64,000 nucleotides of DNA, from contig NW_006920887.1 of NCBI RefSeq assembly GCF_000417875.1, forward strand, positions 480,224-544,223, in the 5' to 3' direction. The DNA is from Pseudozyma flocculosa PF-1. Taxonomy: Eukaryota > Basidiomycota > Ustilaginomycetes > Ustilaginales > Ustilaginaceae. A program made the position numbers and the translations under genes. How positions within the stretch are numbered: position 1 is the first letter of the stretch; every line of letters starts with the position of its first letter. The notes under the pieces are model-generated. The model was given only the letters and a program-made list of their open reading frames with translations, searched no databases and was not told the DNA's origin. Of this stretch, positions 1 to 64,000 are shown one piece after another.

Positions 1-97
1 TTTGCGGGTTGAAGCTGGGATCCTTTTCGGCCTGTTCGAGGAGCGTCTTTGCCGTGACGAGGGCGCTCGGCCCTGCGCCGATGATGGCGACCTTCAT
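1..97 (-). CDS. Flavin-containing monooxygenase-like protein, N-terminal fragment
   Basis: Only the first 32 codons lie in the window; the gene runs off the left edge. Reading the minus strand from the ATG at 97 gives a short N-terminus that goes straight into a Rossmann FAD-binding strand, VAIIGAGPSALVTAKTLLEQ, with the GxGxxxxxxxA dinucleotide-binding pattern. This is typical of class B flavin monooxygenases and related FAD-dependent oxidoreductases, which use FAD and NADPH to oxygenate N or S atoms. The start is chosen because the Rossmann strand normally sits within the first ten residues of the family. It is divergently transcribed from the reductase starting at 928. Substrate and exact subfamily cannot be told from this fragment; another FAD-dependent oxidoreductase is possible. 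Confidence 0.7.
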   Translation of the reverse strand, partial: MKVAIIGAGPSALVTAKTLLEQAEKDPSFNPQ

Positions 98-927
98 TGT
101 GATTGGCTGGCGGGAGCTTTGGCAGCAGCGTTGGTGGTAGTGGTGGTGGCGGGAGAGCCGACTGAGCGAGGCGAGCAGATGGGTGGGCGTCTGGCCAGAG
201 CAGACCAGAGGGGGTCCCTGGCTGCTGCGGTGGTCCGGGAGCGTGGCAGGCAGGCAGGCAGGCAGCCTGGCAGGCAAGGGTGCAGCCAGGGACTCGGCAG
301 GCAGGCAGGCAGGGTGCAGCGGGCGAGCCGAAGCTGCTGCTGCTTACCCACGCCGCGTTGGCGGGCCAGCCAAGAGGCCTGCCGAACCCTGGCCCGCCTC
401 TGCCTCTGCCTCTGCCCCTCGCTGCCCAGCGCGCGCCAGGCCCCAGCCTACTCGACGCTATCCTCGATCCGCCTCTGCCCGCGACGATGGCCGACCTGGC
501 TCAGCAACCTCGACTCAGCGCACACAATCGGCGCGCGACCCTGCGCGGCTCTCCGGCTTCGCCAGGGCTCCCGCACGCACGCCTGCTCTCTGCATGGCCC
601 CTGCCCTTTGGCCGACGATACTGCGCTGGCCGCTGATTCATGATCGACTGCCCCGCCATCTCCTCCGTCGAGCTCTGCTCTAGTGCCGCAGCCGGCTCAT
701 GCCAAGGCCGCTGAGAGATGCGATCGACGTCGTCGAGCTTCTCCCAGAGTCGGGCACGGCCGCCGCCCTTGGCAGCGTATAAAGCCCCCTGACCATCGCA
801 GCAGGCGGGCCTGCGTTCCTGTTCCCACTCCCGCACCGCCTTCGCTCGTCTCATGCCCCGTCCTATCCTCCCTTCCCTCTTGACGACAACATCATCGATC
901 ATAACCCCCTTCTCAGCCAGCTTTATC
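98..927. other. Divergent promoter region with GGCA repeats
   Basis: This 830 bp stretch separates the minus-strand monooxygenase from the plus-strand reductase, so it must hold both promoters. It contains short tandem GGCA runs near 244-266 and 298-315 and a TATA-like box at 778-784. No open frame here shows protein-like composition. Confidence 0.6.
778..784 (+). promoter_or_regulatory. TATA-like box of the reductase gene
   Basis: TATAAAG lies 144 nt before the ATG at 928 in an otherwise very GC-rich region. The transcription start is inferred to be about 30 nt downstream. Confidence 0.45.
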
Positions 928-2877
928 ATGGCCACTTCGTCCGAGCAGGCAGTCGGCGGCCGGCCTCGAGGCCCATCGATCTCTATCCCTCCGATCGAGC
1001 CCTCGGCGTACCCCTCCGCCGTCGTCGTCGTCACCCAGGCTGCCTGTAGGTGCTCTGCGGGCAGGGCCCCCTGACTGCGCCACTTTGTCGCCGCTGATTC
1101 GCCACGGGCACTTCAAACTTCGCCTCGAACAGCCTTTCCGGGCCTCCACGTCGTCCGCGAGCTCCTGAGCCTCAAGGCCCACGTGCGCGCGGTCGTCGCT
1201 AGCCAGGACGAGGCAAACGACGTCGCCGATGCCTTTGTCGGCATGGGCCAGGCCCTCCGCATCCTCCTCGTGCCCGACCCTTGGGTGCCAGGCCGCTTCG
1301 ACGACATCATCAAGGGTGGGTATGCCGGGCGGTCCCTCCCTTTCGAAAGCGGTCGGCACGAACCTCGTCGAGCGCCGAGCGATCCGCTTAAACCGATCTC
1401 GCACCTGCACCTCCCTCGGTAGGCTCGTCGCACCTCGTGCACTTTGTCTCGCCCAGAGAGTGCAGCTACCACGGCAACGCAGAGCTCGACATGCTCACGC
1501 CGGCGGTCGAGGGATCCTGCAGTATCCTCCAGTCTGCCATCAGGGCAGGCGGGCTCGAGTGGGTCGCCCTCGTCTCGTCGGTCACTGCACTCGGCGACTA
1601 CAGGCTGTCGCCGACCGAGGTGAGCGCAAATTCCACCGCCAAAGGATGCCAGGATAAGCTAAGCTGATGGTCCTCCGGTCAAATCGCCAACACCCTCCTC
1701 GACCCGGGCCGACGACAGCTCAACTACAACGTGAGCCATCAGCTTGCATATTGAGGTGTGCGCGACGAAGCTCGACGCCTCACTCTCGCCTCACACTCGG
1801 CGCAACGTCTCGCAGGACCTCACCCGACAGGCAGCCGGCAAGGTCCGAGGCGCCGGGGAGGCGCACATGCTCTTTGCGGCGTGCAAGTGAGTATGCGTCG
1901 TCGAGCGAGTCGGCTCGGACGCCCCTGGCGCTGCGCTGAGCTCCGCCCTCGATCTGCGGCTCGATGGCCACCTCAGCGCGATGGCGGAGCAGGCCTGCTG
2001 GCAGATCTGGGAGACGCACAGGCTACAGAGCGACAAGCCCGATGTTTTCGGCATGACCTCGCTGCTGCCCGTCAACATCTGCGGTCCCGAGGTGGTGCCT
2101 CGCGCGATGCGCGACGACAATCTCAAGTTGTTCCACGCCGTCCAGGGCCGCTACATGGGCGGCGAAGACCGCGGCTTCTGGGTCGACGTGCGCGACGTAG
2201 CCATGGCGGCGTGCGAGGCGCTCTTTGGCGACATTTCGGCCACCAATGGCAGGCGCTACATCCTCTCGGCCGGTCAGGTGAGTCGTTCGCGGCAGGCTGA
2301 GCACGACTGGCGGCTGCGGGTCGAGTGTGGACGACATCGAGGCGAGGAGGAGCTGAACGATGCGGTGGCCCGTCTCATCATCGTTCCTCGTCGCACAGGC
2401 GTGGCTGCCCGAGGTGAGTGGCAGGAGGGCTTCTTTGACCTCCTGGCCGAGGCGCCGACCGCCTATCGCTAATTCCCTCTTGCCGGGTTGTCTACGCTGC
2501 CTACGCCACCGCAGCTCGGCGCCATGATTCGGATGGAGAAGGGCATACCGCTGCCAGACATCGATATCTCGCTCGCCTCTTCGTCGCTGCGCACCTCCGC
2601 TTCGACGTTGTCGGCCGCTCCCGGCTCCGACACGCACGCCACGTCATCCGAGCCGGCCACGCCGACCGACCCGCACACGTTGCACAACCTCGACGTCGGA
2701 CCGAGCATCCACGATCTCGAGGTCGTCTATGGCAGCCTCGACTTTGCCGTGCGCGACACGTTTGACCAGCTGCGAGGCACCGAGTGGGGTGAGCGGCTTG
2801 GCATCGTCGATCGGCGTGGCGGAAATGGCCGCAACAATCGCAGCAGCATGCCGACAGAGGGCGAGGGCCGCCCCTGA
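928..2877 (+). CDS. NAD(P)-dependent epimerase/reductase of the extended SDR type, eight exons
   Basis: The product resembles dihydroflavonol/ketone reductase-like extended short-chain dehydrogenases, which reduce carbonyls with NADPH in the cytosol. Phase-consistent exons are 928-1045, 1133-1315, 1423-1619, 1719-1730, 1816-1886, 1977-2277, 2399-2413 and 2515-2877, giving 419 residues. Visible landmarks are the N-terminal strand VVVVTQAASFPGLHVVREL (Rossmann turn), VALVSSVTALG (the strand carrying the catalytic Ser), NAMAEQACWQIWE (the helix after the active site) and a C-terminal helix VRDTFDQLRG. The usual TGxxGxxG motif is degraded to TQAASFPG, and the catalytic YxxxK is not clearly present, so activity is doubtful. 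Two exons are only 12 and 15 nt. The last exon contains a possible further donor at 2788, so the C-terminus is uncertain. It is divergent from the monooxygenase; a shared pathway is possible but unproven. Confidence 0.65.
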
Positions 2878-2994
2878 GTAGTAGGATGCAGATGGTCCTC
2901 GCGGCGAGCCCATCGGCGTCGGGCCGGTCCGAGAAAGCTTGACAAACATCGGCCGCCTAAGGTTGCCGCCTCAGTACGGTGAGGACCCACCCGG

Positions 2995-3057
2995 GAACGT
3001 GATCAAACGGCATGCGAGGTCGGCTCAAGAGGTGCACAGTAGCCGTCCACCATGCCA
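2995..3057. repeat. Diverged direct repeat, copy 1
   Basis: About 60 bp beginning GAACGTGATCAAACGGCAT and ending GTCCACCATGCC are repeated at 3599-3655 in the same orientation with about 80 percent identity by eye. The flanks do not match. It may be a remnant of a dispersed element or a local duplication. Confidence 0.6.
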
Positions 3058-3256
3058 CGAGGGGCCGGCGGGCGATGTCGCCCAGAACTCACAGCTGTGA
3101 CTACTAGCCAAATTCTTCAGTTTCACGTCGATACGGGATTCATTTAACGTTCGGGGTGATGACCTGTAGCTGCAGCAGCGAAGCGGGCTCGCAGCGTGAT
3201 GCAGTAGAGATGAAGACGACACTTCTCCACACTTGAGGTTCACCAACATGTTTGCA

Positions 3257-3293
3257 AGCAGCTGCTGCTGTTGCTGCAGCAGCAGCAGCAGCT
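3257..3293. repeat. CTG/CAG inverted repeat
   Basis: A CTG run is followed immediately by a CAG run, forming a near-perfect inverted repeat with arms of about 18 nt that could fold into a hairpin. No gene is seen around it. Confidence 0.7.
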
Positions 3294-3598
3294 TGGTCTC
3301 GCACCTGGCTGAGACGCCTGCTGCAACAGGAAAGTTTTGACCCTTGCTGAGCTTCTTGCTGTGATGCCTCTCCTCTTTCGCTGCTGCACTGCATTCACCA
3401 CACACCACCTCAATTGCATCTTTTCATCTGCAGCACCAACAAGGGCATCTGGCACAGTGAACAGTGAGGCCTTCATGTTGTTGTGTCAATTGGGCTTTTT
3501 GACCTCGTAGCGTCATCGACGGAGTAGGGGAGCCCCAGCGGTCGTTGTGCCTTGCCCGAATCGCCCCGGCTTGGCAGCAACCAACGCCTGCGACCCGT

Positions 3599-3655
3599 GA
3601 ACGTGATCAAGCGGCATACGAGGTCGGCCCGAAAGGCACAGCTGTCCACCATGCC
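3599..3655. repeat. Diverged direct repeat, copy 2
   Basis: This is the second copy of the repeat at 2995-3057. It begins GAACGTGATCAAGCGGCAT and ends GTCCACCATGCC, with substitutions and a small length difference in the middle. Confidence 0.6.
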
Positions 3656-4709
3656 GCGGATGCGCCGACAATCGAGGTATCGCAAGCTCCTCGCATCGCC
3701 GAAACCTGCAGCTATCCCGGAATCGATCCGATGAGTACGATGTGAAGCCGCAACACAACCGCAGCCGCGTGGCTCGTCCCGGAGCTAGACGAGGCTGGAA
3801 TCGCATGCTGTTCGGACGAGGACGGCGGGGCGAGGACCGCGTTTCGGCATCGCTGAGGTGCCACGATCTGATCGTCCCGAGAGTTCTGGCTTGGCGAGGC
3901 GATATCATGCCGTGAGGCTGCCTGACGGGAGAAGAGGGGGATCGGGTGGTGCCGACGTTGGCGAGAGGCTTCCGAGCTGCTGGACCACGAGGTTCGGAAG
4001 GGAAGCCGAAGATGTCTGCTCCTCTCGTCATCCAGGAACGCGCCAGGCACGACGGGCGGCCGTCGGGCTGAGCTGCCCACGGAAGCGGTCCGTAGAGGGA
4101 AGGCGGGCCATCGATTTGAGGGTATTATCGCCTTTGGGAACGCTTTCTTGGAGCGAGTGGACCTCGCGGAGAGCGTGACACGTTGGTGACACTCGACCTC
4201 GCGGTCTGCGTTTCTGACGTCTGCCGGCGTCCAGCACGGCATCGGACGTCGAGGCAGGTGCATCACAGGAGCCGCCGGCGTATCCGCTTCGGAGAATTAA
4301 GAGCCGGATGTCGCCTCGTGGAGCAAGCAATGTCGTCGAGCAGCCGCCCGGCGGCATCGTCGAGCTTCCATATGGTCGCAGAACAGGCAGGCTGCCGGGC
4401 GGGCTGATTGCTTGACGAGGCTGCCTCTCACCTCTCGCCTCTCGACGTTCATGCCGCGGTAAGGCAAGGCACCGGTACGGTACGGGTTGGTGCCGCTCGA
4501 CGAGAGTTTTCGAACCCCGCTGACTGCACGAGGCAAACAAGGCGGGCCAAGAGGCCTGGTGGGTCGACGAAGACACGAAGGAGGGGTGCGACGTGTGGCG
4601 AGAAGCAGAGAGGCGGTGGCGGGGATCAGCAAGAGGCTAAGGCAGCTCAGCTGCCACGGCCGATTTCCTTTTCATGCACTCGAGGGAACGTGGACAGCCT
4701 CGCTTATTC

Positions 4710-4728
4710 TGCGCGCGCGCGCGCGCGA
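4710..4728. repeat. Alternating CG dinucleotide tract
   Basis: A tract of alternating G and C of about 18 nt, a sequence type able to adopt Z-form DNA. It is intergenic. Confidence 0.8.
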
Positions 4729-4932
4729 CCCGGCGCCCGATGCTACCGCTGCCGCCACCGCCGGGACCAACGGCATCTTGGCTCGCTCGATGGGTCCTCT
4801 GGACGCTTCGGCATCTTTGATCCGTTCACCACGCTTGCCGCTCCTCTCACGTCACGTCATCACGAGCGGAACACGCTCACTCTACTTTGGGAGAAGCAAG
4901 AGCGAGCAAGAGATGATGCATGGATCTCGAGC

Positions 4933-4933
<1 letters not shown>

Positions 4934-4966
<33 letters not shown>
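4934..4966. repeat. (TGC)11 microsatellite
   Basis: Eleven uninterrupted TGC units in a region with no supported gene. Frames across it give poly-Cys, poly-Leu or poly-Ala, so it inflates spurious open frames on both strands. Confidence 0.9.
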
Positions 4967-7088
4967 GTTCCGCCTCACCCTCAACCAGGCAAGATCGAGA
5001 GGCGTCCATGTCACCCCGTGCTCTGCGTCACGCTGGTCCGAGCCTGAGCGTAGATACGGGTGAGCCGTCGGCAGATGCATGGTGTTCCCATGCGTTGATG
5101 ATGTCGAGCGGACGGGCCGAACCGGTGTGAAGCTCGACCTCGATCGGTTCCTGCCGGGCAAAGGTCGCACGCCAAGCCGCTGAAACGCTACGCCAGACCA
5201 GCGTCGACGACGATACGGTAGCTCGGAGGTGCTGTACGCCCGTACGCCCACTGGTGCGGACAATCGACCTCCGTCTCTGGCTCATGTAGAGGCTCAACTG
5301 CGAAGCAAGTCGAGCAAGCCAAAAGCAATCTAACCTCAGGCGTAGCTCTCGACAAGCCGGGCGAACAGACAGCCCAGGATCGAGGACAAAGTCACACGAC
5401 CTCGTCCGACCAATCAGCCATTTCGCATCGCATCTGCCTGCCTGGGGTCGAGCAGCGAAGAGCGGGGAGGTTGCGTGCATGCTTCGTGCAGCGGTGCAGG
5501 GCTTGGCCTTCAGCCTGGGGCGACGGGCGAGCTGGTTTGATGGCCCTGGCGCCCCTGCAGCTCGCCAGGCAAAGCAAGAAAGATCTTCTTGGCCTGCGTC
5601 GGGCCGCTGGCTCGTCGTTTCGCAGTTCGTCGCCCTCGATGCTGGAAAGCTGACGAGCAGAGAGCGACTGCAACCACATGAGACATGGTTCAACGTCATG
5701 ATCCCCTCTTGGTGGTGGCGAGTCGATGGCAGAAACACGACTTCTCCAGGTGGTGAGGAGGCCAGCGAGCGGCGACGGAGCGACCGCCGACGGCAAGCGG
5801 GGGGTTAGAGTCGACCATCATGCAAGGCGAGCACGTTCTTGAAAGCTCGTCGACGACTGGCTCGCTGATTGGCCTCGGCTCCACAGTGGGCCAGGTGGGG
5901 GGTTGAGCGAGCAGCTGGCGGCCGAGCGACCTTGCTTGTGCTGGTCCTCTGCCAGCACGCACGCTGCTTCAGGGGTCCATGCCAGATTCCTCGCAAGCAG
6001 GCGGCCAGGCAGCGAGCAAACGGACGCACGCTGCATGCGAGCGCAGGTCCTGATGTCCCGCCGACGAACCGACCGAAGGTAGGAAAAAACTCGACCCGAC
6101 CGTCGGTCGTCTGGGTGAGGTCAAGCGGGTGGACCGGCATCGCCGGTTGGGTCGAACCGGGCCGCGGCGGCGGTTGGCGGCGCAGATGCCGCGCTGAGGC
6201 GGGTGCCAGACGAGGCCAGCCCTGGCCGCGGTCCCAGCGGGCGGAAAAGAGCGGCCGCTGCGTCGGCGCTTTTTTGGAATTTTTTCTTCAGATGGCGCCA
6301 AATCGCCCGCGGGCCACCGACGGCGATCTGCCTTGCCAAGCCTCTTCTTTCCTCTCTGCCCGACAAGCAGGCAGCTACAGGTAGGCTAGGGCTGCTGCCC
6401 GCCTGCCACCATGACGCTCCCTCTTGACCGGGCCAGGCCAACAGGCCAATCAATCTGGAGCCGGGGCCAGGGCCAGGGCCCGACCGCCCGCCCACCCTCG
6501 TGCTGGCGAACTTTTTTCGGAAGGCCACCGTCAGCCAGCCAGATACCGGTAGACCAAGCTAAGCTTGCTTTCGGTTTTCGCTCTCGACCTCGTGCCCGAC
6601 GTTCCGAGATGCCAGAGCAAACAGCCGAGCCAGAAGCTCTCTACTTCTGCCTGCCAGCCTGCCAGGCCAGCCCGGCCTGCTGCGTGTCGAGTGCAGTTTC
6701 CAGCGTTGCGTGGGCGTGGCGTCGTGGCGGGCAGGCCTTCGTTGTTTGAATTGCATGCGTCGAGCCAACCCACCAACGTCCCAACCCCCCACCGAGCGCC
6801 CCATCAGCCGGCCCCTACCTACTTAACCCCTGCCCCTGGCCGTCGGCTTCCTCCCTGGTCGAGCGCCCTCCCTGCCACACCCACCGCGACCGCCACCGCG
6901 ACCACCACCGCGACCCTCGCTCCTCACCACCCCTTTCACGACCGCCGACCCCTGCCTGGCTGCGGAACGCACTCGCGCCCGCCAAGCTCCCATCGGCGAC
7001 CCAGGGACATCGAGCAAGACTGCAGAGAGACGGATCGACCGGCCCTCGTCTTCTCACCACTCCACCACCTGCCTCGCGGCTCGTCAAC

Positions 7089-9334
7089 ATGTCTGAGCAC
7101 AGTGAGTGGAGATTCCGGCGGCATGCTGCTCGGAGCAGGGCCGGCGCTGGACTGGCTGAGCGCACGCTGACCTGCTCGCGACCCCCGTGCTGCCTCTCTG
7201 CCTCTCTGCCGCCGCAGTCACCGCCCACACAGAGCCCTCGGTGGCCTCGTCGGGCGCCGGCTCGGGCCCCGCATCGGACTCAGGCTCCTCGAGCGCCGGT
7301 GCGGCCGAAAAGGGCTCCGCCAACGTCCGCCCGCTGCCCGACCACAACGACCACAGCATCCTCGAGAGCCACCTCTTCCCCGCCGACTCGTACACCCAAG
7401 ACACTCACACCTACTGGGCCGACCTGCCCTTTGGCGAAAAGACGCGCTGGATCAACCGCCAGTCCAACGCCGAGGCCGCCCGCGAGCTCGGCGTCATCGG
7501 ACGCATGTTCAAGGAGGACCCGCTGTCGCCCATCCGCGCCTACTTCAACAACTATGTCATCACCGGCCTCGGCCTCTTTGTCGAGGGCTTCACCCTCTTC
7601 TCGGTCGGCAACCTCACCCCGCTGTTCAAGGCGACCTACCCGGCGTGCTGGAAGACGCACGAGGTGTGCAACGAGCAGTGGATCCACGCCGTCGACTACC
7701 TCGAGATTGTCGGCATCATTGTCGGCCAGATCCTCGTCGGCATCGAGGGCGACTGGATCGGCCGCAAGTTTGGCATGGTCCAGGACGCCCTCATCATGAC
7801 CCTCGGCTCCGTCATGCTCACCGCCATGTGGGGCACCACCCTCAACGGCTGGGTCATCTGCTACGCCTGGTCCCTCTTCGTATACGGCATCGGCGTGGGC
7901 GGAGAGTACCCGATGACGTCGACGCGGGCCATGGAGGGCACGGGCAGCGGGCGGGCGGCGACGACGGGCGACCGGATGCACCGCGGCCGCAACGTCCAGC
8001 TGGCGTTCCTGATGCAGGGCTGGGGCCAGCTGGCCAACCAGGGCATCCTCATCATCGGCCTCCTCATCTTCCACGGCTCCATCAACCCGCCCTACACGAC
8101 GACGTCGACCCAGTGGACGTTCCGCGTCCAGTTCGCCATCATCGCCGCCTTTACCCTCTACCTCGCCTACATCCGCTACTACCGCATGAAGTACACCGAC
8201 GTCGCGCTCCAGAACGCCAAGAAGCGCCTGCACACGTCGGGCTACGACGTCAAGTCGCTCAAGCTGGCCATGGGGCACTACTGGCACCGCATCCTGGGCA
8301 CCGCAGGCGGCTGGTTCGCGAATGACTTCTTTTTTGTGAGTTTTTCAAGGAGAGGGAAGCAGTGCCTTGGTCGTCCTCCTGTCGTCTCCGTGCTGACCTC
8401 GGGCTCTTGCCTTTACCCTCTCTTTCGTGCGGCGCCTGAACAGTACGGAAACAAGATCTTTTCGGGCGTCTTCATTGGCATCATCACGGGCGGCAACGCC
8501 TCGCTGGGCACGACGTGGCTCTACAACCTGATCAACGTCGGCGTCTCGCTGGTGGGCTACTACATGGCGGCCATCTTCATGGACCACAAGCAGTACGGGC
8601 GCAAGTGGATGCAGGCCAACGGCTTCGTGGCCGACTTTATCCTCTTCATTGTGGCGGCGGCCATGTACAACACGCTCACCGTACCCGGCAGCGGCATCCG
8701 CGGCTTCCAGGCCATCTACTTCCTGTCGTCGTTCTGGAACCAGTTTGGCCCCAACGCCACGAGCTTCCTGCTGGCGGCCGAGGTGTACCCGGCCTCGATC
8801 CGCGCCACGGCCCACGGCTTTTCGGCCGCCGTGGGCAAGCTGGGCGCGCTGGCGCCGGCGATCCTCTACAACTACATCGACAACCACACCAAGTTCTGGG
8901 TCGTGTGCTGGTTTGGCCTTGGCGGCTGGATCATCACGATGGTCTTTGTGCCGGACACGACGGGCCTGGACCTGCGCGAGCAGGAGCGGTACTGGGAGTT
9001 TGTCCTGACGGGCCGCGAGTCCGAGTACCACGGCATCGCCATCCACCCGCGCCACCTGTCGCTGTGGGAGCGCGTGGTGCTCAAGCGCCACCGGTACTAT
9101 GACCCGGAGCTGGACAAGGAGCAGCGCATCGCCGAGATGCAAGTCATCTACGAGGCGACCAAGGAGGCGCGCGCCGAGAAGACGCTCGAGGACAGCCTGG
9201 CCGCCGAGGAAGGCCTCGAGGCCGACCTGCACGGCTACTTTAGCAGCCAGCAGGCGGCCAAGAAGCTCCAGGACCCGACGGATACGGGCGCGCACCACCC
9301 GTCGAAGTTGGCCGCGATTGAAAAGAGCCTCTGA
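7089..9334 (+). CDS. Major facilitator superfamily transporter, phosphate/metabolite:H+ symporter-like
   Basis: Exons 7089-7101, 7218-8335 and 8444-9334 join in phase to 673 residues. The first exon encodes only MSEH plus one base; the ATG is chosen because the downstream frame has no ATG until well into the protein. The cytosolic N-terminus is Ser/Gly-rich and is followed by a membrane domain with repeated hydrophobic helices. Markers are the GDWIGRKFG loop (the MFS motif A region between helices 2 and 3), YGIGVGGEYPMTSTRAMEG in helix 4, AAEVYPASIRATAHG (the motif typical of phosphate and organic-cation carriers) and a charged C-terminal tail of about 100 residues. The GGEYP and EVYP-x-IRAT signatures point to the phosphate/glycerophosphodiester-type symporter branch, at the plasma membrane. 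The exact substrate cannot be told. The intron inside the helix-rich region falls right after NDFFF. Confidence 0.85.
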
Positions 9335-10789
9335 GCGGCGCCACCCCTCGCCGCGCGGCCCCTCTGCTTGACGACCTGCCCTTTGCTAGATCTGCTGCAA
9401 CGCCTTGACGATTTTGTATAGCCAGCACAGCCGATACAACTGCTACTTACTACCCTTCCCCGAGCTGTAGCTGCATCCTCTGCTGTTACGTCGCACGATG
9501 GCCTTCTACTTCATACCAACCATTGTGCCAGTCCAACCACGTCTAGTGCACGAGTGTGGCAGCGAGGGAGACGGTGTGCGCTGCGCTGCGCCAAGGTGCC
9601 GATATGCCGTGTTGCACCATGCTGGCTGAGCATGCGAGCTGATTGACTGTCGCGGACGAGGATGTCGAGATGGTTGCGACGGTGGCCTGGAGGCAGGTGG
9701 AAGAAAGCCAAAGCAAGGGGCCTCGAGTCAGGCCAGGGTCGTCGAGGCTCGGCAAGAGGGGCACGGAAGAAGGATGCCGAGGGCCGCCATGCCGGGCGCG
9801 CAGGCGAGGCAAGTGGGAGGGAGCGAGGCTGGGCCCTCCGTTGGAGCAAGCTCGCTGCGCAACCCCCGGACCTTTTGGCCCCCCCAACCCCTCTCATCCT
9901 CCCACCCGTGGACAGCATGCGACGGGGCGAGGTCAAGGGTCGAGTCCCCAACATGCTGCCGGTCCTCGCAAGGTCGCTCTGTAGGTGGCTGCGCCAGACG
10001 AGCGGTGCGTCGTGAGACCCACCGGAATAACGAAGCTAAGGCTCAGCAGCGACTCCTCGCGGGACTCTTTGACACACGGCCTTGGTTGGCGCCCCGCCGC
10101 GCCCCCAACCGCTTCTCTACCTGCAACCGACCCCGCAACACTGCTCTCTGTCTATTCACTTGGGCCAAAAAGTCGCGCCGACCCTTGGCTTATCCTCTTC
10201 GCCTTCTTCGCCTTTCTTCCTCTCCCTCCTCCTCGCCCTCGACCGACTCTCGCCCATCCTTGCACCTGGCCAGGCCATCATACACCGGCTTGCCTGCGCC
10301 CCGACCCCGCTTCACCCGGCTCGCGGACCATGGCTGCCGGCTGACACCTCCTGCCTTCGCTCCCGGTCACATCTCGGACCATGCCTCTGGCACAACCCGC
10401 CCCGCAACATCGGTAGCCTCCCCGCGCCACTCTGGAAAAGCCTCATCCTCGGAATCTACGCCGCCCCGTTGCCTGCCCATCCTAACCACAACCTTGGCTA
10501 TCGTCACGGACGCCATCCTCGCCGAGCTCTGCTCGCGCCCCACCTCGCTCGACCTCGACGGGTTCTACCCTCCCCCGTTCACGGCGGCAGCTCGCCTTAG
10601 CATGCCACCGCGCCTCCTCATCTCACACTGTCACCCCTTGATGCCACACTTCTGATCGCGCCCTCTACACAGTCCCTGCTAGACGATCGCACCGCCGATC
10701 CACTACAGCCACCCAGCTTGGCACCGACCGCGTCGATCTCGGCACCTCAATCTGCACCTCTGCCTACCTTCCCTCCCCCTTCTCCCGCC
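9335..10789. other. Intergenic region between two transporter genes
   Basis: It holds the 3' end of the first transporter and the long pyrimidine-rich leader of the sugar transporter from about 10.1 kb. Several long frames exist here but are low-complexity and lack domains or signal sequences. Confidence 0.5.
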
Positions 10790-12532
10790 ATGTTCGGCAT
10801 GACCGACCTCGGACGCAGCAAGGCGGGCATCGCTCTTTCGCACAGGCCGCCCGCCCTCAGCGATCGCCTCGCCGCCATCCCCAACAACACAAACCAGTCC
10901 CTTTGGATCCTCGACCCGGGCCTCCGCCGCCTCAACTTCTGGATGCTCGTCTGCCTCGTCTCGTCGTACGCCACTGGCTTCGACGGCTCCCTCTTCACCG
11001 GCCTCCAGACCCTCGAGCGCTGGTCCTCGGACCTGGGCAACCCGGACTCCAACCTCACCGGCATCATCGGCATGAGCGGCATCATTGGCATCGTCTTTGC
11101 CCCGTTTGTCGGCGGGTGGCTCAACGACCGCCTCGGCCGTTCCCGCACCATGCTCATCGCCGCAACCATCGCCGTCGTCGGCGGCGCCCTCACCGCCGTC
11201 AAGCTCGACCGCCCCTCGCACCAGCGCGACCTCTTCATCTGCGCCCGCGTCGTCCTCTCGCTCGCCAGCGGCCTCACCATGGTCGCCAGCCCCATCCTCA
11301 TGGCCGAGCTCGCCCACCCGCGCCAGCGTGCCGCCGTCGCCAGCCTCTACCAGTGCGGCTTCTACTCGGGCGCCGTCGTGGCCGCCTGGATGACGTTTGG
11401 CACCAACCGCTGGTCCGACTCGTGGTCCTGGCGCCTCCCCTGCCTCTTCCAGATCTTCCCCTTTGTCCTCCAGATCGGCGTCCTGTGGTGGTGCCCGCAG
11501 TCGCCGCGCTGGCTCGTGGCCCAGGGGCGCCGCGACGACGCCCTCGAGGTGCTCGCCACCTACCACGCCAACGGCGACCGCAACGACCCGCTCGTCCGCT
11601 TTGAGCTCGACGAGATCGCCGCCGCCATCGAGGCCGAAAAGGCAGCCGCCGCCACCACGTTCCGCGACCTGGTGGCCACGCGCGGCAACCGCCAGCGTAT
11701 GTGGGTCGTCGTCACGCTCGCGTTTGCCACGCAGTGGTGCGGCAACGGCGTCATCAGCTACTACCTCTCGCGCATCCTCGCCTCGATCGGCATCGGCTCG
11801 ACGCGCCAGCAGGCCGTCTTCAACGGCGGCCTCGCCATCTTCAACCTGGTCGTGGCCACCTCGGCCGCCTTTACCGCCGAGCGCTTCGGGCGCCGCCGCC
11901 TGTTCATCGTCTCGGCGTTTGGCATGCTGGCGTCGTTTGTCGTCATCACCGTCTGCTCGGCCGTCTACGCGCGCTCCATGGCCAGCGCGGCCGGCTCGAG
12001 CGTCATCGCCTTTCTCTTTCTCTTTTTCTTCTTCTACGACATCGCCATGACGCCGCTGTCGTTTTCGTACCCGGTCGAGATCCTGCCGTACAACGTGCGC
12101 TCCAAGGGCATGTCGGTCTCGGTCTCGGTGCTCGCCGTGGCGGCCTGCTTCAACATCTGGGTCAACCCCATCGCCCTCGCCGCCATCGGCTGGAAGCTCT
12201 ACCTGGTCTACATCGCCGTCCTGGTCCTGTTTTGCATCAACGTCCTCCTCACCTACCCCGAGACGCGCGGCAGGACCGTCGAGGAGATCGCCGTCGTCTT
12301 TGACGGCGTCGAGGGCGCAGCCGCTGCCGTCGTGGCCGAAGTCGACGCCGGACGCCTCGGCGTCGTCGACGAGAAGCGACGGCAGCCCGGTGGCGCAGCT
12401 CGACTGGCGACGTTCCGACTGGCGGCCGGCGCTGGCGGCGCCCTGTCGTCGTCGTCGGCCACGACCATGTCCAAGGACGACGATGCCAAGAAGGACGACT
12501 CGATGCGCAGCGTCACGGGCGACGCCGTGTAG
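10790..12532 (+). CDS. Sugar transporter (MFS, hexose/disaccharide permease-like)
   Basis: A single-exon 580-residue protein with twelve predicted membrane helices that should move a sugar with or without H+ across the plasma membrane. Markers in order are GFDGSLFTGLQ in helix 1, GGWLNDRLGRS (motif A) near residue 115, SPRWLVAQGRRDDALEVL after helix 6, a central loop of about 60 residues, ERFGRRRLF (second motif A), PVEILPYNVRSKGM (the PxExxPxxxRxKG sugar-transporter signature) and PETRGRTVEEI at the end of helix 12. The ATG at 10790 is the first in frame; upstream codons in the frame are non-ATG. The C-terminal tail of about 80 residues is Ala/Ser-rich and variable. Closest functional guess is the fungal lactose/quinate/hexose permease group; specificity is not visible. 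Confidence 0.88.
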   Translation: MFGMTDLGRSKAGIALSHRPPALSDRLAAIPNNTNQSLWILDPGLRRLNFWMLVCLVSSYATGFDGSLFTGLQTLERWSSDLGNPDSNLTGIIGMSGIIGIVFAPFVGGWLNDRLGRSRTMLIAATIAVVGGALTAVKLDRPSHQRDLFICARVVLSLASGLTMVASPILMAELAHPRQRAAVASLYQCGFYSGAVVAAWMTFGTNRWSDSWSWRLPCLFQIFPFVLQIGVLWWCPQSPRWLVAQGRRDDALEVLATYHANGDRNDPLVRFELDEIAAAIEAEKAAAATTFRDLVATRGNRQRMWVVVTLAFATQWCGNGVISYYLSRILASIGIGSTRQQAVFNGGLAIFNLVVATSAAFTAERFGRRRLFIVSAFGMLASFVVITVCSAVYARSMASAAGSSVIAFLFLFFFFYDIAMTPLSFSYPVEILPYNVRSKGMSVSVSVLAVAACFNIWVNPIALAAIGWKLYLVYIAVLVLFCINVLLTYPETRGRTVEEIAVVFDGVEGAAAAVVAEVDAGRLGVVDEKRRQPGGAARLATFRLAAGAGGALSSSSATTMSKDDDAKKDDSMRSVTGDAV

Positions 12533-13540
12533 TGCTTCCGCCCAAGCACATGCCCCCCCACCCTTTCGCCCCCCGAGCCACGCTCTCCTTCTCGACTGCC
12601 TTTACCTAGCCCTGCTTTGCCTTGCTCCTTGTTCTTCCAGTCACGGTCACCTACCCCATACGCTCTCTCTTTTTCCTCTTTGCCTCGGGTTCCCCTCTCT
12701 GCATACCACATCGACCCGTCGTCGTCGCCGCTGCGTCCTCAGTCCTCACTTGTACTTTTACCCCGACCCCATCCCCCTGATCCTCGCTGTCCGAACGTCG
12801 ACTCGATTCGATGCGATGCGCCACAAAAGACCATCGGCGCGCCCCACTGCACAGATGGACGTCGCGGTCCCTTCGCTGCAGCGCTATCGAATCGACCGGC
12901 TAGGGAGGCACCTCGGCGGGGGGCCCTCGATGTCATCTTGACGCGCTCTCGGCGGCTCCTGGACCAAAGTGGGCTGGCATCCTCACTACGGTGGCCGCCA
13001 GAATGAATTGGGTGGCGTCGGCTGCTCGCCATGCTGACAGTGCTATCCTTGGCAAGGAACCGTCCTTCGGGTTCAAGGCAGCAGGAAGGCACTTGACGAG
13101 CGGCCCCGCCCCTTCTTCCCGTACCGCGGGTCGCGTACCATGACCACCTCGCCCTCACCTTGTAGCAGCGCACGCTGGGTACGGTAACCCGCACATGCCC
13201 CTGCTCCCCTTCGCCATCTCTCTGTGCAGGGACTCACACAGAGGCCTACGTGAACGATGATGCCGCTGACTGACCCCACACCGACACGAGATTCGCCTCT
13301 GCCCCGGCCCTCACCGCGAGTACACACATACGTGGAGCTGGCGAGCGCGCCCACGCATCCGTGACGCGCCGCCAGCCGTCATGTTTTTGCTCCCCTCTTC
13401 CGGCGACCATCCAGGCGAGATCATGGCCTGGAGCTCGAATCTCCCATCCCTGCTTCTGCTGGATACACGCTCCGTTTCATGCACCGAGCTCATGTTCGAT
13501 GGGGATGTATTCACCTTGTTCGTAGCGCCCCCCTTCCTCC
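12533..13540. other. Convergent intergenic region
   Basis: This 1 kb holds the 3' ends of the sugar transporter and of the ABP1-like gene, which converge. I see no gene in it. Confidence 0.5.
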
Positions 13541-15936
13541 TCAGGCCCTCTCGACATAGTTGGCAGGGAAGAGGCCCTGCGAGCCAGTCCTGGCGTTGGT
13601 GCCGCTCCACCAGTCCTCGCTGATCTGGTCATCGACCTGGACGATACGGTCGCCCTCTGCGAAGCTGAGCTCATTGTCCTCGCTCGCCTCGAAATCGTAG
13701 AGCGCGGTGCAGACCACGCCCTCGTCCTGGTCGGCAGCTGCGGCGGCGGCAGGAGGCGCGGGCGGCGGCGGAGGCGGTGGAGGCGCGGCAACTTCCTCTG
13801 GCTCCTCGATAGCTGCGGCTGCCGGCGGAGGCGGCGGCGGAGGAGGAGGAGGCNNNNNNNNNNNNNNNNNNNNNNNNNNNNNNNNNNNNNNNNNNNNNNN
13901 NNNNNNNNNNNNNNNNNNNNNNNNNNNNNNNNNNNNNNNNNNNNNNNNNNNNNNNNNNNNNNNNNNNNNNNNNNNNNNNNNNNNNNNNNNNNNNNNNNNN
14001 NNNNNNNNNNNNNNNNNNNNNNNNNNNNNNNNNNNNNNNNNNNNNNNNNNNNNNNNNNNNNNNNNNNNNNNNNNNNNNNNNNNNNNNNNNNNNNNNNNNN
14101 NNNNNNNNNNNNNNNNNNNNNNNNNNNNNNNNNNNNNNNNNNNNNNNNNNNNNNNNNNNNNNNNNNNNNNNNNNNNNNNNNNNNNNNNNNNNNNNNNNNN
14201 NNNNNNNNNNNNNNNNNNNNNNNCCGGTGGGGCCGGCGGAGGCGGGGGCGGGGCGGGTGCGGACTCGTCCTCGGCGGCGTCCTCTTCGATCAGCTCGACG
14301 TACGATGCCGGGAAGAGGCCTTCCTTGCCCTCGCCGTCGACGCCAGACCACCAGCCCTCGTCGATCTGCTCGATGTTAGTGATCGTAGCACCCTCCTGCG
14401 AGTATCGAAGGAAGGATCAAAGATGCTCGGTGTCAGTGGCCAGAGTTGGATAGGCGGGGTCAGATGCAAGTCAGCTGTGCCCAACTCACCGCAAGCGAAA
14501 TCTCGTTGTCCTCGGCGGCCTCGTACGCCCACACAACACGACCTCGCAAGCCCTGACCGGCGCCGCCACCGATGTGGGTCGAAGAGAGCTGAGCAGTGGC
14601 GGCTTCGACTGCTGGCTCCTCTTGCTCCTCTGCAGCAGGAGCGGGAGGAGCGGGAGGCGCGGGTGGTGCTTCCTCTTCCTCTTCCTGCGCAGGTGCAGGC
14701 GGCGCAGGTGGGGCAGATGGAGCCTCGGGAGCAGGGGGAGCGGCCGGAGCAGCAGGCGCAGCAGGCGCGGCGGGGACACTCCTAGCCGCAGGAGCTGGGG
14801 CCGAGGATGCGCTGGCGGCGCCAAAGCTGGGACCCTTTGCGATGCCGGACGAGAGCGCCTTGACCCTGGCCTCCTCCTCCTCCCTCTCCTTCTTGGCCGC
14901 TTCCTGACGCTGGCTCCAGGTGAGCTTGCCGGCGCCCGCTCCAGAGACGGAGCGCGGGGCGGGAGCGGGCCGCGACTCTTCCGGCTGCTGCTGCTGACCA
15001 AAGGCGAAGCGGCTCGCAGACAGCTTTCCGGGCTTGCCGAGACTGACGGGGGTGTAGGCCGTGCCGACGGGTCCGATCCGGTCGTCCTCTGCAGGTTTCG
15101 GCGGGGCCGCCGCGGGCTCGGGTCGAGGCGCCGGAGGGACGGAAGGCACCGATGCAGGAGCGGCGGGCTTCGGAGGAGCCGGAGCAGGGGCTGGGGTGGG
15201 GGCAGGGGCGCTGACCCTCGGCGCTGATGGCAGCGAAGGGCTGGCGACGTTGCCGGATCGGATCTGCTGAAGCTCGTCCCTCTTGGAGGCGTAGTTGGTA
15301 CCCTGAGCGCACGAGTGGGGATCAGCATGGGCGGTCGAAGGTCAGCGGCGAGTCGCGAGCGGGACAAGATCGCGGACGGCCACTTACGACGGGAGCAATC
15401 TGGTCTCGCGGCGCCGTCTTCTGCATCCCCTTGATGTCGGGCGTGCCGATGGGCTTGTAGGAGGATCCGACGGGGGTGATGGGACCGCCGCGCTGGGTGT
15501 TGGCGGCCTGTCCTGCGGCCGAGTAGTTTGCGCCGCTGCTCTCTGCGATCCTCCTCATGATGAGGGTGGGGTCGGCGTCGGCCTCGGAGCGGGCATTGAT
15601 GCTGACGTGGTAGGCCTTGAGAAACGCGGCGACGGCGGCGCTGTGGGAGGCAAAGAGGCCCTTGCGGGATTCGGGCACGCCCTCGCCACACCAGTTGACG
15701 AGGGCGAACTTGGGGAGCTGGGTGTTGGGGTCCTTTACGCGGACAAAGGCGTACTGGATGCGGCCGTCGGAGAATTCCTCGCGGAGGTCGTCGAGGTCGC
15801 CCTTTTCGACGACCTGGACGCGGAGGTCGTTGGACTGCTTCTCGTAGGTGAGGACGAGGTAGTCTTTTGCGCCGTCAAGGACCTTTTCGTAGGCGTCGCG
15901 GATGGCGGGCGACGATAGGTTGACGTTGAGCGACAT
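13541..15936 (-). CDS. ABP1: Actin-binding protein Abp1 (drebrin-like): ADF-H domain plus two SH3 domains
   Basis: Abp1 binds actin filaments at endocytic patches and recruits partners through SH3 domains. On the minus strand, exons 15936-15388, 15302-14490 and 14395-13541 join in phase. The N-terminal 135 residues are an ADF-homology domain, with [20 protein letters not shown] and [20 protein letters not shown] Pro/Ala-rich middle with the basic segment [19 protein letters not shown] follows, then one SH3 domain ([15 protein letters not shown], then [23 protein letters not shown] across the intron), a poly-Pro linker interrupted by the assembly gap, and a terminal SH3 domain ([35 protein letters not shown]). 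Two tandem SH3 domains match many basidiomycete homologues, whereas budding yeast has one. Total length is about 738 residues if the gap estimate is right. It is divergent from STT3. Confidence 0.92.
13854..14223. other. Assembly gap (370 N)
   Basis: The gap falls in the proline-coding linker between the two SH3 domains of the ABP1-like gene. Both flanks are GGC/GGA-rich, so the cause is probably a GC-rich low-complexity repeat. The stated gap length happens to keep the reading frame. Confidence 0.95.
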
Positions 15937-17465
15937 GGCCGGCGAGTCAAGGGGCGGGGGTCGGCCAGGCCGGGGGAGGGAGCGGTGTTTGCTTGGTTGC
16001 CTAGGTCGACGGGTGTGTCGTCGCTATTGCCGATGGTGCTGGCTGGCTGGTGATCGTGCGACGGTGCGGCTCGTATTTGAGTCCCACAGGTGGTCGCTGG
16101 AAGAAGAGGCGGGGATGGAAGGGGCAAGCTGGGCAGGCAAGCAGGTAGGCAGGCGACCACGAGGGAGAGGAGGCGGTGCGTGTGGAGTTTCCCTCTGCCC
16201 CCTGTCGTCTGCACGGGCCGCCGCCGTCGGAGGGCAAAGGCCGGCACAGCGTGGCCGCGCTTGGCTGGCTGCCAGGTGGCACTCGACTTGCGATCACCGC
16301 CGCCAGCAGCAGCGTGGCGGCCCAGATGCCCGCCAAGCGCCCTCTGCCTGCCGACTCCCGGCAATTCGGCCAGCACAGCCTTATTGGGCTCGCCACCCGC
16401 CCGTCCTCTTCTCTTTGCCGCCACTTGCCCAACCGCCACCGCCAGCACCTGCCGCTGCGTCGCTTGCCTACCTCGCCGCTCCGTCGGACTTACGCCTTGC
16501 CATGTGCAGGGACGGTCGCTGGCTCTTTGACACGCCGGCCTGGCCTGCCTAGCACATCGTGGCCGTGGCGCAAAGAACCCGCAAAGCGTTCGTTCGGCCA
16601 GGCAGCAGCGTGCGAGACTGAGCATGGCCAGGCAGGCAGGTCAAGGCGCCACCTCAACGGCGCAGTCGCGAGCGCTTCAAGCAAGTGGCCAGGTCAGGCC
16701 TCCGCCGGACTGGCACGGAAGATCTATCCCGTCATCGGCGTGCTCGACTTTCTCGCCGTCCGTTCTCTTTTCGTGGCCAGTACGCCTGCTGCTGCGCCGC
16801 GAGGAAGAGGCAGCGAAGAATCATGTTCATCGTAGTGCTGCGGATATCGACGCCGGGGTCGCTCGCCTGCTGCCCGTTTGCGGCCTGTTTCGACGCAGGC
16901 CAGACCACTTCGAGGATCAGCACGGCGATGGCGCTCGTCCACGGCTACAATGGCCGTCGCAATGACGGGCGGCAGCGACCCGACCTGCCTTTCGCCGTCG
17001 TGGAGAGCTCCAGCAGAAGGGACAGAAGCACTACTGGCCGGCGTCGAGAGAGCAGCATGCCAGCGAGCCAAGCATGCTGGCCAGGCCAGGTCAGGTCAGA
17101 TCAGATCACGTGCTCGACGGAAGAAATTGACGGCGAGGAGCGCACGGGCCGCGAGGAGGCAGAACGAGGTGCCAGCAGACGCCCAGCTTAGCCTTCCAAG
17201 AGGCAGGCCTGCCCCCGCAGCCGCAGCCGCGCCCGGGCCTGGGTGGGGTCGAGGGCCAGAGAGCCTGGCTGCCTGCCTGGCTGCCTCTGGGGCCAGCCTT
17301 CTTCCTACCATCTCAAGACCCTCGACTGCCCCCTTCTCGAGCCGTTGTCCATCCCTCCTCTCGGTCTCGTCCTCCTCGACGTTGCTCGAAGCTTACCGCC
17401 GCTTTCCGACCGCCCTGCCACGTTGCGCCGCGCCGCGCCTTCTGCACCCGGACAAGCTCGCACCG
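15937..17465. other. Divergent promoter region of ABP1 and STT3
   Basis: 1.5 kb between two divergent housekeeping genes. It is rich in GGCAGGCA and GGCCAGG words and in pyrimidine tracts just before each start. Open frames here are extensions or shadows without domains. Confidence 0.5.
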
Positions 17466-19998
17466 ATGTCCAGCAGCAGGTCGGCCTCGTCGGCGGCCGC
17501 GCGCCCCGGCGTCTCGACCGCCTATCACCTTCCCACCCTCTCGCCAGAGTCGAACAAGAACCTCCTCTCGCTCCTGCGCCTCATCATCATCTTTCTCATC
17601 GCCGGCGCCGCCGTCTCTTCGCGCCTCTTTGCCGTCATCCGCCACGAGAGCATCATCCACGAGTTTGACCCCTGGTTCAACTACCGCGCCACCCGCGTCC
17701 TCACCACCGACGGCTTCTACCGCTTCTGGAACTGGTTCGACCCCTCGGCATGGTACCCGCTCGGCCGTGCCGCCGGCGGCACCGCCTACCCCGGCCTCAT
17801 GATCACCAGCGGCGTCATCTACAACTTTTTCCACGCCCTCAACATCCCCGTCGACATCCGCAACATCTGCGTCCTCCTCGCGCCCGCCTTTAGCGGCCTC
17901 ACCGCCTGGGCCACCTACATGTTCACCGCCGCCATGAAGGACGACGCCTCCGGCCTCCTCGCCGCCGCCTTTATCGGCATCGCGCCCGGCTACATCTCCC
18001 GCTCCGTCGCCGGCTCGTACGACAACGAAGCCATCGCCATCTTCCTCCTCATGATCACCTTTTACCTCTGGATCAAGGCGCTCAAGGACGGATCGGCGCT
18101 CTGGGGCACCGTCACCGCCCTCTTTTACTTTTACATGGTCGCCGCGTGGGGCGGCTATGTCTTCATCACCAACATGATCCCGCTCCACGGCTTCGTCCTC
18201 CTCCTCATGGGCAGATTCAGCACCCGCCTCTACGTCGCCTACTCGAGCTTCTACGCCGTTGGCACGCTCGCCAGCATGCAGGTGCCCTTTGTAGGCTTCC
18301 TCCCCGTCCGCACCAGCGAGCACATGGCCGCCCTCGGCGTATTCGGACTCCTCCAGCTCGTCGCCTTTGTCGAGCTGCTCCGCTCTCACGTCTCGTCGAA
18401 CCAGTTCAAGCTGGTCCTACGCGCCTTTGTCGCCTTCATCGCCGTCGCCGCCTTTGCCGCCCTCGTCACCCTCACCTACGCCGGCTACGTCGCGCCTTGG
18501 ACCGGAAGGTTCTACTCGCTGTGGGACACGGGCTATGCCAAGAAGCACATCCCCATCATCGCCTCGGTCTCGGAACACCAGCCGCCGGCGTGGCCCGCCT
18601 TTTTCTTCGACCTCGAGATGCTCATCTTCCTCTTCCCCGTCGGCGTCTTCCTCCTCTTCCGCGAGCTGCGCGACGAGCACGTCTTTGTCATCATCTACGC
18701 CGTCATGGCCAGCTACTTTGCCGGCGTCATGGTCCGCCTGATGCTCACCCTGACGCCCGTCGTCTGCGTCAGCGCCGCCGTCGCCGTCAGCACGCTGCTG
18801 CAGACCTACCTCGACCCCAAGGAGCCGATGAGCGACGACGAGCTCGCTGCCGACGCCGCCAGCGGCAAAAAGGCGGCCGCCGTCGAGGCGGCCAGCCTCG
18901 CCGATGCCGTTGGCGCCAAGCCGAGCAAGATCAAGAAGGCCTCGGCCGTCGCCGCCGCCGCCGCCGAGTCGTCATCCGGCACCGCCACGCCCGTGCTGCC
19001 GTCGGAGCCGCCCTTTAAGACCGACAACTTCTCCAACCCGCGCGTGGGCGTCTTTGGCCTCGACTCGCGGCTGCTGGTGACCATCTACACTCTGGTGCTG
19101 CTGCTCGTCTTTGTGCTGCACTGCACGTTTGTCACGTCGACGGCCTACTCGTCGCCCTCGGTGGTGCTGGCGTCGCGCAACCAGGACGGATCGCAGCACA
19201 TCATCGACGACTTCCGCGAGGCCTACTACTGGCTGCGCCAGAACACGGCGAGCGACGCCAAGATCATGTCGTGGTGGGACTACGGCTACCAGATCGCCGG
19301 CATGGCCGACCGCCCGACGCTGGTCGACAACAACACCTGGAACAACACCCACATCGCCACCGTCGGCAAGGCGATGGCGTCGCCCGAGGACAAGTCCTAC
19401 CCCATCCTCCAGAAGCACGACGTCGACTACATCCTCGTCATCTTTGGCGGCCTCCTCGGCTTCTCGGGCGACGACATCAACAAGTACCTCTGGATGATCC
19501 GCATCGCCCAAGGCGTCTGGCCCGACGAGATCCGCGAGGCCGACTACTTTACTCCCCAGGGACAGTACCGCATCGACGACGGCGCCAGCAAGACGATGAA
19601 GGACAGCCTCATGTACAAGATGAGCTACTACCGCTTCAACGACCTCTTTGGCGGACGCACCGGCACCGACCGCGTGCGCGGCACGCCCGGACCCAGCGTC
19701 AGCCCGACCATCGACATCCTCGACGAGGCCTTTACCAGCGAAAACTGGATCGTGAGTGGGCGCCGCGAGCTGAGGCGGAACGTGGGCAAACCTTCGGAGC
19801 TGACACGCCCTCTTGCCCCACGGCCACTGTCCCCGCCCCTTGCAGGTCCGGATCTACGCCGTCAAGAAGCCCGACGTGCTGGGCCGGGACCTGCACAGCT
19901 CCAAGGCGTTCGAGAGCGGCAAGCGGCGGAAACGCGCCGTCGACCTCGCCACGCCCTCGTCGGCGAGCGCCGGCAGCGGGCGGAAGGGCAAGAAGTGA
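17466..19998 (+). CDS. STT3: Catalytic subunit of the oligosaccharyltransferase complex, Stt3
   Basis: Stt3 transfers the lipid-linked glycan to Asn in N-x-S/T sequons in the ER lumen and is essential. Exons 17466-19751 and 19846-19998 give 812 residues. Expected features are present in order: the first luminal acidic motif EFDPWFNYR (about residues 66-74), the second around GSYDNEA (about 183-189), SVSEHQPP (about 367-374, the external-loop Glu motif), and the hallmark WWDYGYQ (about 603-609), which recognises the sequon's +2 Ser/Thr. DNNTWNNTH follows; these Asn residues are conserved glycosylation sites of the protein itself. Thirteen or so membrane helices fill the first two thirds. A fungal-type Ala/Lys-rich insertion of about 70 residues follows helix 12. 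The tail ends in a basic segment, GSGRKGKK. The ATG is placed just before a short Ser/Ala-rich cytosolic end. Confidence 0.97.
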
Positions 19999-20913
19999 GG
20001 AGCGAGGAAGCTGGACCTGGTTTTGTAAAACTGCCGCCCAACGCAGGAGGGGCGCCGTCGTCGTGGCCGTCTTCGACCAGCGGGCCCCGCGCGCCGCCCC
20101 AGTCTGTGCATGCCTCCAACGCGATAGATTCGGACAGCGCTGCGACACGCTCGGGAGTACTTCGACGCGAGAGATGTCAGAGCAGGACGACGCACCACCA
20201 CGGCCCCTATTCGGGTACGCGGCGGCTTCTTCGCCTCTCCTCTTTCGTTCCTTCCAAGGGACAAGCGGAGCGGGACGGCACGATGGAGAAGCTCGTCGTG
20301 TCCCTACCTTGTCCTCTACATCGCTTCGCGTCCTTTCGCCTCTTTCACAGAGGGAAGGGGCGCGATTCGATCGAGGACGAAAGAACGCAGAGGGGGGCCA
20401 AGAACGATACCACCCGGCGCCTCGCCACGTCTGCCATGTCCCTCCGTGTCATCGTCAACTCCGCTCTTCATCGGTCTTTTCAGGGTTGATGGAAGGGTAA
20501 AGGGCGAGATGGCGGGAAAGGGGCGATGCCAGGCATGGTGACGGAAGGTAGGGTGTACTCAAGGACCGACCCCGTTCTGTCCTCCGCGCACCTCGCCTCG
20601 TGCGACGCCGGAGGAGGGACTGGTGGGGACCGGTTTCGTATATGCATCCACAAGCCCTTTGCCTCTGATTCTCGCTCGGGATCGCGGCAAGTGCGAGGAA
20701 CTGCACGCGCACGGCGTAACCACGGCGACGAGCGCGGGCTAGAGAGAGAGAGGAGGGAGTGGATGGCATGGCATGGCTGGCGAAGAAGGAGGGTGGCCGC
20801 GGGACATGTGGCTAGCAAGGACAGCGAGGCGGCGGCAACCGAGCCACGAGTTCGCCGCGCTCGTTGCTGCGCGCTTGGCTCGTCTCTGACAAGTGCCGCA
20901 TCGTTGCTTTCCC
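19999..20913. other. Convergent intergenic region
   Basis: This stretch lies between the 3' ends of STT3 and the secreted-protein gene on the other strand. Frames running through it are unspliced continuations of STT3 and have no domain content. Confidence 0.5.
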
Positions 20914-21409
20914 TCAGTTGGGGCTGTAGGTCCAGTGATCCGAGATGTCCCTCTGTTGAAAGTTGGGGACTATTTCGTCACACGGACACCGACAAGGACG
21001 AGGCCCGGATCGTCAGAGATTGTCCACATCCCGGCCCGATTCTGACCGTTCACGGCGACTGCGACTGCGGCAACTGCGCGGGGCACTCACCCTCGAGTTT
21101 AAGGCCCTTGGTCGGGTGCGACGTCGAAATGCCCGGGTCGCTCTGCGCGTCGACACAATTTTCGGGAATGTCGGCGACCGTGGACACGGCGATGGGCTTG
21201 CCGTTGTAGGTGATCCGGAATCCGTCCGGAGGCGCACAGCCATTGTCGCACGGCCCGTAAGCAAAACAGAAGAGACGAGCCTCTGGATACCACTTTACCG
21301 AGCCGATATCGGTCTTGATGGCGAAGAAGGGCGCGGCAGGCCACTTTTCGTACCCAGCGGCGAGACCGAGCGTGAGGGAGAGCAGCACCGAGGTGGCGAG
21401 GAATTTCAT
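20914..21409 (-). CDS. Small secreted protein, candidate effector family, member 1
   Basis: Not a recognised family. The 124-residue product starts with a clear signal peptide (MKFLATSVLLSLTLGLAAG) and then has a short region with four cysteines in ARLFCFAYGPCDNGCAPPDG and IPENCVD. Minus-strand exons are 21409-21091 and 20969-20914, with a 121 nt phase-1 intron. The last exon encodes VPNFQQRDISDHWTYSPN and then a stop. This acceptor was chosen because it alone keeps phase, gives an intron of normal size and ends soon after, like the sister genes at 22690, 24644, 56296, 57887, 60236 and 62484. It shares with them the signal peptide, an early Cys-Phe motif, one phase-1 intron near the end and a short final exon. 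It faces away from member 2. Role is unknown; secretion is inferred from the signal peptide and absence of membrane helices. Confidence 0.72.
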
Positions 21410-22689
21410 CGTGGCGCAGGGGACTCGAGGGACGTTGGGGAAAGCGATGAAGGGTTGTCGAGATGAGAGCAGACGGGTGTGCGGAAAGGAGGGGCGAAGG
21501 CCTCGGAGGCCCAGATCTCGGCGCGTTATGTACCTTTCCGGACACCACGCTCTCGCATGCGTCTTGGTGGGGTTGATCGGATCGAACCTGCAAGAAAGGT
21601 CACGCACGGTCGGACACGCTGCGACGGCTGACCACTGTAATGAGCCTCACTGCAGCTGACTGCAATGACCACAAGGGCGTCGAACGGCCCGCAAGGGCGG
21701 TCATCCGAACAGCGATGGCCAGGAGCCGCAATCAGTCCCCACCTCGACGCGCAGTCCCGCACCCACCCACATCGCCGGTCGGCGCAACGCAAATCAAGGT
21801 GGGTCTTGCATAGCCTCAAGCTGTGCCGACGCTTGCCAGAAGTCGGGGAGTGTTTCCACTCTGGTGGCTCTCCCATCCGCAAAGCGCCTATTCACCACCT
21901 CGAGCGCTGCGCTTTCGCAGCTTTTCTTCACTGATCATGCCGAAAGGCCTTCCTCCGCCTGTGCGTCCGAGACGGGGTGGAAGCGGGCCGGGCCGCAAGG
22001 GCGGGAGGCAGGAGCAGGGCGTGGGTGCGTGCGCGGCTGGAGCGGAGCGGAGTCGTGTGCGCCACGCTCGGCCAGGGTCCCTGTTTTCAGCGCGAGCGCC
22101 ACACGCGCACAGCTGCGCAGCCTGACAGGCGCTCGGCGGCCCTCGGTACCGCTGCCGAAGCGTCGCACAAATCTCGGCCAGAGCCGGGTACGATGCCGAT
22201 GGGGATCAGCGGGTCGGACGGGGAGCTGCCAAAGCCCGACTTGACCCCCCACCGCTCGCCCGACCCACTGATGACTGCTCGTGTCTCAAATCGCGCCAGG
22301 ACACGCTACGCTTTGCTGTTCATTTGAGGTCTGACTGCTTCATCGCTACAACGAACCACGAGCATTCCCGCAGAGCTGCTGCCGACGGTCGGTCGGTTTC
22401 TCTGTCGACCAGCTTCGCCCCACATACAGGTTAGGGTCACCACGGAGGTGGGAGCGGTTCGTAGCCCGGCGAAGGAAGCAACGGGCACAATCGACGGGCA
22501 GGTTCACGCCCCCGTCGTTCCGTTGCATCCGTGCCGCAGCCCCAGACCCTCAGACGAGGTCGACGACCCACCTCGAATCGGCCAGCACTTAGATATCATC
22601 CTCGAGCTACACCCTCGATCTCGCTTTCCCTAGCTCTACATTCTCGCATTCCCCCTCGCGCTCGACTCCCCCGAGCATCGACGACCACC
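21410..22689. other. Divergent promoter region of two secreted-protein genes
   Basis: 1.28 kb between members 1 (-) and 2 (+) of the secreted family. I see no convincing TATA box for either gene and no additional open frame with a signal peptide. Confidence 0.45.
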
Positions 22690-23307
22690 ATGATGCCCAT
22701 CGCATCGCTCCTCGACGTCCTACTGCTGTCCTTGGCCGTCCTCGGCCAGGTTCTCGCCGCGCCGGACGGCACCCAGCCTTTGCACTGGGACCTGCCCGCT
22801 CCCGGTCAGTTCGTCTCCCTCGAGTACGTCGACGGAAACGCCTTGTTTTGCAGTACACTCCCTGCCGATATCGTCGACAACCAGCCCCAGCACAACCTCT
22901 TCAACTTCATCTGTCAGGCCCATGGCGAATGCGTCGCAGTCCTGGATCGAGTCTGCCGAGGAAACTGCATCTTCCACGGCGTTCGCAGTCAAGTTGTCCA
23001 TGGCCGATCCGCCTACTGCCGCTCTGCCAAGATGTCTCCCGAGGCCTTTGGCACTACCAATACCGTCGGAGCCGGTCTGGCCACGCTGTTCAGAGAGGCG
23101 TCCAGAACGGGCTCGTTTGGCCTCAATTGTGAGTAGTGGCGCTGCCAGCTGTATCCGCACAAAGAGACACGGGCCAAAGACTCATGTCGCGCACATCGTC
23201 TTGTGGGAAACGTCGTAGTCGAGGTCACGTACATCGGCGACCGTGGCAAGGAGCTCAAAAGCTCCTACTACCAAGACTTTGGACAGTTCAGTACGGGTCC
23301 TCCGTGA
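22690..23307 (+). CDS. Small secreted cysteine-containing protein, member 2
   Basis: Exons 22690-23128 and 23219-23307 (phase-1 intron of 90 nt) encode 175 residues. A hydrophobic signal peptide (MMPIASLLDVLLLSLAVLG, then QVLAA) is followed by SLEYVDGNALFC and a cysteine-rich stretch with C-x3-C spacing, VCRGNCIFHGVRSQ and YCRSAKM. The same pattern is found in member 3 (24644): SLQYISGQAVLC, then ACGFGSCVFGGMRD and HCRFGKM, so the two are true paralogues. The last exon encodes a region rich in Lys, Ser and Tyr ending FGQFSTGPP. The first of two adjacent ATGs is taken as the start; the second at 22693 is equally possible. No known domain. Function is unknown; the cysteines are likely to form disulphides after secretion. 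Confidence 0.8.
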
Positions 23308-24643
23308 TGGTTGGATAGGTCTTGGCCGTTTCGGCACGGCGACACGCTGCTCCCTCGGGCGCACTTGTAGAACGTCAAAAAGTGTCGGCGGACAAGTTAC
23401 GCTTCCTCTCGACGGTCGTGCCTGGCCTCGATCAGTCTTCCCTTGCGCTGCGGAAATATACGCGCGCATGCGCCACGTTGGCTGGCTACCCCTCACACCT
23501 ATCATGTGCATGTATATGTGCCTGTATTGCTGTGGGATTGTCGCTCATGTCTGCTGCATCTCTGACATTTCTGCGACTGATTGCATGTGGTCAGACTCGA
23601 GCAACAGCAACGGAGAAGCAGACAGAAACACAAGCCAGCAAAAGTTAGAGCTGAAGGAGGAGGGGAGGTCTTGGCCATAGGCTGATGCACAGGGGCCGAG
23701 GGAGGCCAGGATCAAGCACGGTGTTCAGACGTGGGCACATTGGCAAGGCCGGGCAAAGCTCGATGCAACAGCGGCATCAGGGCGGCGCACGTCGCATCCA
23801 CCCGGCGTGCCCGCAGCCGTGACGGGCTCATCGTCTTGCAGGGTTCGGCGTGCTGCGCCGCGAGGCAGGGGGTGGGCGTGCGCGAGAGAAAGCGGTCGCG
23901 CCACGACGGCAAGCATCGACTTGGCACCAGCCCCTTTCCCTTTGCGAGCGTCCCGGCACGCCGGGCAACCCAGCCTTTGTTTTCGGGTCAATACACAGCC
24001 ACGGGTGCATAGCACAGCAGGCGCAGAGGGACAGACGACGAGCCGGCTCGACGAGGAGTCGAAACGAGCCAAGGAGTAGCTGGCTCGTCTTCTATGGCGG
24101 AAGCTGCACGAGCAGGAAGTGCGCGGCCCGTGGCTCACGCGGCGCGGCGCGGCGCAACAATGGACGCCGCACCGTCGAGTTGCCCGTACATTCGCCGGCG
24201 TGTGGGGGGAATAGGGGCAGCGTATGATCGATGTCGAGGGCGAGGCCTGACCTCGGACCAGTCATCCTTTCGGTCAGCAAGGCCGAGGTGGGGTCGCCGA
24301 TGGCACTCTGGAAGTGGGTTGTCCCGCCTATGCGTAGTGCGCCTTGGTCCCGTTATCCTCAGTAATCGACCCACCGTGACCGAGGGTCGAGCGCAAAGGA
24401 TAAGCGCGGGAGCAGAAACCCGAGCAGCTCCTCGATTCCGGTCCGGTTGCGGTCGATGGGGCACAGCCGTCTTGAGGAAGGGTACAAAAGGACGTCGGTC
24501 CTGGCCTGCTCGTCGTCCCACCTCGCACCCTCATCCTCGCTCCTGCCTCAGCCTCTCCCTCATCCTCACCCCTGACACGCACCCGTGACGCACCCTCCCG
24601 CTCTCCACTTGACATCATCGACCAAGCAGATCGGCGATACGAA
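23308..24643. other. Intergenic region between secreted-protein members 2 and 3
   Basis: 1.3 kb with no supported gene. A weak TATA-like word (TACAAAAG) begins at 24483, 161 nt before the ATG of member 3, followed by a C/T-rich leader. Confidence 0.45.
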
Positions 24644-25464
24644 ATGAAATTCACGACCTCGCTGCAGGCCGTCGTCGCGGGCGCTCTCGCCGTCGTCGCG
24701 CTCGGCTCGACACGCGTCGCTGCAACCAACGAACCGACCTCCTTGTTCTGGATAATGCAGGTGCCTGGTGAGGATGCTCGGACGCCCAGCAAAACAACCC
24801 CCGAGATCCTGTCCCTTCAGTACATTTCAGGCCAGGCTGTGCTTTGCTTCCCCAGGCCCTTTGCTCTGGTCGAGCGTCCGGACGACAGCACCCCCTATCC
24901 GGGCACCCCGCTCAACTTGGAGGTTGGCAGCGACGGAATAGTCTCTGTCGTCACTCAGAGCGCCTGCGGGTTCGGCAGCTGCGTCTTTGGCGGAATGAGG
25001 GACTATGGCATCCGCGGCTCTACCCAACACTGCAGGTTCGGAAAAATGCCAGTTAGCATCTATGCCCGCAGCGGCGGCCAGCAGGACATTGTCAACACGA
25101 TGGAAGCCTTCGTAGACATGCCAGAAGTCGCTCTCAGTGGTGAGCAGCTCCTTGCACCGCCCCTCCCTCGAACCCATGCTGTTCCTGGAGCCACGAGTCG
25201 GGTCGGGTCGAGTCGTGCCGTATCCGTCTTTGGCCGACGCGTCGCCCTCTGGCCCCTAGGCCTGGCTCAGTGCACCGCGCCTCACGCCCTCGACGCAGCT
25301 CAGCGCCCCTGACATGTTCCGTCTCCTTTTCTCCCTCCCTCCCTCCCGCCTCCCTCGCCCCGGGCTCCGCTCCAGTCCCCTGGCAATCCGCCGACAAGAA
25401 GACGAACGGGTACTATTTCATCAAGTTCGGCCTGCCGCGGACGCAGTTGCCCCACACCAGCTAA
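24644..25464 (+). CDS. Small secreted cysteine-containing protein, member 3
   Basis: Exons 24644-25139 and 25376-25464 encode 194 residues. The signal peptide MKFTTSLQAVVAGALAVVAL is followed by a domain homologous to member 2, with SLQYISGQAVLC, then SACGFGSCVFGGMRD, a GSTQ segment and HCRFGKM. The intron is in phase 1 after the codons for ALS and is 236 nt, the longest in the family. The final exon encodes PWQSADKKTNGYYFIKFG and ends LPHTS. It is in the same orientation as member 2, 1.3 kb downstream, suggesting tandem duplication followed by strong divergence. No enzyme motif or membrane helix is visible. Likely exported and disulphide-bonded; role unknown. Confidence 0.8.
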
Positions 25465-26083
25465 ACGGCAGGCCATCATCGCGTGCCTGTCGCGCGCTCG
25501 GTTCCGAGCGTGGCGGAGACCAGTCCGTCGGCGAGGCAGATGATTTCCACCCCCCGCCTCGCCTCGCCACCGAGGCCTCTCCGCTCCTCCTCTCCATCAT
25601 CTCTCCTCGGCCAGCGCCGCCGTCTTCCACATGTCGGTAGCTTCTTTCTCCCGCCCTCCTCCTCCTCTTCGCAGCCGCGCCTCGTCGCCCTCGCTCGCTG
25701 TCTTTGTTCTCGCCCGCATTTCTCTCGCGCTTGCTCGCTACCACGCGACGCTCGATCAGCCGGCCCTTACGGCCCAGGCTGGGAGCTCGCAGCGACTCCG
25801 TCCGAAGTCCGGCACCCCCCTCCTCTTTCCCTCTAATACTACTATGGCCGTTCCCCCTCCCTTTCCATGCTCCCCTCTCCCGCAGCGTCGGCGAGTTGGT
25901 GTTCGCTATTTCTTTGGCTCGATGCCTGCTTGCCCCAGAACGGAATGGGATGGCGAGTGCGGGCGAATCGAGGGATCTCGCCCGGTCAAACTGCTGTGCA
26001 TGATCGCTACAGACGCACACACAGACAAGAGCGAAGAGGGAGAGGAATCCATATTGCTAGCCAAAACGGCACTCGCGAACGGG
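25465..26083. other. Convergent intergenic region
   Basis: 620 bp between the end of secreted member 3 and the end of the zinc-finger regulator. It is C/T-rich and I see no gene. Confidence 0.5.
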
Positions 26084-29000
26084 CTACGGCGAGATCTCGA
26101 CCATTTGCGCGAGGATGACCGAAAGGGGCTCGCAGATGGGCCAGGAGGTGGAGGCGGCGCGCTGGGCGAGCTGGTCCGAGTACGACGAGAGGATGCGTTT
26201 GGGCGCGAGCGGGCTCGACAGGTCGCCGATGAAGCTGAGGCGCGGCCGGACGACCTTGGCCGCCGCCCGCGACGACGATTCGGCCGTGGCCGCGAGCGCG
26301 TCGAGCGAGCCCGTGCCGGTGCCAGTGCTTCCTGCATCGGCGCCGTGGCGCGCATCGGTGGCGGGTGCATGGACACCGAGACCAGGGCCGGGGCCGGACG
26401 GTGCGGCGTCGTAGGGCTGCAACGACAGCGAGATGGGCGCGTAGGCGGGTCCGTCGAGGTGGACGCTCAGTACCTCGCGCCCGATGGCGTCGTCGTGCAC
26501 CTCGGCGATGCTCGACGAGAGGCGGCTCCGGGACCCGCCCGGCGAGGTCGGCGGGTGCGACCCGGCGCCTCCGCGGCCTCCCTTGCGACCCACGCTGAAC
26601 GGGTTGGCGAGCTGCCCGATGGTGAGGTCTCCCTTGTCCTTCCACCACAGCGAGACCAGGTAGACGCTGATGGCGGCGTAGAAAAACAGCAGACCCTCGA
26701 ACGTCGAGCTCGTGGGGAACGTGCGGAAAAAGTAGACGATCCGTCCGGCTGCAAGAGCGATCGTTCGGGGAAAAGTTCAGGCACGTCAGCACGCGCACGC
26801 GCACGTCGGGGACCACGCGCGCCGGCGACTCACCGTGGACGGCCAGCGACCACGCCTCCCAGGGGCGGCGGTCGAAGCGCTCCTTGATCGGACCGAGCGT
26901 CTCGGCCTTTTCCCGCTGGCTGTGGCGGCCACCGAGGACCTGCAGGTCTTGCAGGTCGACCAACGTCCTGAGCAGGTCGAAGCGCACCGCCAGCTCGAGC
27001 TTCGGGTTGGCCGGCGTGCCGCCCGTCGGCGCCTGGCGCGGCTCGCCCAGGAGTGCCACGCTGGACCCCAGGTAGCGCTCCAGCACCTCGGCCTGCTGCT
27101 CTGCCAGGCCGATGCAGAGCGAGCGAAACGTCTCGGTGACCTCGCGGGCGTGCAGGGCCAGGCAGCCCTTGCCCACCGTCGACACGGCGTCGCTGAGCGA
27201 CCACAGGCTGTTGGCCAGCACCGTGCGCTGAAAGTCGCTCGCCTTGATCTCGTCGTTGAGCAGCCGCGTCGCCGTGCCTTCCTCGAGCGCAGTGTGGAAG
27301 TCGGCGACGGTGTAGTAGCCGGCTGCGCGCGTGTCGTGCCGCGAGGCGAGGCTCCACATGGTGGCGTTGGGCGCGTTCCAGCTGGCGTCGGGGCACGGCA
27401 GCTCGCTCTTGAGCTCGTCAAACGAAAAGAGCGACGGCAGGTTCCACGAGACCGACAGCTCGGCGTCGGCGACAAAGACGGCCCAGCCGGTGCGCTTGAG
27501 GCTCTCGAGGTGGATCCAGGCCTGCCAGCGCGCATGCAGCGACGCCGCGGGGTCGCCGCCGTTGTTGTCGTCGTCGGCCCCGCAAAGTGCCCCAGCGGCG
27601 GCGGGTCGGGCGGCCTGCTGGGACCAGCCTGCGAGCGAGGCTGACTGCGTCGGCTTGGATCTCGTCCCACCGCCGTGGTAGGCCGCTGCCGTCGTCGTCG
27701 ACGCATCCTGCTGCGCCGGGTCCGGCGCCGAGTGCGTCGAGGTCTTGTCGAGCAGCCGACGCCGCCTCGCCAGCGTGGCCAGCGGCGATCGGATGGCCTC
27801 GGCAAACTCGAGCAGGCGGCGGTCGCCCGTGCTGCGCATGAAAATGTCGGACAGGACCATGGCCTGGATGAAGCCGAGCGAGCGCTCCTGGAGGTTGGTG
27901 CGGTGCCATGCGACAAACTGGGCCTTGTTGGTGATCTCGGCGAGGACGTGGCCGAGGTTGGCGGCGCGGGGTATGCGCGACGACAGGCTGCCGAGGGCGA
28001 TGGCGTTGGCGAGCAGAAAGACGGGGCACTTGTCCGGCGAAAAGGTGGGCGCGTGGAGGAAGGGGTACTGGACGTGGAAGTGGACAAAGTAGAGCTGCAG
28101 GAGGGCGTTGTAGGTGGCGACGCTGACGCCTTGCAGCATGGCCAGGGCGCGCTCCTCGTCGTGCTTGGGCAGCTCGGCCAGCGCGACGACGCTGAGCAGC
28201 TTCTTTTTCGAATAGGCCGTAAAGGGCGCCACCTGCATCGTGTCCTCGGCCAGCAGGTCCTGACGCGTGGCCTCGCCGATGGGCTCGGTCGACGACGTCA
28301 GCGGCGACGCGGCCGGGTGCCGCCAGAAGCCGTCTGGCATGGCGCAGGGCCCCGCCAGGTCGCGGTGGATCGGCCTCGGCATGCACCGGCCCCGGTCCGG
28401 ACGGCGCGGCGCTTTCCCTGCCATGGCGTGGTCCACGGTGTCGCCGTCCTCGGAGCTGTGCTCGCCTTCGCGGTGCGTAGAGCTCTGGATGCCCGAGCGC
28501 GACAGCGAGTACGACGGCTCTCGTCGAGGCCGCTTCCTGCTCCGGCGCTCGCCGCCGTCGACGTTCGCACCGTGGCCGGACGGCAGCGCTGCCGTCGAGG
28601 GTCTTTCGGCCTGCATCGCCGGCGCGCTCGGCAGGGACGTCGGCTGCTGATGCGCAGTCGCAGAGGATGCACTCGGCCCGGAAGCCTGGCGCAAAGTCTC
28701 AAGATCCGGCGGATTTGCTGCACCAGCGGCGTCCGCCAAGGTCGGCATGGGCCAGGCCGCGCCGGCCGTCGCTAGCGGCTGAGGGAAGGCGGGTTGGGCG
28801 ATGGGTCCCAGGGTGGTTTCTATGGGCGCAAAGAGCCAGTCGAAGGTCTGATCGGCGGCGATCATCGACGAGTCGGAAAAGGCAAAGTCGAGCCAGTCCT
28901 GGGTGGGCAGGCTCGGGTCAGACCACGTCGATGGGCCGCTCGACGACGAGACGCGAGACGACGACGAAGCCGAGGCCGGGTAGAGGCTGCTGGCCGGGGT

Positions 29001-30311
29001 CGACGAGGCTGGGTAGGAATCGTGACGGTGGGGCGGAGCTGCTGTGCCGCCAGGCTGGTACTGCTGCCTGGGTCCAGGGTGGCGCTGCTCGAGGACCGTC
29101 CGCGGCGCTGCGCCGAGGGGCGAGCTGCCATGGAGCCGCGGCGCCGAAGGGTAGGCCGCCGATGGCTGCGCCGGCGACGGGTTGGTCGGGACGGCGTAGC
29201 CCCTGGCCTGGCTCGGGGCCATGGCCGTCGATCCAGGCTGCGGGTGCTTGGAGTCCGCCTCGAGGCTTGCGGGATTCTCGGAGTAGGGGCGAGGAGGCGT
29301 GTGCGAGCCAGCGGCGAGGAGCGAATCGACCGTGTAGGTGGACCTCTTGGGCGGCGCGGCGTGCAGAGATGATGAAGACGACAACGAAGACGACGACGCC
29401 AGGTCGCTACGGACGAGGTCGCTCTCCGGCCCGAGCGGATGGCAAGGTGTGGCGTCGGACGTCGGGTGCGTCAGTTTGGTGCTGGCATCGTCTTGGGCGG
29501 CGGCGCGGGTGGACGGGTGGTCGAGAGCTGGGCGCGGGGCGGACGGCGAGTCTGGCTGGGACGATGCTGTGGTGGTCGAGGCCGAGGGTTGGTCTGGGCT
29601 GGTGCGTGGGATGGCGGGTTGCGGAGCGTAGGAGCGCTTTTGGGGATAGTGGCATACGGTGCCGGGGCGTGCCTGGCAGTTGCGGCATACGGGCTGGCCG
29701 TCGCACTTGATCTTGGAACGGGAGCAGCTTGTGCAGGCCTTTCTGGTCTTTGTGATGGCGGCGCGGCTCCTTGCGCTGGTGGTGTTGTACGCTGCGGATG
29801 CGGGGTCGTGGTGGCTCTGTGTGCGCGATGCGGCCGAGGGCGATGTCGAGGATGGACCGGTTGTGGCGGTGGTGTTTGGGTTTGCGTGAAGGCTCTCGTG
29901 GCGCTTGAGGGCGTCGCTGCGGGAAAAGGTTGCGCTGCAGAGCCTGCAGATGAAGTTGGAGGAAGGGTCGTGGCAGGACTGGTGCCGCTTGAGGTGCTCG
30001 CGGCGGGTGAAGGTGCGGTGGCAGATGTCGCAGACGTGCGGGTGGACGGGGCCGGCGGCGGGGCGGCTGGGTTGGCCGGGTTGGCCGGGTTGGCCATGTT
30101 GGCGAGAGGGCGTGCGAGCCTGTCTGGGCGGGGCGGTGTTGGTCAGCTGGGCATGGCTGCGGTCGGGGTGGCTGGTGGGACGAGGGTAGGCGAAGGTGTC
30201 GGCCGAGGTGTTGTCGGTGTGGGATCGAGGCGGATGGAGTTGATGAAGATTGGGATGTTGGTGGAGGTGGCCATGTTGATGAGGGGCCATCGAGGGTGGA
30301 TAGCGTGACAT
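26084..30311 (-). CDS. Transcription factor with two C2H2 fingers, a Zn2Cys6 cluster and a fungal-specific regulatory domain
   Basis: A 1380-residue nuclear regulator, minus-strand exons 30311-26834 and 26748-26084. After a His/Pro-rich start it has two C2H2 fingers, CDICHRTFTRREHLKRHQSC (about 94-113, closing His next) and CRLCSATFSRSDALKRHESL (about 122-141, closing His next), then a binuclear zinc cluster CTSCSRSKIKCDGQPVCRNC (about 193-212, last Cys at 220). A long disordered Ser/Pro region leads to the fungal-specific transcription factor domain (about 730-1100), with LYFVHFHVQYPFLHAPTF, FIQAMVLSDIFMRSTGDRRL and HARWQAWIHLESLKRTGWAV. A hydrophobic segment GLLFFYAAISVYLVSLWW lies near residue 1180, as in other family members. 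Combining both zinc-finger types in one protein is known but uncommon in fungi. Its targets are unknown; it lies next to three secreted-protein genes. Confidence 0.9.
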
Positions 30312-31521
30312 GGTGGTGTGCTATGCGAGAGCGGGTCGAGGAGCACAGAGAGGTGTAGTGTCATTGCGGGGGGTTGGCACAAGGCTGAGGGTCAGAGGAT
30401 TGGCATGGGGGAGGGCGAGGGCGATACGAGAGGGACGTCGCGGAGGAGGAGGCAAAGGAGGATGAGGACGAGGGGAGGCAAAGGAGGACGAGGAGGACGA
30501 GGAGGAGGGGAGGGAAAGGAGGACGAGGAGGAGGGGAGGCAAAGGAGGACGAGAAGGACAGGAAACCCTGCACCGCCGCCCGCCCGCCCGCCTGGAAATA
30601 TGCAAAATGGAGCGGCTCGGCGGGGGGGGCGCCCAGACGGCATCGGCTGCAAAGTGGGGGGCGGCGAGGGCGGGAAATGCCGGCGGGCGCAAACGTGGCG
30701 CGGGCCAACGAGCGAGGGACAGCTGCCCTCTGGTCGGTACCGAGGCCGCCTTGGCTCAGCGTCAGGCAGGCAGGGTCCAATTTTGGCCTGCAATTTCCAC
30801 GGCCATTTTCCTTGCTTGGTCGAGGCGGGCGAGCGTCATGGCCAGCCAGCCAGCCAGCAGGCAGACTGTAGCTGTGGCTGTGGCAGACGCCGGCTGGCTC
30901 GTCGGCCCCCGGAGCCGGTTGGGCGCGCGGCGTTGCCTGGCCTGGCCAGGTGGCCTGGGTTTTTCGGACGCGCCCTCTGCCCCGCTCTGGCCGTGGCCGT
31001 GGCCCTCTGTTGCTCTTTGAGCCTGGCCCTGGCCCTGGCCCTGGTCTGACTGCCCGATGGCGCGCACATCGCAATTGGGCCCGGCCAGGCCTGGCTGCGC
31101 GGGCAGCGTGTTGGTGCGTGTGTCGCTCTGTCTCTCGCTCTCTCGTCTTCTGTCGCGCTTCATCCACCACCACCGTCACCATCACCATCACCGCCCGCCC
31201 GTCCGCCGCCTCCTTCTCTCTTCAATCCGGGCACCGCCCCTCTTTTCCACCACCGCCGCACCACACCTCGCTCTTCTGCCGCCCTCCTGCCCGCGCACTC
31301 GCCCGCACTCGCCTAGAAATCTCCTTCTGCTTCTCCTTCTGCCACCGCCCCCTCGACCCGTAGCCAAAAAAAAACACCCGCCGGCCCGCCCGACCGCCTG
31401 CCTGCCTGCCCGGCCTGGCCTCAGACACAGCCCTCGGCTTTCCATCTTGGCCCGCTCGCCTGCCTGCCTCACCCACCCCTTAGACGGCCACCCGCCTTCA
31501 CCCGCTCCCACTCCCCCCACA
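30312..31521. other. Divergent promoter region of the regulator and DNM1
   Basis: 1.2 kb with AGG-rich purine tracts on the left and CCT/CCAGG-rich tracts on the right. Open frames here are low-complexity and unsupported. Confidence 0.5.
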
Positions 31522-34500
31522 ATGGACGTCGATCTCATCCAGGTCGTCAACCGCCTACAGGAGACCTTCACTGCCATCGGTGGCGACTCGGTCGACCTGC
31601 CACAGTGCGTCGTCGTCGGCTCACAGTCGTCGGGAAAGTCGAGCGTACTCGAAACGTGAGTAGCAACAGGTACCCTCCGCCCGCCCGCCCTTCTTTCCTC
31701 TTATTATTGCCTGCTCGCCTCTCTTGTCCGCGCCCCGCCCCGCCTCGCCCGCTCACCCATCAACCCCTCCTCTCGCCACTCTGCGCCTCTCCCCCCGAGC
31801 AGCATCGTCGGCAAGGACTTTTTGCCTCGCGGCAGCGGCATCGTCACCCGGCGGCCCCTCGTCCTCCAGCTCGTACACACCCCCGCGCCCCACGAGTCCA
31901 ACGCCGCGTCGTCGTCGTCGTCGTCGCCGCCGCACAACGCCGACGCAAACGAGCCGCAGCCCGAGCTGCTGCGCAACGCCGCCGGCTCCAGGCAGGCCAC
32001 CTACGGCGAGTATGGCGAGTTCCTCCACCTCGACAAGCGCTTCACCGACTTCAACGAAATCAAGCGCGAGATTGAAAACGAGACGTTCCGCGTCGCAGGA
32101 CAGAACAAGGGCGTGTCCAAGCTGCCCATCCACCTCAAGATCTTCAGCCCAAACGTCCTCAACCTCACCCTCGTCGACCTGCCCGGCCTCACAAAGATCC
32201 CCGTCGGCGACCAGCCCTCGGACATTGAGCGCCAGATCCGCAGCCTCGTCACCGACTACATCTCCAAGCCAAACTGCATCATTCTCGCCATCAGCCCCGC
32301 CAACGTCGACCTCGCCAACTCGGACAGCCTCAAGCTCGCCCGCTCCGTCGACCCGCAGGGCCGCCGCACCATTGGCGTCCTCACCAAGCTCGACCTCATG
32401 GACCAGGGCACCCACGCCCTCGACATCCTCACCGGACGCGTCTACCCGCTCAAGCTCGGCTTCATCGGCGTCGTCAACCGCTCCCAGCAGGACATCAACG
32501 GCAACGTCTCGATGCTCGTCGCCCGCCGCGCCGAGGAGGAGTTCTTCCGCTCCCACCCGGCCTACCGCAACATTGCCCACCGCTGCGGCACAAAGTACCT
32601 CGCCAAGACCCTCAACCAGGTCCTCATGAACCACATCCGCGACAAGCTGCCCGACATGAAGGCCCGCCTCAACACGCTCATGGGCCAGACGCAGCAGGAG
32701 CTGGCGGCGTTTGGCGACACCACCTTCCTCGGCGACCAGCACCGCGGCACCCTCGTCCTCAAGCTCATGACCCAGTTTGCGCGCGACTTTGTCGCCTCCA
32801 TCGACGGCACCACGTTCGACCTCTCGACAAAGGAGCTCTGCGGCGGCGCCCGCATCTACTACATCTTCCAGGACGTCTTTGGCCACGCCCTCGGCAGCAT
32901 CAACCCGACGCAGAACCTCACCGTACAGGACATCCGCACCGCCATCCGCAACTCGACCGGCCCGCGCCCCAGCCTCTTTGTGCCCGAGGCCGCGTTTGAG
33001 CTGCTCATCAAGCCCCAGATCAAGCTGCTCGAGCCGCCCAGCCTGCGCTGCGTCGAGCTCGTCTACGAGGAGCTCATGAAGATCTGCCACAACTGCACCA
33101 GCGCCGTGAGTGGCGCCAGACGAGGGCCCTCGTCCTCCTCCGGGGTGCCCCAGCGCGCCTGCCCTATGCCCTGCTGACTGACGAGGATCCGTTCGAATTC
33201 CTTCTCCTTCCGACGTTTCCCCCGCAGGAGCTGCAACGGTTCCCGCGACTGCACGCGCAGCTGATCGAGGTCGTGTCGGAGCTGCTGCGCGAGAGGCTCG
33301 GCCCGACGTCCGAGTACGTCCAGAGCCTGATCCAGATCCAGGCGGCCTACATCAACACCAACCACCCGGCCTTTGTTGCCGACTCGGCCAACATTGCCCG
33401 CGACACGCGCGAGGACCAAGCGCGCAAGCAGATGGCGCTGACCGCGTCCTCGCGCCGCAAGCATTCCTTCGACTCGGCCTCGGCGGGCGGCACTGCGACC
33501 GACGACGATGACGAAGACGACGACGCCGCCAACAACAACAACAACAACCGGGGGTCCGCATCCCGGACGCTGACCGTCAATGGCGCGTCCAAGACGGGCA
33601 GCAAGTGGGAGAGAAAGGAGCGCTCGGCCTCGTCGGCGCACGAGTCGCGGCCGCACGCCAGCTCCAACCCCGAGTCGCGCGTGCACCACACCATCGGCCA
33701 CTCTGCAGGCCTGGCCATGGGGGGCAACGCGGGGGCCGGGAGCGGCGCGGGCGGCGGCGCCAAGGACTCGTTCCTCAACTACTTTTTCGGCGGCGCCTCG
33801 GGTCTGCCCGTGGGCGGCGCGGGCGCGGCGAGCGGCTACCATCCGGCGCCGCCGCGCAACGCGCTGACCGAGTTTTCGGCGCACGGCGCCAACGGCCGGG
33901 GCCAGAAGCCCAACGCCATGTCTGGGCGCACCGGCCTCGAGGGCAACAGCGCAGCCTACGACATGAAGAGCCTCGACAAGCACCTCGAAGCTGTGAGTTG
34001 GCAGCCAAAGGAGGCGGGCTGAACGAATGGCCGATTGCGTCTTCCCCCGCGCTGACCACGACCGTCGCTTTCCCTTCGTCTCTTGCTTGTGCCTCTCTGC
34101 TCTGCTCTGCTCTGCTCTGCTCTGCTCTGATCGCCCAACCAGACGCCGATCGCGTCCGAGGAGTACGCGCTGTCGGACCGCGAGGAGCTCGAGACGACGC
34201 TGATCCGCGCGCTGATCGCGTCCTACTTCAACATTGTGCGGCAGTCGATCCAGGACCTGGTGCCCAAGGCGGTGATGCACCTGCTCGTCAACTTTAGCCG
34301 CGAGACGGTGCAGAACCGGCTGGTGGCCAGCCTGTACAAGGACTCGCTGTTCGAGGAGCTGCTGTACGAGGACGAGGGGCTGACGAGCGAGCGGAAGCGC
34401 GTCAAGCAGCTGCTCGACGCCTACCGCGAGGCGTTCAACGGTGAGTGCCGCTGCGGGGGCGTCGTTCCCAGGAAGTGGTGTGATGCGACATCGTGGCTGG

Positions 34501-34596
34501 GCGGGAACTGACTCCGCGCATTGCTGCTTTCCCTCTTGTTTGCCCTTCGGATCGCCACCAGTCCTGTCCGAGGTCACGTTCAAGCCATCAGCATAG
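31522..34596 (+). CDS. DNM1: Dynamin-related GTPase Dnm1 (Drp1-like), organelle fission
   Basis: A mechanochemical GTPase that assembles around mitochondria and peroxisomes to divide them. Exons 31522-31655, 31803-33105, 33228-33992, 34143-34440 and 34562-34596 give 844 residues. GTPase motifs are G1 GSQSSGKSS (33-41), G2 in GIVTRRP, G3 DLPG (170-173), G4 TKLD (239-242) and G5 VVNRSQQDI. The middle domain shows [18 protein letters not shown] and [14 protein letters not shown]. The GTPase effector domain, from residue 735, has [20 protein letters not shown] and [19 protein letters not shown]1 rather than VPS1 is chosen because [32 protein letters not shown] and the effector domain match Dnm1/Drp1. 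A low-complexity insert of about 200 residues (Asp, Asn, Ser, Gly) replaces the variable domain. An extra Ser/Asn-rich insert follows QLVHTP. The last coding exon is only 35 nt ([11 protein letters not shown]). Confidence 0.93.
34094..34129. repeat. (CTGCT)n pentanucleotide repeat in DNM1 intron 3
   Basis: About six CTCTG units form the pyrimidine-rich part of the intron just before its acceptor at 34141-34142. It probably serves as the polypyrimidine tract and may vary in length between strains. Confidence 0.8.
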
Positions 34597-35147
34597 ATCC
34601 GGAAGAAGGGACGCACGCGCCCTCGGTCTCGTCGCTTTGCCCTGGAGAGGAGAGGGGCACCGAAGATCGCCCCCACCCACGAACGACGGCTCCCCCTCTG
34701 CCTTGTTGCACCATCTTTTGCCCCCTGTCTCGGTTCAGGCTCGCTCCACTCATCACTGCTCGGACGCTCTATGCCGAAACAACGACGGATGCCCATCGCC
34801 ACTCGCGGGGCCCCCCGACCTCGCTCCCTCCATATCGTCCTACCACCCACCCTCATCCACACCTCTCTCTCTCCCTCTCTCACACAGACACACGAGTCAC
34901 CCTCTCTCTCGCGCGGCGCCATCTCTCTCTTTCTCTGCCTGCCTGTCAGTCTGCCAGTCTGTCCGTCTGTATCGTATCCCCCTCCGGTCCTTCCTCACCA
35001 CAAAACCCAGGCTTCACTCCATCGCGATTCCAGCGGCCCCGCCAGCCATGGTGTGAGATGGGCAGCGGAGGCTGTTTCGTTGCTGTGGCACCTCGGAGGA
35101 TAGGAAAAGAGGGGGCGAGGAAGGACGACGACGACAGTGACGATGAC
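34597..35147. other. Convergent intergenic region between DNM1 and RVS161
   Basis: 550 bp rich in TCTC and CCCT tracts, holding two 3' untranslated regions. No gene is seen. Confidence 0.5.
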
Positions 35148-36287
35148 CTACTGTCCGATTCCGCAGATGGCCAGTTCCCGCATCTCCTGCAGGACTCCCT
35201 CGACCTGTCACACCACGATTGGGGCGGCGAGAGAAGAGGAAGGAAGAGTATCAGGTCAGTTCTCCCTTCCCCCTTCGCCCCCTCTCTTTCTCTCTACCCA
35301 CGGAGCGGCTCGGGGACTCACCTGTGCATCGAGCTGACCCTCTGCGTACTCTTCGCGCACGCCCTCGCGGAAGAAGCGCTGTACGCCGCCGAGTTTCTCG
35401 TAGCCCTCTTCTGCGAACTTGGCCTGCATGCGCACCATGGCCTCGAAGCTCGGGTCGAGGTAGGGGATGCGCAGGTCGAGGAGCTGCGGCAGCTCCTCGG
35501 CCAGCTGGTCGTTGTACGCCTCGAATATCAACCGCGCGTCTTCCAGCTCCTTTTCCGCCCTGCTCCGAGTGCGCAAAGTGGCAGAAGAGGGGGACGAGGG
35601 GGTTAGCAAAGATGAGCGAGCGGGATCGCCAAGGTGCTCAGTATGCGGGGGCGCTGCACTCGGACGCACTTGGGCAGCTTGATTGGGTCGTCGCTTGGCT
35701 TGTCGATCAGCTTGCGGTGTCGAGATCGTGCGGCGTCGTAGTCGAGCAGCTGCGCCCAGTGTTCCGGTGCGAGGTGCGAAGGATGCCGGGGGGGTCAGTC
35801 GACGGTGCGAATCTCGGGTACCACGCCGCCACTCCGCCACGCCGCCACGCCGCCACGCCGGCGCGGGCCTCACCTTCTTGTTCCTCTTTTCGAGCGTCTT
35901 GTTAATCTCTGGAAAGTAGCTGCACATTTTGCCGATGGGTTCGAGGACGGTGGCGCGGTAGGGGGCGTCGATTTCGCGCGCCGTCTTTGTGTCGAGCTCC
36001 TCGACGGCGCGCTTGTAGGCGTTTGCGGCCATGGCTGCGTCGCTCGAGTCGGTGTAGAAGCCGTCTACGGTCTCTGCGATGCGTGCCTGTGCCGAAGCGA
36101 GGCCGCGCATGGCGTCGAGGTAGACCTTGGCCTCCTTTTGGAGCGCGACCATCTCGCGCTCCATGGACCTGTATCGCTGCTCCTCTTCGCTGAATTCGCT
36201 GTCGATGGTGCGCTCCACCTGGCCCGTCTTTTGCATGAGCGTGGTGCCGGCGCGGTTGAGCGACTTTTTGAAGCCGCCCCAGGACAT
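35148..36287 (-). CDS. RVS161: BAR-domain protein Rvs161 (amphiphysin-like)
   Basis: Rvs161 pairs with Rvs167 to form a crescent-shaped dimer that tubulates membrane during endocytic scission. Minus-strand exons 36287-35874, 35749-35670, 35559-35322 and 35204-35148 give 262 residues, close to the yeast length of 265. The start MSWGGFKKSLNRAGTTLMQK is the amphipathic N-BAR helix and matches the family closely. Three long helices follow, with EREMVALQKEAKVYLDAMRG, VLEPIGKMCSYFPEINKTLE, DYDAARSRHRKLIDKP and ELPQLLDLRIPYLDPSFEAM. There is no SH3 domain, which distinguishes it from Rvs167. The last exon (VEGVLQEMRELAICGIGQ) is short but aligns with the conserved family C-terminus (ELLGQMTSLDICALG type). 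It is divergent from VPS60 and convergent with DNM1, all three being membrane-remodelling genes. Confidence 0.95.
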
Positions 36288-36895
36288 GGTGGGCGGTGGG
36301 GAGGAGGAGAGTGGGGCGGGCAGGGAAGAAGGGTGAGGTGTGCAGCACGAGGAGCGAGGCGGGTGATGGGAGGTGGTCGGGTGCGGTGGAGTGTGCGAGG
36401 CGGTGATGGGCCGAGTGGTGACGGGGGATGGCGACGAGGAGCGATGGTGGAAGTGGAGCGGGTCAGAGGCCGAGACGGCAAGGCCCCAGCCCCGGCCCTG
36501 GCCCACGTCGGGGACGGATCGGCGTCAGGGCAGGCCGGGCTGGGCAGGGCTGTGCTGTGCCTCGAATCGACCTGCTTGCTGGTTGGTGGCCGATGCCCGT
36601 CTCCCGTGGTTGGCTTGCCTTGCCTTGCCTTGCCTTGCCTGGGCTAGGATCGGGCGCGGGCTTCTCCACTTTAGGCCCCCCCCGCGTGTCTGTGCGCAGC
36701 CTAGGCCAGGCCGGGCCAGGGCAATGGCCGGGGACCAGCCACCTTGCTCCTCCTCCTCCTCCCCTCTCACCACCACCATCACCACCACCACCATCCCTCC
36801 GCTGCAACTTGCCTCCTCGTCGCAACACACGCCTGCTCCCACGCCCGCGCATACTCGCTACACGTCACCCAACATCACAACAGCAGGCTACCGCC
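36288..36895. other. Divergent promoter region of RVS161 and VPS60
   Basis: 608 bp serving both genes. It contains a CCTTG pentanucleotide repeat and CAC/CCT-rich tracts close to the VPS60 start. Confidence 0.55.
36614..36640. repeat. (TTGCC)5 pentanucleotide repeat
   Basis: Five TTGCC units lie in the shared promoter of RVS161 and VPS60. It is one of several pentanucleotide repeats found only in non-coding parts of this window. Confidence 0.85.
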
Positions 36896-37696
36896 ATGAA
36901 TCGCCTCTTTGGCAGCACCGCCGCCAAGCCCAAGCCCTCGCTCGGCGACGCAATCGCATCCACAGAGGCGCGCGCAGACGGCGTAGAGGTCAAGATACGC
37001 AAGCTCGATGCCGAACTCACCCGATACCGCGATCAGATGAAAAAGCTCCGCGACGGGCCCGGAAAGGTGAGCCCCTGGGCCGTCACTCCCGCCCGCCTCT
37101 GTTCAGAACGCCCGGCTGACGATTCGATTCCCTCGTCCTCGTCCTCGTCCTCATCCCCGTCCCCGTCCCCGTCCTCATCCTCGTCCCCCTGCCTCACCTC
37201 CGCTTAGACCGCCGTGCAGAAACGCGCGCTGCGCGTGCTCCAGCAGAAGCGCATGTACGAGGCGCAGCTCGCCTCGCTGCAGCAGCAGTCGTTCAACATG
37301 GAGCAGGCCACCATGACGACCGACAACCTGCGCAACACCATGGCCACCTTTGACGCCATGCAGACGGCCAACAAGGAGATGAAAAAGACGTACGGCAAGA
37401 TTGACCTCGACAAGATTGAACGCATGCAGGACGAGATGGAGGACCTCATCGAGAGCGCAAACGAGGTCCAGGACACCATCGGTCGCAGCTACGCCGTCCC
37501 CGACGACATCGACGACGACGAGCTCCAGGCCGAACTCGACGCGCTCGGCGATGAGCTCGAAGAGGAGTCTGCGGATGGTATACCCAGCTACCTCCGCAAC
37601 GACGAGTCGGCCCTGCCCGACTTTGTCGACGAGGACCCCTCGGCAAAACTCGAAAACCGGCCCGAGGATCAGACAGAGGCCATGAGGGCCGCCTGA
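36896..37696 (+). CDS. VPS60: ESCRT-III-related protein Vps60 (CHMP5)
   Basis: Vps60 assembles late in the ESCRT-III pathway on endosomes and, with Vta1, regulates the Vps4 ATPase during multivesicular body formation. Exons 36896-37066 and 37208-37696 encode 219 residues. The N-terminus MNRLFGSTAAKPKPSLGDAI is the family's Met-Asn-Arg-Phe-like start. The basic helical half has KRALRVLQQKRMYEAQLASL and NMEQATMTTDNLRNTMATFD. The acidic C-terminal half has RMQDEMEDLIESANEVQDTI, DDIDDDELQAELDALGDELE and a short tail IPSYLRNDESALPDFVDEDP, which in homologues binds Vta1/LIP5. Length and charge distribution fit the family. Its 141 nt intron contains GTCCTC-type repeats. Confidence 0.95.
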
Positions 37697-37964
37697 AAAC
37701 GAGGGGCGCGCGCGCATGCACGCCGAGCCAGAATCAATACCCGTTGCAGCCGTCCGTCTGCGCGCCAGGAGGTCGGATGCGATACCTGCGTGCGATCGTG
37801 TTGCAGGGAGTGTGGGAGACGATGCGATCGAGTGGGCGGTACAAGTACATGCGGGCGCGAGGCGGGGGGAAGCCGCGGCCAGGCCGGCGAGATGCTCGGA
37901 CAGTGACGGAATGGAGGCGATTCGAGGGGGATGCAGGCGCCGGGTGCCGACTCAGCCGACCGAA

Positions 37965-39599
37965 TCAGCAGCAGCCGGGGCAGACGTGGAGCTGCTCGTG
38001 CACAAAGGCGTCGCACTCGAGGCAAAAGTGGGTCCTGCACCTCGAGCACGCGTACCTCGACGACGGCGCCAGACCGCTCTCGTCGACGGCGCCCACCACG
38101 GCCCTCGCACCGTTGGGCGCCTTGGCTTTGGCGGCGACCGTAGCGGCAGCCTGCGACGACGACGATGTTGCTGTGGAGCCGTTGGCGTTGGCGCTGGCGC
38201 TGGCGCTGGCGCTGGCGTTGGCATGGCCATTGGCGTGGGTTGGAGCCTGGGCCGGGTCGGGCTTGGGGGGAAAGGGGAGGTTGCACGAAAAGCAGTTCGG
38301 GTTCGACGCGGGCGTGACGGCCTCCCAGGGCACGGCGAGCCAGTTGCCGACGGGGAAGAGATGGTGGTAGGAGCGGGCGAGGTGGGTGCTCATGACAATC
38401 GTGATGCCGCACACGGGGCAGTCGGTGGGCACGTCGCACACCTTGCACCCGCAGCGCGGGCACAGGTAACCGGCGCCCTTGACCTTGGAGTGGCACGCGC
38501 ACAGCGTAGGGTCCGAGTGGGCGGGCAGGCGCAGCGGAAAGGCCATCTGCAGCAGGTCGATGCCCTGCGACGCGGCGTCGCCGTCGCCGTCGCTTCCCTC
38601 TGGGCCCCGGCCTCGCCCGCGGCCTGGACCCTCGACTGCGGGCGGGGGCACGAGATCAAAGAGGCAGTCGCGAAAGTGGCCCTCGTTGAGGGCGACGCTA
38701 AAGGTGCCTCCTGTCTTTGTGCAGACGTCGCGGTAGATTTTGACCTCTGCGGCGAGCGAGACCATCGAGACGCGGATGTGGTCGCGCTGGAGCTGGCGGA
38801 TGGTGTCGTGGATGTTGCCCGGGTCGCAGGTGGTGAGGGAGCCAAAGATGGCGAGGATCTCGCGCGAGTTGCTGGCGGGCAGGTGAGCCAGGCTGGAGCG
38901 CGCCATCTCGAGGGCATTCTGCAGCGAGGGCTCGCCGCTGGGCTCGAGCCTGCGCCGCTGTCCGAGCGAGGCGACGTGGTCGACGGTGTTGCCGCCCATC
39001 ATGGCGACGCGCTCGGCGATGCCGTTGCGCGTGGCAATGACGCTGAGCTGGCCGATGGGGTTCTGGTCAAAGTACTCCTGGACAAACTCGCGGGCGTACT
39101 GGAGGGTGAGGTCGAAGCGGTTGGGGCGGAGGTCCTTTTCGAGCATGCTGGAGCTGAGGTCGATGAGGAGGACGAGGTGGCGGATGATGCCGCGCTGGAC
39201 GGGGGCGACGTCGCGGGTGATGCGCTTGCGCTTGTTGCTCTCGATCATCTGGCGCACCGCGCTCTCGAGGCTGCCGCTCTCGTCTTCGTGGACATTGTCC
39301 CAGGAGCGCTTGTAGGTGGCCTCCCAGCTGTAGCCGGCGTCCTTGGCCTTGGACTTGGGCTTGGGCTTGCCCGGTGCACCACCGTCCTTGGCTGCCTTTG
39401 ACGTGGAAGCAGCACCGGCAGCGCTGGAGCGAAGGCTGTTGCGGGTAGCGAGAGCGCCTTGTCCACGGGCGCCGAGGCGTGGTAGGGCAGGTGCGGATCG
39501 GAAATCGTCGCCGCTGTCGTCGTCGTCGAGGTAGTCTTCCTCTTCTCGGTCGTAGTCTGCGTCGCCGTCGTCGGCGGCATTCTGTCTCGGCGGCGCCAT
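37965..39599 (-). CDS. SSL1: TFIIH core subunit Ssl1 (p44)
   Basis: Ssl1 is part of the TFIIH core used in RNA polymerase II initiation and nucleotide excision repair, where it stimulates the Rad3/XPD helicase. The single-exon product has 544 residues. After an acidic, disordered start comes the Ssl1 segment around SWEATYKRSWDNVHEDESGS, then a von Willebrand A-like domain with LVLLIDLSSSMLEKDLRPNR (about 142-161) and REILAIFGSLTTCDPGNIHD. A C4 zinc-binding segment, GYLCPRCGCKVCDVPTDCPV, follows. The C-terminal RING-like zinc domain is CFSCNLPF, then RYACSRCRTHFCLECDAFVH and CPGCC. An Ala/Ser/Asn repeat of about 50 residues, coded by GGCGCT-like repeats near 38187-38220, is inserted within this zinc domain. 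The start is the ATG at 39599, matching the family's acidic beginning. Confidence 0.95.
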   Translation of the reverse strand: MAPPRQNAADDGDADYDREEEDYLDDDDSGDDFRSAPALPRLGARGQGALATRNSLRSSAAGAASTSKAAKDGGAPGKPKPKSKAKDAGYSWEATYKRSWDNVHEDESGSLESAVRQMIESNKRKRITRDVAPVQRGIIRHLVLLIDLSSSMLEKDLRPNRFDLTLQYAREFVQEYFDQNPIGQLSVIATRNGIAERVAMMGGNTVDHVASLGQRRRLEPSGEPSLQNALEMARSSLAHLPASNSREILAIFGSLTTCDPGNIHDTIRQLQRDHIRVSMVSLAAEVKIYRDVCTKTGGTFSVALNEGHFRDCLFDLVPPPAVEGPGRGRGRGPEGSDGDGDAASQGIDLLQMAFPLRLPAHSDPTLCACHSKVKGAGYLCPRCGCKVCDVPTDCPVCGITIVMSTHLARSYHHLFPVGNWLAVPWEAVTPASNPNCFSCNLPFPPKPDPAQAPTHANGHANASASASASANANGSTATSSSSQAAATVAAKAKAPNGARAVVGAVDESGLAPSSRYACSRCRTHFCLECDAFVHEQLHVCPGCC

Positions 39600-40004
39600 A
39601 GCGGCGGAGGAAGGGGAAAGGAGGGAAAAAGTCGAGCGTGGTAGACGACAACGACGACGACGACGAGTGCGCGGGGGCGACGAAGATGGCGGTTGAAAGA
39701 CAGAAGGAAGCTGCAAGGGCCCAAAGCTGAGTCGGCGCATGTGGAGCAAGCAGGCCGTTGGTTAGGCTGGCTGGCAACCCACCTTGAATCGACGGCTGGC
39801 CAGTGCTTTGCTTTGCTTTGCTGCCCTCTCTCGCCCGAAAGAGCCATCTGGGCAGCCCAGCGACAAGCCCAACGCGCCGCCAACGCGCTACGGCAGGCCG
39901 TCGTGGCTCGGGCAGGCCAGCAGGCTCCCCACTCCTGCCCCCACCTTCTCACCACCACCACCACCACAGCCACCTCCGGTCACCCTCGCCGCGCAGCCGC
40001 CACG
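39600..40004. other. Divergent promoter region of SSL1 and the next gene
   Basis: 405 bp between two divergent genes. It contains a (TTTGC)4 pentanucleotide repeat at 39804-39822 and CCA-rich tracts before the 40005 start. Confidence 0.55.
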
Positions 40005-40978
40005 ATGAACTACGCAGGCTACATGGAGAGCCCCTCTCCTGCACCGACCAACACCAACAACAACAATACCAGCACCCCAGCAGCACTGCGCGGCAGGAAG
40101 CGCAAACACGCCCCCTCGACTTCCACCCCCTCGCGCCAGCACTCTTTCAACCAGCACCACCCCGGCCATCCAGGCCACCCGGGCCACCCGCAACTTCCTC
40201 ACCATGGCTACCCGCACGGCTACCATCCCGGCGGCCCCGCAGCTCAGGGCCCTCCGCCCCCCGGCATGCTGCCCGGTCACGGCCAGGGCCCACTCGGCCT
40301 CAACCTCCCTTCGTCCATCCAGGACGACCTGCCCGACAATGTCATCGACGACCTCGACAGGCTCACCCACCGCGACCTCGCCGTCGCCCGCTACGTCAGG
40401 AACCACGAGCTGCTCAGCATGATCTTTGACGCCCGCAGGATAGGTGAGTCGCCGTGCTGCATCGTCGCCCCTCGGGACGGCAAGCCGACCGACCTGACCT
40501 GACCTGACCTGACCTGACCTGAGGCCTTGCCACCCATCGCTGCCATCGCACCCGCCTCCACCCAACACCCCGCCACAGACACGATGCAGCCATCGCCTTC
40601 CCCCTACTCTGCTATGTCCGCCGCCGAGCTCAAGGAGCGCGTCGAGTCGCTCCACGGCGACCTCGAACAGCTCGCCCACCGCCACACGCGCAAGCTGCAG
40701 CGCCTCAACAGCGTCCTCTCGGGCAAGCTGCCCGTCGACAGCCCAGTCTGGGACGACGACGACGGCGCCGACGAAGGCATCGTGGAGCTGCCTGCCGAGG
40801 CGAGGGAGGGCGACGTCCAAGAGGCCACGGCCGACGACCGCTGGGCACAGCACCCGAGCCGCGGCAGGATCGTCGGCCTCGGCTTTGTGCGCGCCGACAC
40901 GCCGCCGCAGCTCAGGCCAAAGGCTCCACCGGCACAGCCTGCCGGGAACACCGCCGAGGGACAGGCGCAGGCGTCACC

Positions 40979-41011
<33 letters not shown>

Positions 41012-41855
41012 GCAGTCGCCCTCGGACATGGTCGTCGATGGCGCATCCGACGCGCTCGAAAAGCAGAGGCAGGAGGAGGAGCGGCTGAAGCAGGAGCTCG
41101 AGGCCATCACCCAGCTCAACAAGGCCCACGGCATCCACGCCGACTTTTCCACGGCGCCACCACCCGCTTCCGCGCCCGCGCCCGCACCAGCTCCCGCCCA
41201 GCCTGCACCCGCCAATGCTCAGACGGACCCTCCGCGGCCACCCGCGGTGCCATCCGCTCCGGTGGCCGCCGCGCCCGCCCAGTCCTCGCCTGCGCCGGCT
41301 AGCGCAGCGGATAGCACCGTCGCCGATGCCGCACCTGCCGCCGCCCAGGCTCAGGCTACAGACGCTGCTTCTTCCGGCAGCAGCAGCAGCGGCGGCGGCG
41401 GCGGCGGCGGTGATGACGCTGCCACGGGGGATGGAGCCGGTGCTTCGGCGGCCGAGGGTGTTGCTGCAGCTGTCGAGGCGGCGCCCGTGGCCACTGATAC
41501 CTCTGCTGGCACCCAGGCTCCCGCGGCAGCATCCGACGCTGCACCGGCGACGGCGGCAGCAGCAGCGGACACTACAACAGACGTCAAGACCGCCGCCGTC
41601 GAAGGAGCACCCGCTGCTGCGGCGGAGGGCGACACCACCATGACGGACGTTGCGGATGCGCCTGCTGCCAGCGAGCCGGAGACACAGCCAAGTGCCACGA
41701 CCGAGCCGGCGGCGGCTGAAACCAAGCCCGCCGAGGTGGAAGTGGAGGCCAAGGCGGAACAGGCCGAGGACGACGTCAAGATGGACGAGGCCAAGGACGA
41801 GCCAGCGGCGACCGCCCAAGCCGAGACCGAGGCCAAGGCAGCCCCTAGCGCCTGA
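40005..41855 (+). CDS. Unrecognised Ala/Gln-rich protein with a conserved-looking N-terminal block and coiled coil
   Basis: I do not recognise this gene by name. Exons 40005-40443 and 40579-41855 encode 571 residues. The first 100 residues are His/Pro/Gly-rich with a basic RGRKRKH motif that could be a nuclear signal. The only compact part is about residues 105-190: IQDDLPDNVIDDLDRLTHRD, then LAVARYVRNHELLSMIFDAR and a predicted helix AAELKERVESLHGDLEQLAH. A short acidic block, a poly-Gln run at 40981-41009, another charged helix and a long Ala/Pro/Asp/Glu-rich tail complete it. Composition and the nuclear-type motif suggest a transcription or chromatin cofactor subunit, but this is inference. 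The intron is fixed by phase (DARRI joined to DTMQPS) and carries a TGACC repeat. It is divergent from SSL1. Confidence 0.75.
40491..40521. repeat. (GACCT)6 pentanucleotide repeat in an intron
   Basis: Six GACCT units lie inside the single intron of the 40005-41855 gene. They contribute repeated CTGAC words, which resemble the branch-point consensus. Confidence 0.85.
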
Positions 41856-41967
41856 AGCAGAGCGACTTCGAGACGATCTACAGTCGGTCCTTTGTCATTC
41901 TCGTTCTCTCTACCTGTGAAATCGACACGGGATGGCATGGTCGCCGTCTATCGGATGCGGACCTTCA

Positions 41968-43056
41968 CTAGGTCCGGATGCGGACCGAGAGGCAGGTGAC
42001 GCAGCCCTCGAGTGCCTCGAACTGGGAGATGTCGACGGTCTCGACGCGGTAGCCGCGCTGCCGGAGTATCTGGGTCGTCCTTGGCGCGTCTGACGACATG
42101 ACGAGGTGCGAGGGCGACAACACGACGACGGCCACGCCGTGTTCCTGGCCGGTCCGTCGACGAGGAGGAGGGGGCAGCGAGTGCGTGAGTGCTTGGCGGG
42201 AGGGGAGAAGTCTGGACTGGACTGGACTGGACTGGACTCGACTCACCTCTGGTACGGCTAGGAACGAAGGAAAGATGGAGGGATCGTCGACGATGGGTTC
42301 GTACCCGATCACGGTCCCATCCGGCAGTGCGGTGACGGCGCTCTCTGCGGTGGGTGAGCACGTTGATGAGGCTCCGGGGGCGTCAGTTTTGAACGAAGGG
42401 CAACGACGTCGGATCGACAAAGAGGGAGAGAATGGGCGGGAAGCGGGGGACACGGCAACTCAACTGAGATGGAGGGCCTTTGTAACGGGTACCTCGACCA
42501 GATCCATATCGAGTTCCTTTAAAAGAGCGCGGAGCTGCGCGCGACCGAGGTCATTGGTCCTACTGCTCCTCCCGACATACACGGTGCGGCCGACCTTGAG
42601 TAGATCACCGCCGTCGAGCCTCGCCTCACCCTCTATCCTCACCACCCTCTTCACGTCCCCTCCAAGATGGGCCCGGAGAAACTCTTCGATGCCGTCGAGT
42701 TCGGGTCGACGTGACTCGGCACCGGGCGAGGTGACGAGGATGGTACCGCGCGGCAGCGAGACGAGGATATCTTCGACAAAGACGCTATCGGCGCATGTGG
42801 GCGCGGGTGGAACCTCGATGATCTGCCACGGCGGCGTGGCGGTGGCGAAGAGGGAGATGTAAGCTTGCCATTGCGCCAGTGCGAGGGTGTGGGAGATGGA
42901 GGAGGGGGCGGGCGTCGAGATGTGCGTGATCTGTCCCGAGGCTAGGTTGGGCGGTGGTCGGCGAACCAGTAGCGTGCCTCCCCCTCCTCTCCCGCCTCCT
43001 CCTCCCTCCCCGCGAGGGGATGCGGATGTCGTGTTGTTGGTCGTCGCGGTGGACAT
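41968..43056 (-). CDS. NG,NG-dimethylarginine dimethylaminohydrolase-like protein (DDAH family)
   Basis: DDAH enzymes hydrolyse asymmetric dimethylarginine to citrulline and dimethylamine in the cytosol. Minus-strand exons 43056-42465, 42344-42247 and 42144-41968 encode 288 residues, the usual length. Motifs are APTCADSVFVEDILVSLPRG (substrate-binding Asp and Glu), ARLDGGDLLKVGRTVYVGRS (the GGD motif), TKALHLKSAVTALPDGTVIG (with the catalytic His at about 196) and the C-terminal EGCVTCLSVRI with the nucleophile Cys at about 281. The ATG at 43056 is preferred because it gives a family-length protein. An in-frame ATG at 43245 would add 63 residues rich in Arg, Gly and Trp that might be a leader. 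The first intron has a less common GTTGAG donor but joins in phase exactly through the HLK motif. Confidence 0.88.
42212..42244. repeat. (GGACT)n pentanucleotide repeat in the DDAH-like gene's second intron
   Basis: Five GGACT units plus a variant lie next to the donor site of the intron 42145-42246. It belongs to the set of non-coding pentanucleotide repeats in this window. Confidence 0.85.
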
Positions 43057-46000
43057 GCTCGAGGTGGTGGTGGACGAAAGCGAGTGCAGGCAGGGAGCGA
43101 ATGCGAGGGTCGTCGAGGGCTGCACTGCGCTGCGTTGCGGGGCAGGCGGTCCGTGCCCCCTCATCCCCCCGCACGGCCACCGCCAACGCTCACTGTTCCC
43201 GGCCAAGAAGCCGATCCCGCTCCGTACCGTCGTCGTCGTCGCCATCGTATCGCCCCCTTTGCCCAGCCTTGGTCTATCCGAGAGCAACCGGTAAGGCAGC
43301 CATCCGAGAAACGAGGCGGCTGCGGGCCCATGCCGAATGGTCCCCGACCGACGCCTGTCTCTCTCTCTCTCTAGACTCTGTACCGTCTCTGCTGGCTGGC
43401 TCGGCGCTACGCAACGCCGCGCTGCGCTGTGGCTGGATCAACTCCGGGCCGCATCGCTCGTCGCTCGTCGTCGTTGATTAGAGCTCCATCCCGTGCGCGC
43501 GTCTGGGCGGTCCGTCGGTCGGTGAGTGAGACCTTTGTTGCGGTTCTGCAGGAATGGATTCACCGGCGAGAGAAGCAGCCCCGTCGCGACAAGCCGAGGG
43601 CTGTTGGGCAGGCGGGCAAGCGATGAGGAACCAGCGTAACCTACCGCTGATCCTATGTCTTGCAGCTCCGCATCGCCGCACTGAGAGAGGCAGGCAGGCT
43701 GAGCCAGGTGCTCAGCTTTTGAAGCACAACGACACCTTACTGTATCTAGTGCTCCGTGGTGGCAGGGCAGCATTGCATGGTGAAGTCCCCGCAACCTGCC
43801 CTGCCGCGTTGATGCTGTCTTCATGTGACCACGTACGAACCTGATGCACCAGGCTATAGACGTCCATCCATCATTGCAGGAAGGGGATTGGCAAGGCAAA
43901 CAGGGATGCCAGAAGAGATTAAGCACGCAAGCAAGCTGCGTCACTTTGGACCTCGGACAAGAGAGTGGCTAGGAACACAGGCCGGGCTGCAGGCGTCGTA
44001 TTGATGGCAGGAATTCCTCGAGCAGACAACATCGCCCGAGGGCTCAGGCAGACAAGGCAGGCCAGACACCACCCGCCGCCACCGCCGCCGCCGACGACGA
44101 CGACGACGACGGCGTTCCATTCGAAGGAGCCGCTCGGCCAGCAACAGAAACACAGATGGAAGCACCCCCGCCCGCCAGCTCGATCCGGCCTGGGCTGGGC
44201 GGAGACACCGCTAAGCTCCTTTGCCTCGCCGTCGCCGTAGCCGTCGCCGTATTTCTTGCCCTCGCCGTCGCCGTCGCCTCACCGTCGACCGGTGGCTCTG
44301 CCCGCCACCAGACCCAAGCCAAACTTGCAAGCTTGGAGATAGAGATTCAAGATTGCCGCCAGCCAAGACGAGCGCGGCGAGGGCGACAGCACGCACGACG
44401 GTACCACTCCTGTCCAACGTCGGCCGCCACGACGGGCAGGCAGGCAGGGCAGGCGCAGCAAGGCGGGTCGCCCACTGGTCTGTTTGCCAGCGGCAGGTAG
44501 GCAAAGCGAGCAAGGGCGGGCTAGGCTGCGGCCTNNNNNNNNNNNNNNNNNNNNNNNNNNNNNNNNNNNNNNNNNNNNNNNNNNNNNNNNNNNNNNNNNN
44601 NNNNNNNNNNNNNNNNNNNNNNNNNNNNNNNNNNNNNNNNNNNNNNNNNNNNNNNNNNNNNNNNNNNNNNNNNNNNNNNNNNNNNNNNNNNNNNNNNNNN
44701 NNNNNNNNNNNNNNNNNNNNNNNNNNNNNNNNNNNNNNNNNNNNNNNNNNNNNNNNNNNNNNNNNNNNNNNNNNNNNNNNNNNNNNNNNNNNNNNNNNNN
44801 NNNNNNNNNNNNNNNNNNNNNNNNNNNNNNNNNNNNNNNNNNNNNNNNNNNNNNNNNNNNNNNNNNNNNNNNNNNNNNNNNNNNNNNNNNNNNNNNNNNN
44901 NNNNNNNNNNNNNNNNNNNNNNNNNNNNNNNNNNNNNNNNNNNNNNNNNNNNNNNNNNNNNNNNNNNNNNNNNNNNNNNNNNNNNNNNNNNNNNNNNNNN
45001 NNNNNNNNNNNNNNNNNNNNNNNNNNNNNNNNNNNNNNNNNNNNNNNNNNNNNNNNNNNNNNNNNNNNNNNNNNNNNNNNNNNNNNNNNNNNNNNNNNNN
45101 NNNNNNNNNNNNNNNNNNNNNNNNNNNNNNNNNNNNNNNNNNNNNNNNNNNNNNNNNNNNNNNNNNNNNNNNNNNNNNNNNNNNNNNNNNNNNNNNNNNN
45201 NNNNNACAGACTGACTGACCGACTGACCGACTGACCGAGCCAGCTCCTGCCCGCCCCTCACCCCGCCCGCCCCCTCTCTGTGGCCGCCTCCGTCCGCGGC
45301 TGCCGCTGCTGCCACTCTGCTCTCGCCGCTGCTGCTGCCGCCGCCGCCGCCGCTGCTCTGCCACACTACACACACTGCACCTCCCTAGCCGCCTCGCGAC
45401 CTCGCCATCGCCATCATCCTCCCTACGCTATCCCCCATCGTCCACCACCCACCACCCATCACCCCTACCGCCCGCCCGCTCGCCCGCGTCTCGACCTCGA
45501 CACCATATCTCTCCACGAATCTCTGCGCCGGCGCCACTCGTTCATCCGCCGCTCGCCCATCTCTCGCCTCCCCACGTCGTCCTAGACTCCGGCCAACAGC
45601 TGCGCGGTACACGTCTACCACCTTTCCCCGCCCGTCCTTCGCCCCGTCTACTCTGCATCCTTCCTCTCGAGGACCCGTTGCACCCTGCTCTGCGTCAATC
45701 CAACACCTCGGCGTAGCATTTGTGGCTTGGCTCCTTCTCCATCCGGCCACCCATCTTGGACTCTCCCGACCCAACTTGCCTTCCCCCTTCGCCCTCTGAC
45801 CTCGGCCTCGACCGATCGACACTCGTCCTGCCCACACCTTGCCTCTTGAACCTCCTCCTGTGTCCCTGTCCCTCTCGTCGTCACCGACCCCTTTGTCACC
45901 GCTGCGCCCTTCCCTCGTCCCTCGCCCATCACCGCCGCCGCCTGCACCTTGCACATTGCAACGCTATCCCCCTGGCCATCTTCCGACTCGCCATCCAGCC

Positions 46001-46268
46001 AGTCTGTATGACCGTCGAGCCTCGCCCCCGCCCAACCGTCTTCTCCCTATAGCGACACTCGACAGCCGCCTCCCTCGGCACGCGGATGCCATCCACCTGT
46101 CCAACACTGTGCCCCCGCAGCGTCCCGCGATAGACGTTCGTACTCCCTCGCCACCCGTCACGCCCCCTCGAACACACGCTCGGCGCCGGCCTCGATCCCA
46201 TCCGCAGGTACCGAGCCTCGGCACCGACCCCCCAGTCCAACACTCCGGCGGGGTGAAACTGGCCAGGC
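43057..46268. other. Long intergenic region and leader of the RhoGAP gene, with assembly gap
   Basis: 3.2 kb between the DDAH-like gene (-) and the RhoGAP gene (+). The left half has no recognisable gene. Right of the gap, about 1 kb is C/T-rich (TCCTC, CGCCC, CACC runs) with few G-rich stretches, as expected of a long 5' untranslated leader or promoter. A CGACTGAC repeat lies at 45206-45237. Confidence 0.5.
44535..45205. other. Assembly gap (671 N)
   Basis: The gap sits in the intergenic region before the RhoGAP gene. Its right edge is a tandem GACTGACC-like repeat, so it probably hides a longer repeat. A small gene could be hidden here. Confidence 0.95.
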
Positions 46269-49200
46269 ATGCCAGAGGGCAGGTCCCCCATCAGCCCTAG
46301 CAGCTCCGCCCAGGCCCCCTGGAGCGACCAGCTCTCGCCGCGCAGACCGCCACAGCGGTCCAACACAGGACAGTCCGACGCCGGCTCTTCCTACCACTCG
46401 CACTTCGTCTCCGCCGACGACACCGACGACGCCGCTGGCCAGCTCGGCGTCGGCATCGCCAGGATGAACACGGCCGACTCCGCCGAGGGCTCCTCCTCCT
46501 CGCGACTAGACCACGGCGCCAGACGCTCGCCCGTCGGGCCCATGCCACCGGGCGCCTTCAGGTCCAGCTCGCGTGCCTCGTCGCACGAGGGCGGCGGTGG
46601 CGGTGGCGGTGGCGGTGGCGCAGGGTCGCGCTCGCACTCGCCGGCACCCGGCTCCGACGTCGCAGCCCTTCGGCAGCAAGACAGGGCGGAGCTGTCGCCC
46701 AGCCCTTCGCTCAACGTACCCGGCGAGGGCAACGAAGCGAGGGGAAGGCGGCGAGCGGACACCGACAGGATCAAGAGCCGCGCCGTCGACCCGGGCTGGA
46801 GCTGGGAACAGGAGAAGGAGAAGCACGAGGGTGCTGCCGCCGCCGGCTTGACCTCATCCCCACAGCAGGCCAGCGGCGCAGCTCGAGAGGGGGTCGCACC
46901 GGTGCCTGGCCCCGGCCCACACCTTCCGCGCCGCGCCTCCTCGCGACCCATGCCGCGGATCGACACCAGCGGGCAGGCCAACGGCAGCAGCCACGCGGCC
47001 GCCAGAAAGGGTTCCCACAGTGCGCTGCCTTCGCCCGACGGCGGGCCGATGCCCGGATCCAGCATCGCCTTGGTGCAGAGCGGAATGTCGGATGGCAGCG
47101 CGGGCCAGGTGCCGTCCTCGGGCAACGCCGGCGGCGGAGGAGCGTCCGGCAGCCAGTCGCAGCTCAGCAGCAAGGAGCGCGGCCACTCGAGCCGCAAGGA
47201 GCAGAGCTGCCGCGCGTGCGGCAAGGTCATGACGGGCCAGTTTGTGCGCGCCCTCGGCAGCGTCTACCACCTGGACTGCTTCCGATGCAATGTGAGTACC
47301 CTCGCCTCCTCAACGCGCGTCCCCGGTTCGACCCGTTGCTCAGGCAATATAACTAATGCCCCCTCGTCTGCTCATCTTGGCTCCTTGTGCGCCGCCCCTC
47401 GGCCTGCAGGACTGCAACAAGGTGGTGGCGGCCAAGTTCTTCCCGGCGACGGACGACATGGTCGACTCGGCCGGCACGGGCAAGCTGTTCCCGCTGTGCG
47501 AGACCGACTACTTCCGGCGGCTCGACCTGATCTGCGCAAAGTGCGGCGGCGCGCTGCGCGGCAGCTACATCACCGCGCTGGGCAAAAAGTTCCACGTCGA
47601 GCACTTCACCTGCTCCGTCTGCCCGACCGTCTTTGGCCCGCAGGACAGCTACTACGAGCACGACAGCCAGGTCTTCTGCCATTTCCACTACAGCACCCGC
47701 TTCGCCATCAAGTGCACCGGCTGCAAGACGGCCATCCTCAAGCAGTTTGTCGAGATCAATCGCAACAACAACGACGAGCACTGGCACCCCGAGTGCTACA
47801 TGATCCACAAGTTCTGGAACATCAAGCTGTGTCCGACCGGCTCGACGCCGCGCGAGGGCGTCGCCAGCGAGCCGACGACGGTGCCGTCGGCGCCGGAGCC
47901 GTCCAACTCGGGCGTGGCGCCGACGCTCTCGGTGGCGGCCGACGCGATGCCCACCGTCGACGCCCTCGAGATCGAGGCCAAGGAGACGCCGTCGAGCCTC
48001 AAGCAGAAGCAGAAGCGGATGGAGGAGCGCGTCTACCGCATCTGGACGGTGCTCTCGGCGTTCGAGGAGAGCTCGGCCGCCTGCATCTCCGAGATGCTGC
48101 GCCACGTCAGCAGCGGCCGCTACCTCGGCGGCGTGCGGATGGCCGAGCGCTTCATCCTCCACGTCGAGGTCCTCTTCTCGGCCATCGACGACCTCGAGGC
48201 GCACTTCCGGCGCGAGGAGGCCAAGGGCATCTCGCACATCCGCGAGGCGCGCATGCTGTGCAAGAAGATCGTCAACTTCTTCTCGCTCCTCTCGCACACG
48301 CAGGAGACGGGCGCGCGGCGGATGGGCATCACTCAGGAGCTGCTCTCGCTCGTCACGGGCCTCGCCCACTACCTCAAGATCCTCATCCGCATCGCCCTCA
48401 CCGGCGCGCTCAAGCTCGACCGCGAGTACGGCAACGACGGCGCGCTCGGCTGGTTCCTCAGCCAGCTCGCCTTTTCGGCCAAGCTCGGGGGCTCGCAGAA
48501 CGACGACCAGCAGTTTGCCTCGCTCGACACCAACGCCGTCGGACCGGACGGCAAGTGGTACGGCTACCGCAGCCTGCCGCGGAGCACCAGCTCCGGATCC
48601 TCAGAGACCGGCGAGACGGCCACCGACCTCTGCGTCGCCTGCGGGCAGACGGTCGAGGAAGAGTGCCTCCGGATGGGCGTCAACCTACGGTGGCACTCGA
48701 ATTGCCTCAAGTGCAAGGGCTGCAAGCGGCCGGCCATCCGCGAAGGCCTGTCGTCCAAGAAGCCCGCCGAGCCCAAGGCCGACGCGCCCGAGCCGCTGCC
48801 GGCGTCGCAGTTTGGCCTCGACGTCGTCCGGCGTGCCCCACAAGAGTCGAGTGGTGGCGTCGGCCCCGGTGCCGGTGCAGGGCGGCCCCCGGCCCTGACC
48901 TACGCGTGCTTCTGCCCTAGCTGCGTCCACGCAGCTGTGGGCCAGCTGCGGTCAGGCTTCGAGTCGGTCACGCGCCTCGAGCAGTACGCATTCCTCCTCC
49001 GCGTCGCCCTCAACCGCCTGTTTGCGCTGCTGCGAAAGCGCGGCGTGGTGCCCCCCTCGCCGCCAACGGCCCCTGTCACGCTGCGCGACGCATCGCACAA
49101 GGACGCGGCGGCATCGGTCGGCGGCCAGGATGCCGGTCGCGGCAGCGGGGCCAGCGGTGCCGACGGCGACGGCGACGGCGACAACGGCGTGTCGATGCAC

Positions 49201-51724
49201 GAGGCCTACCGCGACTCGCAGGACATCAAGCGGATGAAGTCGGTCAACCTCGACCGCAAGCTCTCGACCAAGGCCAAGGTGCCGCGCATCTCGACGATCG
49301 TCGGCAGCCCCTCGGGCCGGCAGACTCAGACTTCGGACATGCAGCGGCCCTCGCCCACCGAGCTCGCCAGCCAGCAGCTCGAGTCGCGTCGCTCGCCAAG
49401 GTCCGCCAGCCCAGGATCCTCGCGTGGCGACCGCAGCTCGCCCCGACCCCAGGCGTCTTCGCGGGAGCCGTCGCCGAGCGGGCGGGATCCGAGGCTGTAC
49501 CAGCCGTCGATGCAGAGCCAGCAGGCGATCGCCGCGTCGCAGCAGCAGCACGTCCAGCAGCAGCAGCAGCAGCAGCACTTCCGCGGCCGAGGCACCCAGC
49601 CGACGCCGGCCCAGCAGCAGCAGCAGGCGGTGCCATCGATCCAGCAGCCCCCCTCGACGCCGACGGCCTCGTCGATGCAGCGCGGCGCGTCGCCCGCCGC
49701 ACCCGAGCCGGGCTCCATCGTGCCCATCCGGCCGCCGTTTGCGCGCCACAACACCGACGTGCGCATCCGCGAGGACGGTCCGATGCGGCAGCCCTCGGGC
49801 GACGAGATGGCCAAGTCGGCCCCTAGCGAGGACGGCATCACGCTGGCCGACATCCCGCACATCCTCGAGGCGGAGCAGGCGCGCGAGCAGCACCGGCCCA
49901 TACCCAACGAGGGCGCCCGCACCATCTCGGAGCTCTCGGCGCTCGAGCTGTTTATCGTCAAGCACATGGCCGTCATGATGCTGCAGCAGTCGGCGCTCAA
50001 GGACATGGTCAACCTCGACGACCTGATCGAGTTCATCGAGACGCGCAAGAACACGTTCTGGGGCAAGTTCTTCAAGGGCGGCAAAGACAAGAAGGAGATC
50101 AAGAAGAAGGGTGAGTGGCCGCGCGTGTTGCCTCCGGTCTCGTTGCGACGAGGCATCTTGTCGCTGACTCGCTGGTCTCTGCTCCTCCCCTCTTCTGCAC
50201 CCGCTGGGCAGGCGTGTTTGGTATTCCGCTCGAGATCCTCGTGGAGCGCAACGGCGCCGACTCGACGCTCGGCGCCAGCGCCGCACACCTCCGCGTGCCG
50301 TCGTTTATCGACGACATCATCTCGGCCATGAAGCAGATGGACCTGTCGGTCGAGGGCATCTTCCGAAAGAACGGCAACATCCGCCGGCTCAAGGAGCTCT
50401 CCGAGGCCCTCGACCGCGACAGCTCGCAGGTCAACCTGCTCGACGACAATCCGGTGCAGCTGGCGGCGCTGCTCAAGAAGTTCCTACGCGAGCTGCCGGA
50501 TCCGCTGATGACGTTCAAGCTGCACCGGCTGTTTGTCATGTCGCAGAGTGAGTATCGCACTGCGGAGCCGTGCGCTGCGGCGTGCGCGAGTGCGCGCGTG
50601 CGATCGATGGCATGCCAGCTGCTCTCCTCTGACCAGACTTTCGCTCTTGGCCCCCTCTTCCGCCGTCCTTCGTCCGCTGCCCTCTCGCAGAGCTCGAGTC
50701 GGAGGACGAACGGCGCCGGATCCTGCACATGGTGACGGTGCTGCTGCCCAAGAGCCACCGCGACACGATGGAGGTGCTCTTCGCCTTTCTCAAGTGGGTT
50801 GCCTCATTTTCGCACATTGACGAGGAGACTGGCAGCAAGATGGACCTGCCCAACCTGGCCACCGTCATCTGCCCCAACATCCTGTACTCGAAGGGCACCG
50901 ACCCGGCCAAGGACGAGACGTTCCTGGCCAACCGCGCCGTCAGCTACCTGCTCGAGAACCAGGACGACTTCTGGACGGTGCCCGAGGAGCTCGAGGCGGT
51001 CCTCTACGACCGGGAGCTGCTCAGCGCGTCGGCCGAGCTGACGTCGCGCGACATCCTCAAAAAGTGTGAAAAGTACGCCAAGCGGCAGCGGGTGCCCGGC
51101 GTCAACGGGCCGCGCGGCACGGGCAACGGGCCCTTCCACGCTGGCGAGATGACGAACCGACATCGGCCAGACATGCACCCGCCGACGACGATGCGGCAGA
51201 TCCAGATGGAGAGCCACAGCTACCGCGGCAGCAGCAACAACCACAGCGGCAGCAGCGGCAGCAACGGCATCGGCACCGGCCACGCGCCCCACGCCCAGCA
51301 GCTCGGTGCTGGCAACGCCTACTCGCGCAGCCCGGACAGCGGTGGGCCGTGGTCGGCGGGCAGCGGCGGGGCGGCCAACTTTTCCAGTCCGACGGACAGG
51401 CTGCCGCCGTCGAGCCATGCGACGCCGCAGAAGCCGTCGACGTTTGGGCCGGGCGGCCACGGCGGGCAGCCGCCGCGGACGCCGACGCAGCTCAACGGTC
51501 CGGGCCTGCCGTCGGTCTCTGGGCATCCGCAGCAGCAGCAACCGCAGCAGCCGCAGCAGCCGGGGCAGGCGCACCACAACAACCATCATCACCACCATGC
51601 GGCGGCGAGCTACGGCTCGGGCCAGCAGCCGTCGACGCCGCAGGGCTTCTACCCTCGCAGCGGCACGCCCTCGGACGGCGGCGAGCGGAATCGCAACATG
51701 CCGGTCGAGCAGCGGTCGAGCTGA
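46269..51724 (+). CDS. LRG1: LIM-domain RhoGAP, Lrg1-like
   Basis: Rho GTPase-activating protein with LIM zinc domains; the yeast relative Lrg1 acts on Rho1 to control cell-wall synthesis and polarity. Exons 46269-47291, 47410-50110, 50212-50547 and 50691-51724 give 1697 residues. After 310 disordered residues come LIM 1 (CRACGKVMTGQFVRALGSVY, then HLDCFRCNDCNK), LIM 2 (CAKCGGALRGSYITALGKKF, then HVEHFTCSVC) and LIM 3 (CTGCKTAILKQFVEINRNNN, then HWHPECY). A helical region with SHIREARMLCKKIVNFFSLL leads to a partial fourth LIM (CVACGQTVEEECLRMG, RWHSNCLKCKGC). The RhoGAP domain starts at FGIPLEILVERNG. It has VEGIFRKNGNIRRLKEL with the arginine finger at about 1293, LLKKFLRELPDPLM and LPNLATVICPNILY. 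Poly-Gln runs lie before and after the GAP domain. Three to four LIM units favour Lrg1 over Rga1/Rga2. Confidence 0.9.
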
Positions 51725-53573
51725 GCGCGAGCGGCAAACGGCGGGCCGCCTTGCTTGCAAAGCAAGGCCACGGGTGCTTTGATCTACATCTACATCTAGC
51801 CTTCTCACCTCTCACCTGTCATTCTTCTTGCCTAGCGCCATGGTCCTTTATCGTATTTCTAGGGCGCCGGCTCGGTCCCGGCCCTCTTGGTGCCTACGGA
51901 GAGGGTGGCGTGCCGGCGTGGCATGGCCGGAGGTGTGGGGCCTGCGCCGAGCCGACTTCCTCGTGGTCACACTCGCCTTGTTGCCGTGCCGTATTCATTC
52001 TCCTATCGACGCCCCAGGTTGCGCGATTTCGCACCACCGTCAAGGCTTCTGCGTGCTTCTTCAGCCTGCCTTTCAACCGCCTTGGCTCCTCGCCAAGCAC
52101 CCGTCCACCCACCTTGGCCTACCTATCGTTGTTGTTCGTTTTTCCGTTGTCGACCTATCTGCGTCCGTCGATCTTGGCGAGAGAGAGAAGAAATGCAAAG
52201 GGAATCATCCACCATGCGGTCCGGTGCGGGTCTCTGGCTGGGTCTAGTCGACGAGGCAGGCCGTCGAGCGGGGAAGGGGTCTGGGGAAATCGGGTCGACG
52301 GGCTGCGCTGGTGGCGTTGGGGGAGTCTGGCCGTCGCCGTCTTCCTGTCAAGACGCACGAACGGGGTGGGGTGGACGGGGAAAAGGAGAATAGGGGGGGT
52401 GCGGGGTGCGGGGTGCGGAGGGTGGGTTGCGGAGAATAGGCACGGCTTGGCTTGGCCAGCGTGCGCAAATGTGGGCGTAGGGCGCCAGGCCCTGTACGCT
52501 GACGCTGTACGGCGCCCCTGACTCTCGTCCTCTCTCTCTCTCCATCCCATCGCATCGAATCGCATCTCCCTAGGCTGCCTCTCTGCTCGTGTGTCGACGG
52601 GCTAGGCTAGGCTAGGGCATGCCGGCGTCATACCACATCGTCGAGATCAACATGCATGCATGCATGACCTGCCTAGCATCTGGACCGCCCGGTAGGTATG
52701 CCATGCCCTTCTGGCCCAGGCGCAATCCAACAGGACCAGAGAACTGACGGCCTCTTTGCCCCCCCACCCCCCTCCCCCCTCGCCCCGCCCTGGCTTGGTT
52801 TGGCAAGGGTCTCCCTTAGCTTTCCTTTCATGCTGCGTATGCGTGCGTCGTTGAAGGCCGTACTGCCATCGTCCCTCCTCGCTCTCCGCGACCCGGCCTC
52901 AGATAGAGGATTGGCGACTGCTCCTCGCACCCGGAGACGAGACCGGTGGCACGACCTCGGATTGGGGTGGGCATCATTTCGAGCGGACGGACGACGATAC
53001 CGCAGCCGTACGCGGTGCCCTCGCCACGCCCCCCTCTCATCCCGTCGCATCCTGCGCCCAGGGCTGGGGCTGGGGCTGCACTTGGTCGCTCCCACCGCCT
53101 TGGGGCGCAATACTGCCTCGCTAGGTTGTCTCGTTTGAGGCTAACCATCTAGGGTCCTGGCGAGCGTGTACGCGCGTGCGTGTGCCTAGCAGCCTAAGGC
53201 CAGGGCTTGTGCTCGTGAGTCCCCCTCCCTCGATGGCTTGCCACCAGGTCCATCCTCCTTTCCCCCTCCCTCTCCCTCCCTCCCTCCCCTCGTCCTCTTC
53301 CCCTTCCTCAGTTTCCCTCCTCATCCTCGCCCTGTCCCTCGCTTCCTCAGCCCTCTCGCTCAGCTCTCGACCCGGCCATCCTGCCTCTCTCGACCGATAG
53401 GCCTCTACGCCGTCGTCGTGTGCTCAATCTACGTCCCCCCCTCCCCTCCCTCCCTCGTGGCTGCCGTTGCGGCCCTCACCTTGGATCACGCCGCTACCCG
53501 TCACCGACCTACCCCCCTCACTGCGGCCGTCCATCCCTCTCGACGGTACCGCGAACTCCCCGCAGACAGTCCG
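51725..53573. other. Intergenic region
   Basis: 1.85 kb between the RhoGAP gene and the next plus-strand gene. It contains a small ATGCATGCATGCATG palindromic tract near 52651-52665 and C/T-rich tracts before 53574. No open frame has a recognisable domain. Confidence 0.5.
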
Positions 53574-55250
53574 ATGTATCCGGATGCGCCGCCGCTCGCT
53601 CCTCTAGCGTCCAGCAACTACCCACCATCACCACAGCGTCCAGCGCCCTCGCCATCCCAGACGAGCAGGGGGCATGATCACCTCGGCAACACTCCCGCGC
53701 CCGTTCAGGTCCAGGTTCACGACAAGGCACAGGTCCGACAGAGCAGCGATCAAGCTTCAACGAGGGCCACCGCCGCACCGATACGCGACTACGATGTAGA
53801 TGCCACGCTCCGACCCTCTCAGGCATCAAAGGCTCAGGCCTATGACCCAGGCGCGACGACGGCATCAGCAGGCACACGGCCCCGCTACGATCCGGAGCCC
53901 TACCGCCCCAGAGAAGCCTACCGCCCCAGCCAGCGAGGGCCCACGGCATCCGCCCAGCGAGGCTTCTACATCCCTCCGCCCGGGTACAACGTCACCCCGA
54001 CCTCTTCCAAGCTCGAGGACGGCGGCGCGCGATCTCGACAGGATGCGGCGGCGCAAGCACAGGAGGCGAGCAGTGGCTCCTCATCCTGCCACTCGAACCC
54101 TTCCGCTGTCGACGGCGGTTACTGGCCGAGTCCGCCGCGCGATTGGCAGCCGCAGCTGCAGCGCATCGAGGCGCGCCCTGGCCTCGCGACGTACGGCGGC
54201 CACGGCGAATGGCACCCCATCGAGACTTCGCCCGGCCGGTGGACGTGGATGCCCGTGATCCGGACGAGGAGCGCGGGCGATTCTGGGCTGGACGCCTTCT
54301 TTTCGAGCCTCTCGCACAACGACTGGACGGTGCCCCAGGCCAAGCAGATGCTCACCAGCTGGGCCACGGTCGCCACGCTGCTGGCAGGCACGCAGGGCAC
54401 GCTGCTGACGCTCTACAAGAGCGATCTGCACCCGACCAGCGTCGGGTTCGGCTTCGCGGCCCTCTTTCTCGAGATCTGGGGCGCCATGACGGCCACCATC
54501 TGCATCGTCGTCAGCATCACGCTCCAGGGCGCAGACGAACACGGGGCGGGCCGGCGTTCCGCCAGCATGCACCGCCGAGGGGCCAACGACGTGTACAGCT
54601 CGCCCACGGCGGCGGCGCCAAAGAAGCGACTGTCGATCAAAGCGGCATGCATCCTGGACCGCCTGACGCTCGCGACGGGCTGGATCGTGCCGTCCGGAGC
54701 GATCCTCGAAGTCATCGGCATCCTTGCCTACGTCACCGCCCAACACAACGGCCGCCTCCTGTACGGCCTGGTGACGACCATGTGCCTGAGCGCCGGCGTG
54801 ACGGTGTTCGCCATCGGAGCCGGGTACTACAGCGGGCACTGCCAGCAGGCCAGGCTGCGCGGCGTCGGCGAGGTCCGCCGTCGACCGATGTCGGATCGCC
54901 ACCAAGCCGATACGGGCGCCGATCGACGGTACCGTGGGCGGGGGCGAGGCAAACGCGGTGTCGACCCTGACGGCGGCGGCGACGGCCGCGGCGACGCTCC
55001 TGGATCCGAGAAGCGGGCGCGCGGGGGCAACGACGATGCCGAAGAGGAGCTGGATGAGCGCGGTCCCGGCTTCTGCGGGCTGCCCTTGATGGGGTGGAGA
55101 GACCACGGCGAGTACGGACCAGACTATGCTGACAGCGACAGCGACGTCGACGGCGGCGGCGACGGGCTCAAGCTCTTCGACGGAGGACGGGGCCAGGGTC
55201 CGGGCCAGGGCCAACTTCCCTCGCCACTCGACGCCGTCGTCGCTTGCTGA
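53574..55250 (+). CDS. Unrecognised membrane protein with four predicted helices
   Basis: I do not recognise the family. The single-exon product from the first in-frame ATG has 558 residues. Residues 1-200 are disordered and rich in Pro, Ser, Gln and Tyr. A short conserved-looking segment HGEWHPIETSPGRWTWMPVI precedes the membrane part. Four hydrophobic stretches follow: around WATVATLLAGTQGTLLTLY, FGFAALFLEIWGAMTATICI, TGWIVPSGAILEVIGILAYV and LYGLVTTMCLSAGVTVFAIG. A hydrophilic loop of about 65 residues separates helices 2 and 3. The C-terminal 120 residues are highly charged (Arg/Asp/Gly). The layout resembles a small fungal integral membrane protein with both ends in the cytosol. No transporter or enzyme motif is visible. 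It stands alone between the RhoGAP gene and the second secreted-protein cluster. Confidence 0.75.
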   Translation: MYPDAPPLAPLASSNYPPSPQRPAPSPSQTSRGHDHLGNTPAPVQVQVHDKAQVRQSSDQASTRATAAPIRDYDVDATLRPSQASKAQAYDPGATTASAGTRPRYDPEPYRPREAYRPSQRGPTASAQRGFYIPPPGYNVTPTSSKLEDGGARSRQDAAAQAQEASSGSSSCHSNPSAVDGGYWPSPPRDWQPQLQRIEARPGLATYGGHGEWHPIETSPGRWTWMPVIRTRSAGDSGLDAFFSSLSHNDWTVPQAKQMLTSWATVATLLAGTQGTLLTLYKSDLHPTSVGFGFAALFLEIWGAMTATICIVVSITLQGADEHGAGRRSASMHRRGANDVYSSPTAAAPKKRLSIKAACILDRLTLATGWIVPSGAILEVIGILAYVTAQHNGRLLYGLVTTMCLSAGVTVFAIGAGYYSGHCQQARLRGVGEVRRRPMSDRHQADTGADRRYRGRGRGKRGVDPDGGGDGRGDAPGSEKRARGGNDDAEEELDERGPGFCGLPLMGWRDHGEYGPDYADSDSDVDGGGDGLKLFDGGRGQGPGQGQLPSPLDAVVAC

Positions 55251-55680
55251 CGCGCCCGCATCGACGCGTCTCTACCTCGGTCTGCGTCTCTGCCAACGCT
55301 GCGGCGCCGGCCAGCATCCGATCCACCAACGCCAACGACCTGTTTCCACGTTCACGACACATTCGAAACGCCACGAAGCATTCATAGATACCCTCTTCCC
55401 GCGCTCGCCACATACAAAGCATCACGATCCACGACTCTACACGCAATGCAACGACCTACCTCTGCCCCCGATGGCGTGTCCGTTGGTGCGCTTGCGGGGC
55501 TGAACCCGTTTGAACCAGCCCAGGAAGGTGGGGCATGAGCGCCGGATCGTTTTGTGTCCGTCGTGGCTTTCGGGTTGGAGGCACGGATCGGTCGCTAGCC
55601 TCGATGCGAAGGGGCGAGGGGATGAGCCCTGACTAGGCCTAGCTAGTCGCCGCCTCTGACCATGGGTCCGGGCAAGACAG
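55251..55680. other. Intergenic region
   Basis: 3' flank of the membrane-protein gene leading to the probable relic at 55681. Nothing else is seen. Confidence 0.45.
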
Positions 55681-55970
55681 ATGGGCACGTACGATGCCAG
55701 CTCAGACGCAGCGAGCTGGTACGACCCTGCTCCTGCTGCTGCTCCTGCTCGGGCATCACACGTCACCACCTGGACCGTCTGCGGCCCACTGGCGACCTGT
55801 GCGACGCTCCGGGTGGAAGGCGTACGACCGGACGGCCGCTCGACGAATCGCGATCCCGGATCAGACCTTGGCTGTCATGCCACATCATCAATGTTGAACC
55901 TACCCACATGCTGACCCACAACATTACGGAACTGGCATGGGGTGGTGCAGCAATGGACTTTGCGTGATGA
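55681..55970 (+). pseudogene. Probable decayed copy of the small secreted-protein family
   Basis: Pieces of this stretch resemble the intact genes at 60236 and 62484 in the right order. DASSDAASWYD resembles DASDQSRWELF, and NRDPGSDLGC resembles KAIPGSRLVC at the end of exon 1. THNITELAW resembles THNLNEVWH of the last exon, with TGACCCACAAC identical at the DNA level. The first two are in one frame and the third in another. At the expected donor the usual GTGAGT is GTCATG (55874), and there is no AG acceptor before the exon-2-like part. A signal peptide is not found in the matching frame. I infer a relic that has lost its splice sites and 5' end; chance similarity remains possible because the matches are short. 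Confidence 0.35.
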
Positions 55971-56190
55971 GGTGCGTTTGGCGCCCCATTTCTTCAGCCG
56001 GAACGCAACTGCCGCGAGGACAGAGGACCCGCTAGAAGCAAAGGGGGTGGGTCCTCGACCTAAAGATGCCAGCGAACACTGACTGACGTGGTGCGCAGCG
56101 ACGAGGACCCCCACCGTGGGCGACGGGAGGTGGGGGCGTACAAGCCCCTCGTCTGTGTCTGCGTCCCTCCGAGAGCCACGCCTGGCCTCT

Positions 56191-56197
56191 ATAAAGC
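56191..56197 (+). promoter_or_regulatory. TATA box of secreted-protein gene 56296
   Basis: TATAAAG lies 105 nt before the ATG of member 4. Confidence 0.6.
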
Positions 56198-56295
56198 CGG
56201 ACATCCTGCGCCCGCAAAGACCTCGACCGCACCTCAACACTCCAACCGTGCAGGCCAAACTCCCCGACACACAAGCCTTGACCAGACCGACAAGC

Positions 56296-56833
56296 ATGAA
56301 GCTCTCCGCCCTCCTCACCGCCCTCGCCGTCGCGCCCTTGGCGCTGGCCGCGCCGTCCTTGCCGTCTGGCAAGACGTACGAATGGCGCTTCACGATCCTG
56401 ACATTCGGATACGGCGTAAAGATCAAGTCTCGAATCCAGTTCATCACGGGACCGAAGCCCAAGATGTGCTTCAAGCTCGACCCGAACCAGCCGACGCCCG
56501 GCACCGAGGGCCTGGACTGGCAGATGTTTGCCAACGGTGAACCGCTCCACGATGAGGCTCTCATCGGAGCCTGCTGGGATGCAGGCGTGAACCTAGTCAC
56601 CCTCGGCTGGTCCATCATCGACGGCAAGGACGTGCCCGGTTTGGAGATCTCTAGTAAGTCACAGCCGCGGGTCCAGCTGGGAAGCGAGCGTCGAAGACGC
56701 CGCATGCAGGGAGGTTGGCAGAGCGCTGACCTCTGTAACAGTCTGTAAGCCGGTCCCAGATGTCGGCGCCGCGGTGCTCGACAACACACCCTGCTACAAT
56801 AGGTGGATCTCCGGCAGGTGGACGGTCGCCTAG
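56296..56833 (+). CDS. Small secreted protein, candidate effector family, member 4
   Basis: Exons 56296-56653 and 56742-56833 (phase-1 intron, 88 nt) encode 149 residues. The signal peptide is MKLSALLTALAVAPLALAAP. The mature part has a Lys-rich PKPKMCFKLDP segment (the family's Cys-Phe motif), Trp residues in GLDWQMFANGEPL, and DGKDVPGLEIS at the intron, which parallels DGRPVPGARID of member 6. The last exon encodes ICKPVPDVGAAVLDNTPCYN and ends in RWISGRWTVA. There are four cysteines in the mature protein. No known domain is seen. The gene begins the second cluster of the family, in the same orientation as members 5-7. Function unknown; exported by inference. Confidence 0.78.
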
Positions 56834-57826
56834 ATCGGCCGCAAGGCTCGACAGGAGCAGGTGGCTGCACCTCGCTCCACTCGGCGTAGCATGCGCCGAG
56901 GTACCTTCAAGGTGCGGCGCGGCAGCGCGGAGCCCGACCACAGGCGCCTGCCAACGAGCCCCGCGGTCGGGGCGTCGTCCTACTTGGTGCCTTGGTAGTC
57001 GCCGAAAGGCACCAGCCGTTTGTCTCTGCGGGACCAAGGTCCCATTCTCTGAATCAAATGGTCCCCATCTCCCGGTCCTGTAGTCGGCCACGAGCGTCGA
57101 CGGTCTCAACGCGCTGCGAGGTCGGCACGGTCGCCACGAGTAGCGGGCGCGGGCGGATTTGGGCAGTAGTGGATTGCGCAGCGCGGATCGCAGATAGCGG
57201 CTGCAAAGCTGGCGAGTGCGGACTCTAGCGACTAAAGCGATACGAAAACCGCTCGATCGAGAGCTAGGTGAAGCTCTGGCTCCCGTAGACTTTTGAGACG
57301 AGGCTGCTCGGCCACGGCTGCGCTGCCGTCGCGACAGATAAGGGTCCCATTCGGCGTCCAGCTTGCATCCCGCAGCGCCGTTCTGAGCCCAAGCTGTGGA
57401 ACACAGCAAAGTCTCCGCCCTCCCCTCAGGCGAGGGCAGTCCGGGGGCGATGATTATTGTCGACTTGCTGGAGGCTTCCACGGAAGTCGGTATCTGTGGC
57501 CAAGGGGTCCAGCGGAAGGCCGCACTCCGGTAATTCCAGTTGTCCGCCATCTCGACGAAGTCCGGATGGAGAAGAGGCAGCCTTTGACAGCCTGGCCCCA
57601 TAGTGGTCTGCTGGAAGATCGTCCTGCCGATGATATTGAGACGATGACCCACTTCCCTCGGCAATCTCAGAAGGCAGCAACTTGGTTGCTCTCATTCGAT
57701 TCAGCAAATCCCTGTCTCCCGGCCCGGAAGGCATCCCATCGCACGGTGGGACTCGCGATCCCGTGAACGCGCGAGGTCCGCCCATCTTGTGGGCAGTTGC
57801 ATCCAAGGCCAGGCAGGGCGAGAAGG
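56834..57826. other. Intergenic region between secreted members 4 and 5
   Basis: 1 kb of less GC-rich DNA. A long minus-strand frame crosses it and the 3' end of member 4, but it has no ATG at its start, no signal peptide and no recognised domain. No gene is supported. Confidence 0.45.
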
Positions 57827-57833
57827 TATAAAA
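57827..57833 (+). promoter_or_regulatory. TATA box of secreted-protein gene 57887
   Basis: TATAAAA lies 60 nt before the ATG of member 5, implying a leader of only about 30 nt. Confidence 0.7.
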
Positions 57834-57886
57834 GGCGGGCAGTCGTGGCATCGCTCTCTGAGAGCAGACCCCAGCTACACATCGAC

Positions 57887-58393
57887 ATGAAGCTCCTCGC
57901 CATCTCCAGCTTGCTCTTGCTCGCCGCCACTACCGGTGCGCGGGCCGAAGCCTACACACTTGCCATCAAGTCCCACGACGGCCAGATCGGCCACCTGATC
58001 TATGACTACGACGATCAGACTGTTGGCTTCTACTACATCAGCGAGGTCGCCCCGGACCCAAGCTCCCAGGACTGGGACCTGTACGTCGATGAAGATAGTA
58101 AGGTGGACGTCGTCAGTGGCAGGTACAACAAGCCGGTGGATGCCGACGATCCCAAGTGGCCGCGCGTCTTGACCGATGTGCTCCGGGAGCTCGTGGATGG
58201 GCGGCCCTATTCAAACCTCCGCATCAAATGTGAGTCGGTTGCGAAGCGGGGGACCCTACTTGCTTCAACATCGGACCACTTACGGCCGCCTTGACCCACC
58301 GATATCCCTAATACAGTGCAATCCGAGGGCGAATACGAGGACTATCCCATTTCTGGTGTCTTCAGCCAGCTGTCGGCTGCAAGCAACACGTAG
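57887..58393 (+). CDS. Small secreted acidic protein, candidate effector family, member 5
   Basis: Exons 57887-58229 and 58317-58393 (phase-1 intron, 87 nt) encode 139 residues. The signal peptide MKLLAISSLLLLAATTGARA is followed by AEAYTLAIKSHDGQIGHLIY and a strongly acidic, aromatic-rich mature protein (DWDLYVDEDSKVDVVSGRYN). It has no cysteine in the mature part: the family's Cys-Phe position reads VGFYYI. Before the intron it has ELVDGRPYSNLRIK, matching LIADGRPVPGARID of member 6. The last exon encodes LQSEGEYEDYPISGVFSQLS and ends AASNT. No domain is recognised. The strong TATA box and very short leader suggest tightly regulated, high expression, but that is inference. Confidence 0.8.
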
Positions 58394-60110
58394 CCGATTA
58401 CCGCACGGCATCGCTAAAGGTCATCTGTGGAATGCGATGCTATCTCGGTGCGGCAAATCGAAGCCTGACCGGGCCCGTTCAGCTCCGCGCGGTCTCGGAG
58501 AGGCAAACGTTGTCAAGCCGTTGCTTTTGGTCCTCTCACCTTGCTGCGAGCCCCTCCGTCGCCCATCGGAATACGGTCCGACCCTCTCCTTCCCTCCTTG
58601 ACTCTAGCGTGGTCGGCATGGCCGCTGTCGCAGCGTGTACTAGCACGCGTGCATCGTTCGGCGGCCCTTGTCGACGGTCCATGTCGGGCTGCGTTCTTCC
58701 ACTTTGCGGCCCTCTCGAAATACAATCCGAGCGTTGAGGGCGTTGAATGAAACGCTTGACCGTATGCCTGGGCTCCTGATCGATCGATCTTGACGTGGCG
58801 ACGTGGTCCGACCCTCGATCAGCGCAGACCTGCCTTCAGTGAAGCCTGAAGCTGCGCGCCAGGGCCGGATAGTTCCTTCCAAGGCAGACCCGCGCCTCGC
58901 GGGCCCGGCTCGCTCCCGTCCGGACCATGGAAGCCAGTCCGATGGAGGACTTCCTGCCGCTGACGGCGGGACCACAACGAGCGATCGCCCACCTCCTTGC
59001 ACCCGGAGTGGGGGAGGCAAGATACGGGTACCTTTCCGATGACCGGCCCGGGGCCAACTTCCGGCGTCGTTCTCCGTCGAGCATGGTTGTCGTCCCACAG
59101 CTTGACCCACCAGACGGGCAACAGAGGGCCCACATGTTCCACGAGCCGCGGCCTTGCACCCGAGCGACCCGGGTCGCCCCCCACTCAAGCCCGCCCCACG
59201 CCTTGCTTTGAGCGTCGCGGCGTGCAGCCAGGCTTGTACCATTTGTCATGAAACGGAGCTCGAGCCGGTCCGTAGCATGGACGACGGGCATGGGTGAGCA
59301 TCACGAGGCCTGAAAGCACGCTGTTCTGTAAGCTACTGTATTGCTGCCCTTGAACGGCAAATGCCAGCAACGGTGCCGAAGGTGGGTGGGGGTCGAAGCT
59401 CCCTTGTCCATCGCGCGAACTGTCGATGGGTCAACGGCGATTGAGGACATATAAGGCGGTGCAGCGTGTAGTTCCCGTACCAGCGTCGGAACATGGGCGT
59501 GGCAGGAGCGTGGTGCGAAAGAGCAGGGACAACGAACGGCGCACAGTGAATGGTAGCTTGCTCTCGACTCAGGTGCCGCTTTAACGACTGCCGCACCATG
59601 CTCAAATATGTAGAGACGAGGTGGGTGCATGTGTAGTGCTGCAATTGAGGTCACCGCCTTAGCTTTGTGGGTCTTCCGTTGTCAGGATCTGGGCACGCCC
59701 ATCCCGGCCTCTGTCTGTTCCAGGCACGATTGCTCCGACCATCTTTGGCGCCGATTTCCGGCTTGTGGGGGTTTTAGTTGCCACCTACGGACGATAAGAG
59801 CGTGGGGCGGCACATATATACATAGGATAACAGCTGTCTCCACGAGCAAATTGGGACTACTCGCATCGTGCCGCTCGACGCGAGGACGAAACAGAAGATG
59901 AGCAAAATGGCGCCATAACCGGGCCTCATGCTGTACTGGCGTGAACACGCTTGAAGCTAGCGCTATCACGTCTCTGAGCCCCAGCCCGAGGACAGGTCTC
60001 TCATCTCATCAACTTTCCGGCCTGGCATGCTCAAACGAGGCCGCGACGGAGTCGCGTTCTTTAAAGGCCAACTGAGGAAGTCCTAGCCAGCCCTGAGCTG
60101 GCCGTTGGGC
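58394..60110. other. Intergenic region between secreted members 5 and 6
   Basis: 1.7 kb of intermediate composition. TATA-like words occur near 59446 and 59811, but no ATG-initiated frame with a signal peptide follows either within 200 nt. No gene is supported; a decayed family member could be present but I could not align one. Confidence 0.45.
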
Positions 60111-60117
60111 TATAAAA
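60111..60117 (+). promoter_or_regulatory. TATA box of secreted-protein gene 60236
   Basis: TATAAAA lies 125 nt before the ATG of member 6, followed by a C/T-rich leader. Confidence 0.65.
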
Positions 60118-60235
60118 TGCCCTGGCACCTCCCTCCCGACTGCCCCCTTCTTCAACTCACATCGCTCGAACAACCCTCCTCCCCCTCCTTCAGACCATCC
60201 TTCTTAAACTCCCTCAACCTTCCCCACCGTCCGCC

Positions 60236-60702
60236 ATGAAGCTTGCTGCTCTTCTTTCCCTCGTTCCGACGCTGGCCTTTGGCGCCCCGGCGTCCAACAA
60301 CTTCATCCTCGGTTTCACTTGGTCCGACGGGTCTCAAGGCTTTCTCACTGCGGACAAGCTCACGAGCAAGATTTGCTACTTTCCGCTGAAGCCGGTCAGC
60401 GACGAGGTCGACAGGTTGTGGTTCTTGAAGCTGAACGAACAAGACGCTGTTCAAGGTAGCTACGGCGATTGCGGTGCCTTGATGAACCAAGGTGGCGGTG
60501 AGATCTACCTCAAGCAGATCATCAACCTCATCGCCGATGGACGTCCGGTGCCTGGCGCCAGGATTGACTGTGAGTCAAGCGTGGTAGATGCCATAGGACT
60601 GGGCTGCTCTGCTGACGAGCATCTCTCGCCATATCACAAGACCTCTACGGGGATAATCGGATGACCCACAACCTTAACGAGGTGTGGCATCGTGTCGGTT
60701 AG
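60236..60702 (+). CDS. Small secreted protein, candidate effector family, member 6
   Basis: Exons 60236-60569 and 60641-60702 (phase-1 intron, 71 nt) encode 131 residues. The signal peptide MKLAALLSLVPTLAFGAPAS is nearly the same as that of member 7 (MKLAALFTIVPLLIGSASA). The mature protein has NFILGFTWSDGSQGFLTADK, SKICYFPLKP (the Cys-aromatic motif), RLWFLKLNE and GSYGDCGALMNQGG, then LIADGRPVPGARID at the splice site. The last exon encodes YLYGDNRMTHNLNEVWHRVG. Two cysteines (ICYF and DCGA) correspond in position to NFCFV and NQCGG of member 7, so the two are probably a duplicated pair joined by one disulphide. No known domain. Likely exported; role unknown. Confidence 0.82.
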
Positions 60703-62391
60703 GGGTGGCGAAAAGCAGCCCGACGCTGGGTGCGAGAAGCGCGCTGTCTCTCATCCAGCCGTTTGAGCCGACGCGGCGACTCACGAGACGCTACTCTCAA
60801 CACCTACCACTCGTTGGACCTTGTCGGTCTAGCATCATCTACACACCGCCTCCTCGCCCCCTCCCCTGACCCCCTTCTTTCCCCTCCCCCAGAGCCCGAA
60901 AGTGTCGCTGGGTGCCTCAGCTCTGCTTCTCATTTTCATGATTTCTTACTCTACATGAGCCTTTGCCAGCGATCGCCTGTGTGGGCATCACAAAACGACA
61001 GTGCGACTGGCAGAATGTGTGTGTCCAGCCGTTCGAACCTGTGTAAATGCCCTCGAAAGCGAGGAAAGAGGGTAGTCAGGGGGTTTCACCTGCGCACCAC
61101 GAATGTAGTTACCATCGTGTCGGAGGGCGCCACGCCGGCCGCCAGGAAGTCAATGTTTGTCGCCCGAGATGCGGGGTGTTGAGGCCATTGACCCCAACGA
61201 ACGCAGCACAAGAGCACCGGCGGCAACTCTGGGGCGTGTGGGAGGCACGCGACGCTGCTGCTGACCTTTGCTCGCAGTACGTTTCCAAAGCCGGCTGTCT
61301 TGCCGGGCTCCGTGTCGAAAGACGCAGCCCCGCACTCGGAGCGCACCCGAGAGCCTTGCGCCGCAGCTCGATGGCCTCCCGACAATTCTGGCCGTTGTCA
61401 CCGCTCCACGCCCATTCTCTCATTCCGGTCGTTGCAGCCGAGTGAGCCTGACCGGGGATCGCGGCCCGAAGTTGCGAGCAGTCTAGTGTACAAGGAGCGC
61501 CATCGATACCCGTCACTAGCTTGCCAACGTCGCTCGCGACCGAAGCCGCCCAGGAGAGGGTCCAAAACGTCGCAGTCAAAAGGGGACGGCGCCCAATGCG
61601 CGGTGCGGTGTGGGCGGGCAAGTGGGCGGCGGCGGGCACCGAGGCTGTGCACACCCGATACCGACACGATGCTTGTGAGGTCGGGATGTGGGTCGGTTGA
61701 CTTGGTGCACCCACGCACGATTGGGTGGCACGGCAACGGGGCTTCGATTCGTCCTGATGCCGGGACGCCTGCCGTCGGGGCACCGTCGTGTGGGCGCGCT
61801 TGGACGTCAATCGCAATACGCTCTCGCTGCGCTCTGTGTGACGGTCATACGTGCAGGACCAAATCGAGGCTGCCGCTGCAGCTCGCAAGAGGTCATCCCA
61901 CGACGAACCAGATCGAACCAGGTCGAAGTACGAGCCATGAACGCCCCCTGAGCGTAAGCCGACGTTGCGTCGCCGATTGCCTGGTGGGTTGGTCGGCCGA
62001 CTCCTTCGGCCCCTGGTTGCTGTGTGGTACGTACACATGCGATGAGCGCAGTAGTGCGAGATACGGCTGCCACGTACAAGAAAAATCGGTTACGTACGTC
62101 CATACATATTCAAACGCCCGAACGTGGGGCTCGAGGCGTGCTATTGTCGTGCTTGCAGCCAAAGGGGGAGCCGGCGCCGAACACGCATCCGTGCTGGCAA
62201 CCTGTGGCGACCCAAACGTCCTCCCCTTGTACGCCACTCGATCTAGCCGTTCGTGGGCCTACCGCGCGGTCCGGCCCGACTGGGGCGCTTTGCGGAGCCA
62301 AGGCCGTCAGCAAGAGCGGACAGCACCCTGTGCGGCCTTTATCGAGCAGGACGGGATGCCCTAGCCCGGCCCATGGCCATGGTCATACGGC
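60703..62391. other. Intergenic region between secreted members 6 and 7
   Basis: 1.7 kb crossed by long frames on both strands (about 300-350 codons) that begin at non-ATG codons and have no domain, signal peptide or splice-consistent extension. I regard them as chance frames. Nothing else is seen. Confidence 0.45.
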
Positions 62392-62399
62392 TATAAAAA
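62392..62399 (+). promoter_or_regulatory. TATA box of secreted-protein gene 62484
   Basis: TATAAAAA lies 92 nt before the ATG of member 7. It has the same GGCTATAAAA-like context as that of member 6 (GGGCTATAAAA). Confidence 0.7.
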
Positions 62400-62430
62400 G
62401 CCCTCTATCTGACCCCCTTCCTCAGCTCAT

Positions 62431-62479
62431 CCACCTCACCTCACCTCAACTCACCTCAACTCACCTCACCTCACCTCGT
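62431..62479. repeat. (ACCTC)n pentanucleotide repeat in a 5' leader
   Basis: About nine ACCTC/AACTC units lie between the TATA box and the ATG of member 7, so they would be transcribed as its 5' untranslated leader. A length change would alter leader length without touching the protein. Confidence 0.85.
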
Positions 62480-62483
62480 CACC

Positions 62484-62988
62484 ATGAAGCTCGCTGCTCT
62501 CTTCACCATCGTCCCTCTTCTGATCGGCTCGGCGTCGGCCGTGCTTCACACCATCGCGCTCGATCACACGCCCGCCTATACCCTCGGCGGCTTGTTCAAG
62601 TACGACACCGACCTCAAAAACTTCTGCTTTGTTGCCAACAAGGCCGCCGATGCGAGCGACCAGTCTCGTTGGGAGCTGTTCTACAAGAACACGGGCATTC
62701 AGGCGGGCGGCATGTACAACCAGTGCGGCGGGTTCCCTGGCGCACCCGATGGTAACCTCGTCAACCTCGAGATGAGCTACCGCAATCTGATCGCCTCGAA
62801 CAAGGCCATTCCCGGATCTCGCCTGGTCTGTGAGTAGTGATGCGGCAGGGGGTCATATACGGGAGTCGCGGGCCGTCGCTTATCGCCGAGATCCACGTCC
62901 GGAATCGCCTGTCCTGGCCCATGCAGTCACCGACGGCAACGGCCGCAACATTGGCACGGCGGACCTCTCGAACATGAAGTGGACCTGA
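62484..62988 (+). CDS. Small secreted protein, candidate effector family, member 7
   Basis: Exons 62484-62829 and 62927-62988 (phase-1 intron, 97 nt) encode 135 residues. The signal peptide MKLAALFTIVPLLIGSASA is followed by VLHTIALDHTPAYTLGGLFK, DLKNFCFVANKAADASDQSR (Cys-Phe motif), WELFYKNTGIQ, GGMYNQCGGFPGAPDGNLVN and SNKAIPGSRLV at the splice site. The last exon encodes FTDGNGRNIGTADLSNMKWT. It pairs with member 6 by near-identical signal peptide, two aligned cysteines, intron phase and a 62 nt last exon in both. No domain is recognised. The leader is made of ACCTC repeats. It is the right-most supported gene in the window. Confidence 0.82.
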
Positions 62989-64000
62989 GCTGGTTGAGTG
63001 TGCCAGGTCTTCAAAGGTCGGTCGTACTCGTTCGGGAAGCGCCTTGGCTCGTCTTGCACGGCCGTCGAACCGCCGCTGGTCGCGATGCGCCTCGGCGTTC
63101 CTCGGACCGCAAGACGGCGCTCGTTCCACGAGCGTCGAGGCGGTCCAACGATGACCTTTTGGGGGGCCCTTGGCGACACCGTCAACGCAGCGATGTCAGC
63201 CGTAGACCGCCTGCTCCTCGTTTCGACGTGTAGCCAGACGCCACCCTGCCTCTCCCACACAGTTTGAGCCATGTCGCCGTGATTCGTCAACATCGTTTTC
63301 ATTTGTTCACCACCGTACTCACAGCCAGCGCCAGTCTGGGGCTCTGCGGGGTCGCAATCGCGGCTGCTGGGAAGGTAGGTCGGCGATGGTGAGCGGGGTC
63401 CGGATGGGCGGTGCGTCGATGGCGGGCGAGGACCGGTAGAGCGACTCAGAGGCCGCTGTCTGCTGGTGTGCGGATCCGATGCTGCAGAGCCAGGCCGGGG
63501 TGCAGCGAAAAAGGGATGAAGGCGGGCAGGCGGGCAGGCGGGAAGGCGGGCAGTGGGGCAGTGCGGGGAGTGGGTTCAAAGGAGGCAGGCAGAAAGGGGC
63601 CTGTGCGGCGGTGGGGCGAGTAGTCCTACCTCCTGGCTGGCTGACGTGCTTCCGACATCGATCGAGGCGGGCCGCGAGGCCGGGCTTGGCTGGCTGGCTG
63701 AGCAGCCAGACGTCGAAGGAGCGGCGGCCTGGTCCCAATCGAGCCGGCCTGCGCTGGCGCGGCCTGGCTGCCTCTCTGGCCTGCTTGCTCGCATCTCGGC
63801 CGCAGCTGAGCCCCGCCTAGCCTGATCGTCCCAGCCAGCACCAGACAGGCAGGTGCGGCGCGAGGGACGTGCACGGGCGCCAGGCCGATCAGTCAGCCAA
63901 AGCACCGCCCCGCCTGCCTAGCCTGCCTGAGCTTCGATCTCTACATATCCCGCCTGTTCCAGCCCAAGCCAGCCAACCTGGCAGGCAGGCTCCGGTTTGG
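62989..64000. other. Right-edge intergenic region
   Basis: No supported gene. From 63.5 kb on the sequence becomes rich in GGCAGGC/CCAGCC words like those in the promoters of the housekeeping genes (0.2 kb, 6.5 kb, 16-17 kb), so another such gene may start just beyond the edge. Confidence 0.45.

Follow-up and report, generated by a model that had tools for sequence, protein, structure and literature searches.

Candidate family of small secreted proteins with a shared 3' phase-1 intron in Pseudozyma flocculosa

Judged by published description, the closest known analogue of the genes reported here is the Mig1 family of smut fungi. In the available part of one account (PMC12503489), the U. maydis Mig1 cluster comprises 13 members in tandem copies, with pairwise identities of 0.6-30% and four conserved cysteines forming two disulfides. 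In the accessible portion of a second (PMC4081819), U. maydis and S. reilianum have their mig1-related genes in clusters, whereas those of U. hordei are dispersed; the available parts of the published accounts of Mig1 contained no description of mig1 gene structure. An earlier note on the DNA analysed here had assigned its seven genes to an undescribed family without a known name. Pfam at curated cut-offs returned no family for the seven proteins or for three relatives encoded elsewhere in the genome, but the claim was premature in view of a smut family with similar published traits, and "undescribed" is unproven.

The DNA under study, hereafter the window, is a stretch of 64,000 nucleotides numbered from its first letter. 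Pseudozyma (Anthracocystis) flocculosa PF-1, from which it comes, is a yeast-like fungus known for the biocontrol of powdery mildews, which serve it as food. According to the available parts of two reports (PMC6079639, PMC10210494), this fungus no longer has a few key smut virulence effectors, carries more than 200 species-specific secreted candidates, and exerts a biocontrol shown to depend partly on one effector. Laur et al. 2017 do not name any of the seven window genes in their main text. They form two subclusters, A and B, divided by a block of ordinary genes, as the earlier note had described:

21091..21409, minus strand: A1 exon 1, signal-peptide-like start, FCF core (Cys48), phase-1 donor GTGAGT
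20914..20969, minus strand: A1 exon 2, 18 codons
22690..23128, plus strand: A2 exon 1, signal-peptide-like start, phase-1 donor GTGAGT
23219..23307, plus strand: A2 exon 2, 29 codons
24644..25139, plus strand: A3 exon 1, signal-peptide-like start, phase-1 donor GTGAGC
25376..25464, plus strand: A3 exon 2, 29 codons
26007..55250, no strand: separating block between the A and B subclusters
26007-30311, in the block: fungal transcription factor
35256-36287, in the block: BAR protein
37965-39740, in the block: TFIIH Ssl1
46269-51724, in the block: LIM and RhoGAP reading frames, which may be one gene
53574-55250, in the block: membrane protein
56296..56653, plus strand: B1 (PFL1_05426) exon 1, phase-1 donor GTAAGT
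56742..56833, plus strand: B1 exon 2, 30 codons in the present model
57887..58229, plus strand: B2 (PFL1_05427) exon 1, mature protein without cysteine
58317..58393, plus strand: B2 exon 2, 25 codons
60236..60569, plus strand: B3 (PFL1_05428) exon 1, Cys47 and Cys79
60641..60702, plus strand: B3 exon 2, 20 codons
62484..62829, plus strand: B4 (PFL1_05429) exon 1, Cys48 and Cys81
62927..62988, plus strand: B4 exon 2, 20 codons

The presence of all seven genes is confirmed, and four (B1-B4) are backed by NCBI models. Those of B2, B3 and B4 are identical letter for letter to PFL1_05427, 05428 and 05429, and PFL1_05426 differs from our B1 only in an acceptor placed 18 bases later, giving 143 instead of 149 amino acids and a last exon of 24 codons. 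Protein searches with A2 and A3 returned no NCBI entry, so their models are based on the present sequence alone. The interval 55681..62988, to which the B subcluster had been assigned, does contain four genes, but the first of them begins at 56296. A run of N starts at the end of the window, beyond which the B cluster may extend. Each of the seven has a single GT-AG intron in phase 1 near its 3' end, followed by a short last exon (18 to 30 codons). A signal-peptide-like start was recognised by eye in all seven and by a crude rule in six, and the mature parts span 105-167 residues with cleavage sites placed by hand. The cysteine core announced for six of the genes was found in these six and is missing from B2; it lies at precursor residues 47-68 (68 in A3) and not at about 35-60.

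To assess the frequency of this layout, ORFs with a signal-peptide-like start were scanned mechanically for a terminal exon of 15-35 codons. Under strict rules, 7 of 9 such ORFs passed in the window, all in phase 1 (six of the seven genes and a minus-strand ORF at 37717; A2 was missed because its N-terminus did not satisfy the rule), compared to 0 of 10 in a readable 190 kb of the contig outside the window; under relaxed rules the figures were 7 of 21 and 2 of 30 (one phase 1, one phase 0), a biased comparison throughout and not an independent test, because the window genes had been selected for the layout. A better test came from relatives found by sequence. Searching the genome with A2 revealed three new intact genes (E 7.9e-5 to 2.5e-3): C22a and C22b, about 1.6 kb apart on one contig (C22), and C6a on another (C6), which also carries a decayed relative. 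C22a matched C22b and C6a at E 2.6e-10 to 1.5e-9; C22b and C6a failed to retrieve one another. The phase-1 3' intron is present in all three (donors GTGAGT, GTGAGA and GTGAGT), before last exons of 14-17 codons that start VNGQFTQF, ANGQYAQF and VGNNFQFQ, and the fixed intron is thereby confirmed beyond the window. Genome searches with B3, B4, B1, A3 and A1 detected no family member outside the window. Separately, the A1 search gave a match on a further contig (C12) at E 0.032.

The number of cysteines in the mature proteins is six in A2 (positions 54, 75, 81, 89, 93 and 110) and in the outside genes, four in A3 (68, 108, 113 and 130), A1 and B1, two in B3 and B4, and none in B2. It is even in 10 of 10 proteins with the present B1 model, and in 9 of 10 with that of NCBI, whose B1 has three. 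C54, C89, C93 and C110, numbered as in A2, occur without exception in the five proteins of the group formed by A2, A3 and the outside genes (A/C group); the spacing in A1 and B1 differs from that of these four. The same number of conserved cysteines is published for Mig1, and both tandem and scattered copies occur here, in a fungus related to smuts. The A/C group, and perhaps every member, could thus be divergent Mig1 effectors from a plant-pathogenic ancestor, a tentative reading to which we give a little less than an even chance and which is compatible with a single family. It is weakened by the lack of the four-cysteine pattern in B2-B4 and by protein searches that returned no Mig1 sequence, although these have little power at such divergence; PDB searches gave no Mig1 entry among the matches listed. 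As a synteny probe, the neighbouring gene at 53574-55250 retrieved its own entry, matches from Thecaphora frezii and Testicularia cyperi and one further protein, with no U. maydis gene tag. The flanking genes in P. flocculosa include STT3, Ssl1, BAR and LIM/RhoGAP.

Sequence relationships were then compared using mature-only alignments against 1000 shuffles for the 21 pairs of window proteins. Four pairs stood out clearly: A2-A3 (z 15.1 local and 10.1 global; BLASTP E 8e-9), B3-B4 (8.4 and 7.0), B2-B3 (4.7 and 5.8) and B2-B4 (5.4 and 2.0). In profile tests with 40 shuffles, covering A1, A2, C22a, C6a and B1-B4, B1 scored 20.75 against the B2-4 profile (shuffles 11.0 ± 1.9, none reaching this score) and 16.48 against the A/C profile (again reached by none of 40). 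The B2-4 profile was at chance level on A1, A2 and C6a (score reached by 11, 17 and 8 of 40 shuffles) and borderline on C22a (2 of 40), and the A/C profile was at chance level on A1, B2, B3 and B4 (5, 11, 19 and 17 of 40). Aligning the A and B groups with hhalign gave probabilities of 0.9%, of 8.2% with signal peptides included and of 0.12% for mature parts only, i.e. no significant link. A1 aligned to the four B proteins with P 0.025 and the intron in register, and no comparable link to the A/C alignment was seen. By sequence comparison the genes other than A1 fall into two groups, one of A2/A3 and the outside genes, the other of B2/B3/B4 with the more distant B1. The common descent proposed earlier for all seven genes stands within these two groups; for A1 and for the A-B link it would rest on architecture.

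The structure of B3, predicted with confidence (pLDDT 81, pTM 0.71), is beta-rich with one helix, in the order five strands, helix, two strands. In this model the intron falls within strand 6, the second-last: exon 1 encodes strands 1-5, the helix and the first part of strand 6, and exon 2 the rest of it together with strand 7. Comparison of the model with the PDB gave no clear match, and its predicted order of elements would differ from that of the RNase T1-like fold of RALPH/CSEP proteins. The A2 model is of low confidence (pLDDT 50.6); in it the strands, the long helix and the intron are predicted in broadly the same succession as in B3. Upstream regions also distinguish the groups. TATAAA occurs five times on the plus strand of the window, four of these 60-125 bp upstream of B1-B4:

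56190..56195, plus strand: TATAAA of B1, -106 from the ATG
57827..57832, plus strand: TATAAA of B2, -60
60111..60116, plus strand: TATAAA of B3, -125
62392..62397, plus strand: TATAAA of B4, -92

On the plus strand of about 190 kb that could be read outside the window on this contig, the motif is found 0 times. It is not present upstream of A1-A3, and was not seen in the 75-206 bp inspected upstream of C22a, C22b and C6a.

Convergence of two or three unrelated secreted families (A2/A3/C22/C6, B, and A1 as a singleton) on one layout is an alternative, in which the 3' phase-1 introns would be coincidental or usual for genes of small secreted proteins in this fungus. The non-significant A-B comparison, the absence of a clear link from A1 to either group, the unlike cysteine counts and promoter types and the poor A-type model all speak for this possibility. 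We nevertheless judge it unlikely: few ORFs scanned on the contig outside the window have the layout (phase 1 in 0 of 10 strict and 1 of 30 relaxed cases), B1 beats every shuffle with both profiles, and the tentative A2 model shares the element order predicted for B3.

These results lead us to lean, with guarded confidence, towards one birth-and-death family of small secreted effector-like proteins of P. flocculosa, which would count ten or more intact genes, plus a single decayed one, in at least three genomic places. In its founder, a signal peptide would have preceded a beta-rich core that was held by cysteine bonds and contained one helix, and a phase-1 intron would have stood directly before the exon coding the C-terminal strand. 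As the genes were duplicated in tandem and diverged fast, most sequence identity would have been erased and the intron kept, and disulfide cysteines would have been lost mostly in pairs, from six to four, two and none. A small intron kept at the same place near the gene end suggests common ancestry of such divergent genes, and we infer a single ancestor across the groups. The B subcluster would be driven by TATA-box promoters, perhaps inducible. An effector function in P. flocculosa is plausible for these candidates, which would probably act at the contact surface with the leaf or the powdery mildew. A role away from any host, in which an epiphytic yeast would use the proteins for surface adhesion, for carbohydrate binding or as antimicrobials, appears doubtful, a shade more so than convergence; an arms race would better account for the divergence, the tandem arrangement and the presence of a decayed gene.

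Were a family defined by the place of an intron and not by sequence, it would bring orphan species-specific secreted candidates together, and such grouping would test whether effectors of the smut type were reused against a fungus. The approach is transferable, the layout being rare enough on the scanned part of the contig to be searched for directly. A bolder and rather improbable extension is one hidden superfamily, marked only by the 3' phase-1 intron and mostly even cysteine numbers, that came down from a smut ancestor pathogenic on plants and that a biocontrol yeast put to new use against another fungus; if true, intron position would be a tag by which effectors unrelated in sequence could be found in smut genomes. 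An identity as RNase-like (RALPH-type) proteins such as the prey Blumeria has, gained or convergent, is scarcely credible here, since the general resemblance (small, secreted, cysteine core, intron at one shared relative position in the available part of PMC3582587) and a single F-x-C in A2, at Cys75, are outweighed by core cysteines without Y/F/W-x-C (the residue two before being L, L, V, K, K and N) and by the predicted element order of B3.

Among known systems, the Blumeria graminis RALPH/CSEP effectors offer a parallel, a common relative intron position having been used as evidence of descent among diverged effectors, as described in the accessible part of PMC3582587; their Y/F/WxC motif is missing here at the core cysteine, and the F-x-C of A2 does not recur in A3. 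Pf2826 is secreted by the same fungus and acts in the mildew-barley-yeast interaction (PMC10210494, available part), but with 454 residues and LVIVD repeats it is unlike the window proteins. By description, the loci also recall the Tin2-like cluster of U. maydis, an array of seemingly unrelated secreted proteins with likely one ancestor (PMC9816061, available part). The likeness to Mig1 (U. maydis UMAG_03223 and relatives), as far as the available descriptions go, includes small secreted proteins, related fungi, tandem or scattered copies and extreme divergence. Mig1 is published with four conserved cysteines and the A/C group has four invariant ones, which may correspond, whereas B-type members have 0-4, and Mig1 is known from smut pathogens, whereas P. 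flocculosa is a mildew antagonist.

Pseudozyma (Anthracocystis) flocculosa PF-1 is described as a yeast-like relative of smut fungi and an antagonist of powdery mildews (PMC6079639, PMC10210494); contig C19 of its 23-Mb assembly is the source of the window. We rebuilt from sequence A1 (minus strand), A2 and A3 of the first subcluster and B1 to B4 of the second. Every one of the seven begins with a secretion-type N-terminal segment and contains a single phase-1 GT-AG intron, followed by a terminal exon of 18-30 codons, the layout claimed for them in the earlier note. Protein database matches identified the B1-B4 products as PFL1_05426 to PFL1_05429; three of the four rebuilt proteins in that interval were identical to the NCBI ones and the fourth, B1, differed only at the acceptor. 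The protein search returned no NCBI protein for A2 or A3. A strict scan rule required a signal-peptide-like start, a GTRAG donor and a terminal exon 15-35 codons long. In the window 7/9 signal-peptide-like ORFs passed, every one with a phase-1 intron and six of them genes named in the earlier note, and 0/10 passed in 190 kb of readable C19 sequence outside it. Looser rules gave 7/21 in the window versus 2/30 in the same outside sequence.

Since the genes had originally been picked out by their layout, relatives found out of sample provide a better test than the scan. Used as a genome query, A2 retrieved two genes on contig C22 (C22a and C22b), separated by about 1.6 kb, and one on contig C6 (C6a). 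The 3' phase-1 intron held in all three of these sequence-based finds, preceding a last exon of 14-17 codons; the C6 donor was read directly from the sequence because the start of this gene fails the scan rule. Their last exons are alike (VNGQFTQF, ANGQYAQF and VGNNFQFQ). Adjoining the intact C6 gene, in opposite orientation, lies a further copy:

Contig C6, 165150-166200, minus strand: decayed family copy with in-frame stops and no evident start

This relic is evidence of gene death. Genome queries with B3, B4, B1, A3 and A1 found no family member outside the window. A1 gave a weak short match on contig C12 (473367-473444, plus strand, E 0.032; 26 residues within a long open frame). A weak B2 match on contig C21 (40250-41050, E 0.0036) appeared by eye to be a p24/GOLD-type protein and was taken as unrelated. 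A run of N starts at the window end (L015 from 1224), for which reason the B cluster may continue past it.

Common descent of all seven genes, also proposed earlier, was supported within A2-A3 and within the B group; for the A-B link, profile against profile gave no significant match. The 21 pairs in the window were compared on their mature parts, each against 1000 shuffles, and four were clear (A2-A3, B3-B4, B2-B3 and B2-B4). B1 was joined to the B group by a B2-4 profile, its score being reached by 0/40 shuffles; the local match between B1 and B3 consists of the 13 residues immediately before the intron (DG..VPG..I). A profile of A2, A3 and the three outside proteins also scored B1 above all 40 shuffles. 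The remaining cross-group tests, which left out A3 and C22b, were at chance or borderline, with shuffles reaching the B2-4 profile score in 11/40 (A1), 17/40 (A2), 8/40 (C6a) and 2/40 (C22a) cases, and the score of the other profile in 5/40 (A1), 11/40 (B2), 19/40 (B3) and 17/40 (B4). A1 matched the four-protein B alignment weakly (P 0.025), with the FC core and the intron both in register.

TATAAA occurs five times on the plus strand of the window, once at 778 and four times upstream of the B genes:

56190, plus strand: TATAAA of B1, 106 bp upstream
57827, plus strand: TATAAA of B2, 60 bp upstream
60111, plus strand: TATAAA of B3, 125 bp upstream
62392, plus strand: TATAAA of B4, 92 bp upstream

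Outside the window, about 190 kb of readable C19 sequence has none on the plus strand and five matches on the opposite strand. None was present in the stretch examined upstream of A1-A3 and the three outside genes (75-206 bp for the latter). Although TATAAA is very rare where the contig was scanned, four of the five plus-strand copies in the window lie 60-125 bp ahead of B1-B4, a core-promoter type common to these genes. The subclusters are indeed separated by ordinary genes, identified as a transcription factor, a BAR protein, Ssl1, LIM and RhoGAP reading frames and a membrane protein. The membrane protein gene (53574-55250, plus strand) adjoins B1, and its product matched, apart from itself and an unnamed protein, proteins of Thecaphora frezii (57%) and Testicularia cyperi (47% over half). 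Inside this block, a minus-strand ORF at 37717, adjoining the Ssl1 gene, also passes the architecture scan and may be spurious.

With the rebuilt B1 model, cysteine counts of the mature parts are even in 10/10 proteins (0, 2, 2, 4, 4, 4, 6, 6, 6, 6), dropping to 9/10 with the NCBI B1 model, which has three. The cysteines missing from A3 are exactly the two that A2 and the outside genes have in common between invariant cysteines 1 and 2; loss of one disulfide pair would be expected to leave this pattern. The B3 model, computed with three paralogues, was confident (mean pLDDT 81, pTM 0.71) and had no close match in the PDB. Its predicted order is five strands, one helix (87-100) and two strands. 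Strand 3 holds the core Cys47, and the intron (codon 112) interrupts strand 6, so that the last exon would encode the remainder of that strand plus strand 7. The model of A2 exon 1 was poor (pLDDT 50.6): three strands, the last of which holds the core Cys, a later strand pair, a long helix (117-140) and then the intron (codon 147), with two short additional helices in between, an order of elements that gives only a hint.

These genes most likely form a birth-and-death family whose secreted products are effector-like, and in which the intron would have persisted while sequence likeness was lost. P. flocculosa is reported to induce secreted candidates upon mildew contact (PMC6079639, PMC10210494), and one of its effectors, with other features, to be required for full biocontrol (PMC10210494); the family proteins would be expected to act extracellularly at the contact surface with the mildew. 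The literature searched, which did not include the genome paper, yielded no description of the family in P. flocculosa. The C6 protein may resemble smut proteins annotated as Mig1. Of the published families, Mig1 of the smuts is the nearest in kind; it was reported in 2025 to combine similar structures with extremely divergent sequences and four conserved cysteines (PMC12503489), and ranked in a 2026 review among sequence-unrelated, structurally similar effectors. A common intron position has already been used in Blumeria to argue common descent of diverged effectors (PMC3582587). The likeness to Mig1 and this intron precedent together indicate that the family belongs to a kind already known.
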